Positions 1-64,000 of a stretch of DNA of 64,000 bases are shown piece by piece. The number at the start of each line of letters is the position of its first letter. The stretch's first letter is position 1. Below the pieces are notes generated by a model. It was not told the DNA's origin. It worked only from the letters and a program-made list of their open reading frames with translations, and searched no databases. The DNA comes from Otis tarda (taxonomy: Eukaryota; Chordata; Aves; Otidiformes; Otididae), in NCBI GenBank assembly GCA_026413225.1, contig JAPMTP010000076.1, positions 1 through 64,000 of the forward strand, given 5' to 3'. The position numbers and the translations under genes are program-made.

Positions 1-3000
1 AAAAAAAATCTCGAAAAATCACGAACGTTGGACCATTGCTCCAGCACACCAAAAGTGCCAGACACTCAAGCTACTTGCTGCCCCTCTCAGCGGCCATTGG
101 CAGTGCACCTACAGCAGCACAGAGACACTGGGGCTCCGGGCTTTCCCTGACGAACTGGGCTTCCACGTTTACCACCAGCTGCACGTGGGCGCCTTCCCTG
201 AAAAAAAACCCGAAAAATCACGAACGTCAGATTCGATTGCTCCCACAAGCAAAAGGGCCAGCCGCCACCACCAATGCTCTTGCTGCTCCTCAACTGGCCG
301 GCCATTGGCAGTGCACCTACAGCAGCACAGACAATTGGGGCTCCGGGCTTTCTCTGCAGGAGACAGGGCTTCGGTAGCGTTTGCCACCAGGTGTGCAATT
401 TTGGGCGCTCACTGAAAAAAACCCCGAAAAATCACGAACAGTCGGACTGGTCATTGCTTCCACACGAAAAGTGCCAGCCAGTCAAGCTCTTGCTGCCCCT
501 CAGCGGCCATTGGCAGTGCACCTACAGCAGCAGCACAGATACTGGGGCTGCGGGCTTTCCCTGGACCTGAAAAGGGCTTCCCACTTTTACCACCAGCTGC
601 ACGTGGGCGCCTCCTGAAAAAAAAAACCCCGAAAAAGTCACGCAACGTCGGACCATTGCTCCCACACCAAAAAGTGCCAGACACTCAAGCTCTTGCTGCT
701 CCTCAGCGGCCATTGGCGAGTGCACCTACAGCAGCACAGACATTACTGGGGCTCCGGGCTTTCCCTGACGAACAGGGCTTTTGACATATACCACCAGCGC
801 TACACGTGGGAGCCCCCGAACAAAAAACCCGAAAAAAAATCACGAACGTCGGACCATTGCTCCCACACCAAAAGTGCCAGCCACTTCCAAGCTCTTGCTG
901 CTCCTCAGCGGCCATAGTGTGTAGCGCACCTACAGCAGCACAGACATTGGGGCTCCAGTGCTTTCCCTGACGGGAACAGGGCTTCGATGTTTACCACCAG
1001 GTGCACGTGGGCGCCCCCTGAAAAAAAACCCCGAAAAATCACGTAACGTTGGACGATTGCTCCCACACCAAAAGGGCCAGCCACTCAAGCTCTTGCCGCT
1101 CCTCAGCGGCCATTGGTATGCGCACCTACAGCAGCACAGACATTGGGGCTCTGGGCTTTCCCTGACGAACAGGGCTTGATGACGATTATACCACCAGCTG
1201 CACGTGTGCGCCCCCTGAAAAAAAATCTCGAAAATCACGAACTTTGGACCGAAAAATTGCTCCCACACGAAAAGTGCTGCAGACATTCAAGCTCTTGCTG
1301 CTCATCAGCGCGCCATTGGCAGCGCTACCTACAGCACCACAGACATTGGGGCTCCGGGCTTTCTGGCCTGACGAACAGGGCTTTGACCATATCACCACCA
1401 GATACACGTGGGAGCCCCCTGAACAATAAACCCGAAAATCACAGAACGTCTGACTCATTAAGCATCCCACACCAAAGAAGATGCCAGCCACTCAAGCTCT
1501 TCCGCTGCTCCTCAGCGGCCATTGGCAGTGCACCTACAACGCAGCACCAGACATTGGGGCTCCGGGCTTTCCCTGACGAACAGGGCTTCGACAAGTTTAC
1601 ACCACCATCTAAACGTGGGCGCCAGGCACTGAAAAAAAGCCCGAAAAATCACGTAACGTCTGGGACGATTGCTCCCACACCAAAAGTGCCAGACACTCCA
1701 GCTTACTTGCTGCTCCTCAGCGGCCATTGGTAGCGCACGTACAGCAGCACAGACATTGCCGGGCTCTGGGCTTTCCTGCTGAGGAACAGGGCTTCGACTG
1801 TATACCACTAGCTGCAACGTGGGCGCCCCCTGAAAAAAAAAAAAAAATCTCGAAAAAATCACGAACGTTGGACCATTGCTCCCACACCAAAAGTGCTGCC
1901 AGACATTCGAAGCTCTTGCTGCTCCTCAGCGGCCATTGGCAGCGCACCTACAGCACCACAGACATTGGGGCTCCGGGCTCTCCCCCTGACGAACAGGGCT
2001 TGGACGCATATACCAGCAGCTACACGGCTGGGAGCCCTGAACAAAAAAACCCGAAAAATCACGAACGTCGCTGACCATTGCTGTTCTCAATAACGAAAAG
2101 TGCTGCAGCCACTCAAGCTCTTGCTGCTCCTCAGCTGGCCATTGGCAGATGCACCTACAGCAAGCACAGACGTGGGGCTCCGGGCTTTCCATGACGAACA
2201 GGGCTTCGACGTTTACCACCATCTACACGTGGGCGCCCACTGAAAAAAGCCCGAAAAATGCACGCAACGTCGGACCATTGCTCCCACACCAAAAGTGCCA
2301 GCCCACTCAAGCTCTTGCACTGCCCCTCAGCGGCCATAGGCAGTGCACCTACAGCAGCACTAAATATTGGGGCTCCGGGCATTTCCCTGATCGAACAGTG
2401 GGCTTCGACGTATAAACCCTCACCAGCTGCACCAGGGCGCTCACTGAAAATAACCCCCGAAAATCACGAACGTCGGACAAATTGCTCCTGCCACACCAAA
2501 AGAGGCCAGACACTCAAAGCACTTTTTGCTCATCAGCGGCCATTGGCAAGCGCGCACCCTTACAGCAATCACAGACATTGGGGCTCCGGGCTTTCCTTGA
2601 CGAACAGGAAGCTTCGACAAGTTTACCACCAGCTACACATGGGCGCCCACTGAAAAAAGCCCTGAAAAATCACGAACGTCGGACGATTGCTCCCACACCA
2701 AAAAGTGCCAGCCAATCAAGCTCTTTGCTGCTCCTCAGCAGCCATTGGCAACGCACCTGCACAGCAACGCTTACAGAGCATGGGGCTCCGGGCTTTCCAC
2801 AATGACGGGCAACAGGGCTTCGACGTTTACCACCAGCTGCACTCTGGGTGCCCCCTGAAAAAAAAACCCGAAAAAAACTGGCACAAACGTCGGACCATTG
2901 CTCCCACACCAAAAAGTGCCAGAAGCACTCAAAAAGCCTTCTTGCTGCTCCTCAGCGGCACATTGGCAGAGCACCCCTGCAGCACGCACAGACATTGGGG

Positions 3001-6000
3001 CTCCGGGCTTTCCCCTGAGGAGCAGGGCTTCGACGTTTGCCACCAGTGTGGAAACCTGCACGGTCAGCGCCCCCCTGAAAAAAAAAAACCCCTAACAAAA
3101 TTACGAACGTCGGACGCATTGCTCCCACACCAAAAGTGCCCAGGCCACTCAAGCTGCTTGCATGCCCCTCCAGAGGCCATGAGGCAGTGCACCTACAGCA
3201 GCACCGTATGTTGGGTCTCCAGGGCTTTCCCTGACGAACAGGGCTTCCACGTTTTACCACCATCTACACGTGGGAGCCCCCTGGAACAAAAAACCCGAAA
3301 AAATCACGAACGTCGGATCGAGTTGCTCCCACACCAGAAGTGCCAGCCCACTCAAGCTCTTGCTGCTCCTCAGCGGCCATTGGCAACACATCACCTACAG
3401 CAGCACAGACATTGGGGCTCCGGGCTTCTCCCTGACGAACAGGGCTTCCACGTTTACCACCAGCTACACGTGGTAGCCCCCCTTTAAAAAAAAAAAAAAA
3501 CCCGAAAAATCACGAACGTCGGACCATTGCTCCCACACCAAAAGTGCCAGCCACTCAAGCTCTTGCTGCTCCTCAGCGGCCATTGGCAGGTGCACCTACA
3601 GCAGCACAGACATTGGGGCTCCAGGATTTCCCTGACGAACAGGGCTTTAGACGCTTACCACCATGTACACGTGGGCGCCCACTGAAAAAACCCCGAAAAA
3701 ATCACGAACGTCGAACCATTGCTCCCACACCAAAAGGGCCAGCCACTCAAGCTCTTGCTGCTCCTCCAGCGGCCATTGGCACTCCACCTACAGCAGCACA
3801 GACATTGGGGCTCCCGGGCTTTCCCTGACGAACAGGGCTTAGACGTTTACCACCAGCTACACGTGGGAGCCCCCTGAAAAAAAAAAAACCTGAAAAATCA
3901 CGAACGTCGGACCATTGCTCCCACACCAAAAGTGCCAGCCACTCAAGCTCTTGCTGCTCCTCAGCGGACATTGGCAGTGCACCTACAGCCAGCACAGACA
4001 TTGGGGCTCCGGGCTTTCCCTGACGAACACTGGGGCTTCGACGTTTACCACCATGTCTAAACGTGGGCGCCCACTGAAAAAAACCCCGAAAAATCACGAA
4101 CGTCGGACGATTGCTCCCACACCAAAAGTGCTAGACACTCAAGCTCTTGCTGCTCCTCAGCGGCCATTGGTAGCGCACGTGACAGCAGCACAGACATTGG
4201 GGCCCCGGGCTTTCCCTGACGAACAGGACTTCCACGTTTACTACCAGCAGCTACACGTGGGAGCCCCTGAAAAAAAAAAAAACCGAAAAATCACGAACGT
4301 CGGACCATTGCTCCCACACCAAAAGTGCCAGCCACTCAAGCTCTTGCTGCTCCTCAGCGGCCATTGGCAGATGCACCTACAGCAGCACAGACATTGGGGC
4401 TTAGGGGTTTTGGAGCCTCTGACGAACAGGGCTTCCACGTTTACCACCATATACAGGTGGGCGCCCAATGAAAAAATCCCCAAAAAATCACGAACGTCCG
4501 GATGATTGCTCCCACACCAAAAGTGCTAGACACTCAAGCTCTTGCTGCTCCTCAGCGGCCATTGGTAGCGAACGTACAGCAGCACAGACATTGGAGTCCC
4601 CGCGCTATCCCCTGACGAACAGGGCTTCGATGTTAACCACACCAGGTACACGTGGGAGCCCCCCTGAAAAAAAACCCGAAAAATCACGAACAAAGGATGA
4701 TTGCTCCCACACCAAAAGTGGCAGCCACTCAGCTCTTGCTGCTCCTCAGCGGCCATTGGCAGTGCACCTACAGCAGCACAGACATTGAGGCTCCAGGCTT
4801 TCCCTGACGAACAGGGCTTCGACGTATACCACCAGCTACACGTGGGCGCCCACTGAAAAAAACCCCAAAAAATCACGAACGTTGGACCATTGCTCCCACA
4901 CCAAAAGTGCCAGACCACTCAAGCTCTTGCTGCTCCTCAGCGGCCATTGGCACCTCCACCTACAGCAGCACAGACATTGGGGCTCCGTGCTTTCCCTGAC
5001 TAACAGGAGCTTAGACGTTTACCACCAGTTGCACTGTGGGCGCTCCACTGAAAAAAACCACAAAAAATCACGAACGTCTGGATGATTGTACCCACACCAA
5101 AAGTGCCAGCCACTCTAATGCTCTTGCTGCTCTCTCAGCCGACTTTAGCAGCGCACCTACAGCAGCACAGACACTGGGGCTCCGGGTTTTCCCTGACAAA
5201 CCGGGCTTCGTCGTTTACCTACCAGCTGCACCTGGGCGCCCACACTGAAAAAAAATTTGAAAAAATCACGAATGTCGGACCATTGCTCCCACACCAAAAG
5301 TGCCAGCCACTCAAGCTCTTGCTGCTCCTCAGCGGCCATTGGTAGCGTACCTACAGCAGCACAGACATTGGGTCTCGGGGATTTCCCTGACGAACAGGGC
5401 TTCGAAGTTTACCACCAGCTGCACTTGGGTGCTCCCTGAAAAAAAAACCCCCAAAAATCACAAACGTGGGACCATTGCTCCCACACCAAAAGTGCCAGAC
5501 ACTCAAGCTCTTGCTGCTCCTCAGCGGCCATTGGCAGCACCTACAGCAGCACAGATATTGGGGCTCAGGGCTTTTCCTGACGAACAGGGCTTCGACGTTT
5601 AGCACCAGCTGCACTTGGGCGCTCCCGGGAAATAAAACCACAAAAATCACGAACGTCGGACGATTGCTCCCACACCAAAAGTGCCAGCCACTCAAGCTCT
5701 TGCTGCTCCTCAGCGGACATTGGCAGTCCACCTACCGCGCCAGAGACATTGGCAGGCTCCGGGCTTTCCCTGACGAACAGGGCTTCAATGTTTACCACCA
5801 GCTGCACGTGAGGCGCCCCCTGAAAAAACCCGAAAAAATCCACGAAAGTTGGACGAAGATTTACTCCCACACCAAATGTGCCAGCCACTCAAGCTCTTGC
5901 TGCTGCTCCTCAGCGGCCATTGGCAGTCCACGATACCGCACCAGAGACATTGAGGCTTCGGTCTTTCCCTGACGAACAGGGCTTCTACATTTACCACCAG

Positions 6001-9000
6001 CTGCACGTGGGCGTTCTCACTGAAAAAAAAACCCAAAAAATCACGAAGCTTGGACGATTGCTCCCACACCAAAAGTGCCAGCCACTCAAGCTCTTATGCT
6101 GCTCCTCAGCGGCCATTGGCAGTGCACCTACAGCAGCACAGACATTGGGGCTCCGGGCTTTCCCTGACGAACAGGAGCTTCGACGTTTACCACCAGCTGC
6201 AACAGGGCGCTCAATGAAAAAAAAACTGAAAAAATCACGAACGTCGGACCATTGCTCCCACATCAAAACACTGCCAGACACTCAAGATCTTTGCTGCTCC
6301 TCAGCGGCCATTGGCCAGCGCACCTCTGCACCTACAGAGCATTGCCGGATCCGGGCTTTCCCTGACGAATAGGGCTTCGACGTTTACCACCAGCTGCACT
6401 TGGGCGCTCCCTGAAAAAAACCCACAAAATCACAAACGTCAGGAAGCGATTGCTCCCACACCAAAAGTGCCAGCCCACTCAAGCTGTTGCTGCTCCTCAG
6501 CGGCCATTGGTAGCGCACCTACAGCAGCACAGACATTGGGGCTCCGGGCTTTCCCTGAGGAGCAGGCTTCGACGTTTGCCACCAGGTGCACGTGGACCCC
6601 CCTGAAAAAAAAAAACGCCGAAATATTACGAACGTCCGGACGATTGTACCCACACCAAATGTACCAGCCACTCAAGCTCTTGCTGCTCCTCAGCCGGCAA
6701 TTGGCAGTGCACCTAGAGCACCACAGAAATTGGGGCTCCGGGGTTTCTTCCATGACGAACAGGGCTTCGACGTATACCACCAGCTGCACGTAGGCGCCTG
6801 AAAAAAAAAACCCCGAGAAATCACGAACGTCGGACGGATTGCTCCCACACCAGAAGTGCCAGCCACTCAAGCTCTTGCTGCTCCTCAGCGGCCATTGGCA
6901 GCGCACCTACAGCAGCACAGACATTGGAAGGCTCCGGGCTTTCCCTGACGAACAGGGCTTAGACGTTTTAACCACCAGCTGCACTTGGGCGCTCCCGGAA
7001 AAAAAACCCCAAAAAATCACGAACGTAAGACCATTGCTCCCACACCAAAAGGGCCAGCCACTCCAGCTCTTGCTGCTCCTCAGCGGCCATTGGCAGCGCA
7101 CGCACAGCAGCCAACAGAACATTGGGAGCTCCGGGCACCTTCCCTGACGAACAGGGCTTCGATGTTTACCACCAGCTGCATTTGGGCGCTCCATGAAAAA
7201 AACACAAAAAATCACGAACGTCGGACCATTGCTCCCACACCAAAAGTGCCAGCCACTCAAGATCTTGCTGCTCTCAGCGGCCATTGGCAAAAGCGCACCT
7301 ACAGCAGCACAGACATTGGGGCTCCGGGCTTTATCTGGCGAACAGGGCTTCCGACGTTTACCACCAGCTACACGTGGGCGCCCACTGAAATAAACCACAA
7401 AAATCACGAACGTCGGACGATTGCTCCCACACCAAAAGTGCCAGCAGCTCAAGCTCTTGCTGCTCCTCAGCGGCCATTTGCAGCGCACCTACAGCAGCAC
7501 AGACATTGGGGCTCCGGGCTTTCCCTGACGAACTGGGCTTTGACGTATACCACCAGCTGCACGAGGGCGCTCGCACTTAAAAACCCCTAGAAAAATCCGC
7601 GACGAAGGTCGGAACATTGCTCCCACATGCAAATGTGCCAGCCACTCAAGCTCTTGCTGCTCCTCAGCGGCCATTGGCAGTGCACCTACAGCATCACAGA
7701 CACTGGGGCTCCGGGCTTTCCATGACGAACAGGGCTTCGCCGTTTACCACCAGCTGCACCAGGGCGTCCCCTGAAAATAACCCTGAAGAATCACGAACGT
7801 CCGGACGATTGCTCCACACCAAAAGTGCCAGCCACTCAAGCTCTTGCTGCTCCTCAGCGTGCTAATGGCAGCGCTTCAACCTACAGCAGCACAGACATTG
7901 GGGCTCCGGGCTTCTCCCTCACGAACAGGGCTTCGATGTTTACCACCAGCTGCACCAGGGCGCTCCCGGAAAAAAACCCCAAAAAATTCCAAACGCTCAA
8001 AGCTACTGCTCCCACACCAAAAGTGCCAGCCACTCAAGCTCTTGCTGCTCCTCAGCGGCCATTGGTAGCGCACCTACAGCAGCACAGACATTGGGGCTCC
8101 GGGCTTTCCCTGACGAACAGGGCTTCGACGTTTACTTCACCCGCAACACGTGGGCGACCCCTGAAAAAAAAACCCGAGAAATCACGAACGTCGGACCATT
8201 GCTCCCACACCAAAAGTGCCAGCCACTCAAGCTCTTGCTGCTCCTCAAGCGGCCTTTGGCGGCGCACCTACTACAGCAGCACAGACATTGGGGCTCCGGG
8301 CTTTCCATGACGAACAGGGCTTCGCCGTTTACCACCAGCTGCACCAGGGCGTCTCCTGAAAATAACCCTGAAGAATCACGAACGTCGGACGATTGCTCCA
8401 CACCAAAAGTGCCAGCCACTCAAGCTCTTGCTGCTCCTCAGCGGTCACTGGCAGCGCACCTTCAGCAGCACCAGACATTGGGGCTCCGGGCTTTCCCTGA
8501 CGAACAGGGCTTCGACGTTTACCACCAGCTGCACGTTGGAGCTCACTGAAAAAAAAAACTCGAAAAATCACGAACGTCAGGACGATTGCTCCCACACCAA
8601 AAGTGCCAGCCACTCAAGCTCTTGCTGCTCCTCAGCGGCCATTGGCAGTGCACCTACAGCAGCAAAGACATTGGGGCTCCCGGGCTTTCCCTGACGAACA
8701 GGGCTTCAACGTATACCACCAGCTGCACCTGGGCGCGACCCCTGAAAAAAAAAAACTCGAGAAAAATCACGAACGTCGGACCATTTGCTCTCACACCAAA
8801 AAGTGCCAGCCACTCAAGCTCTTGCTGCTCCCTCAGCGGTCATTGGCAGCGCACCTACCGCAGCACAGACATTGGGGCTCCGGCGTTTCCCTGATGAACA
8901 GGGCTTCGACGTATACCACCAGCTGCAACATGGAGCTCACTGAGAAAAACCCCGAAAAATCACAAACGTCAGACGATTGCTCCCACACCAAAAGTGCCAG

Positions 9001-9790
9001 CCACTCAAGCTCGCTTGCTGCTCCTCAGCGGCCATTGGCAGTACACCTACCGCACCACAGACATTGGGGCTCCGGGTATTTCCCCTGACGAATAGGGCTT
9101 CGACGTATACCACCAGCTGCACCGGGGCGCTCCCTGAAAAAAAATCCCCGAAAAATCCCGAACCTTGGATGATTGCTCCCACACGAAAAGTGCCAGCCAC
9201 TCAAGCTCTTGCTGCCCCTCAGCGGCCATTGGCTGTCCACCTACCGCACCACAGACATTGGGGCTCCGGTATTTCCCTGACGAACAGGGCTTCGACGTAT
9301 ACCACCAGCTGCACCTGGGCGCTCCCTGAAAAAAACACCAAAAAATCACGAACGTCGGACCATTGCTCCCACACCAAAAGGGCCAGACACTCAAGCTCAC
9401 GCTGCTCCTCAGCGGCCATTAGCAGCGCACCTACAGCAGCACAGACATTGGGGCTCCGGGCTTTCCCTGACGAACAGGGCTTCGACGTTTACCACCAGCT
9501 GCACCGGGGCCCCCTGAAAAAAACCCCGAAAAATCACGAACGTCAGACCGATTGCTCCCACACCAAAAGGGCCAGCCACTCAAGCTCTTGCTGCTCCTCA
9601 GCGGTCATTGGCAGTGCACCTACAGCAGCACAGACATTGGGGCTCCGGGCTTTCCCTGACGAACAGGGCTTCGAAGTTTTACCACCAGCTGCACGAGGGC
9701 GCCCCCTGAAAAAAACCCCGGAATAATCCCGAAACTTGGATGATTGCTCCACACCAAAAGTGCCAGCCACTCAATCTCGTGCTGCCCCTC
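1..9790. repeat. Insertion-rich copy of the block at ~13.2-23.2 kb
   Basis: Successive monomers carry the same private variants as those at 13.2-23.2 kb, in the same order. Examples are AAAAGGGCTTCCCACTTTT at about 560 and its clean form at 13340, the CTTTTTGCTCATCAG monomer at 2520 and 14990, CCATATACAGG/CCATATATAGG at 4450 and 17190, CGTAAGACC at 7024 and 19723, and TCAATCTCGTGCTG at 9772 and 23207. The offset starts near 12.4-12.8 kb and grows to 13.44 kb, because this copy lacks some monomers. Small insertions are scattered everywhere: ATTGC spacing averages about 205 bp over 35-3526 and about 196 bp over 3526-4700, then falls to 191-192 bp by 9 kb. The cause may be uncorrected long-read error or real decay. 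Confidence 0.85.
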
Positions 9791-12700
9791 AGCGGCCATT
9801 GGCAGTGCACCTACAGCAGCACAGACATTGGGGCTCCGGGCTTTCTCTGAGGAGCAGAGGCTTCGAAGTTTGCCCTGGGTACGCCCAGGTGCACTTGGGC
9901 GCTCCACTGAAAAAAACCCCGAAAAATCACGAACGTCGGACCATTGCTCCCAAACCAAAAGTTGCCAGCCACTCAAGCTCTTGCTGCTCCTCAGCGGACA
10001 TTGGCAGCGCACGTACAAGCAGCACAGACATTGGGGTTCCGGGCTTTCTCTGAGGGAGCAGGGCTTCGACGTTTGGCCACCAGGTGCACGTGTGGGCGCC
10101 CCACTGAAAAAAAAAAACCCCGAAAAATTACGAACGTCGGACGATTGGACGCACACCAAAAGTGCCAGCCACACAAGCTCTTGCTGCTCCTCAGCGGCCA
10201 TTGGCAGTGCACCTACAGCAAGGCACAGACATTGGGGCTCCGGGCTTTCCCTGACGAACAGGGCTTCGACGTTTACCACCAGCTGCACCTGGGCGCCCCT
10301 GAAAAAAAACCCCGAAAAATCACGAACGTTGGACGATTGCTCCCACACCAAAAGTGCCAGCCACACAAGCTCTTGCCTGCTCCTCAGCGGCCATGTGGCA
10401 GCGCACCCTCCAGCAGCACAGACATTGGGGCTCCAGGGCTTTCCCTGACGAACAGGGCTTCGACGTATACCACCAGCTGCACGTGGGCGCCCTGAAAAAA
10501 ATCTCAGAAAAATCACGAACGTTGGACCATTGCTCCAACACCAAAAGTGCCAGACACTCAAGCTCTTGCTGCCCCTCAGCGGCCATTGGCAGTGCACCTA
10601 CAGCAGCACAGACATTGGGGCTCCGGGCTTTCCCTGACGAACTGGGCTTCCACGTTTACCACCAGCTGCACGTGGGCGCCCACTGAAAAAACCCCCCAAA
10701 ATCACGACCGTCAGACGATTGCTCCCACAGCAAAAGGGCCAGCCACTCAAGCTCTTGCTGCTCCTCAGCTGCCATTGGCAGTGCACCTACAGCAGCACAG
10801 ACATTGGGGCTCCAGGCTTTCTCTGAGGAGCAGGGCTTCGACGCTTGCCACCAGCTGCACTTGGGCGCTCACTGAAAAAAACCCCCGAAAAATCACGAAC
10901 GTCGGACCATTGCTCCCACAATTCAAAAGTGCCAGACACTCTCAAGCTCTTGCTGCTCCTCAGCGGCCATTGGCAGTGCACCTGGCAGCAGCACAGACAT
11001 TGGGGCTCCGGGCTTTCCCTGACGAACAGGGCTTTGACATATACCACCAGCCTGCACGTGGGGGGCTCCCTGAACAAAAACCCGACGAAAATCACGAACG
11101 TCGGACCATTGCTCTCACACCGAACGTGCCAGCCACTCAAGCTCTTGCTGCTCCTCAGCGGCCATTGGCAGGTGCACCTACAGCAGCACAGACATTGGGG
11201 CTCCGGGGCTTTCCCTGACGAACAGGGCTTCGACGTTTACCACCATCTACACGTGCAGGCGCCCACTGAAAAAAAGCTCGAAGAAATCACGAACGTCGGA
11301 CGATTGCTCCCACACCAAAAGTGCCAGCCACTCAAGCTCTTGATGCTCCTCAGCGGCCATTGGCATGCTTGCACGTACAAGCAGCACAGACATTGGGGCT
11401 CCGGGCTTTCCCTGAGGAGCAGGGCTTCGACGTTTGCCACCAGGTACACGTGCGCGCCCCCCAAAAAAAAAACCCCGAAAAATCACGAACGTCGGACGAT
11501 TGCTCCCACACCAAAAGTCCCAGCCACTCAAGCTCTTGCTGCTCCTCAGCGGCCATTGTCAGCGCACCTACAGCAGCACAGACATTGGGGCTCCGGGCTT
11601 TCCCTGACGAACAGGGCTTCGACGTATACCACCAGCTGCACGTGGGCGCTCCCTGAAAAAAAACCCCCGAAAAATCACGAACGTTGAATGACCATTGCTC
11701 CCACACCAAAAGTGCCAGCCACTCAAGCTCTTGCTGCCCCTCAGCGCTATAGGCAGTGCACCAACAGCAGCAGAGACATTGGGGCTCCGGGCTTTCCCTG
11801 ACGAACAGGGCTTAGACGTTTACCACCATCTACACGTGGGCGCCCAATGAAAAACGCCCCGAAAAATCACGAACGTGGAAGACCATTGCTCCCACACCCA
11901 AAAGTGCCAGCCACTCAAGCTCTTGCTGCTCCTCAGCGGCCATTGGCACTCCACCTACAGCAGCACAGACATTGGGGCTCCGGGCTTTCCCTGACGAACA
12001 GGGGCTTCAACGTTTACCACCCAGCTGCACGTGGCGCTCCCGGAAAAAAAAACCACAAAAAATCACGAACGTCGGACGATTGCTCCCACACCAAAGTGCC
12101 AGCCACTCAAGCTCTTGCTGCTCCTCAGCGGCCATTGGCAGCGCACCTACAGCAGCACAGACATTGGGGCTCCGGGCTTTCTCTGAGGAGCAGGGCTTCG
12201 ACGTTTGCCACCAGGTGCACGTCGGCGCCCCTGAAAAAAAAAAAACCCTGAAAAATTACAGAATGTCGGACGATTGTACCCACACCAAAAGTGCCAGCCA
12301 CTCAAGCTCTTGCTGCCCCTCAGCGGCCATTGGCAGTGCACCTACAGCAGCACAGACATTGGGGCTCCGGGCTTTCCCTGACGAACAGGTCTTCGACGTA
12401 TCCCACCAGCTGCACGTGGGCGCCCACTGAAAAAAAAAATCTCGAAAAATCACGAACGTTGGACCATTGCTCCAACACCAAAAGTGCCAGACACTCAAGC
12501 TCTTGCTGCCCCTCAGCGGCCATTGGCAGTGCACCTACAGCAGCACAGACATTGGGGCTCCGGGCTTTCTCTGAGGAGCAGGGCTTCGACGTTTGCCACC
12601 AGGTGCACTTGGGCGCTCACTGAAAAAAACCCCGAAAAATCACGAACGTCGGACCATTGCTCCCAAACCAAAAGTGCCAGCCACTCAAGCTCTTGCTGCT

Positions 12701-13230
12701 CCTCAGCGGACATTGGCAGCGCACGTACAGCAGCACAGACATTGGGGTTCCGGGCTTTCTCTGAGGAGCAGGGCTTCGACGTTTGCCACCAGGTGCACCT
12801 GGGCGCCCCCTGAAAAAAAAACCCCGAAAAATCACGAACGTTGGACGATTGCTCCCACACCAAAAGTGCCAGCCACACAAGCTCTTGCTGCTCCTCAGCG
12901 GCCATTGGCAGCGCACCTACAGCAGCACAGACATTGGGGCTCCGGGCTTTCCCTGACGAACAGGGCTTCGACGTATACCACCAGCTGCACCAGGGCGCCC
13001 CCTGAAAAAAAAATCTCGAAAATCACGAACGTTGGACCATTGCTCCCACACCAAAAGGGCCAGCCACTCAAGCTCTTGCTGCCCCTCAGCGGCCATAGGC
13101 AGTGCACCTACAGCAGCACAGACATTGGGGCTCCGGGCTTTCCCTGACGAACAGGGCTTCGACGTATACCACCAGCTGCACGTGGGCGCCCCCTGAAAAA
13201 AAATCTCGAAAAATCACGAACGTTGGACCA
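9791..13230. repeat. Local rearranged satellite block rich in GAGGAGCAGGG monomers
   Basis: Near 9840 the monomer order jumps from the TCAATCTCGTGCTG type to a monomer with CTGAGGAGCAG and TTTGCC, and then follows the order seen from 12560 onward. Shared rare features include CCCAAACCAAAAG at about 9950 and 12664, and GGGGTTCCGGGCTTTCTCTG at about 10035 and 12744. A monomer with GAACTGGGCTTCCACG at 10640 also matches the one at 150. CTGAGGAGCAGGG variants cluster here at about 10054, 10830, 11411, 12184, 12572 and 12763, against scattered single copies elsewhere. The block is moderately indel-rich up to about 11.46 kb and then clean. Confidence 0.75.
13173..13191. repeat. Representative triple palindrome CAGCTG-CACGTG-GGGCGCCC
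   Basis: CAGCTG (13173-13178), CACGTG (13179-13184) and GGGCGCCC (13184-13191) abut in this monomer. CAGCTG and CACGTG are E-box cores of the kind bound by bHLH proteins, and CACGTG is the USF/MYC-MAX type. The CACGTG part is the most variable stretch of the monomer. In other copies it reads CACCTG, CACCAG, CACTTG, CACCGG, CACGAG or CATTTG, so it is not under obvious array-wide constraint. Confidence 0.65.
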
Positions 13231-16200
13231 TTGCTCCCACACGAAAAGTGCCAGCCAGTCAAGCTCTTGCTGCCCCTCAGCGGCCATTGGCAGTGCACCT
13301 ACAGCAGCACAGATACTGGGGCTCCGGGCTTTCCCTGACGAAAAGGGCTTCCACTTTTACCACCAGCTGCACGTGGGCGCTCCCTGAAAAAAAACCCCGA
13401 AAAATCACGAACGTCGGACCATTGCTCCCACACCAAAAGTGCCAGACACTCAAGCTCTTGCTGCTCCTCAGCGGCCATTGGCAGTGCACCTGCAGCAGCA
13501 CAGACATTGGGGCTCCGGGCTTTTCCCTGACGAACAGGGCTTTGACATATACCACCAGCTACACGTGGGAGCCCCCCTGAACAAAAACCCGAAAAAATCA
13601 CGAACGTCGGACCATTGCTCCCACACCAAAAGTGCCAGCCACTCAAGCTCTTGCTGCTCCTCAGCGGCCATTGGTAGCGCACCTATAGCAGCACAGACAT
13701 TGGGGCTCCGTGTGCTTTCCCTGACGAACAGGGCTTCGATGTTTACCACCAGGTGCACGTGGGCGCCCCCTGAAAAAAAAAAAAACCCCGAAAAATCACG
13801 AACGTTGGACGATTGCTCCCACACCAAAAGGGCCAGCCACTCAAGCTCTTGCTGCTCCTCAGCGGCCATTGGTAGCGCACCTACAGCAGCACAGACATTG
13901 GGGCTCTGGGCTTTCCCTGACGAACAGGGCTTCGACTGTCTATACCACCAGCTGCACGTAAAAAATCTCGAAAAATCACGAACGTTGGACCCATTGCTCC
14001 CACACGAAAAGTGCTAGACATTCAAAGCTCTTGCTGCTCCTCAAGCCATTGGCAGTGCACCTGCAGCAGCACAGACATTGGGGCTCCGGGCTTTCCCTGA
14101 CGAACAGGGCTTCGACGTTTACCACCATCTAAACGTGGGCGCCCACTGAAAAAAAAGCCCGAAAAATCACGAACGTCGGACGATTGCTCCCACACCAAAG
14201 TGCCGAGACACTCAAGCTCTTGCTGCTCCTCAGCGGCCATTGGTAGCGCACGTACAATGCAGCACAGACATTGGGGCTCCTAGGGCTTTCCCTGAGGAAC
14301 AGGGCTTCGACGTATACCACCAGCTGCACGTGGGCGCCCCTGAAAAAAATGCCCAAAAATCAGGAATGTTGGACCATTGCTCCCACACCAAAAGTGCTAG
14401 ACATTCAAGCTCTTGCTGCTCCTCAGCGGCCATTGGCAGCGCACCTACAGCACCACAGACATTGGGGCTCCGGGCTTTCCCTGACGAACAGGGCTTTGAC
14501 ATATACCAGCAGCTACACGTGGGAGGCCCCTGGAACAAAAACCCGAAAAATCACGAACGTCGGACCATTGCTCTCACACGAAAAGTGCCAGCCACTCAAG
14601 CTCTTGCTGCTCCTCAGCGGCCATTGGCAGTGCACCTACAGCAGCACAGACATTGGGGCTCCGGGCTTTTCCCTGACGAACAGGGCTTCGACGTTTACCA
14701 CCATCTACACGTGGGCGCCCTACTGAAAAAAAGCCCGAAAAATCACGAACGTCGGACCATTGCTCCCACACCAAAAGTGCCAGCCACTCAAGCTCTTGCT
14801 GCCCCTCAGCGGCCATAGGCAGTGCACCTACAGCAGCACAAATATTGGGGCTCCGGGCTTTCCCTGACGAACAGGGCTTCGACGTATACCACCAGCTGCA
14901 CCAGGGCGCTCACTGAAAATAACCCCGAAAAATCACGAACGTCGGACAATTGCTCCCACACCAAAAGGGCCAGACACTCAAGCACTTTTTGCTCATCAGC
15001 GGCCATTGGCAGCGCACCTACAGCACCACAGACATTGGGGCTCCGGGCTTTCCTTGACGAACTGGGCTTCGAATCAGCGTTTACCACCAGCTACACATGG
15101 GCGCCCACTGAAAAAAGCCCGAAAAATCACGAACGTCGGACGATTGCTCCCACACCAAAAGTGCCAGCCAATCAAGCTCTTGCTGCTCCTCAGCAGCCAT
15201 TGGCAGCGCACCCTACAGCAGCACAGACATGGGGGCTGGAATCCTCGGGCTTTCCCTGACGAACAGGGCTTCGTCGTTTACCACGAGCTGCACCTGGGTG
15301 CACCCCTCTGAAAAAAAACCCGAAAAATCACAAACGTCGGACCATTGCTCCCACACCAAAAGTGCCAGCCACTCAAGCTCTTGCTGCTCCTCAGCGGCCA
15401 TTGGCAGAGCACCTACAGCAGCACAGACATTGGGGCTCCGGGCTTTCCCTGAGGAGCAGGGCTTCGACGTTTGCCACCAGGTGCACGTCAGCGCCCCCTG
15501 AAAAAAAAAACCTAAAAAATTACGAACGTCGGACGATTGCTCCCACACCAAAAGTGCCAGCCACTCAAGCTCTTGCTGCCCCTCAGAGGCCATAGGCAGT
15601 GCACCTACAGCAGCACCGATATTGGGTCTCCGGGCTTTCCCTGACGAACAGGGCTTTCCACGTTTACCACCATCTACACGTGGGAGCCCGCTGAACAAAA
15701 AACCCGAAAAATCACGAAAGTCGGACGATTGCTCCCACACCAGAAGTGCCAGCCACTTCAAGCTCTTGCTGCTCCTCAGCGGCCATTGGCACTCCACCTA
15801 CAGCAGCACAGACATTGGGGCTCCGGGCTTTCCCTGACGAACAGGGCTTCCACGTTTACCACCAGCTACACGTGGTAGCCCCCTTTAAAAAAAAAACCCG
15901 AAAATCACGAACGTCGGACCATTGCTCCCACACCAAAAGTGCCAGCCACTCAAGCTCTTGCTGCTCCTCAGCGGCCATTGGCAGTGCACCTACAGCAGCA
16001 CAGACATTGGGGCTCCGTGCTTTCCCTGACGAACAGGGCTTAGACGTTTACCACCATGTACACGTGGGCGCCCACTGAAAAAAACCCCGAAAAATCACGA
16101 ACGTCGAACCATTGCTCCCACACCAAAAGGGCCAGCCACTCAAGCTCTTGCTGCTCCTCAGCGGCCATTGGCACTCCACCTACAGCAGCACAGACATTGG

Positions 16201-18839
16201 GGCTCCGGGCTTTCCCTGACGAACAGGGCTTAGACGTTTACCACCAGCTACACGTGGGAGCCCCCTGAAAAAAACCTGAAAAATCACGAACGTCGGACCA
16301 TTGCTCCCACACCAAAAGTGCCAGCCACTCAAGCTCTTGCTGCTCCTCAGCGGCCATTGGCAGTGCACCTACAGCAGCACAGACATTGGGGCTCCGGGCT
16401 TTCCCTGACGAACAGGGCTTCGACGTTTACCACCATCTAAACGTGGGGCGCCCACTGAAAACGAACGTCGGACGATTGCTCCCATGCACCAAAAGTGCTA
16501 GACACTCAAGCTCTTGCTGCTCCTCAGCGGCCATTGGTAGCTGCATACAGCAGCACAGACATTGGGGCCCCGGGCTTTCCCTGACGAACAGGACTTCCAC
16601 GTTTACTCAGCAGCTACACGTGGGAGCCCCCTGAAAAAAAAAAACCGAAAATCACGAACGTCGGACCATTGCTCCCACACCAAAAGTGCCAGCCACTCAA
16701 GCTCTTGCCTGCTCCTCAGCGGCCATTGGCAGTGCACCTACAGCAGCACAGACATTGGGGCTCCGGGCTTTCCCTGGCGAACAGGGCTTCGACGTTTACC
16801 ACCATCTACACGTGGGCGCTCACTGAAAAAAAACCCCGAAAAATCACTAACGTCGAACCATTGATCCCACACCAAAAGGACCAGCCACTCCAAGCTCTTG
16901 CTGCTCCTCAGCGGCCATTGGCACTCCACCTACAGCAGCACAGACATTGGGGCTCCGGGCTTTCCCTGACGAACAGGGCTTCGACGTTTACCACCAACTG
17001 CACGGGCGCTCCCTGAAAATAAACCACAAAAAATCACGAACGTCGGACCGATTGCTCCCACACCAAAAGTGCCAGCCACTCCAAGCTCTTGCTGCTCCTC
17101 AGCGGCCATTGGCAGTGCACCTACAGCAGCACAGACATTGGGGCTTAGGGCTTTCCCTGACGAACAGGGCTTCCACGTTTACTACCATATATAGGTGGGC
17201 GCCCAATGAAAAATCCCCCAAAAAAATCACGAACGTCGGATGATTGCTCCCACACCAAAAGTGCTAGACACTCAAGCTCTTGCTGCTCCTCAGCGGCCAT
17301 TGGTAGCGAACGTACAGCAGCACAGACATTGGGTCCCCGCGCTATCCCTGACGGAACAGGGCTTCGACGTTAACCACCAGGTACACGTGGGAGCCCCCTG
17401 AAAAAAAAACCCGAAAAATCACGAACAAAGGATGATTGCTCCCACACCAAAAGTGGCAGCCACTCAAGCTCTTGCTGCTCCTCAGCGGCCATTGGCAGTG
17501 CACCTACAGCAGCACAGACATTGGGGCTCCGGGCTTTCCCTGACGAACAGGGCTTCGACGTATACCACCAGCTACACGTGGGCGCCCACTGAAAAAAACC
17601 CCGAAAAATCACGAACGTTGGACCATTGCTCCCACACCAAAAGTGCCAGCCACTCAAGCTCTTGCTGCTCCTCAGCGGCCATTGGCACTCCACCTACAGC
17701 AGCACAGACATTGGGGCTCCGTGCTTTCCCTGACTAACAGGGCTTAGACGTTTACCACCAGTTGCACGTGGGCGCTCCCTGAAAAAAAACCACAAAAAAT
17801 CACGAACGTCGGATGATTGTACCCACACCAAAAGTGCCAGCCACTCAAGCTCTTGCTGCTCCTCAGCCGGCTTAAGCAGCGCACCTACAGCAGCACAGAC
17901 ACTGGGGCTCCGGGTTTTCCCTGACAAACAGGGCTTCGTCGTTTACCACCAGCTGCACCTGGGCGCCCCCTGAAAAAAAAATTGGAAAAATCACGAATGT
18001 CGGACCATTGCTCCCACACCAAAAGTGCCAGCCACTCAAGCTCTTGCTGCTCCTCAGCGGCCATTGGTAGCGTACCTACAGCAGCACAGACATTGGGTCT
18101 CCGGGCTTTCCCTGACGAACAGGGCTTCGACGTTTACCACCAGCTGCACTTGGGTGCTCCCTGAAAAAAAACCCCAAAAAATCACAAACGTGGGACCATT
18201 GCTCCCACACCAAAAGTGCCAGCCACTCAAGCTCTTGCTGCTCCTCAGCGGCCATTGGCAGCGCACCTACAGCAGCACAGATATTGGGGCTCGGGGCTTT
18301 TCCTGACGAACAGGGCTTCGACGTTTAGCACCAGCTGCACTTGGGCGCTCCCGGAAATAAAAACCACAAAAAATCACGAACGTCGGACGATTGCTCCCAC
18401 ACCAAAAGTGCCAGCCACTCAAGCTCTTGCTGCTCCTCAGCGGACATTGGCAGTCCACCTACCGCGCCAGAGACATTGGGGCTCCGGGCTTTCCCTGACG
18501 AACAGGGCTTCAATGTTTACCACCAGCTGCACGTGGGCGCCCCCTGAAAAAAACCCGAAAAATCACGAAAGTTGGACGATTACTCCCACACCAAATGTGC
18601 CAGCCACTCAAGCTCTTGCTGCTCCTCAGCGGCCATTGGCAGTCCACGTACCGCACCAGAGACATTGAGGCTTCGGTCTTTCCCTGACGAACAGGGCTTC
18701 TACATTTACCACCAGCTGCACGTGGGCGCTCCCTGAAAAAAAAACCCAAAAAATCACGAAGCTTGGACGATTGCTCCCACACCAAAAGTGCCAGCCACTC
18801 AAGCTCTTGCTGCTCCTCAGCGGCCATTGGCAGTGCACC
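13231..18839. repeat. Satellite block, cleaner counterpart of 430-6130
   Basis: These monomers pair in order with those at 430-6130. The differences are whole-monomer gains and losses plus small indels. A hybrid monomer at about 13980-14165 replaces two monomers found at about 1232-1640. Two additional monomers lie at about 16.7-17.0 kb. Small deletions occur at about 13959 (loss of the GGGCGCCCCCTGA segment), 14041 (four bases) and 16460 (most of the A-tract module). From about 17 kb the sequence is clean, with monomer spacing close to 191 bp. Confidence 0.8.
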
Positions 18840-21800
18840 TACAGCAGAACAGACATTGGGGCTCCGGGCTTTCCCTGACGAACAGGGCTTCGACGTTTAC
18901 CACCAGCTGCAACAGGGCGCTCAATGAAAAAAAAAACTGAAAAAATCACGAACGTCGGACCATTGCTCCCACATCAAAACTGCCAGACACTCAAGATCTT
19001 GCTGCTCCTCAGCGGCCATTGGCAGCGCACCTACAACACCACAGACATTGCGGATCCGGGCTTTCCCTGACGAATAGGGCTTCGACGTTTACCACCAGCT
19101 GCACTTGGGCGCTCCCTGAAAAAAAACCCACAAAATCACAAACGTCAGACGATTGCTCCCACACCAAAAGTGCCAGCCACTCAAGCTGTTGCTGCTCCTC
19201 AGCGGCCATTGGTAGCGCACCTACAGCAGCACAGACATTGGGGCTCCGGGCTTTCCCTGAGGAGCAGGGCTTCGACGTTTGCCACCAGGTGCACGTGGAC
19301 CCCCCCTGAAAAAAAAAAACGCCGAAATATTACGAACGTCGGACGATTGTACCCACACCAAATGTACCAGCCACTCAAGCTCTTGCTGCTCCTCAGCGGC
19401 AATTGGCAGTGCACCTAGAGCACCACAGAAATTGGGGCTCCGGGCTTTCCATGACGAACAGGGCTTCGACGTATACCACCAGCTGCACGTGGGCGCCCCC
19501 TGAAAAAAAAAACCCCGAGAAATCACGAACGTCGGACGATTGCTCCCACACCAGAAGTGCCAGCCACTCAAGCTCTTGCTGCTCCTCAGCGGCCATTGGC
19601 AGCGCACCTACAGCAGCACAGACATTGGGGGCTCCGGGCTTTCCCTGACGAACAGGGCTTAGACGTTTACCACCAGCTGCACTTGGGCGCTCCCGGAAAA
19701 AAAAACCCCAAAAAATCACGAACGTAAGACCATTGCTCCCACACCAAAAGGGACAGCCACTCAAGCTCTTGCTGCTCCTCAGCGGCCATTGGCAGCGCAC
19801 GTACAGCAGCACAGACATTGGGGCTCCGGGCTTTCCCTGACGAACAGGGCTTCGACGTTTACCACCAGCTGCATTTGGGCGCTCCATGAAAAAAAAACAC
19901 AAAAAATCACGAACGTCGGACCATTGCTCCCACACCAAAAGTGCCAGCCACTCAAGATCTTGCTGCTCCTCAGCGGCCATTGGCAGCGCACCTACAGCAG
20001 CACAGACATTGGGGCTCCAGGCTTTCCCTGACGAACAGGGCTTTGACGTATACCACCAGCTTCACGTGGGCGCCCACTGAAAAATAAACCCCGAAAAATC
20101 ACGAACGTCGGACCATTGCTCCCACACCAAAAGTGCCAGCCACTCAAGCTCTTGCTGCTCCTCAGCGGCCATTGGCAGTGCACCTACAGCAGCACAGACA
20201 TTGGGGCTCCGGGCTTTCCCTGACGAACAGGGCTTCGACGTTTACCACCAGCTGCATTTGGGCGCTCCATGAAAAAAAAAAAAAAAAAAACACAAAAAAT
20301 CACGAACGTCGGACCATTGCTCCCACACCAAAAGTGCCAGCCACTCAAGATCTTGCTGCTCCTCAGCGGCCATTGGCAGCGCACCTACAGCAGCACAGAC
20401 ATTGGGGCTCCAGGCTTTCCCTGACGAACAGGGCTTCCACGTTTAACACCAGCTACACGTGTTAGCACCCTGAAAATAAAACCCCGAAAAATTACGAACG
20501 TCGGAAGATTGTACCCACAACAAAAGTGCCAGCCACTCAAGCTCTTTTTGCTCCTCAGCGGCCATTGGCAGCGCACCTACAGCAGCACAGACATTGGGGC
20601 TCCGGGCTTTCCCTGACGAACAGGGCTTCGACGTTTACCACCAGCTGTAACAGGGCGCTCACTGAAAAAAACCGCAAAAAATCATGAACGTCGGACGATT
20701 GCTCCCACACGAAAAGTGCCAGCCACTCAAGCTCTTGATGCTCCTCAGCGGCCATTGGCCGTGCACCACAGCAGCACAGACATTGGGGCTCCGGGCTTTC
20801 CCTGACGAACAGGGCTTACCGCTTACCACCAGCTGCACCAGGTCGCTCATTGAAAACAACCCCAAAAAATCACGAACGTTGGACCATTGCTCCCACACCA
20901 GAAGTGCCAGCCACTCAAGCTCTTGCAGCTCCACAGCGGCCATTGGCAGCGCACCTACAGCAGCACAGAAACTGGGGCTCCCGGGCTTTATCTGGCGAAC
21001 AGGGGCTCTTCGAATGCTACCACCAGCTACACGTGGGCGCCCACTGAAATAAACCACAAAAATCACGAGCGTCAGGCGATTGCTCCACCGCAACAAAAGT
21101 GCCAGCAACTCAGCTCTTGCTGCTCCTCAGCGGCCATTTGCAGCGCACCTACAGCAGCACAGACATTGGGGCTCCGGGCTTTCCCTGACGAACTGGGCTT
21201 TGACGTGACCACCAGCTGCACGAGGGCGCTCACTTAAAAAAACCTTCCCGAAAAATCACGAAGGTCGGAACATTGCTCCCACCAAATGTGCCAGCCACTC
21301 AAGCTCTTGCTGCTCCTCAGCGGCCATTGGCAGCGCACCTACAGCATCACAGACACTGGGGCTCCGGGCTTTCCATGACGAACAGGGCTTCGCCGTTTAC
21401 CACCAGCTGCACCAGGGCGTCCCCTGAAAATAACCCTGAAGAATCACGAACGTCGGACGATTGCTCCACACCAAAAGTGCCAGCCACTCAAGCTCTTGCT
21501 GCTCCTCAGCGGTCACTGGCAGCGCACTCTACAGCAGCACAGACTTTGGGGCTCCGGGCTTTCCCTGACGAACAGGGCTTCGACGTTTACCACCCGCAAC
21601 ACGTGGGCGACCCCTGAAAAAAAAACCCGAGAAATCACGAACGTCGGACCATTGCTCCCACACCAAAAGTGCCAGCCACTCTTGCTGCTCCTCAGCGGCC
21701 GTTGGCGGCGCACCTGCAGCAGCACAGACATTGGGGCTCCGGGCTTTCCATGACGAACAGGGCTTCGCCGTTTACCACCAGCTGCACCAGGGCGTCTCCT

Positions 21801-24540
21801 GAAAATAACCCCTGAAGAATCACGAACGTCGGGACGATTGCTCCACACCAAAAGGTACCCAGCCACTCAAGCTCTTGCTGCTCCCTCAGCGGTCACTGGC
21901 AGCGCACCTACAGCAGCACAGACATTGGGGCTCCGGGCTTTCCCTGACGAACAGGGCTTCACGTTTACCACCAGCTGCACGTTGGAGCTCACTGAAAAAA
22001 AAAACTCGAAAAATCACGAACGTCAGGACGATTGCTCCACACCAAAAGTGCCAGCCACCAGCTCTTGCTGCTCCCTCAGCGGCCATTGGCAGTGCACCTA
22101 CAGCAGCAAAGACATTGGGGCTCCGGGCTTTCCCTGACGAACAGGGCTTCAACGTATAACACGAGCTGCACCCTGGGCCGACCCCTGAAAAAAAAACTCG
22201 AGAAAATCACGAACGCCGGACCATTGCTCTCACACCAAAAGTGCCAGCCACCTCAAGCTCTTGCTGCTCCTCAGCGGCCATTGGCAGCGCACCTACAGCA
22301 GCACAGACATTGGGGCTCCGGCGTTTCCCTGATGAACAGGGCTTCGACGTATACCACCAGCTGCAACATGGAGCTCACTGAAAAAAACCCCGAAAAATCA
22401 CAAACGTCAGACGATTGCTCCCACACCAAAAGTGCCAGCCACTCAAGCTCTTGCTGCTCCTCAGCGGCCATTGGCAGTACACCTACCGCACCACAGACAT
22501 TGGGGCTCCGGTATTTCCCTGACGAACAGGGCTTCGACGTATACCACCAGCTGCACCGGGGCGCTCCCTGAAAAAAACCCCCGAAAAATCCCGAACCTTG
22601 GATGATTGCTCCCACACGAAAAGTGCCAGCCACTCAAGCTCTTGCTGCCCCTCAGCGGCCATTGGCTGTCCACCTACCGCACCACAGACATTGGGGCTCC
22701 GGTATTTCCCTGACGAACAGGGCTTCGACGTATACCACCAGCTGCACCTGGGCGCTCCCTGAAAAAAAACACCAAAAAATCACGAACGTCGGACCATTGC
22801 TCCCACACCAAAAGGGCCAGACACTCAAGCTCTTGCTGCTCCTCAGCGGCCATTAGCAGCGCACCTACAGCAGCACAGACATTGGGGCTCCGGGCTTTCC
22901 CTGACGAACAGGGCTTCGACGTTTACCACCAGCTGCACCGGGGCCCCCTGAAAAAAAACCCCGAAAAATCACGAACGTCAGACGATTGCTCCCACACCAA
23001 AAGGGCCAGCCACTCAAGCTCTTGCTGCTCCTCAGCAGTCATTGGCAGCGCACCTACAGCAGCACAGACATTGGGGCTCCGGGCTTTCCCCTGACGAACA
23101 GGGCTTCGAAGTTTACCACCAGCTGCACGAGGGCGCCCCCTGAAAAAAACCCCTGAATAATCCCGAAACTTGGATGATTGCTCCCACACCAAAAGTGCCA
23201 GCCACTCAATCTCGTGCTGCCCCTCAGCGGCCATTGGCAGTGCACCTACAGCAGCACAGACATTGGGTCTCCGGGCTTTCCCTGACGAACAGGGCTTCGA
23301 CGTTTACCACCAGCTGCACGTGGGCGCTCTCGGAAAAAAAACCCCGAAAAATCACGAACGTCGGACGATTGCTCCCACACGAAAAGTGCCAGCCACTCAA
23401 GCTCTTGCTGCTCCTCAGCAGCCATTGGCAGCGCACCTACAGCAGCACAGACATTGGGGCTCCGGGCTTTCCCTGACAAACAGGGCTTCCACGTTTACCA
23501 CCAGCTGCAGCATGGAGCTAACTGAAAAAAACGCTGAAAAATCACGAACGTCGGACGATTACTCCCACAACAGAAGTGCCAGCCACTCAAGCTCTTTATG
23601 CTCCTCAGCGGCCATTGGCAGTGCACCTACAGCAGCACAGACATTGGGGCTCCGGGCTTTCCCTGACGAACAGGGCTTCGAAGTTTACCACCAGCTGCAC
23701 GAGGGCGCCCCTGAAAAAAACCCCCCGAAAAATCCCGAACCTTGGATGATTGCTCCCACACCAAAAGTGCCACACACTCAAGCTCTTGCTGCCCCTCAGC
23801 GGCCATTGGCAGCGCACCTACAGCAGCACAGACTTTGGGGCTCCGGGCTTTCCCTGACGAACAGGGCTTCGACGTTTACCACCAGCTGCACGTTGGAGCT
23901 CACTGAAAAAACTCGAAAAATCACGAACGTCGGACGATTGCTCCCACACCAAAAGTGCCAGCCACTCAAGCTCTTGCTGCTCCTCAGCGGCCATTGGCAG
24001 CGCACCTACAGCAGCACAGAAACTGGGGCTCCGGGCTTTATCTGGCGAACAGGGCTTCGACGTTTACCACCAGCTACACGTGGGCGCCCACTGAAATAAA
24101 CCACAAAAATCACGAACGTCAGACGATTGCTCCCGCACCAAAAGTGCCAGCAACTCAAGCTCTTGCTGCTCCTCAGCGGCCATTTGCAGCGCACCTACAG
24201 CAGCACAGACATTGGGGCTCCGGGCTTTCCCTGACGAACTGGGCTTTGACGTATACCACCAGCTGCACGAGGGCGCTCACTTAAAAACCTCGAAAAATCA
24301 CGAAGGTCGGAACATTGCTCCCACACCAAATGTGCCAGCCACTCAAGCTCTTGCTGCTCCTCAGCGGCCATTGGCAGCGCACCTACAGCAGCACAGAAAC
24401 TGGGGCTCCGGGCTTTCCATGACGAACAGGGCTTCGCCGTTTACCACCAGCTGCACCAGGGCGTCCCCTGAAAATAACCCTGAAGAATCACGAACGTCGG
24501 ACGATTGCTCCACACCAAAAGTGCCAGCCACTCAAGCTCT
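18840..24540. repeat. ~30-monomer block, edition I
   Basis: The block opens with a monomer ending GCAACAGGGCGCTCAATG, followed by one with CACATCAAAACTGCC. It continues through CGAAATATTACGAACG (19325), CGTAAGACC (19723) and a series of GCTCCACACC monomers, then TCAATCTCGTGCTG (23207), a GCATGGAGCTAACTG monomer (23510) and a TTTATCTGGCG monomer (24037). The same order restarts at about 24560. The early part matches 24.6-26.3 kb at an offset of about 5.72 kb (30 monomers). The late part (21.33-24.54 kb) matches 26.29-29.49 kb at 4.95 kb (26 monomers). The stretch 20.76-22.26 kb is unusually rich in one- to three-base indels. Confidence 0.85.
20272..20290 (+). repeat. Expanded A-tract, 19 A residues
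   Basis: The long A-tract after the GGGCGC..CTG/ATG segment normally holds about 6-9 A residues. Here it holds 19, the longest in the window. Other expansions are at 1833-1847 (15), 3486-3500 (15) and 25423-25438 (16). Expansion by polymerase slippage and homopolymer length error in sequencing are both possible. Confidence 0.85.
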
Positions 24541-27500
24541 TGCTGCTCCTCAGCGGCCATTGGCAGTGCACCTACAGCAGCACAGACATTGGGGCTCCGG
24601 GCTTTCCCTGACGAACAGGGCTTCGACGTTTACCACCAGCTGCAACAGGGCGCTCAATGAAAAAAAACTGAAAAATCACGAACGTCGGACCATTGCTCCA
24701 CATCAAAACTGCCAGACACTCAAGATCTTGCTGCTCCTCAGCGGCCATTGGCAGCGCACCTACAACACCACAGACATTGCGGATCCGGGCTTTCCCTGAC
24801 GAATAGGGCTTCGACAGTTTACCACCAGCTGCACATTTGGGCGCCCTGAAAAAAACCCACAAAATCACAAACGTCGTGACGATTGCTCCCACACCAAAAG
24901 TGCCAGCCACTCAAGCTGTTGCTGCTCCTCAGCGGCCATTGGTAGCGCACCTACAGCAGCACAGACATTGGGGCTCCGGCTTTCCCTGAGGAGCAGGGCT
25001 TCGACGTTTGCCACCAGGTGCACGTGGACCCCCCCTGAAAAAAAAACGCCGAAATATTGTTGAACGTCGGACGATTGTACCCACACCAAATGTACCAGCC
25101 ACTCAAGCTCTTGCTGCTCCTCAGCGGCAATTGGCAGTGCACCTAGAGCACCACAGAAATTGGGGCTCCCGGGCTTTCCATGACAGACAGGGCTTCGACG
25201 TATACCACCAGCTGCACGTGGGCGCCCCTGAAAAAAAACCCCGAGAAATCACGAACGTCGGACGATTGCTCCCACACCAGAAGTGCCAGCCACTTTCGCT
25301 CTTGCTGCTCCTCAGCGGCCATTGGCAGCGCACCTCCACAGCAGCACAGACATTGGGGCCCGGGCTTTCCCTGACGAACAGGGCTTAGACGTTTACCACC
25401 AGCTGCACTTGGGCGCTCCCGGAAAAAAAAAAAAAAAACCCCAAAAAATCACGAACGTAAGACCATTGCTCCCACACCAAAAGGGACAGCCACTCAAGCT
25501 CTTGCTGCTCCTCAGCGGCCATTGGCAGCGCACGTACAGCAGCACAGACATTGGGGCTCCGGGCTTTCCCTGACGAACAGGGCTTCGACGTTTACCACCA
25601 GCCGCATTTGGGCGCTCCATGAAAAAAAAACACAAAAAATCACGAACGTCGGACCATTGCTCCCACCAAAAGTGCCAGCCACTCAAGATCTTGCTGCTCC
25701 TCAGCGGCCATTGGCAGCACACCTACAGCAGCACAGACATTGGGGCTCCAGGCTTTCCCTGACGAACAGGGCTTTGACGTATACCACCAGCTTCACGTGG
25801 GCGCCCACTGAAATAAACCACGAAAAATCACGAACGTCGGACGATTGCTCCCACACCAAAAGTGCCAGCCACTCAAGCTCTTGCTGCTCCTCAGCGGCCA
25901 TTGGCAGCACATCTACAGCAGCACAGATGTTGGAGCTCCGGGCTTTCCCTGACAAACAGGGCTTCCACGTTTAACACCAGCTACACGTGTTAGCACCCTG
26001 AAAATAAAACCCCGAAAAATTACGAACGTCGGACGATTGCTCCCACACGAAAAGTGCCAGCCACTCAAGCTCTTGATGCTCCTCAGCGGCCATTGGCCGT
26101 GCACCTACAGCAGCACAGACATTGGGGCTCCGGGCTTTCCCTGACGAACAGGGCTTTGACGTTTACCACCAGCTGCACGAGGTCGCTCATTGAAAACAAC
26201 CCCAAAAAATCACGAACGTTGGACCATTGCTCCCACACCAGAAGTGCCAGCCACTCAAGCTCTTGCTGCTCCTCAGCGGCCATTGGCAGTGCACCTACAG
26301 CATCACAGACACTGGGGCTCCGGGCTTTCCATGACGAACAGGGCTTCGCCGTTTACCACCAGCTGCACCAGGGCGTCCCCTGAAAATAACCCTGAAGAAT
26401 CACGAACGTCGGACGATTGCTCCACACCAAAAGTGCCAGCCACTCAAGCTCTTGCTGCTCCTCAGCGGTCACTGGCAGCGCACCTACAGCAGCACAGACA
26501 TTGGGGCTCCGGGCTTTCCCTGACGAACAGGGCTTCGACGTTTACCACCCGCAACACGTGGGCGACCCCTGAAAAAAAAACCCGAGAAATCACGAACGTC
26601 GGACCATTGCTCCCACACCAAAAGTGCCAGGCACTCAAGCTCTTGCTGCTCCTCAGCGGCCGTTGGCGGCGCACCTACAGCAGCACAGACATTGGGGCTC
26701 CGGGCTTTCCATGACGAACAGGGCTTCGCCGTTTACCACCAGCTGCACCAGGGCGTCTACTGAAAATAACCCTGAGGAATCACGAACGTCGGACGATTGC
26801 TCCACACCAAAAGTGCCAGCCACTCAAGCTCTTGCTGCTCCTCAGCGGTCACTGGCAGCGCACCTACAGCAGCACAGACATTGGGGCTCCGGGCTTTCCC
26901 TGACGAACAGGGCTTCGACGTTTACCACCAGCTGCACGTTGGAGCTCACTGAAAAAAAAACTCGAAAAATCACGAACGTCAGACGATTGCTCCCACACCA
27001 AAAGTGCCAGCCACTCAAGCTCTTGCTGCTCCTCAGCGGCCATTGGCAGTGCACCTACAGCAGCAAAGACATTGGGGCTCCGGGCTTTCCCTGACGAACA
27101 GGGCTTCAACGTATACCACCAGCTGCACCTGGGCGACCCCTGAAAAAAAAACTCGAAAAATCACGAACGTCGGACCATTGCTCTCACACCAAAAGTGCCA
27201 GCCACTCAAGCTCTTGCTGCTCCTCAGCGGTCATTGGCAGCGCACCTACCGCAGCACAGACATTGGGGCTCCGGCGTTTCCCTGATGAACAGGGCTTCGA
27301 CGTATACCACCAGCTGCAACATGGAGCTCACTGAAAAAAACCCCGAAAAATCACAAACGTCAGACGATTGCTCCCACACCAAAAGTGCCAGCCACTCAAG
27401 CTCTTGCTGCTCCTCAGCGGCCATTGGCAGTACACCTACCGCACCACAGACATTGGGGCTCCGGTATTTCCCCTGACGAATAGGGCTTCGACGTATACCA

Positions 27501-29495
27501 CCAGCTGCACCGGGGCGCTCCCTGAAAAAAAACCCCCGAAAAATCCCGAACCTTGGATGATTGCTCCCACACGAAAAGTGCCAGCCACTCAAGCTCTTGC
27601 TGCCCCTCAGCGGCCATTGGCTGTCCACCTACCGCACCACAGACATTGGGGCTCCGGTATTTCCCTGACGAACAGGGCTTCGACGTATACCACCAGCTGC
27701 ACCTGGGCGCTCCCTGAAAAAAAACACCAAAAAATCACGAACGTCGGACCATTGCTCCCACACCAAAAGGGCCAGACACTCAAGCTCTTGCTGCTCCTCA
27801 GCGGCCATTAGCAGCGCACCTACAGCAGCACAGACATTGGGGCTCCGGGCTTTCCCTGACGAACAGGGCTTCGACGTTTACCACCAGCTGCACCGGGGCC
27901 CCCTGAAAAAAACCCCGAAAAATCACGAACGTCAGACGATTGCTCCCACACCAAAAGGGCCAGCCACTCAAGCTCTTGCTGCTCCTCAGCAGCCATTGGC
28001 AGCGCACCTACAGCAGCACAGACATTGGGGCTCCGGGCTTTCCCTGACGAACAGGGCTTCGAAGTTTACCACCAGCTGCACGAGGGCGCCCCCTGAATTA
28101 AACCCCCGAATAATACCGAAACTTGGATGATTGCTCCCACACCAAAAGTGCCAGCCACTCAATCTCGTGCTGCCCCTCAGCGGCCATTGGCAGTGCACCT
28201 ACAGCAGCACAGACATTGGGTCTCCGGGCTTTCCCTGACGAACAGGGCTTCGACGTTTACCACCAGCTGCACGTGGGCGCTCTCGGAAAAAAAACCCCGA
28301 AAAATCACGAACGTCGGACGATTGCTCCCACACCAAAAGTGCCAGCCACTCAAGCTCTTGCTGCTCCTCAGCAGCCATTGGCAGCGCACCTACAGCAGCA
28401 CAGACATTGGGGCTCCGGGCTTTCCCTGACAAACAGGGCTTCCACGTTTACCACCAGCTGCAGCATGGAGCTAACTGAAAAAAACGCTGAAAAATCATGA
28501 ACGTCGGACGATTACTCCCACAACAGAAGTGCCAGCCACTCAAGCTCTTTATGCTCCTCAGCGGCCATTGGCAGTGCACCTACAGCAGCACAGACATTGG
28601 GGCTCCGGGCTTTCCCTGACGAACAGGGCTTCGAAGTTTACCACCAGCTGCACGAGGGCGCCCCCTGAAAAAAACCCCGAAAAATCCCGAACCTTGGATG
28701 ATTGCTCCCACACCAAAAGTGCCACACACTCAAGCTCTTGCTGCCCCTCAGCGGCCATTGGCAGCGCACCTACAGCAGCACAGACTTTGGGGCTCCGGGC
28801 TTTCCCTGACGAACAGGGCTTCGACGTTTACCACCAGCTGCACGTTGGAGCTCACTGAAAAAAAAACTCGAAAAATCACGAACGTCGGACGATTGCTCCC
28901 ACACCAAAAGTGCCAGCCACTCAAGCTCTTGCTGCTCCTCAGCGGCCATTGGCAGCGCACCTACAGCAGCACAGAAACTGGGGCTCCGGGCTTTATCTGG
29001 CGAACAGGGCTTCGACGTTTACCACCAGCTACACGTGGGCGCCCACTGAAATAAACCACAAAAATCACGAACGTCAGACGATTGCTCCCGCACCAAAAGT
29101 GCCAGCAACTCAAGCTCTTGCTGCTCCTCAGCGGCCATTTGCAGCGCACCTACAGCAGCACAGACATTGGGGCTCCGGGCTTTCCCTGACGAACTGGGCT
29201 TTGACGTATACCACCAGCTGCACGAGGGCGCTCACTTAAAAAAACCTCGAAAAATCACGAAGGTCGGAACATTGCTCCCACACCAAATGTGCCAGCCACT
29301 CAAGCTCTTGCTGCTCCTCAGCGGCCATTGGCAGCGCACCTACAGCAGCACAGACACTGGGGCTCCGGGCTTTCCATGACGAACAGGGCTTCGCCGTTTA
29401 CCACCAGCTGCACCAGGGCATCCCCTGAAAATAACCCTGAAGAATCACGAACGTCGGACGATTGCTCCACACCAAAAGTGCCAGCCACTCAAGCT
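24541..29495. repeat. ~26-monomer block, edition II of 18.84-24.54 kb
   Basis: This repeats the monomer succession of the preceding block with about four monomers missing in its middle. Rare markers recur at fixed offsets: CGAAATATTGTTGAACG near 25052, CGTAAGACC at 25456, TCAATCTCGTGCTG near 28160, GCATGGAGCTAACTG near 28463, and TTTATCTGGCG near 28992. Over 26.29-29.49 kb the match to edition I looks nearly base-perfect, and many of the differences are A-tract length. The pair is best explained by a recent tandem duplication or unequal exchange inside the array. Confidence 0.85.
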
Positions 29496-30770
29496 CTTGC
29501 AGCTCCTCAGCGGCCATTGGTAGCGCACCTACAGCAGCACAGACATTGGGGCTCCGGGCTTTCCCTCACGAACAGGGCTTCGATGTTTACCACCAGCTGC
29601 ACCAGGGCGCTCCCGGAAAAAAAACCCCAAAAAATTCCAAACGTCAGACGATTGCTCCCACACCAAAAGTGCCAGCCACTCAAGCTCTTGCAGCTCCACA
29701 GCGGCCATTGGCAGCGCACCTACAGCAGCACAGAAACTGGGGCTCCGGGCTTTATCTGGCGAACAGGGCTTCGACGTTTACCACCAGCTACACGTGGGCG
29801 CCCACTGAAAAAAACCACAAAAATCACGAACGTCAGACGATTGCTCCCGCACCAAAAGTGCCAGCAACTCAAGCTCTTGCTGCTCCTCAGCGGCCATTTG
29901 CAGCGCACCTACAGCAGCACAGACATTGGGGCTCCGGGCTTTCCCTGACGAACTGGGCTTTGACGTATACCACCAGCTGCACGAGGGCGCTCACTTAAAA
30001 AAACCTCGAAAAATCACGAAGGTCGGAACATTGCTCCCACACCAAATGTGCCAGCCACTCAAGCTCTTGCTGCTCCTCAGCGGCCATTGGCAGCGCACCT
30101 ACAGCATCACAGACACTGGGGCTCCGGGCTTTCCATGACGAACAGGGGCTTCGCCGTTTACCACCAGCTGCACCAGGGCGTCCCCTGAAAATAACCCTGA
30201 AGAATCACGAACGTCGGACGATTGCTCCACACCAAAAGTGCCAGCCACTCAAGCTCTTGCTGCTCCTCAGCGGTCACTGGCAGCGCACCTACAGCAGCAC
30301 AGACTTTGGGGCTCCGGGCTTTCCCTGACGAACAGGGCTTCGACGTTTACCACCAGCTGCACGTTGGAGCTCACTGAAAAAAAAAACTCGAAAATCACGA
30401 ACGTCGGACGATTGCTCCCACACCAAAAGTGCCAGCCACTCAAGCTCTTGCTGCTCCTCAGCGGCCATTGGCAGCGCACCTACAGCAGCACAGAAACTGG
30501 GGCTCCGGGCTTTATCTGGCGAACAGGGCTTTGACGTTTACCACCAGCTACACGTGGGCGCCCACTGAAATAAACCACAAAAATCACGAACATCAGACGA
30601 TTGCTCCCGCACCAAAAGTGCCAGAAACTCAAGCTCTTGCTGCTCCTCAGCGGCCATTTGCAGTGCACCTACAGCATCACAGACACTGGGGCTCCGGGCT
30701 TTCCATGACGAACAGGGCTTCGCCGTTTACCACCAGCTGCACCAGGGCGTCCCCTGAAAATAACCCTGAA
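28749..30770. repeat. Four-monomer higher-order period (~759 bp)
   Basis: A set of four diagnosable monomers recurs: one with CAGACTTTGGGG and CACGTTGGAGCTCACTG, one with CAGAAACTGG and TTTATCTGGCG, one with GAACTGGGCTTTGACG and CACGAGGGCGCTCACTT, and one with CAGACACTGG, CCATGACG and TTCGCCGTTT. The second type starts at equivalent points near 28961, 29720 and 30480, spacings of 759 and 760 bp. The first member is replaced by a CTCACGAACAGGG / GATGTTT monomer in the middle repeat, and the third member is missing from the last. The same quartet occurs singly near 23.8-24.5 kb. Confidence 0.8.
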
Positions 30771-33700
30771 GAATCACGAACGTCGGACAATTGCTCCACA
30801 CCAAAAGTGCCAGCCACTCAAGCTCTTGCTGCTCCTCAGCGGTCACTGGCAGCGCACCTACAGCAGCACAGACATTGGGGCTCCGGGCTTTCCCTGACAA
30901 ACAGGGCTTCGATATTTACCACCAGCTGCACCAGGGCGCTCCCTTAAAAAAAACCCCAAAAAATTCCAAACGTCAGACGATTGCTCCCACACCAAAAGTG
31001 CCAGCCACTCAAGCTCTTGCTGCTCCTCAGCGGCCATTGGTAGCGCACCTACAGCAGCACAGACATTGGGGCTCCGGGCTTTCCCTGACGAACAGGGCTT
31101 CGACGTTTACCACCCGCAACACGTGGGCGACCCCTGAAAAAAAAACCCGAGAAATCACGAACGTCGGACCATTGCTCCCACACCAAAAGTGCCAGCCACT
31201 CAAGCTCTTGCTGCTCCTCAGCGGCCGTTGGCGGCGCACCTACAGCAGCACAGACATTGGGGCTCCGGGCTTTCCCTGACGAAAAGGGCTTCGCCGTTTA
31301 CCACCAGCTGCACCAGGGCGTCTCCTGAAAATAACCCTGAAGAATCACGAACGTCGGACGATTGCTCCACACCAAAAGTGCCAGCCACTCAAGCTCTTGC
31401 TGCTCCTCAGCGGTCACTGGCAGCGCACCTACAGCAGCACAGACTTTGGGGCTCCGGGCTTTCCCTGACGAACAGGGCTTCGACGTTTACCACCAGCTGC
31501 ACCGGGGCCCCCCTGAAAAAAAACCCCGAAAAATCACGAACGTCAGACGATTGCTCCCACACCAAAAGGGCCAGCCACTCAAGCTCTTGCTGCTCCTCAG
31601 CGGTCATTGGCAGCGCACCTACAGCAGCACAGACATTGGGGCTCCGGGCTTTCCCTGATGAACAGGGCTTCGACGTTTACCACCAGCTGCACGAGGGCGC
31701 CCCCTGAAAAAAACCCCGAATAATCACGAAACTTGGATGATTGCTCCCACACCAAAAGTGCCAGCCACTCAAGCTCTTGCTGCTCCTCAGCGGCCATTGG
31801 CAGTGCACCTACAGCAGCACAGACATTGGGGCTCCGGGCTTTCCCTGACGAACAGGGCTTCGAAGTTTACCACCAGCTGCACGTGGGCGCTCTCGGAAAA
31901 AAAAACCCCGAAAAATCACGAACGTCGGACGATTGCTCCCACACCAGAAGTGCCAGCCACTCAAGCTCTTGCTGCTCCTCAGCAGCCATTGGCAGCGCAC
32001 CTACAGCAGCACAGACATTGGGGCTCCGGGCTTTCCCTGACAAACAGGGCTTCCACGTTTACCACCAGCTGCAGCATGGAGCTAACTGAAAAAAACGCCG
32101 AAAAATCACGAACGTCGGACGATTACTCCCACAACAGAAGTGCCAGCCACTCAAGCTCTTTATGCTCCTCAGCGGCCATTGGCAGTGCACCTACAGCAGC
32201 ACAGACATTGGGGCTCCGGGCTTTCCCTGACGAACAGGGCTTCGAAGTTTACCACCAGCTGCACGAGGGCGCCCCCTGAAAAAAACCCCCGAAAAATCCC
32301 GAACCTTGGATGATTGCTCCCACACCAAAAGTGCCACACACTCAAGCTCTTGCTGCCCCTCAGCGGCCATTGGCAGCGCATCTACAGCAGCACAGACTTT
32401 GGGGCTCCGGGCTTTCCCTGACGAACAGGGCTTCGACGTTTACCACCAGCAACACGTGGGCGACCCCTGAAAAAAAAACCCGAGAAATCACGAACGTCGG
32501 ACGATTGCTCCCACACCAAAAGTGCCAGCCACTCAAGCTCTTGCTGCTCCTCAGCGGCCGTTGGCAGCGCACCTACAGCAGCACAGACATTGGGGCTCCG
32601 GGCTTTCCATGACGAACAGGGCTTCGCCGTTTACCACCAGCTGCACCAGGGCGTCTCCTGAAAATAACCCTGAAGAATCACGAACGTCGGACGATTGCTC
32701 CACACCAAAAGTGCCAGCCACTCAAGCTCTTGCTGCTCCTCAGCGGTCACTGGCAGCGCACCTACAGCAGCACAGACTTTGGGGCTCCGGGCTTTCCCTG
32801 ACGAACAGGGCTTCGACGTTTACCACCAGCTGCACGTTGGAGCTCACTGAAAAAAACTCGAAAAATCACGAACGTCAGACGATTGCTCCCACACCAAAAG
32901 TGCCAGCCACTCAAGCTCTTGCTGCTCCTCAGCGGCCATTGGCAGTGCACCTACAGCAGCAAAGACATTGGGGCTCCGGGCTTTCCCTGACGAACAGGGC
33001 TTCAACGTATACCACCAGCTGCACCTGGGCGACCCTGAAAAAAAAACTCGAAAAATCACGAACGTCGGACCATTGCTCTCACACCAAAAGTGCCAGCCAC
33101 TCAAGCTCTTGCTGCTCCTCAGCGGTCATTGGCAGCGCACCTACAGCAGCACAGACATTGGGGCTCCGGCGTTTCCCTGATGAACAGGGCTTCGACGTAT
33201 ACCACCAGCTGCAACATGGAGCTCACTGAAAAAAACCCCGAAAAATCACGAACGTCGGACCATTGCTCCCACACCAAAAGTGCCAGCCACTCAAGCTCTT
33301 GCTGCTCCTCAGCGGCCATTGGCAGTACACCTACAGCACCACAGACATTGGGGCTCCGGGCTTTCCCTGACGAACAGGGCTTCGACGTATACCACCAGCT
33401 GCACCGGGGCGCTCCCTGAAAAAAACCCCGAAAAATCACGAACCTTGGATGATTGCTCCCACACCAAAAGTGCCAGCCACTCAAGCTCTTGCTGCCCCTC
33501 AGCGGCCATTGGCTGTCCACCTACAGCAGCACAGACATTGGGGCTCCGGGCTTTCCCTGACGAACAGGGCTTCGACGTATACCACCAGCTGCACCAGGGC
33601 GCTCTCGGAAAAAAAACCCGAAAAATCACGAACGTCGGACCATTGCTCCCACACCAGAAGTGCCAGCCACTCAAGCTCTTGCTGCTCCTCAGCAGCCATT

Positions 33701-34900
33701 GGCAGCGCACCTACAGCAGCACAGACATTGGGGCTCCGGGCTTTCCCTGACAAACAGGGCTTCCACGTTTACCACCAGCTGCAGCATGGAGCTAACTGAA
33801 AAAAACGCCGAAAAATCACGAACGTCGGACGATTGCTCCCACAACAGAAGTGCCAGCCACTCAAGCTCTTTATGCTCCTCAGCGGCCATTGGCAGTGCAC
33901 CTACAGCAGCACAGACATTGGGGCTCCGGGCTTTCCCTGACGAACAGGGCTTCGACGTTTACCACCAGCTGCACGAGGGCGCCCACTGAAAAAAACCCCC
34001 GAAAAATCACGAACCTTGGATGATTGCTCCCACACGAAAAGTGCCAGCCACTCAAGCTCTTGCTGCCCCTCAGCGGCCATTGGCAGTGCACCTACAGCAG
34101 CACAGACATTGGGGCTCCAGGCTTTCCATGACGAACAGGGCTTCGACGTTTACCACCAGCTGCACCAGGGCGTCCCCTGAAAATAACCCAGAAGAATCAC
34201 GAACGTCGGACGATTGCTCCACACCAAAAGTGCCAGCCACTCAAGCTCTTGCTGCTCCTCAGCGGCCACTGGCAGCGCACCTACAGCAGCACAGACATGG
34301 GGGTTCCGGGCTTTCCCTGGCGAACAGGGCTTCGATGTTTACCACCAGCTGCACCAGGGCGCTCCCTGAAAAAAAACCCCGAAAAATTCCAAACGTCAGA
34401 CCATTGCTCCCACACCAAAAGTGCCAGCCACTCAAGCTCTTGCTGCTCCTCAGCGGACATTGGCAGTGCACCTACAGCAGCACAGACATTGGGGCTCCGG
34501 CCTTTCCCTGACGAACAGGGCTTCGACGTATACCACCAGCTGCACCTGAGCGCTACCCCTGAAAAAAACTCGAAAAATCACGAACGTCGGACCATTGCTC
34601 TCACACCAAAAGTGCCAGCCACTCAAGCTCTTGCTGCTCCTCAGCGGCCATTGGCAGCGCACCTACAGCAGCACAGACATTGGGGCTCCGGGCTTTCCCT
34701 GATGAACAGGGCTTCGACGTATACCACCAGCTGCAACATGGAGCTCACTGAAAAAAACCCCCTAAAAATCACGAACGTCGGACGATTGCTCCCACACCAA
34801 AAGTGCCAGCCACTCAAGCTCTTGCTGCTCCTCAGCGGCCATTGTCAGCGCACCTACAGCAGCACAAACATTGGGGCTCCGGGCTTTCCCTGACGAATAG
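30771..34900. repeat. Mixed satellite monomers, no single higher-order period
   Basis: Monomer types of the 21-29 kb blocks reappear in changed order. The GCATGGAGCTAACTG monomer and its partner with CACAACAGAAGTGCC and CTCTTTATGCTCC occur near 32075-32160 and again near 33785-33870, about 1.71 kb or nine monomers apart. CCGCAACACGTGGGCGACC and AGCAACACGTGGGCGACC variants occur at 31115 and 32448. Base quality looks high: spacing is close to 191 bp and there are few private indels. Confidence 0.7.
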
Positions 34901-37900
34901 GGCTTCGACGTATACCACCAGCTGCACGTGGGCGCCCCCTGAAAAAAAAAAACCCCGAAAAATCACAAACGTCGGACCATTGCTCCCACACCAGAAGTGC
35001 CAGCCACTCAAGCTCTTGCTGCTCCTCAGTGGCCATTGGCAGCGCACCTACAGCAGCACAGACATTGGGGCTCCGGGCTTTCCCTGACGAACAGGGCTTA
35101 GACGTTTACCACCAGCTGCACTTGGGCGCTCCCGGAAAAAAAACCCCAAAAAATCACGAACGTAAGACCATTGCTCCCACACCAAAAGGGCCAGCCACTC
35201 AAGCTCTTGCTGCTCCTCAGCGGCCATTGGCAGCGCACGTACAGCAGCACAGACATTGGGGCTCCGGGCTTTCCCTGACGAACAGGGCTTCGACGTTTAC
35301 CACCAGCTGCATTTGGGCGCTCCATGAAAAAAAAACACAAAAAATCACGAACGTCGGACCATTGCTCCCACACCAAAAGTGCCAGCCACTCAAGCTCTTG
35401 CTGCTCCTCAGCGGCCATTGGCAGCGCACCTACAGCAGCACAGACATTGGGGCTCCAGGCTTTCCCTGACGAACAGGGCTTTGACGTATACCACCAGCTG
35501 CACGTGGGCGCCCACTGAAAAATAAACCCCGAAAAATCACGAACGTCGGACCATTGCTCCCACACCAAAAGGGCCAGCCACTCAAGCTCTTGCTGCTCCT
35601 CAGCGGCCATTGGCAGCGCACCTACAGCAGCACAGACATTGGGGCTCCGGGCTTTCCCTGACGAACAGGGCTTCCACGTTTACCACCAGCTACACGTGTT
35701 AGCACCCTGAAAATAAAACCCCGAAAAATCACGAACGTCGGACCATTGCTCCCACACCAAAAGTGCCAGCCACTCAAGCTCTTTTTGCTCCTCAGCAGCC
35801 ATTGGCAGCGCACCTACAGCAGCACAGACATTGGGGCTCCGGGCTTTCCCTGACGAACAGGGCTTCGACGTTTACCACCAGCTGTAACAGGGCGCTCACT
35901 GAAAAAAACCCCAGAAAATCACGAACGTCGGACGATTGCTCCCACACGAAAAGTGCCAGCCACTCAAGCTCTTGCTGCTCCTCAGCGGCCATTGGCAGCG
36001 CACCTACAGCAGCACAGACATTGGGGCTCCGGGCTTTCCCTGACGAACAGGGCTTCGAAGTTTACCACCAGCTACACGTGGGCGCCCCCTGAAAAAAACC
36101 ACAAAAATCACGAACGTCAGACCATTGCTCTCACACCAAAAGTGCCAGCAACTCAAGCTCTTGCTGCTCCTCAGCGGCCATTGGCAGCGCACCTACAGCA
36201 GCACAGACATTGGGGCTCCGGGCTTTCCCTGACGAACTGGGCTTCGACGTATACCACCAGCTGCACGAGGGCGCTCACTGAAAAAAACCTCGAAAAATCA
36301 CGAACGTCGGAACATTGCTCCCACACCAAATGTGCCAGCCACTCAAGCTCTTGCTGCTCCTCAGCGGCCATTGGCAGCGCACCTACAGCAGCACAGACAT
36401 TGGGGCTCCGGGCTTTCCATGACGAACAGGGCTTCGCCGTTTACCACCAGCTGCACCAGGGCGTCTCCTGAAAATAACCCTGAAGAATCACGAACGTCAG
36501 ACGATTGCTCCACACCAAAAGTGCCAGCCACTCAAGCTCTTGATGCTCCTCAGCGGTCACTGGCAGCGCACCTACAGCAGCACAGACTTTGGGGCTCCGG
36601 GCTTTCCCTGACGAACAGGGCTTCAACGTTTACCACCAGCTGCACTTGGGCGCTCACTGAAAAAAACCACAAAAATCACGAACGTCAGACGATTGCTCCC
36701 ACACCAAAAGTGCCAGCCACTCAAGCTCTTGCTGCTCCTCAGCGGCCATTGGTAGCGCACCTACAGCAGCACAGACATTGGGGCTCCGGGCTTTCCCTGA
36801 CGAACAGGGCTTCGACGTTTACCACCAGCAACACGTGGGCGACCCCTGAAAAAAAAACCCGAGAAATCACGAACGTCGGACGATTGCTCCACACCAAAAG
36901 TGCCAGCCACTCAAGCTCTTGCTGCTCCTCAGCGGTCACTGGCAGCGCACCTACAGCAGCACAGACATTGGGGCTCCGGGCTTTCCCTGACGAACAGGGC
37001 TTCGACGTTTACCACCAGCTGCACGTTGGAGCTCACTGAAAAAAAAAACTCGAAAAATCACGAACGTCGAACGATTGCTCCCACACCAAAAGTGCCAGCC
37101 ACTCAAGCTCTTGCTGCTCCTCAGCGGCCATTGGCAGTGCACCTACAGCAGCACAGACATTGGGGCTCCGGCCTTTCCCTGACGAACAGGGCTTCGACGT
37201 TTACCACGAGCTGCACCTGGGCTACCCCTGAAAAAAAAACTCGAAAAATCACGAACGTCGGACCATTGCTCTCACACCAAAAGTGCCAGCCACTCAAGCT
37301 CTTGCTGCTCCTCAGCGGCCATTGGCAGCGCACCTACCGCAGCACAGACATTGGGGCTCCGGGGTTTCCCTGATGAACAGGGCTTCGACGTATACCACCA
37401 GCTGCAACATGGAGCTCACTGAAAAAAACCCCGAAAAATCACAAAACGTCAGACGATTGCTCCCACACCAAAAGTGCCAGCCACTCAAGCTCTTGCTGCT
37501 CCTCAGCGGCCATTGTCAGCGCACCTACCGCACCACAAACATTGGGGCTCCGGTATTTCCCTGACGAATAGGGCTTCGACGTATACCACCAGCTGCACGT
37601 GGGCGCCCCTGAAAAAAACCCCGAGAAATCACAAACGTCGGACGATTGCTCCCACACCAGAAGTGCCAGCCACTCAAGCTCTTGCTGCTCCTCAGCGGCC
37701 ATTGGCAGCGCACCTACAGCAGCACAGACATTGGGGCTCCGGGCTTTCCCTGACGAACAGGGCTTAGACGTTTACCACCAGCTGCACTTGGGCGCTCCCG
37801 GAAAAAAAACCCCAAAAAATCACGAACGTAAGACCATTGCTCCCACACCAAAAGGGCCAGCCACTCAAGCTCTTGCTGCTCCTCAGCGGCCATTGGCACT

Positions 37901-39600
37901 CCACCTACAGCAGCACAGACATTGGGGCTCCGGGCTTTCCCTGACGAACAGGGCTTAGACATTTACCACCAGCTGCATTTGGGCGCTCCATGAAAAAAAA
38001 ACACAAAAAATCACGAACGTCGGACCATTGCTCCCACACCAAAAGTGCCAGCCACTCAAGCTCTTGCTGCTCCTCAGCGGCCATTGGCAGTACACCTACC
38101 GCACCACAGACATTGGGGCTCCGGTATTTCCCTGACGAATAGGGCTTCGACGTATACCACCAGCTGCACCGGGCGCTCCCTGAAAAAAACCTCCGAAAAA
38201 TCCCGAACCTTGGATGATTGCTCCCACACGAAAAGTGCCAGCCACTCAAGCTCTTGCTGCCCTCAGCGGCCATTGGCTGTCCACCTACCGCACCACAGAC
38301 ATTGGGGCTCCGGTATTTCCCTGACGAACAGGGCTTCGACGTATACCACCAGCTGCACCTGGGCGCTCCCTGAAAAAACACCAAAAAATCACGAACGTCG
38401 GACCATTGCTCCCACACCAAAAGGGCCAGACACTCAAGCTCTTGCTGCTCCTCAGCGGCCATTAGCAGCGCACCTACAGCAGCACAGACATTGGGGCTCC
38501 GGGCTTTCCCTGACGAACAGGGCTTCGACGTTTACCACCAGCTGCACCAGGGCCCCCCTGAAAAAAACCCCGAAAAATCACAAACGTCAGACGATTGCTC
38601 CCACACCAAAAGGGCCAGCCACTCAAGCTCTTGCTGCTCCTCAGCGGTCATTGGCAGTGCACCTACAGCAGCACAGACATTGGGGCTCCGGGCTTTCCCT
38701 GACGAACAGGGCTTCGAAGTTTACCACCAGCTACACGAGGGCGCCCCCTGAAAAAAACCCCCGAATAATCCCGAAACTTGGGTGATTGCTCCCACACCAA
38801 AAGTGCCAGCCACTCAATCTCGTGCTGCCCCTCAGCGGCCATTGGCAGTGCACCTACAACAGCACAGACATTGGGTCTCCGGGCTTTCCCTGACGAACAG
38901 GGCTTCGACGTTTACCACCAGCTGCACGTGGGCGCTCTCGGAAAAAAACCCCGAAAAATCACGAACGTTGGACGATTGCTCCCACAACAGAAGTGCCAGC
39001 CACTCAAGCTCTTTATGCTCCTCAGCGGCCATTGGCAGTGCACCTACAGCAGCACAGACATTGGGGCTCCGGGCTTTCCCTGACGAACAGGGCTTCGAAG
39101 TTTACCACTAGCTGCACGAGGGCGCCCCCTGAAAAAAACCCCCGAAATATCCCGAACCTTGGATGATTGCTCCCACACGAAAAGTGCCACACACTCAAGC
39201 TCTTGCTGCCCCTCAGCGGCCATTGGCAGTGCACCTACAGCAGCACAGACATTGGGGCTCCAGGCTCTCCATGACGAACAGGGCTTCGACTTTTACCACC
39301 AGCTGCACCAGGGCGTCCCCTGAAAATAACCCTGAAGAATCACGAACGTCGGACGATTGCTCCACACCAAAAGTGCCAGCCACTCAAGCTCTTGCTGCTC
39401 CTCAGCGGTCACTGGCAGCGCACCTACAGCAGCACAGACATTGGGGCTCCGGGCTTTCCCTGGCGAACAGGGCTTCGACGTTTACCACCAGCTGCACCAG
39501 GGCGCTCCCTGAAAAAAAAACCCCGAAAAATCACGAACGTCGGACGATTGCTCCCACACCAAAAGTGCCAGCCACTCAAGCTCTTGCTGCTCCTCAGCGG
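34901..39600. repeat. Return of the 19.5-24 kb monomer order
   Basis: From about 34.9 kb the succession seen from about 19.5 kb returns. A CGTAAGACC monomer at 35161 lies 15,438 bp (81 monomers) from the one at 19723, and it is followed in both places by GCATTTGGGCGCTCCATG and CAGGCTTTCCCTG monomers. A second CGTAAGACC monomer at about 37828 begins another partial edition. That one joins a CCGGTATTTCCCTG pair near 38128 and 38312, then a TCAATCTCGTGCTG monomer near 38814. The order is therefore reused with internal losses rather than copied exactly. Confidence 0.75.
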
Positions 39601-42600
39601 ACATTGGCAGCGCACCTACAGCAGCACAGACATTGGGGCTCCGGCCTTTCCCTGACGAACAGGGCTTCGACGTATACCACGAGCTGCACATTGGAGCTCA
39701 CTGAAAAAAAAACTCGAAAAATCACGAACGTCGGACCATTGCTCTCACACCAGAAGTGCCAGCCACTCAAGCTCTTGCTGCTCCTCAGCGGCCATTGGCA
39801 GCGCACCTTCCGCAGCACAGACATTAGGGCTCCGGGGTTTCCCTGATGAACAGGGCTTCGACGTATACCACCAGCTGCAACATGGAGCTCACTGAAAAAA
39901 ACCCCGAAAAATCACAAACGTCGGACGATTGCTCCCACACCAAAAGTGCCAGCCACTCAAGCTCTTGCTGCTCCTCAGCGGACATTGGCAGTGCACCTAC
40001 CGCACCACAGACATTGGGGCTCCGGTATTTCCCTGACGAACAGGGCTTCGACGTATACCACGAGCTGCACAGGGGCGCCCCCTGAAAAAAAACCCCGAAA
40101 GTTCACGAACGTCGGACGATTGCTCCCACACCAAAAGTGCCAGCCACTCAAGCTCTTGCTGCTCCTCAGCGGCCACTGGCAGTGCACCTACAGCAGCACA
40201 GACATTGGGGCTCCGGGCTTTCCCTAACGAACAGGGCTTCGACGTTTACCACCAGCTGCACCTGGGCGCCCCGTGAAAAAAAACCCCGAAAGATCACGAA
40301 CGTCGGACGATTGCTCCCACACCAAAAGTGCCAGCCACTCAAGCTCTTTTTGCTCCTCAGCGGCCATTGGCAGCGCACGTACAGCAGCACAGACATTGGG
40401 GCTCCGGGCTTTCCCTGACGAACAGGGCTTAAACGTTTACCACCAGCTGCACGTGGGCGCCCCCTGAAAAAAAACCCCGAGAAATCACGAACGTCGGACC
40501 ATTGCTCCCACACCAAAAGTGCCAGCCACTCAAGCTCTTGCTGCTCCTCAGCGGCCATTGGCAGCGCACCTACAGCAGCACAGACATTGGGGCTCCAGGC
40601 TTTCCATGACGAACAGGGCTTCGACGTTTACCACCAGCTGCACCTGGGCGCCCACTGAAAATAACCCTGAAAAATCACGAACATTGGACCATTGCTCCCA
40701 CACCAAAAGTGCCAGCCACTCAAGCTCTTGCTGCTCCTCAGTGGCCAATGGCAGTCCACGTACCGCACCAGAGACATTGAGGCTCCGGGCTTTCCCTGAC
40801 GAACAGGGCTTTGACATTTATCACCAGCTGCACGTGGGCGCTCCCTGAATAAAAAACCCCAAAAAATCACAAACGTCGGACGATTGCTCCCACACCAAAA
40901 GTGCCAGCCACTCAAGCTCTTGCTGCTCCTCAGCGGCCATTGGCAGCGCACCTACAGCACCACAGACATTGGGGCTCCGGGCTTTCCCTGACGAACAGGG
41001 CTTTGACATTTACCACCAGCAACACGTTGGCTCCCCATGAAAAAAAACTCCGAGAAAACACGAACGTCGGACCATTGCTCCCACACCAAAAGTGCCAGCC
41101 ACTCAATCTCTTGCTGCTCCTCAGCGGCCATTGGCAGCGCACCTACAGCAGCACAGACATTGGGGCTCCAGGCTTTCCATGAGGAACAGGACTTTGACGT
41201 TTACCACCAGCTGCACGTGGGCGCTCCCCGAAAAAAAACCACAAAAAATCACGAACATCGGACGATTGCTCCCACACCAAAAGTGCCAGCCACTCAAGCT
41301 CTTGCTGCTCCTCAGCGGCCATTGGCAGCACACCTATAGCAGCACAGACATTGGGGCTCCGGGTTTTCCCTTACGAACAGGGCTTCGACATTTACCACCA
41401 GCTGCACCGGGGCACTCAGTAAAAAAAAAACTCGAAAAATCACGAACGTCGGACCATTGCTCTCACACCAAAAGTGCCAGCCACTCAAGCTCTTGCTGCT
41501 CCTCAGCGGCCATTGGTAGTGCACCTACAGCAGCATAGACATTGGGGCTCCGGGCTTTCCCTGACGAACAGGGCTTCGACGTATACCACCAGCTGCATGT
41601 GGGCGCCGCCTGAAAAAAAATTCCGAAAAATCATGAACGTTGGACCATTGCTCCCACACCAAAGGGGCACACACTCAAGCTCTTGCTGCTCCTCAGCGGT
41701 CATTGGCAGTGCACCTACAGCAGCACAGACATTGGGGCTCCGGGCTTTCCCTGACGAACAGGGCTTCGACGTTTACCACCAGATGCACCTGGGCGCTCAC
41801 TGAAAAAAACCCCAAAAAATCACGAACGTCAGACGATTGCTCCCACACCAAAAGTGCCAGCCACTCAAGATCTTGCTGCTCCTCAGCGGCCATTGGCAGC
41901 GCACCTACAGCAGCACAGACATTGGGGCTCCGGGCTTACTCTGACGAACAGGGCTTCGACGTTTACCACCAGCTGCACGTGGGCACCCCCTGAAAATGAA
42001 CCCCAAAAATCACAAACGTCGGACGATTACTCCCACAACAGAAGTGCCAGCCACTCAAGCTCTTGCTGCTCCTCAGCGGCCATTGGCAGTGCACCTACAG
42101 CAGCACAGACATTGGGGCTCCGGGCTTTCCCTGACGAACAGGGCTTCGAAGTTTACCACCAGCTGCACGAGGGAGCCCCCTGAAAAAAACCCCCGAAAAA
42201 TCCCGAACCTTGGATGATTGCTCCCACACGAAAAGTGCCACACACTCAAGCTCTTGCTGCCCCTCAGCGGCCATTGGCAGTGCACCTACAGCAGCACAGA
42301 CATTGGGGCTCCAGGCTCTCCATGACGAACAGGGCTTCGACTTTTACCACCAGCTGCACCAGGGCGTCCCCTGAAAATAACCCTGAAGAATCTCGAACGT
42401 CGGACGATTGCTCCACACCAAAAGTGCCAGCCACTCAAGCTCTTGCTGCTCCTCAACGGTCACTGGCAGCGCACCTACAGCAGCACAGACATTGGGGCTC
42501 CGGGCTTTCCCTCACGAACAGGGCTTCGATGTTTACCACCAGCTGCACCAGGGCGCTCCCTGAAAAAAACCCCAAAAAATTCCAAACGTCAGACGATTGC

Positions 42601-45600
42601 TCCCACACCAAAAGTGCCAGCCACTCAAGCTCTTGCTGCTCCTCAGCGGCCATTGGTAGCGCACCTACAGCAGCACAGACATTGGGGCTCCGGGCTTTCC
42701 CTGACGAACAGGGCTCCGTCGTTTACCACCAGCAACACGTGGGCGAGCCCTGAAAAAAAACCCCGAGAAATCACGAACGTCGGACGATTGCTCCCACACC
42801 AAAAGTGCCAGCCACTCAAGCTCTTGCTGCTCCTCAGCGGCCGTTGGCAGCGCACCTACAGCAGCAGAGACATTGGGGCTCCGGGCTTTCCCTGACAAAC
42901 AGGGCTTCGATGTTTACCACCAGCTGCACCAGGGCGTCTCCTGAAAATAACCCTGAAGAATCACGAACGTCGGACCATTGCTCCACACCAAAAGTGCCAG
43001 CCACTCAAGCTCTTGCTGCTCCTCAGCGGTCACTGGCAGCGCACCTACAGCAGCACAGACTTTGGGGATCCGGGCTATCCCTGACGAACAGGGCTTCGAC
43101 GTTCACCACCAGCTGCACGTTGGAGCTCACTGAAAAAAAAACTCGAAAAATCACGAACGTCGGACGATTGCTCCCACACCAAAAGTGCCAGCTACTCAAG
43201 CTCTTGCTGCTCCTCAGCGGCCATTGGCAGTGCACCTACCGCAGCACAGACATTGGGGCTCAGGCCTTTCCCTGACGAACAGGGCTTCAACGTATACCAC
43301 CAGCTGCACCTGGGCGCTCCCTGAAAAAAAAACTCGAAAAATCACGAACGTCGGACCATTGCTCTCACACCAAAAGTGCCAGCCACTCAAGCTCTTGCTG
43401 CTCCTCAGCGGCCATTGGCAGTACACCTACCGCACCACAAACATTGGGGCTCCGGTATTTCCCTGACGAATAGGGCTTCGACGTATACCACCAGCTGTAC
43501 CGGGGCGCTCCCTGAAAAAAACCCCCGAAAAATCCCGAACCTTGGATGATTGCTCCCAGACGAAAAGTGCCAGCCACTCAAGCTCTTGCTGCCCCTCAGC
43601 GGCCATTGACTGTCCACCTACCGCACCACAGACATTGGGGCTCCGGTATTTCCCTGACAAACAGGGCTTCGACGTATACCACCAGCTGCACCTGGGCGCC
43701 CCCTGAAAAAAAAACACCAAAAATCACGAACGTCGGACGATTACTCCCACAACAGAAGTGCCAGCCACTCAAGCTCTTGCTGCTCCTCAGCGGCCATTGG
43801 CAGCGCACCTACAGCAGCATAGACATTGGGGCTCCGGGCTTTCCCTGACGAACAGGGCTTCGAAGTTTACCACCAGCTGCATGAGGGCCCCCCCTGAAAA
43901 AAACCCCCGAAAAATCCCGAACCTTGGATGATTGCTCCCACACGAAAAGTGCCACACACTCAAGCTCTTGCTGCCCCTCAGCGGCCATTGGCAGTGCACC
44001 TATAGCAGCAGAGACATTGGGGCTCCGGACTTTCCCTGACGAACAGGGCTTCGACATTTACCACCGTCTACACGTCGGCGCCCACTGAAAACAACCCCGA
44101 ATAATCACGAACGTCGGACGAATGCTCCCACTCCAAAAGTGCCAGCCACTCAAGCTCTTGCTGCTCCTCAGCGGCCATTGGCAGCGCACCTACAGCAGCA
44201 CAGACATTGGGGCTCCAGGCTTTCCATGACGAACAGGGCTTCGACGTTTACCACCAGATGCACGTGGGCGCTCCCCGAAAAAAAAACCACAAAAAATCAC
44301 GAACGTCGGACGATTGCTCCCACACCAAAAGTGCCAGCCACTCAAGCTCTTGCTGCTCCTCAGCGGCCATTGGCAGCGCACCTATAGCAGCATAGACATT
44401 GGGGCTCCAGGCTTTCCCTGACGAACAGGGCTTAAAAGTTTACCACCAGCTGCACGTGGGCGCCCCCTGAAAAAAAACCCCGAGAAGTCACGAACGTCGG
44501 ACCATTGCTCCCACACCAAAAGGGCCAGCCACTCAATCTCTTGCTGCTCCTCAGCGGCCATTGGCAGCGCACCTACAGCAGCACAGACATTGGGGCTCCA
44601 GGCTTTCCATGACGAACAGGGCTTCGACGTTTACCACCAGCTGCACCTGGGCGCCCACTGAAAATAACCCTGAAAAATCACGAACGTTGGACCATTACTC
44701 CCACACCAAAAGTGCCAGCCACTCAAGCTCTTGCTGCTCCTCAGTGGACATTGGCAGTCCACGTACCGCACCAGAGACATTGAGGCTCCGGGCTTTCCCT
44801 GACGAACAGGGCTTCGACATTTATCACCAGCTGCACGTGGGCGCTCCCTGAATAAAAAACCCCAAAACATCACAAACGTCGGACGATTGCTCCCACACCA
44901 AAAGTGCCAGCCACTCAAGATCTTGCTTCTCCTCAGCGGCCATTGGCAGCGCACCTACAGCACCACAGACATTGGGGCTCCGGGCTTTCTCTGACGAACA
45001 GGGCTTCGATGTTTACCACCAGCTGCATATGGGCGCCCCTGAAAAAAACCTGAAAAATCACGAACGTCGGACGATTGCTCCCACACCAAAAGTGCCAGCC
45101 ACTCAAGCTCTTGCTGCCCCTCAGCGGCCATTGCTAGCGCACGTACAGCAGCACAGAAATTGAGGCTCCAGGCTTTCCCTGACGAACAGGGCTTCCACGT
45201 TTACCACCAGCTGCACCTGGGCGCTCCCGGAAAAAAAAAAAACCCCGAAAAATCACGAACGTCGAACGATTGCTCCCACACCAAAAGTGCCAGGCACTCA
45301 AGCTCTTGCTGCTCCTCAGCGGCCATTGGCAGCGCACCTACAGCAGCACAGACATTGGGGCTCCGGGCTTTCCCTGACGAACAGGGCTTTGACGTTTACC
45401 ACCAGCTGCAAGTGGGCCACCCCTGAAAAAACCGAAAAATCATGAACGTTGGACGATTGCTCCCACACCAAAAGTGCCAGCCACTCAAGCTCTTGCTGCT
45501 CCTCAGCGGCCATTGGCAGCGCACCTACAGCACCACAGACATTGGGGCTCCAGGCTTTCCCTGACGAACAGGGCTTTGACATTTACCACCAGCAACACGT

Positions 45601-47860
45601 TGGCTCCCCATGAAAAAAACTCCGAGAAATCACGAACGTCGGACCATTGCTCCCACACCAAAAGTGCCAGACACTCAAGCTCTTGCTGCTCCTCAGCGGC
45701 CATTGGCAGCGCACCTACAGCAGCACAGACATTGGGGCTCCAGGCTTTCCATGACGAACAGGGCTTTGACGTTTACCACCAGCTGCACGTGGGCGCTCCC
45801 CCGAAAAAAAACCACAAAAAATCACGAACGTCGGACGATTGCTCCCACACCAAAAGTGCCAGCCACTCAAGCTCTTGCTGCACCTCAGCGGCCATTGGCA
45901 GCGCACCTATAGCAGCACAGACATTGGGGCTCCGGGTTTTCCCTGACGAACAGGGCTTCGACATTTACCACCAGCTGCACCGGGGCGCTCCCTGAAAAAA
46001 AAACTCGAAAAATCACGAACGTCGGACCATTGCTCCCACACCAAAAGTGCCAGCCACTCAAGCTCTTGCTGCTCCTCAGCGGCCATTGGCAGTGCACCTA
46101 GAGCAGCATAGACATTGGGGCTCCGGGCTTTCCCTGACGAACAGGGCTTCGACGTATACCACCAGCTGCACCTGGGCGCCCCCTGAAAAAAAACACCAAA
46201 AAATCACGAACGTCGGACGATTACTCCCACAACAGAAGTGCCAGCCACTCAAGCTCTTTATGCTCCTCAGCGGCCATTGGCAGCACACCTACAGCAGCAT
46301 AGACATTGGGGCTCCGGGCTTTCCCTGACGAACAGGGCTTCGAAGTTTACCACCAGCTGCACGAGGGCCCCCTGAAAAAAACCCCGAAAAATACCGAACC
46401 TTGGATGATTGCTCCCACACGAAAAGTGCCACACACTCAAGCTCTTGCTGCCCCTCAGCGGCCATTGGCAGTGCACCTACAGCAGCACAGACATTGGGGC
46501 TCCGGGCTTTCCCTGACGAACAGGGCTTCGACGTATACCACGAGCTGCACCTGGGCGCCCCCTGAAAAAAAACCCCGAAAGATCACGAACGTCGGACAAT
46601 TGCTCCCACACCAAAAGTGCCAGCCACTCAAGCTCTTGCTGCTCCTCAGCGGCCATTGGCAGCGCACGTACAGCAGCATAGACATTGGGGCTCCGGGCTT
46701 TCCCTGACGAACAGGGCTTCGACGTATACCACCAGCTGCATGTGGGCGCCCCCTGAAAAAAAATCCCGAAAAATCACGAACGTTGGACCATTGCTCCCAC
46801 ACCAAAGGGGCACACACTCAAGCTCTTGTTGCTCCTCAGCGGTCATTGGCAGTGCACCTACAGCAGCACAGACATTGGGGCTCCGGGCTTTCCCTGACGA
46901 ACAGGGCTTCGACGTTTACCACCAGCTGCACCGGGGCGCTCCCTGAAAATAAACCCCGAAAAATCACGAACGTCGGACCATTGCTCCCACACCAAAAGTG
47001 CCAGACACTCAAGCTCTTGCTGCTCCTCAGCCGCCATTAGCAGCGCACCTACAGCAGCACAGACATTGGGGCTCCGGGCTTTCCCTGACGAACAGGGCTT
47101 CGACGTTTACCACCAGCTGCACGTGGGCGCTCTCGGAAAAAAACCCCGAAAAATCACGAACGTCGGACGATTGCTCCCACACCAGAAGTGCCAGCCACTC
47201 AAGCTCTTGCTGCTCCTCAGCAGCCATTGGCAGCGCACCTACAGCAGCACAGACATTGGGGCTCCGGGCTTTCCCTGACGAACAGGGCTTCGAAGTTTAC
47301 CACCAGCTGCACGAGGGCCCCCCCTGAAAAAAACCCCCGAAAAATCCCGAACCTTGGATGATTGCTCCCACACGAAAAGTGCCACACACTCAAGCTCTTG
47401 CTGCCCCTCAGCGGCCATTGGCAGTGCACCTACAGCAGCACAGACATTGGGGCTCCGGGCTTTCCCTGACGAACAGGGCTTCGACGTATACCACGAGCTG
47501 CACCGGGGCGCCCCCTGAAAAAAAACCCCGAAAGATCACGAACGTCGGACGATTGCTCCCACACCAAAAGTGCCAGCCACTCAAGCTCTTGCTGCTCCTC
47601 AGCGGCCACTGGCAGCGCACCTACAGCAGCACAGACATTGGGGCTCCGGGCTTTCCCTGACAGAACAGGGCTCGACGTTTACCACCAGCTGCACCTGGGT
47701 GCCCCCTGAAAAAAACCCGAAAAATCTCGAACGTCGGACGATTGCTCCCACACCAAAAGTGCCAGCCACTCAAGCTCTTGCTGCCCCTCAGCGGCCATTG
47801 GCAGCGCACCTATAGCAGCAGAGACATTGGGGCTCCGGGCTTTCCCTGACGAACAGGGCT
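39601..47860. repeat. Satellite block carrying unordered precursors of the 12-mer
   Basis: Monomer types that later form the regular 12-mer appear here in irregular order. They include GTCCACGTACCGCACCAGAG with CATTGAGGC near 40755 and 44758, GTTGGCTCCCCATG near 41028 and 45599, GCGCTCCCCG near 41221 and 44268, CCAAAGGGGCACACACTC near 41660 and 46803, and CCATTGCTAGCGCACG near 45128. The stretch 45.16-46.1 kb matches 48.2-49.1 kb at an offset of about 3.05 kb (16 monomers). Monomers with CCCGAACCTTGGATG and GTGCCACACACTC, typical of the 23-39 kb region, are interspersed. Confidence 0.75.
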
Positions 47861-50147
47861 TCGACATTTATCACCAGCTGCACGTGGGCGCTCCCTGAAT
47901 AAAAAACCCCAAAAAATCACAAACGTCGGACGATTGCTCCCACACCAAAAGTGCCAGCCCCTCAAACTCTTTCTGCTCCTCAGCGGCCATTGGCAGCGCA
48001 CCTACAGCACCACAGACATTGGGGCTCCGGGCTTTCTCTGACGAACAGGGCTTCGATGTTTACCACCAGCTGCACGTGGGCGCCCCCTGAAAAAAACCTG
48101 AAAAATCACGAACGTCGGACGATTGCTCCCACACCAAAAGTGCCAGCCACTCAAGCTCTTGCTGCCCCTCAGCGGCCATTGCTAGCGCACGTACAGCAGC
48201 ACAGAAATTGAGGCTCCAGGCTTTCCCTGACGAACAGGGCTTCCACGTTTACCACCAGCTGCACGTGGGCGCTCCCGGAAAAAAAACCCCGAAAAATCAC
48301 GAACGTCGAACGATTGGTCCCACACCAAAAGTGCCAGGCACTCAAGCTCTTGCTGCTCCTCAGCGGCCATTGGCAGCGCACCTACAGCAGCACAGACATT
48401 GGGGCTCCGGGCTTTCCCTGACGAACAGGGCTTTGACGTTTACCACCAGCTGCAAGTGGGCCACCCCTGAAAAAAACCCAAAAAATCATGAACGTTGGAC
48501 GATTGCTCCCACACCAAAAGTGCCAGCCACTCAAGCTCTTGCTGCTCCTCAGCGGCCATTGGCAGCGCACCTACAGCAGCACAGACATTGGGGCTCCAGG
48601 CTTTCCCTGACGAACAGGGCTTTGACATTTACCACCAGCAACACGTTGGCTCCCCATGAAAAAAAACTCCGAGAAATCACGAACGTCGGACCATTGCTCC
48701 CACACCAAAAGTGCCAGCCACTCAATCTCTTGCTGCTCCTCAGCGGCCATTGGCAGCGCACCTACAGCAGCACAGACATTGGGGCTCCAGGCTTTCCATG
48801 ACGAACAGGGCTTTGACGTTTACCACCAGCTGCACGTGGGCGCTCCCCGAAAAAAAACCACAAAAAATCACGAACGTCGGACGATTGCTCCCACACCAAA
48901 AGTGCCAGCCACTCAAGCTCTTGCTGCTCCTCAGCGGCCATTGGCAGCGCACCTATAGCAGCACAGACATTGGGGCTCCGGGTTTTCCCTGACGAACAGG
49001 GCTTCGACATTTACCACCAGCTGCACCGGGGCGCTCCCTGAAAAAAAAACTCGAAAAATCACGAACGTCGGACCATTGCTCCCACACCAAAAGTGCCAGC
49101 CACTCAAGCTCTTGCTGCTCCTCAGCGGCCATTGGCAGTGCACCTACAGCACCACAGACATTGGGGCTCCGGGCTTTCCCTGACGAACAGGGCTTCGACG
49201 TATACCACCAGCTGCATGTGGGCGCCCCCTGAAAAAAAATCCCGAAAAATCACGAACGTTGGACCATTGCTCGCACACCAAAGGGGCACACACTCAAGCT
49301 CTTGCTGCTCCTCAGCGGTCATTGGCAGTGCACCTACAGCAGCACAGACATTGGGCCTCCGGGCTTTCCCTGACGAACAGGGCTTCGACGTTTACCACCA
49401 GCTGCACCGGGGCGCTCCCTGAAAAAAAACCCCGAAAAATCACGAACGTCGGACCATTGCTCCCACACCAAAAGTGCCAGCCACTCAAGCTCTTGCTGCT
49501 CCTCAGCGGCCATTGGCAGCGCACCTACAGCAGCACAGACATTGGGGCTCCAGGCTTTCCATGACGAACAGGGCTTCGACGTTTACCACCAGATGCACGT
49601 GGGCGCTCCCCGAAAAAAAACCACAAAAAATCACGAACGTCGGACGATTGCTCCCACACCAAAAGTGCCAGCCACTCAAGCTCTTGCTGCTCCTCAGCGG
49701 CCATTGGCAGCGCACCTATAGCAGCACAGACATTGGGGCTCCAGGCTTTCCCTGACGAACAGGGCTTAAACGTTTACCACCAGCTGCACGTGGGCGCCCC
49801 CTGAAAAAAAACCCCGAAAAATCACGAACGTCGGACCATTGCTCCCACACCAAAAGGGCCAGCCACTCAATCTCTTGCTGCTCCTCAGCGGCCATTGGCA
49901 GCGCACCTACAGCAGCACAGACATTGGGGCTCCAGGCTTTCCATGATGAACAGGGCTTCGACGTTTACCACCAGCTGCACCTGGGCGCCCACTGAAAATA
50001 ACCCTGAAAAATCACGAACGTTGGACCATTACTCCCACACCAAAAGTGCCAGCCACTCAAGCTCTTGCTGCTCCTCAGTGGCCATTGGCAGTCCACGTAC
50101 CGCACCAGAGACATTGAGGCTCCGGGCTTTCCCTGACGAACAGGGCT
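47861..50147. repeat. 12-monomer higher-order repeat, copy 1 (2,287 bp)
   Basis: The copy begins at TCGACATTTATCACCAGC and runs through twelve distinguishable monomers. These include a CCATTGCTAGCGCACG monomer, a GCAAGTGGGCCACCC monomer, a GTTGGCTCCCCATG monomer, a GCGCTCCCCG monomer, a CCAAAGGGGCACACACTC monomer and a GTCCACGTACCGCACC monomer. The next copy starts exactly 2,287 bp later, or 12 x 190.6 bp. The two copies differ at few sites, mainly A-tract lengths, plus isolated changes such as CAAACTC versus CAAGCTC near 47957. This is the clearest higher-order repeat in the window. Confidence 0.9.
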
Positions 50148-52432
50148 TCGACATTTATGACCAGCTGCACGTGGGCGCTCCCTGAATAAAAAACCCCAAA
50201 AAATCACAAACGTCGGACGATTGCTCCCACACCAATAGTGCCAGCCCCTCAAGCTCTTTCTGCTCCTCAGCGGCCATTGGCAGCGCACCTACAGCACCAC
50301 AGACATTGGGGCTCCGGGCTTTCTCTGACGAACAGGGCTTCGATGTTTACCACCAGCTGCACGTGGGCGCCCCCTGAAAAAAACCTGAAAAATCACGAAC
50401 GTCGGACGATTGCTCCCACACCAAAAGTGCCAGCCACTCAAGCTCTTGCTGCCCCTCAGCGGCCATTGCTAGCGCACGTACAGCAGCACAGAAATTGAGG
50501 CTCCAGGCTTTCCCTGACGAACAGGGCTTCCACGTTTACCACCAGCTGCACGTGGGCGCTCCCGGAAAAAAAACCCCGAAAAATCACGAACGTCGAACGA
50601 TTGGTCCCACACCAAAAGTGCCAGGCACTCAAGCTCTTGCTGCTCCTCAGCGGCCATTGGCAGCGCACCTACAGCAGCACAGACATTGGGGCTCCGGGCT
50701 TTCCCTGACGAACAGGGCTTTGACGTTTACCACCAGCTGCAAGTGGGCCACCCCTGAAAAAACCCAAAAAATCATGAACGTTGGACGATTGCTCCCACAC
50801 CAAAAGTGCCAGCCACTCAAGCTCTTGCTGCTCCTCAGCGGCCATTGGCAGCGCACCTACAGCAGCACAGACATTGGGGCTCCAGGCTTTCCCTGACGAA
50901 CAGGGCTTTGACATTTACCACCAGCAACACGTTGGCTCCCCATGAAAAAAACTCCGAGAAATCACGAACGTCGGACCATTGCTCCCACACCAAAAGTGCC
51001 AGCCACTCAATCTCTTGCTGCTCCTCAGCGGCCATTGGCAGCGCACCTACAGCAGCACAGACATTGGGGCTCCAGGCTTTCCATGACGAACAGGGCTTTG
51101 ACGTTTACCACCAGCTGCACGTGGGCGCTCCCCGAAAAAAACCACAAAAAATCACGAACGTCGGACGATTGCTCCCACACCAAAAGTGCCAGCCACTCAA
51201 GCTCTTGCTGCTCCTCAGCGGCCATTGGCAGCGCACCTATAGCAGCACAGACATTGGGGCTCCGGGTTTTCCCTGACGAACAGGGCTTCGACATTTACCA
51301 CCAGCTGCACCGGGGCGCTCCCTGAAAAAAAAAAAACTCGAAAAATCACGAACGTCGGACCATTGCTCCCACACCAAAAGTGCCAGCCACTCAAGCTCTT
51401 GCTGCTCCTCAGCGGCCATTGGCAGTGCACCTACAGCACCACAGACATTGGGGCTCCGGGCTTTCCCTGACGAACAGGGCTTCGACGTATACCACCAGCT
51501 GCATGTGGGCGCCCCCTGAAAAAAATCCCGAAAAATCACGAACGTTGGACCATTGCTCGCACACCAAAGGGGCACACACTCAAGCTCTTGCTGCTCCTCA
51601 GCGGTCATTGGCAGTGCACCTACAGCAGCACAGACATTGGGCCTCCGGGCTTTCCCTGACGAACAGGGCTTCGACGTTTACCACCAGCTGCACCGGGGCG
51701 CTCCCTGAAAAAAAACCCCGAAAAATCACGAACGTCGGACCATTGCTCCCACACCAAAAGTGCCAGCCACTCAAGCTCTTGCTGCTCCTCAGCGGCCATT
51801 GGCAGCGCACCTACAGCAGCACAGACATTGGGGCTCCAGGCTTTCCATGACGAACAGGGCTTCGACGTTTACCACCAGATGCACGTGGGCGCTCCCCGAA
51901 AAAAAACCACAAAAAATCACGAACGTCGGACGATTGCTCCCACACCAAAAGTGCCAGCCACTCAAGCTCTTGCTGCTCCTCAGCGGCCATTGGCAGCGCA
52001 CCTATAGCAGCACAGACATTGGGGCTCCAGGCTTTCCCTGACGAACAGGGCTTAAACGTTTACCACCAGCTGCACGTGGGCGCCCCCTGAAAAAACACCC
52101 CGAGAAATCACGAACGTCGGACCATTGCTCCCACACCAAAAGTGCCAGCCACTCAATCTCTTGCTGCTCCTCAGCGGCCATTGGCAGCGCACCTACAGCA
52201 GCACAGACATTGGGGCTCCAGGCTTTCCATGACGAACAGGGCTTCGACGTTTACCACCAGCTGCACCTGGGCGCCCACTGAAAATAACCCTGAAAAATCA
52301 CGAACGTTGGACCATTACTCCCACACCAAAAGTGCCAGCCACTCAAGCTCTTGCTGCTCTTCAGCGGCCATTGGCAGTCCACGTACCGCACCAGAGACAT
52401 TGAGGCTCCGGGCTTTCCCTGTCGAACAGGGC
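50148..52432. repeat. 12-monomer higher-order repeat, copy 2 (2,285 bp)
   Basis: This is a direct tandem repeat of the preceding unit. Diagnostic monomers recur in the same order and spacing: GCTAGCGCACG at about 50470, GGGCCACCC at about 50746, GTTGGCTCCCCATG at about 50932, CCAAAGGGGCACACACTC near 51560, and GTCCACGTACCGCACC near 52376. Differences from copy 1 are mostly A-tract length, for example 12 versus 9 A residues before ACTCG near 51325 and 49039. There are also a few substitutions, such as CACCAATAGTGCC near 50230. Confidence 0.9.
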
Positions 52433-53340
52433 TTCGACATTTATCACCAGCTGCACGTGGGCGCTCCCTGAATAAAAAACCCCAAAAAATCACAAACGTC
52501 GGACGATTGCTCCCACACGAAAAGTGCCAGCCACTCAAGCTCTTGCTGCCCCTCAGCGGCCATTGGCAGCGCACCTACAGCACCACAGACATTGGGGCTC
52601 CGGGCTTTCTCTGACGAACAGGGCTTCGATGTTTACCACCAGCTGCACGTGGGCGCCCCCTGAAAAAAACCTGAAAAATCACGAACGTCGGACGATTGCT
52701 CCCACACCAAAAGTGCCAGCCACTCAAGCTCTTGCTGCCCCTCAGCGGCCATTGCTAGCGCACGTACAGCAGCACAGAAATTGAGGCTCCAGGCTTTCCC
52801 TGACGAACAGGGCTTCCACGTTTACCACCAGCTGCACGTGGGCGCTCCCGGAAAAAAAACCCCGAAAAATCACGAACGTCGAACGATTGCTCCCACACCA
52901 AAAGTGCCAGGCACTCAAGCTCTTGCTGCTCCTCAGCGGCCATTGGCAGCGCACCTACAGCAGCACAGACATTGGGGCTCCGGGCTTTCCCTGACGAACA
53001 GGGCTTTGACGTTTACCACCAGCTGCAAGTGGGCCACCCCTGAAAAAAACCCAAAAAATCATGAACGTTGGACGATTGCTCCCACACCAAAAGTGCCAGC
53101 CACTCAAGCTCTTGCTGCTCCTCAGCGGCCATTGGCAGCGCACCTACAGCACCACAGACATTGGGGCTCCAGGCTTTCCATGACGAACACGGCTTTGACG
53201 TTTACCACCAGCTGCACGTGGGCGCTCCCCGAAAAAAAAACACAAAAAATCACGAACGTCGGACGATTGCTCCCACACCAAAAGTGCCAGCCACTCAAGC
53301 TCTTGCTGCTCCTCAGCGGCCATTGGCAGCGCACCTATAG
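52433..53340. repeat. 12-mer higher-order repeat, truncated copy 3
   Basis: The unit restarts 2,285 bp after copy 2 and follows the same order for about four monomers, through GCTAGCGCACG and GGGCCACCC. Near 53150 it skips the GTTGGCTCCCCATG monomer and continues directly with the GCGCTCCCCG monomer. After about 53340 the order leaves the 12-mer altogether. The third copy has therefore lost one monomer internally and about seven at its end. Confidence 0.85.
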
Positions 53341-54600
53341 CAGCACAGACATTGGGGCTCCGGGCTTTCCCTGACGAACAGGGCTTCGACGTTTACCACC
53401 AGCTGCACCAGGGCGCTCACTGAAAAAAACCCCAAAAAATCATGAACGTCGGACGATTGCTCCCACACGAAAAGTGCCAGCCACTCAAGCTCTTGATGCT
53501 CCTCAGCGGCCATTGGCCGTGCACCTACAGCAGCACAGACATTGGGGCTCCGGGCTTTCCCTGACGAACAGGGCTTCGACGTTTACTACCAGCTGCACCA
53601 GGTCGCTCATTGAAAACAACCCCAAAAAATCACGAACGTTGGACCATTGCTCCCACACCAGAAGCGCCAGCCACTCAAGATCTTGCTGCTCCTCAGCGGA
53701 CATTGGCAGCGCACCTACAACAGCACAGAAACTGGGGCTCCGGGCTTTATCTGGCGAACAGGGCTTCCACGTTTACCACCAGCTACACGTGGGCGCCCAC
53801 TGAAAAAAACCACAAAAATCACGAACGTCAGACGATTGCTCCCACACCAAAAGTGCCAGCAACTCAAGCTCTTGCTGCTCCTCAGCGGCCATTGGCAGCG
53901 CACCTACAGCAGCACAGACACTGGGGCTCCGGGCTTTCCCTGACGAACAGGGCTTCGATGTTTACCACCAGCTGCACATGGGCGCTCCCTGAAAAAAAAC
54001 CCCAAAAAATCACGAACGTCAGACGATTGCTCCCACACCTAAAGTGCCAGCCACTCAAGCTCTTGCTGCTCCTCAGCGACCATTGGCTGCGCACCTACAG
54101 CAGCACAGACATTGGGGCTCCGGGCTTTCCCTGACGAACAGGGCTTCGACGTTTACCACCAGCTGCACGTGGGCGCTCCCGGAGAAAAAAACCCCGAAAA
54201 ATCACGAACGTCGGACGATTGCTCCCACACCAAAAGTGCCAGCCACTCAAGCTCTTGCTGCTCCTCAGCGGCCATTGGCAGCGCACCTACAGCAGCACAG
54301 ACATTGGGGCTCCGGGCTTTCCCTGAAAAACAGGGCTTCCACGTTTACCACCAGCTGCAGCATGGAGCTAACTGAAAAAAACCCCGAAAAATCACGAACG
54401 TCGGACGATTGCTCCCACACCAAAAGTGCCAGCCACTCAAGCTCTTTATGCTCCTCAGCGGCCATTGGCAGTGCACCTACAGCAGCACAGACATTGGGGC
54501 TCCGGGCTTTCCCTGACGAACAGGGCTTCGAAGTTTACCACCAGCTGCACGAGGGCGCCCCCTGAAAAAAACCCCCGAAAAATCCCGAACCTTGGATGAT
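53341..54600. repeat. Insert of left-half monomer types next to the 12-mer
   Basis: Immediately after the truncated third 12-mer, the monomers are those of the 20-32 kb region. One has CTCTTGATGCTCC and GGTCGCTCATTGAAAACAAC (compare 20725-20865 and 26070-26200). Another has TTTATCTGGCG near 53748 (compare 24037), and a third has GCATGGAGCTAACTG near 54360 (compare 23510). These types are absent from the two intact 12-mer copies. The junction is a join within the same monomer register, as expected from unequal exchange or gene conversion between array segments. Confidence 0.8.
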
Positions 54601-54892
54601 TGCTCCCACACGAAAAGTGCCACACACTCAAGCTCTTGCTGCTCCTCAGCGGCCATTGGCAGTGCACCTACAGCAGCACAGACATTGGGGCTCCGGGCTT
54701 TCCCTGACGAACAGGGCTTCGACGTATACCACGAGCTGCACCGGGGCGCCCCCTGAAAAAAAACCCCGAAAGATCACGAACGTCGGACGATTGCTCCCAC
54801 ACCAAAAGTGCCAGCCACTCAAGCTCTTGCTGCTCCTCAGCGGCCACTGGCAGCGCACGTACAGCAGCACAGACATTGGGGCTCCGGGCTTT

Positions 54893-54907
54893 CCCTGACG
54901 AACAGGG
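54893..54907. repeat. Representative short dyad CCCTG-N5-CAGGG
   Basis: Most monomers contain this five-base inverted repeat with a five-base loop at consensus 104-118. The loop varies (ACGAA, ACAAA, ATGAA, AGGAG) while the arms often stay complementary. Two common variants break an arm: CCATGACGAACAGGG and CCCTGACGAACTGGG. Short dyads are a known feature of some centromeric satellites that lack a CENP-B box. Whether this one has any role is inference. Confidence 0.7.
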
Positions 54908-57900
54908 CTTCGACGTTTACCACCAGCTGCACCTGGGCGCCCCCTGAAAAAAAAACCCCGAAAGATCACGAACGTCGGACGATTGCTCCCACACCAAAAG
55001 TGCCAGCCACTCAAGCTCTTTTTGCTCCTCAGCGGCCATTGGCAGCGCACGTACAGCAGCACAGACATTGGGGCTCCGGGCTTTCCCTGACGAACAGGGC
55101 TTCGACGTTAACCACCAGCTGCACCAGGGTGCCCCCTGAAAATAACCCGAAAAATCTCGAACGTCGGACGATTGCTCCCACACCAAAAGTGCCAGCCACT
55201 CAAGCTCTTGCTGCCCCTCAGCGGCCATTGGCAGCGCACCTATAGCAGCACAGACATTGGGGCTCCGGACTTTCCCTGACGAACAGGGCTTCGACATTTA
55301 CCACCGTCTACACGTGGGCGCCCACTGAAAACAACCCCGAATAATCACGAACGTCGGACCATTGCTCCCACACCAAAAGTGCCAGCCACTCAAGCTCTTG
55401 CTGCTCCTCAGCGGCCATTGGCAGCGCACCTACAGCAGCACAGACATTGGGGCTCCAGGCTTTCCATGACGAACAGGGCTTCGACGTTTACCACCAGATG
55501 CACGTGGGCGCTCCCCGAAAAAAACCACAAAAAATCACGAACGTCGGACGATTGCTCCCACACCAAAAGTGCCAGCCACTCAAGCTCTTGCTGCTCCTCA
55601 GCGGCCATTGGCAGCGCACCTATAGCAGCACAGACACTGGGGCTCCGGGCTTTCCCTGACGAACAGGGCTTCGACATTTACCACCAGCTGCACCGGGGCG
55701 CTCCCTGAAAAAAAAACTCGAAAAATCACGAACGTCGGACCATTGCTCCCACACCAAAATTGCCAGCAACTAAAGCTCTTGCTGCTCCTCAGCGGCCATT
55801 GGCAGTGCACCTACAGCAGCATAGACATTGGGGCTCCGGGCTTTCCCTGACGAACAGGGCTTCGACGTATACCACCAGCTGCATGTGGGCGCCCCCTGAA
55901 AAAAAATCCCGAAAAATCACGAACGTTGGACCATTGCTCCCACACCAAAGGGGCACACACTCAAGCTCTTGCTGCTCCTCAGCGGCCATTGGCAGTGCAC
56001 CTACAGCAGCACAGACATTGGGGCTCCGGGCTTTCCCTGACGAACAGGGCTTAAACGTTTACCACCAGCAACACGTTGGCTCCCCATGAAAAAAAACCCC
56101 GAGAAATCACGAACGTCGGAGAATTGCTCCCACACCAAAAGGGCCAGCCACTCAATCTCTTGCTGCTCCTCAGCGGCCATTGGCAGCGCACCTAAAGCAG
56201 CACAGACATTGGGGCTCCAGGCTTTCCATGACGAACAGGGCTTCGACGTTTACCACCAGCTGCACCTGGGCGCCCACTGAAAATAACCCTGAAAAATCAC
56301 GAACGTTGGACCATTACTCCCACACCAAAAGTGCCAGCCACTCAAGCTCTTGCTGCTCCTTAGTGGCCATTGGCAGTCCACGTACCGCACCAGAGACATT
56401 GGAGCTCCGGTCTTTCCCTGACAAACAGGGCTTCGACATTTAGCACCAGCTGCACGTGGGCGCTCCCTGAATAAAAAACCCCAAAAAATCACAAACGTCG
56501 GACGATTGCTCCCACACCAAAAGTGCCAGCCACTCAAGCTCTTGCTGCTCCTCAGCGGCCATTGGCAGCGCACCTACAGCACCACAGACATTGGGGCTCC
56601 GGGCTTTCTCTGACGAACAGGGCTTCGACGTTTACCACCAGCTGCACGTGGGCGCCCCCTGAAAAAAACCTGAAAAATCACGAACGTCGGACGATTGCTC
56701 CCACACCAAAAGTGCCAGCCACTCAAGCTCTTGCTGCTCCTCAGCGGCCATTGCTAGCGCACCTACAGCAGCACAGAAATTGAGGCTCCAGGCTTTCCCT
56801 GACGAACAGGGCTTCCACGTTTACCACCAGCTGCACGTGGGCGCTCCCGGAAAAAAAACCCCGAAAAATCACGAACGTCGAATGATTGCTCCCACACCAA
56901 AAGTGCCAGGCACTCAAGCTCTTGCTGCTCCTCAGCGGCCATTGGCAGCGCACCTACAGCAGCACAGACATTGGGGCTCCGGGCTTTCCCTGACAAACAG
57001 GGCTTTGACGTTTACCACCAGATGCACGTGGGCGACCCCTGAAAAAAACCCAAAAAATCATGAACGTTGGACAATTGCTCCCTCACCAAAAGTGCCAGCC
57101 ACTCAAGCTCTTGCTGCTCCTCAGCGGCCATTGGCAGCGCACCTACAGCAGCACAGACATTGGGGCTCCGGGCTTTCCCTGACGAACAGGGATTCGACGT
57201 TTACCACCAGCCACACGTGGGCGCCCACTGAAAAAAACCCCGAAAAATCAAGAACGTCGGACGATTGCTCCCACACCAAAAGTGCTAGACACTCAAGCTC
57301 TTGCTGCTCCTCAGCGGCCATTGGTAGCGCAGCTACAGCAGCACAGACATTGAGGCTCCGGGCTTTCCCTGACGAACAGGGCTTCCACGTTTAACACCAG
57401 CTGCACCGGGGCGCCCCCTGAAAAAAAACCCCGAAAAATCACGAACGTCGGACCATTGCTCCCACACCAAAAGGGCCAGCCACTCAAGCTCTTGCTGCTC
57501 CTCAGCGGCCATTGGCAGCGCACCTACAGCAGCACAGACATTGGGGCTCCGGGCTTTCCCTGACGAACAGGGCTTCCACGTTTACCAGCAGGTGCAAAAG
57601 GGTGCCCACTGAAAAAAACCCCGAAAAATCACAAATGTCGGAAGATTGCTCCCACACCAAAAGGGCCAGCCACTCAAGCTCTTGCTGCTCCTCAGCGGCC
57701 ATTGGCAGTCCACCTACAGCACCACAGACATTGGGGCTCCGGGCTTTCCCTGACGAACAGGGCTTCGACGTTTACCACCAGCTGCACGTGGGCGCTCCCT
57801 GAAAAAAAACCCCAAAAAATCACGAACGTCGGACCATTGCTCCCACACCAAAAGTGCCAGGCACTCAAGCTCTTGCTGCTCCTCAGCGGCCATTGGCAGT

Positions 57901-58026
57901 GCACCTACCGCAGCACAGACATTGGGGCTCCGGGCTTACTCTGACGAACAGGGCTTCGACGTTTACCACCAGCTGCACGTGGGAGTCCACTGAAAAAGAA
58001 CCCCGAAAAATCACAAACGTCGGACC

Positions 58027-58217
58027 ATTGCTCCCACACCAAAAGTGCCAGCCACTCAAGCTCTTGCTGCTCCTCAGCGGCCATTGGCAGCGCACCTACA
58101 GCAGCACAGACATTGGGGCTCCGGGCTTTCCCTGACGAAAAGGGCTTTGACGTTTACCACCAGCTGCACGTGGGCGCCCCCTGAAAATGAAGCCCAAAAA
58201 AACACGAACGTCGGACG
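58027..58217 (+). repeat. Reference satellite monomer (191 bp)
   Basis: This copy has the modal length of 191 bp and serves as a coordinate frame. In consensus numbering, the ATTGCTCCC start is 1, GGCCATTGG is 53-61, ATTGGGGCTCC is 86-96, the CCCTG/CAGGG dyad is 104-118, CAGCTG is 135-140, CACGTG is 141-146, GGGCGCCC is 146-153, the long A-tract is 158-165, the short A-tract is 171-175, and TCACGAACGTCGG is 176-188. A hand count of the consensus gives about 59% GC and 12 CpGs. This copy departs from consensus in the dyad arm (AAAAGGG for AACAGGG), CTTTGA for CTTCGA, and a GAAAATGAAGCCC tail. Confidence 0.9.
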
Positions 58218-58500
58218 ATTGCTCCCACACCAAAAGTGCCAGCCACTCAAACCCTTGCTGCTCCTCAGCGGCCATTGGCAACGCATCTACAGCAGCACAG
58301 ACATTGAGGCTCCGGGCTTTCCCTGACGAACAGGGCTTCGACGTTTACCACCAGCTGCACATTGGCGCCTCCTGAAAAAAAACCCCAAAAAAACACGAAC
58401 GTCGGACCATTGCTCCCACACGAAAAGTGCCAGCCACTCAAGCTCTTGCTGCTCCTCAGCGGCCATTGGCAGTGCACCTACAGCAGCACAGACATTGGGG

Positions 58501-61500
58501 CTCCGGTCTTTCCCTGACGAACAGGGCTTCGACGTTTACCACCAGCTGCACTTGATCGCTCCATGATAAAAACTCCAAAAAATCACGAACATCGGACCAT
58601 TGCTCCCACACCAAAAGTGCCAGCCACTCAAGCTCTTGCTGCTCCTCAGCGGCCATTGGCACTCCACGTACTGCACCAGAGACATTGAGGCTCCGGTCTT
58701 TCCCTGACGAACAGGGCTTCAAAGTTTACCACCAGCTGCTCATGAGCGCCTCCTGAAAAAAAACCCAAAAAATCACGAACGCCGGACCATTGCTCCAACA
58801 CCAAAAGTGCCAGCCACTCAAGCTCTTGCTGCCCCTCAGCGGCAATTCGCAGCGCACCTACCGCAGCACAGACATTGGGGCTCTGGGCTTTCCCAGACGA
58901 ACAGGCCTTCGACGTTTACCACCAGCTGCACGTTGGCACCCTCTGAATAAAAAACCCGAAAAATTACGAACATCGGACCATTGGTCCCACAAAAAAAGTG
59001 CTGGACACTCAAGCTATTGCTGCTCCTCAGCGGCTATTGACAGTGCACCTACAGCACCAGAGACATTGGGGCTCGGGGCTTTCCCTGACGAACAGGGCTT
59101 CGACGTTTACCACCAGCTGCATGTGGGCGCCCCCTGAAAAAAAACCCCAAAAAATTACAAACGTCGGACGATTGCTGCAACACCAGAAGTGCCAGCCACT
59201 CAAGCTCTTGCTGCTCCTCAGCGGCCATTGGCAGTCCACTTACAGCAGCACAGACATTGGGGCTCCGGGCTTTCCCTGACGAACAAGGTTTCAACGTTTA
59301 CCACCAGGTGCACGTGGGCGCCCACTGAAAAAAAACCCCGAAAAATCACGAACGTCGGAAGATTGCTCCCACACCAAAAGTGCCAGCCACTCAAGCTCTT
59401 GCTGCTCCTCAGCGGACATTGGCAGTGCACCTACAGCACCACAGATATTGGGGCTCCGGGCTTTCCCTGACGAACAGGGCTTCGACGTTTACCACCAGCT
59501 GCACGTGCGTGCTCCCTGAAAAAAAACCCCGTAAAATCACGAACGTCGGACCATTGCTAACACACCAAAAGTGCCAGCCACTCAAGCTCTTGCTGCTCCT
59601 CCACGGCCATTGGCAGTCCACGTACCGCACCACAGACATTGAGGCACCGGTCTTTCCCTGACGAACAGGGCTTCTACATTTACCCCCAGCTGCACGTGGG
59701 CGCTCCCTGAAAAAAAACCCAAAAAAATCACCAACGTCAGAAGATTGCTCCCACACCAAAAGTGCCAGCCACTCAAGCTCTTGCTGCTCCACAGCGGCCA
59801 TTGGCAGCGCACCTACAGCACCACAGACATTGGGGCTCCGGGTTTTCCCTGAGGAGCAGGGCTTCGACGATTACCACCAGCTGCACGTGGGCGCTCCCTG
59901 AAAAAAAACCCAAAAAATCACGAACGTCGGACGATTGTTCTTACACAAAAGTGCCAGCCATTCAAACCCTTGCTGCTCCTCAGCGGCCATTGGCAGCGCA
60001 CCTACAGCAGCACAGACATTGGGGCTCCGGGCATTCCCTGACGAACAGGGCTTCGACGTTTACCACCAGCTGCACGTTGGCACCCTCTGAATAAAAAACC
60101 CGAAAAATTACGAACATCGGACCATTGGTCCCACAAAAAAAGTGCTGGACACTCAAGCTCTTGCTGCTCCTCAGCGGCCATTGACAGTGCACCTACAGCA
60201 CCACAGACATTGGGGCTCGGGGCTTTCCCTGACGAACAGGGCTTCGACGTTTACCACCAGCTGCATGTGGGCGCCCACTGAAAAAAAAACCCCGAAATAT
60301 AACAAACGTCGGATCATTGATCCCACACTAAAAGTGCCAGCCACTCAAGCTCTTGCTGCTCCTCAGCGGCCATTGGCAGTCCACCTACCGCACCAGAGAC
60401 ATTGGGGCTCCGGGCTTTCCATGACGAACAGGGTTTCGACGTTTACCAACAGCTGCGCATGGGCGCCCACCAAAAAGAAACCCAGAAAAATCACCAACGT
60501 CGGAAGATTGCTCCAACACCAAAAGTGCCAGCCACTCAAGATCTTGCTGCTCCTCAGCGGCCATTGGCAGCGCACCTACAGCAGCACAGACATTGGGGCT
60601 CCGGGCTTTCCCTGACGAACAGGGCTTCGACGTTTACTACCGTCTACACGTGGGCGCCCACTGAAAACAACCCCGAATAATCACGAACGTCGGACGATTG
60701 CTGCCACACCAAAAGTGCCAGCCACTCAAGCTCTTGCTGCTCCTCAGCGGCCATTGGCAGTCCACGTACCGCACCACAGACATTGAGGCACCAGTCTTTC
60801 CCTGACGAACAGGGCTTCTACATTTACCACCATCTACACGTGGGCGCCCAGTGAAAACAACCCCGAATAATCACGAACTTCGGGCCACTACACCCACACC
60901 AAAAGTGCCAGACACTCAAGATCTTGCTGCTCCTCAGCGGCCATTGGCAGCGCACCTACAGCAGCACAGACATTGGGTCTCTGGGCTTTCTCTGACGAAC
61001 AGGCCTTCCACGTTTACCACCAGCTGCACCAGGGTGCCAACTGAAAAAAAAACTCGAAAAATCATGAACGTCGGACGATTGCTCCCACACCAAAAGTGCC
61101 AGCCACTCAAGCTCTTGCTGCTCCTCAGCGGCCATTGGCAGCGCACCTACAGCAGCACAGACATTGGGGCTCCGGGCTTTCCCTGACGAACAGGGCTTCG
61201 ACGTTTACCACCATCTACACGTGGGCGGCCAGTGAAAACAACCCCGAATAATCAGGAATGTTGGACGATTGCTCCCACACCAAAAGTGCCAGCCACTCAA
61301 GCTCTTGCTGCTCCTCAGCGGCCATTGGTAGCGCACCTACAGCAGCACAGCCACTGGGGCTCCGGACGTTCCCTGACGAACAGGGCTTCCACGTTTACCA
61401 CCAGCAACACGTGGGCGCCCCCTGAATAAAAACCCCGAAAAAGCACGAACGTTGGACCATTGCTCCCACACCAAAAGTGCCAGCCACTCAAGCTCTTGCT

Positions 61501-64000
61501 GCTCCTCAGCGGCCATTGGCAGCGCACATACAGCAGCACAGACATTGAGGCTCCGGGCTTTCCCTGATGAACAGGGCTTCGACATTTACCACAAGCTGCA
61601 CCTGGGTGTCCCCTGAGAAACCCCCGAAAAATCACGAACGTCGGACGATTACTCCCACACCAAAAGTGCCAGCCACTCAAGCTCTTGCTGCTCCTCAGCG
61701 GCCATTGGCAGTCCACGTACCGCACCAGAGACATTGAGGCTCCGGTCTTTCCCTGACGAACAGGGCTTCTACATTTACCACCAGCTGCAGGTGGACGGCC
61801 CCTGAAGAAAAACCCAAAAAAATCACCAACATCGGAAGATTGCTCCCACACCAAAAGTGACAGCCACTCAAGATCTTGCTGCTCCTCAGCGGCCAGTGGC
61901 AGCGCACCTACAGCAGCACAGACATTGGGACTCCGGGCTTTCCCTGAGGAGCAGGGCTTCGACGTTTACCATCAGCTGTACGTGAGCGCCCCCTGAACAA
62001 AACCTGAAAAATCACGAACGTCGGACCATTGCTCCCACACCAAAAGTGCCAGCCACTCAAGCTCTTGCTGCTCCTCAGCGGCCATTGGCAGCGCACCTAC
62101 AGCAGCACAGACACTGGGGCTCCGGGCTTTCCCTGACGAACAGGGCTTCCACGTTTACCACCAGCTGCACTTGGGCGTCCCCTGAAAAAAAATCCCGAAA
62201 TATCACGAACGTCGGACCATTGCTCCCACACCAAAAGTGCCAGCCACTCAAGCTCTTGCTGCTCCTCAGCGGTCATTGGCAGTCCACCTACAGCACCAAC
62301 AGACTTCAGGACTCCGTGCTATCCCTAAGGAACAGAGCTTCGACGTTTACCAAAAGCTGCACGTGGGCGCCCACTGAAAAAAAACCCAGAAAAAACACAA
62401 ACGTCAGACGATTGCTCCCACACCAAAAGTGCCAGCCACTCAAGCTCTTGCTGCTCCTCAGGTGCCATTGGCAGTGCACCTACAGCACCACAGACATTGG
62501 GGCACCAGGCTATTCCTGATGAACAGGGCTTCGTTGTTTACCAACAGCTGCACGTGGGCTCTCCCTGAAAAAAAACCCTGAAAAATCACGAAAGTCGGAC
62601 GATTGCTCCCACACCAAAAGTGCCAGCCACTCAAGATCTTGCTGCTCCTCAGCGGCCATTGGCAGCGCACTTACAGCAGCACAGATATTGGGGCTCCGGG
62701 TTTTCCCTGACGAACAGGGCTTTGACGTTTACCACCAGCTACATGTGGGCGCCCACTGAAAACACCCCTAAAAATCACGAACGTTGGACCATTGCTCCCA
62801 CACCAAAAGGGCCTGCCACTCAAGCTCTTGCTGCTCCTCAGCGGCCATTGGCAGCGCACCTACAGCAGCACAGACATTGGGGCTCCAGGTTTTCCCTGAC
62901 GAACAGGGTTTCGACATTTACCACCAGCTGCACCTGGGCGCCCAATTAAAAGAAACCCAAAAAATCATGAACGTCGGACCACTGCACCCACAACAAAAGT
63001 GCCAGACACTCAAGCTCTTGCTGTTCCTCAGCGGCCATTTTCAGTGCACGTACAGCAGCACAGACTTTGGGGCTCTGGGCTTTCCCTGACGAACAGGGCT
63101 TAGACGTTTCCCACCAGCTGCAACAGGGCGCCCCGTGTAAAAAAACCCCGAAAAATCACGAATGTCAGACCATTGCTCCCACACCAAAAGTGCCAGCCAC
63201 TCAAGCTCTTGCTGCTCCTCAGCCGCCATTGGCAGTGCACCTACAGCAGCACAGATATTGGGGCTCCGGGCTTTCCTTGACGAACAGGGCTTCGACGTAT
63301 ACCACCAGCTGCACGTGGGCGCTCCCTGAAAAAAAGCCCCGAAAAATCTCGAACGTCGGACGATTGCTCCCACACCAAAATTGTCAGCCACTCAAGCTCT
63401 TGCTGCTCCTCAGGTGCCATTGGCAGCTCTCCTACCGCAGCACAGACATTGGGGCTCCAGGCTTTCCCTGACGAACAGGGCTTCGACGTTTACCACCAGC
63501 TGCATGTGGGCGCACCCTTATAAAAAAATTCCTAAATATCATGAAGGTCGGACGATTGCTCCCACACCAAAAGTGCCAGCCACTCAAGCTCTTGCTGCTC
63601 CTCAGCGGCCATTGGTAGCGCACCTACAGCAGGACAGACATTGGGGCTCCGGGCTTTCCCTGACGAGCAGGGCTTCGACGTTTACCACCAGCTTCACCAG
63701 GGAGCTCACTGAAAAAAACCCAAAAAAATCACGAACATCAGGCGATTGCTCCCACACCAAAAGTGCCAGCCACTCAAGCTCTTGCTGCTCCTCAGCGGCC
63801 ATTGGCAGTGCACCTACCGCACCAGAGACATTGGGGCTCCGGGCTTTCCCTGACGAACAGGGCTTCGACGTTATCCACCAGCTGCATCTGGGCGCTCCCT
63901 GAAAAAAAACCCCGAAAAATCACGAACGTCGGACGATTGCTCCCACACCAAATGTGCCAGCCACTCAAGCTCTTGCTGCTCCTCAGCGGACATTGGCAGT
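58501..64000. repeat. More divergent satellite segment, possible approach to an array edge
   Basis: Private substitutions become more frequent while length stays near 191 bp, unlike the insertion noise at the left end. Examples are ATTGCTGCAACACC near 59173, GGGCCACTACACCC near 60883, CAGACTTCAGGACTCCGTGC near 62301 and a CCTAAGGAACAGAGC dyad near 62325. A two-monomer motif (GTTGGCACCCTCTGAATAAA followed by CCACAAAAAAAGTGCTGG) occurs at 58931 and again at 60075, 1,144 bp or six monomers apart. The segment ends mid-monomer, so no flanking unique DNA is visible. Confidence 0.7.

What the first reader, a model, noticed from the sequence alone, without database searches (positions are those of the whole stretch)
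1..9790. First 9.8 kb is a monomer-by-monomer duplicate of ~13.2-23.2 kb but full of small insertions
Rare variants occur in identical order in both places, so the two stretches share a recent origin. Yet the left copy has ATTGC spacing averaging about 205 bp over 35-3526, while its counterpart is close to 191 bp. A real paralogue that decayed only by one- to three-base insertions while keeping every diagnostic substitution is implausible. Uncorrected long-read noise or a false duplication in the assembly fits better.
Basis: partly seen in the sequence, partly recalled or inferred. Interest (0 to 1): 0.7.

Follow-up and report, generated by a model that had tools for sequence, protein, structure and literature searches.

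The report
Noisy contig end in satellite array
The start of this contig is a real stretch of 191-base satellite DNA that really is repeated further along, but it carries a few hundred false extra bases because the contig's end was poorly polished, so the oddity is an assembly blemish and not biology.

Summary
The 64 kb window is one 191-bp satellite array (334 monomers). Its base 1 is base 1 of contig C70 (262,070 bp).

About 414-9708 matches 13196-23142 in order: 91 mismatches in 7,962 aligned bases over four chosen blocks, against about 7-8% for two arbitrary pairs. Whole monomers were gained or lost, and a third partial copy lies at about 24.5-29.6 kb.

The extra bases, mostly one to three at a time, fall in steps from the contig end: about 50, 16, 12, 3.4 and 0.2 events per kb, with one nearly clean kilobase at 12.4-13.4 kb. 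They do not stop at 9.8 kb; the "clean" counterpart has some.

A second contig, C80, read in reverse, is co-linear and clean. It lacks 238 of 251 inserted bases called in window 3000-13400, so those are consensus errors. C80 also carries both copies in the same order with largely the same spacer, so the internal duplication is probably real.

A different false duplication is likely: C80's end matches window 39,700-49,270 with 2 mismatches in 9,170. No reads were available, and C80:10001-24000 was not read.

The parts
1..64000 (+). 191-bp satellite array, head to tail, 334 monomers, 4.4-7.7% substitutions from the array consensus per 2 kb
414..9708 (+). left copy of the multi-monomer block (monomers 2-48)
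9709..13195 (+). stretch between the two copies (monomers 49-66); most of it is also found between the two blocks on C80, with single-monomer differences
13196..23142 (+). right copy (monomers 67-118), net five more monomers than the left copy
24470..29612 (+). third, partial copy; 26193-29612 differs from 21236-24655 by 32 of 3,398
1..3400 (.). highest noise tier: 49.7 insertion events per kb after leaving out five sites with recurrent length variants
   Evidence: base rates
3401..12400 (.). second noise tier: 15.8 insertion events per kb, running past the end of the left copy
12401..13400 (.). nearly clean island: 0 events after leaving out the five variable sites, 3 with them
13401..27600 (.). 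lower noise tiers: 12.0 per kb to 15.4 kb, then 3.4 per kb; covers the right copy
39700..49270 (+). match to the first 10 kb of contig C80 (reverse complement): 9,168 matches, 2 mismatches, three one-monomer gaps, 54 bases in small gaps; C80 base 1 falls at 49,270
44851..53422 (+). block duplication in the clean part (44851-51327 against 47898-53422), showing that multi-monomer duplication is usual in this array

Best explanation
Two separate things overlap here. (1) Real: a 191-bp satellite array that grows by duplicating blocks of tens of monomers; the left and right copies are two such blocks (unequal exchange as the mechanism is inferred). (2) Not real: most of the extra bases. Window base 1 is the end of contig C70, where probably few reads support the consensus. 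A low-depth consensus keeps bases seen in only one or two reads, so the error is almost purely insertions, falling in steps as more reads join (read depth and this step are inferred). Besides this, window about 2.9-49.3 kb is co-linear with the end of contig C80 wherever it was compared, probably because two overlapping contigs were never merged, so tens of kb of array probably appear twice in the assembly.
For: The window is C70:1-64000. Insertions fall stepwise from the contig end, 49.7 to 0.22 events per kb. They are scattered: 129 single-base insertions in 1-3600 at 93 consensus positions, 56 equal to a neighbour (43%) against 45% expected. Deletions stay at 0.3-0.5% in the worst 4 kb. 238 of 251 inserted bases in 3000-13400 are absent from C80; window-extra bases outnumber C80-extra bases 270 to 53 in 9,940 aligned. 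Ten of the 20 loci, chosen as clean full satellite, have 89 small events in 100 kb. Some other contig ends in this satellite are noisy: of 20 ends read, 12 are satellite; 4 have clearly raised insertions (C97, C116, C94 starts, C47 end), 3 are mixed (C88 start, C88 end, C45 start) and 5 are clean. C80 holds both blocks in the same order and a further related block upstream. Three blocks of C80 and the right copy differ by 4-7 of about 1,909. 2 mismatches in 9,170 at C80's end. PMC8081667 (passages) describes dovetail overlaps at contig boundaries and differing consensus quality. PMC4906657 (passages) says that searching directly for the heaviest path can favour an insertion error with one supporting sequence.
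Against: No reads or coverage were available, so depth is inferred. Five of 12 satellite contig ends are clean (C5, C10, C53, C80 starts, C107 end), so being an end does not by itself give noise. That raw single-pass reads are insertion-rich is recalled; the one raw-data table seen (PMC5964698, passage) has insertions 2.9% and deletions 8.8%. In the lower tiers inserted bases equal a neighbour somewhat more often than chance (67 of 123 and 37 of 63 against 45%; 69 of 113 of those checked against C80). The clean island at 12.4-13.4 kb is unexplained. Window 1-2.86 kb has no positional counterpart in C80, so the worst-hit insertions are judged only against the consensus and the right copy, and the overlap does not reach C70's first base. 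C70 and C80 differ by a net 26 monomers between window 3.9 and 28.9 kb, which plain overlap does not predict.
Confidence: 0.85

Rival explanations
1. The left copy is a false (under-collapsed) duplicate of the right copy, built from the same locus with uncorrected reads.
For: Left and right share variants in order. In monomers 25-34 the left copy is about equally far from the right copy and from three C80 blocks (45-48 mismatches of about 1,901), while those four differ by 4-7, so the left copy's excess looks private and error-like.
Against: C80 carries both blocks with largely the same spacer in clean sequence. Left and right differ by whole monomers. In monomers 41-48 the left copy is nearer to C80's left block (11 of 1,520) than to the right copy (25 of 1,515).
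Confidence: 0.06
2. C70 and C80 are two haplotypes of one array, both kept in the assembly.
For: They differ by a net 26 monomers between window 3.9 and 28.9 kb, and by 0.4-1.2% substitutions per kb over window 5-12 kb.
Against: 2 mismatches in 9,170 at 39,700-49,270 is very low for two alleles of a satellite (expectation recalled, not measured here).
Confidence: 0.28
3. C70 and C80 are separate loci (sister arrays) and both are real.
For: Satellites of this family occur on many contigs; window 1-2.86 kb does not continue the match.
Against: The match ends at C80's first base. 23 satellite loci read from 12 other contigs scored 0.8-8.3 on the measure that gave C80 180-240; only parts of those contigs were read.
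Confidence: 0.14
4. The insertions are true mutations in a decaying array.
For: None beyond their presence in the sequence.
Against: Insertions without a matching rise of deletions, stepped from the contig's first base, mostly absent from C80 where this can be tested.
Confidence: 0.01

Closest known systems
Homotype false duplication, overlapping-contig-boundary type (Vertebrate Genomes Project, PMC8081667; passages seen)
   Same: Two contigs share sequence at an end, apparently from one locus, with differing consensus quality.
   Different: The shared stretch (about 46 kb, with a 10-kb part not compared) is longer than the corrected-read length described there, does not reach C70's first base, and the two versions differ by a net 26 monomers in part of it.
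Satellite arrays with multi-monomer (higher-order-like) block amplification, as in primate alpha satellite (recalled)
   Same: Blocks of many monomers are duplicated as units and differ far less between blocks than arbitrary monomers do.
   Different: No fixed higher-order period was found: one search lists nine offsets from 12 to 96 monomers, and adds others.
Zebra finch Tgut191A centromeric repeat (name and length recalled)
   Same: Same monomer length as recalled.
   Different: Sequence kinship could not be tested. Three 14- to 17-base pieces of this monomer and their reverse complements occur in no paper of the library, and the name occurs in none of the ten papers listed.

Membership tests
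Satellite DNA array | long head-to-tail array of one unit | tested here: met
   one TRF row for 1-63999, period 191, 333.5 copies
Satellite DNA array | same unit at many places in the genome | tested here: met
   hits on many contigs
Low-depth, unpolished contig end | stretch lies at the contig's end | tested here: met
   window = C70:1-64000
Low-depth, unpolished contig end | error rate falls with distance from the end | tested here: met
   change points; one clean island breaks the trend
Low-depth, unpolished contig end | inserted bases absent from an independent version of the locus | tested here: met
   238 of 251 in window 3000-13400; 1-2.86 kb not testable against C80
Low-depth, unpolished contig end | low read depth | not testable with these tools
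   no reads held
Homotype false duplication by overlapping contig ends (C70/C80) | end-to-end dovetail layout | tested here: inconclusive
   C80 base 1 falls at window 49,270, but the match stops at window about 2.86 kb, short of C70's first base, and C80:10001-24000 was not read
Homotype false duplication by overlapping contig ends (C70/C80) | same sequence apart from errors | tested here: inconclusive
   2 of 9,170 at 39.7-49.3 kb, but net 26 monomers different at 3.9-28.9 kb
Under-collapsed false duplicate (left copy made from right copy) | no independent sequence contains both copies | tested here: not met
   C80 contains both, with largely the same spacer
Under-collapsed false duplicate (left copy made from right copy) | reads show excess k-mer copies or half depth | not testable with these tools
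   no reads held
Tgut191A | sequence identity with the zebra finch repeat | not testable with these tools
   no copy of that sequence seen in any call

The most novel reading that the evidence does not exclude
In this genome, probably a bird's, a 191-bp satellite array is being amplified in large blocks of variable length (offsets of 12 to 96 monomers). Three block copies on the clean contig C80 differ by only 5-7 of about 1,909 bases, so recent block amplification by unequal exchange, without a fixed higher-order period, is shaping the array.
Probability: 0.6. Interest if true: 0.25.

Novelty: not a real feature. Interest (0 to 1): 0.1.

Why it matters
As biology the inserted bases mean nothing. 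The practical point is that monomer length, divergence or age estimates taken from the first 12-27 kb of this contig would be off. Tens of kb of C70 are probably counted twice with C80 in copy-number work. The internal duplication should not be purged as false without reads, because the clean contig shows it too.

Tried and rejected
Left copy as a false copy of the right copy: rejected, because C80 carries both. Insertions as a mutation process: rejected, because they are stepped from the contig end and mostly absent from C80. Nanopore-type noise: disfavoured, because deletions are not raised, while one review of early MinION data says deletions are about twice as common as insertions or substitutions (PMC4719071, passages).

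Substitutions not seen elsewhere in the array show no rise comparable to the insertions, but are not flat: 4-7 per 3.6-kb block in 0-21.6 kb, 0-3 in 21.6-43.2 kb, 4-11 in 43.2-57.6 kb, 23 and 20 in the last two blocks. The test is weak, since only about a third of random errors would be new. One search shows a private excess of mismatches in the left copy, so some substitution error or alignment slip there is likely. In one search one C80 stretch, picked as right-type counterpart of monomers 41-48, did not match (132-140 of about 1,518 against all others); it was the wrong stretch or a different block and is not used. The same call gave 43 of 2,094 for the spacer against C80, where one search gave 0.7-0.8% per kb. 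One search gave 55 mismatches for 41.0-49.3 kb, with wider or shifted starts, gave 0 to 2, so I take the 55 as a start cut just before the one-monomer gap at 41,482. The 100-kb background used 10 of the 20 loci; the other ten had 0.9-13.9 small events per kb and were left out for non-satellite stretches, divergent monomers, long insert clusters, contig ends or local noise.

Led nowhere: plasmid search (no match); paper search for monomer pieces (0 papers); listings for a named repeat, and passages of two of those papers; a genome search that scored only four candidates and missed even the window itself. Species was not established: that it is a bird is recalled knowledge from genome size and the look of one insert.

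Changes made on checking: the C70/C80 overlap was cut from 49 to about 46 kb and its dovetail layout from met to inconclusive, since window 1-2.86 kb is not matched; the main confidence went from 0.88 to 0.85 for that reason, and the three main rivals up by 0.01-0.03.

Full report
WHAT IS THERE. The window is one head-to-tail array of a 191-bp unit. A wrap-around alignment to the array's own 191-bp consensus gives 334 monomers. The genome is held: G000, 1,198,220,595 bases in 116 contigs. The window is C70:1-64000, so its first base is the contig's first base. C70 is 262,070 bp long. The same satellite occurs on many other contigs.

THE DUPLICATION. A monomer-level local alignment pairs about 414-9708 with 13196-23142. 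The whole path (77 pairs) scores 118, and five runs with permuted monomer order reached at most 11.2. That path chains on into weaker and later matches; the left/right part is the runs with offsets 65, 64, 66, 71 and 70. Nucleotide alignment of four well-aligned blocks gives 91 mismatches in 7,962 aligned bases, against 284 of 3,690 and 200 of 2,948 for two arbitrary pairs. The blocks leave out about 1206-1519, 4401-4429 and 7379-8019, where monomers were gained or lost. A third partial copy lies at about 24.5-29.6 kb, and further block duplications lie in the clean part (44-53 kb, 1.35-1.53% mismatch). Such duplications are therefore usual in this array.

THE INSERTIONS. Insertions per 2 kb are 7.1% in 1-4 kb, 2.0-2.8% in 4-12 kb, 0.45-1.5% in 12-26 kb and 0.0-0.4% beyond. 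Substitutions (4.4-7.7%) and deletions (0.15-1.24%) show no matching rise on the left. A Poisson segmentation of insertion events, with five variable consensus sites left out (385 of 452 events kept), gives tiers of 49.7, 15.8, 0, 12.0, 3.4 and 0.22 per kb, with breaks at 3.4, 12.4, 13.4, 15.4 and 27.6 kb. The preference for six tiers over four is slight (BIC -229.9 against -228.9). In 1-3600, 129 single-base insertions fall on 93 consensus positions, and 56 (43%) equal a neighbour against 45% expected; in 3601-13200 and 13201-26000 it is 67 of 123 and 37 of 63, somewhat above chance. The insertions continue past 9.8 kb and into the right copy. Over 46 paired monomers there are 301 distinct inserted bases left, 64 right and 7 shared.

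THE INDEPENDENT VERSION. C80 gave the best match after the window itself, and stood out among the fetched loci. Read in reverse it is co-linear with the window: C80:24001-44000 pairs with window 3880-28857 (100 monomers, mean 98.8%), and C80:1-10000 with 39513-49231 (49 monomers, 99.5%). On the same measure, where the three 10-kb C80 loci scored 180-240, 23 loci from 12 other contigs scored 0.8-8.3; parts of C70 downstream that hold block copies scored 82.6-145.7 and two others 2.4. C80 is clean in these stretches: insertion rates 0.0-0.4% per kb, up to 0.9% in its first 10 kb. In window 3000-13400, 238 of 251 bases called as inserted against the consensus are absent from C80, and window-extra bases number 270 against 53 C80-extra in 9,940 aligned bases. 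This test allows four bases on either side, so a few may agree by chance.

IS THE DUPLICATION FALSE? C80 holds a left-type block, then largely the same spacer (relatives of window monomers 50-51, 53-62 and 64-66, with single-monomer differences), then a right-type block. Upstream of these it holds a further related block, at C80 44.9-49.0 kb. Four versions of monomers 25-34 (right copy and three C80 blocks) differ by 4-7 of about 1,909 bases, while the left copy differs from all four by 45-48 of about 1,901. The left copy's excess is thus private, consistent with error or alignment slip in its noisy consensus, and the block itself is repeated in clean sequence. A three-way comparison of left, right and third copy gave 37 left-only, 1 right-only and 26 third-only differences in one stretch, and 11, 17 and 4 in another. 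I conclude that the duplication is real and most of the inserted bases are not. The weak point is that both contigs come from one assembly.

A DIFFERENT FALSE DUPLICATION. Window 39,700-49,270 and C80's first 10 kb share 9,168 matches with 2 mismatches, three one-monomer gaps and 54 bases in small gaps, and C80's first base falls at window 49,270. The Vertebrate Genomes Project paper describes this kind: overlapping sequences at contig boundaries, with differing consensus quality (PMC8081667, passages). A companion paper reports satellite repeats furthest above expectation in false duplications in some cases (PMC9516828, passages). Two facts do not fit a simple end-to-end overlap. C70 has a net 26 monomers more than C80 across window 3.9-28.9 kb. 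Window 1-2.86 kb has no positional counterpart in C80, where the sequence turns into another block at about 44.9 kb; its best matches elsewhere are C80:32966-34083 and C70:14033-15157, both 90% with gaps (window 1500-2700). Two haplotypes, separate loci, or a misjoin or collapse in one contig could explain them.

HOW THE NOISE ARISES (inferred). At a contig end only a few reads may overlap. One consensus paper says that a direct search for the heaviest path can favour an insertion error with a single supporting sequence (PMC4906657, passages), while a base missing from one read is restored by another. This would give insertions without deletions, falling in steps as reads join. It matches the tiers, but depth was not seen. 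Other contig ends support it in part. Of 20 ends read besides C70's start, 7 were not satellite (C65 end, C69, C75, C59, C61, C66 starts, C70 end), one was withheld (C71) and 12 were satellite. C116 start has 2.0-6.3% insertions over 1-4 kb (its first 500 bp has 0.6% with 4.6% deletions, and the next 500 bp fits poorly), 1.6-5.3% at 4-9 kb, and 1.6-2.5% at 15-16 kb before becoming clean; 9-15 kb was not read. C94 start has 1.6-3.7%, C47 end 1.2-3.1% with divergent monomers, and C97 start has raised insertions, deletions and substitutions together. C88 start, C88 end (0-3.9%, but 0.4% in the last 500 bp) and C45 start are mixed. C5, C10, C53 and C80 starts and C107 end are clean. Contig-end noise is therefore recurrent but not universal.

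VERDICT. As a finding it is an assembly artefact on top of an ordinary satellite feature; interest is low.

Noticed in passing
L009:5022-6165 (C70:69022-70165): A 1,144-bp insert in the array that begins TG and ends CA and is flanked by ACCAC on both sides; it looks like a solo LTR (recalled resemblance to avian endogenous retrovirus LTRs; not searched).
   Followed up: no
C70 about 92-94 kb (L011/L012): The satellite array switches strand after a stretch that does not fit the satellite.
   Followed up: no
C70:258071-262070 (L037): The other end of the contig is a different satellite, period 238 bp, 16.7 copies, 98% matches.
   Followed up: no
window 54-64 kb and C70:64-90 kb (L009-L011): Blocks of window 54-64 kb recur downstream at about 99% per monomer; window 57.6-64 kb also has the most substitutions not seen elsewhere in the window (23 of 257 and 20 of 200).
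   Followed up: no
window 12401-13400: A nearly insertion-free island between two noisy tiers, just before and into the right copy; unexplained.
   Followed up: partly
L017 (C88:1-10000) and L028 (C47:362001-372000): Clusters of extra sequence, about 70 bases within one bin, at three places in each locus; perhaps a longer monomer variant.
   Followed up: no
C97:1-4000 (L034): First 2 kb is satellite on the opposite strand to the rest and noisy in insertions, deletions and substitutions alike, as a raw read might be.
   Followed up: partly
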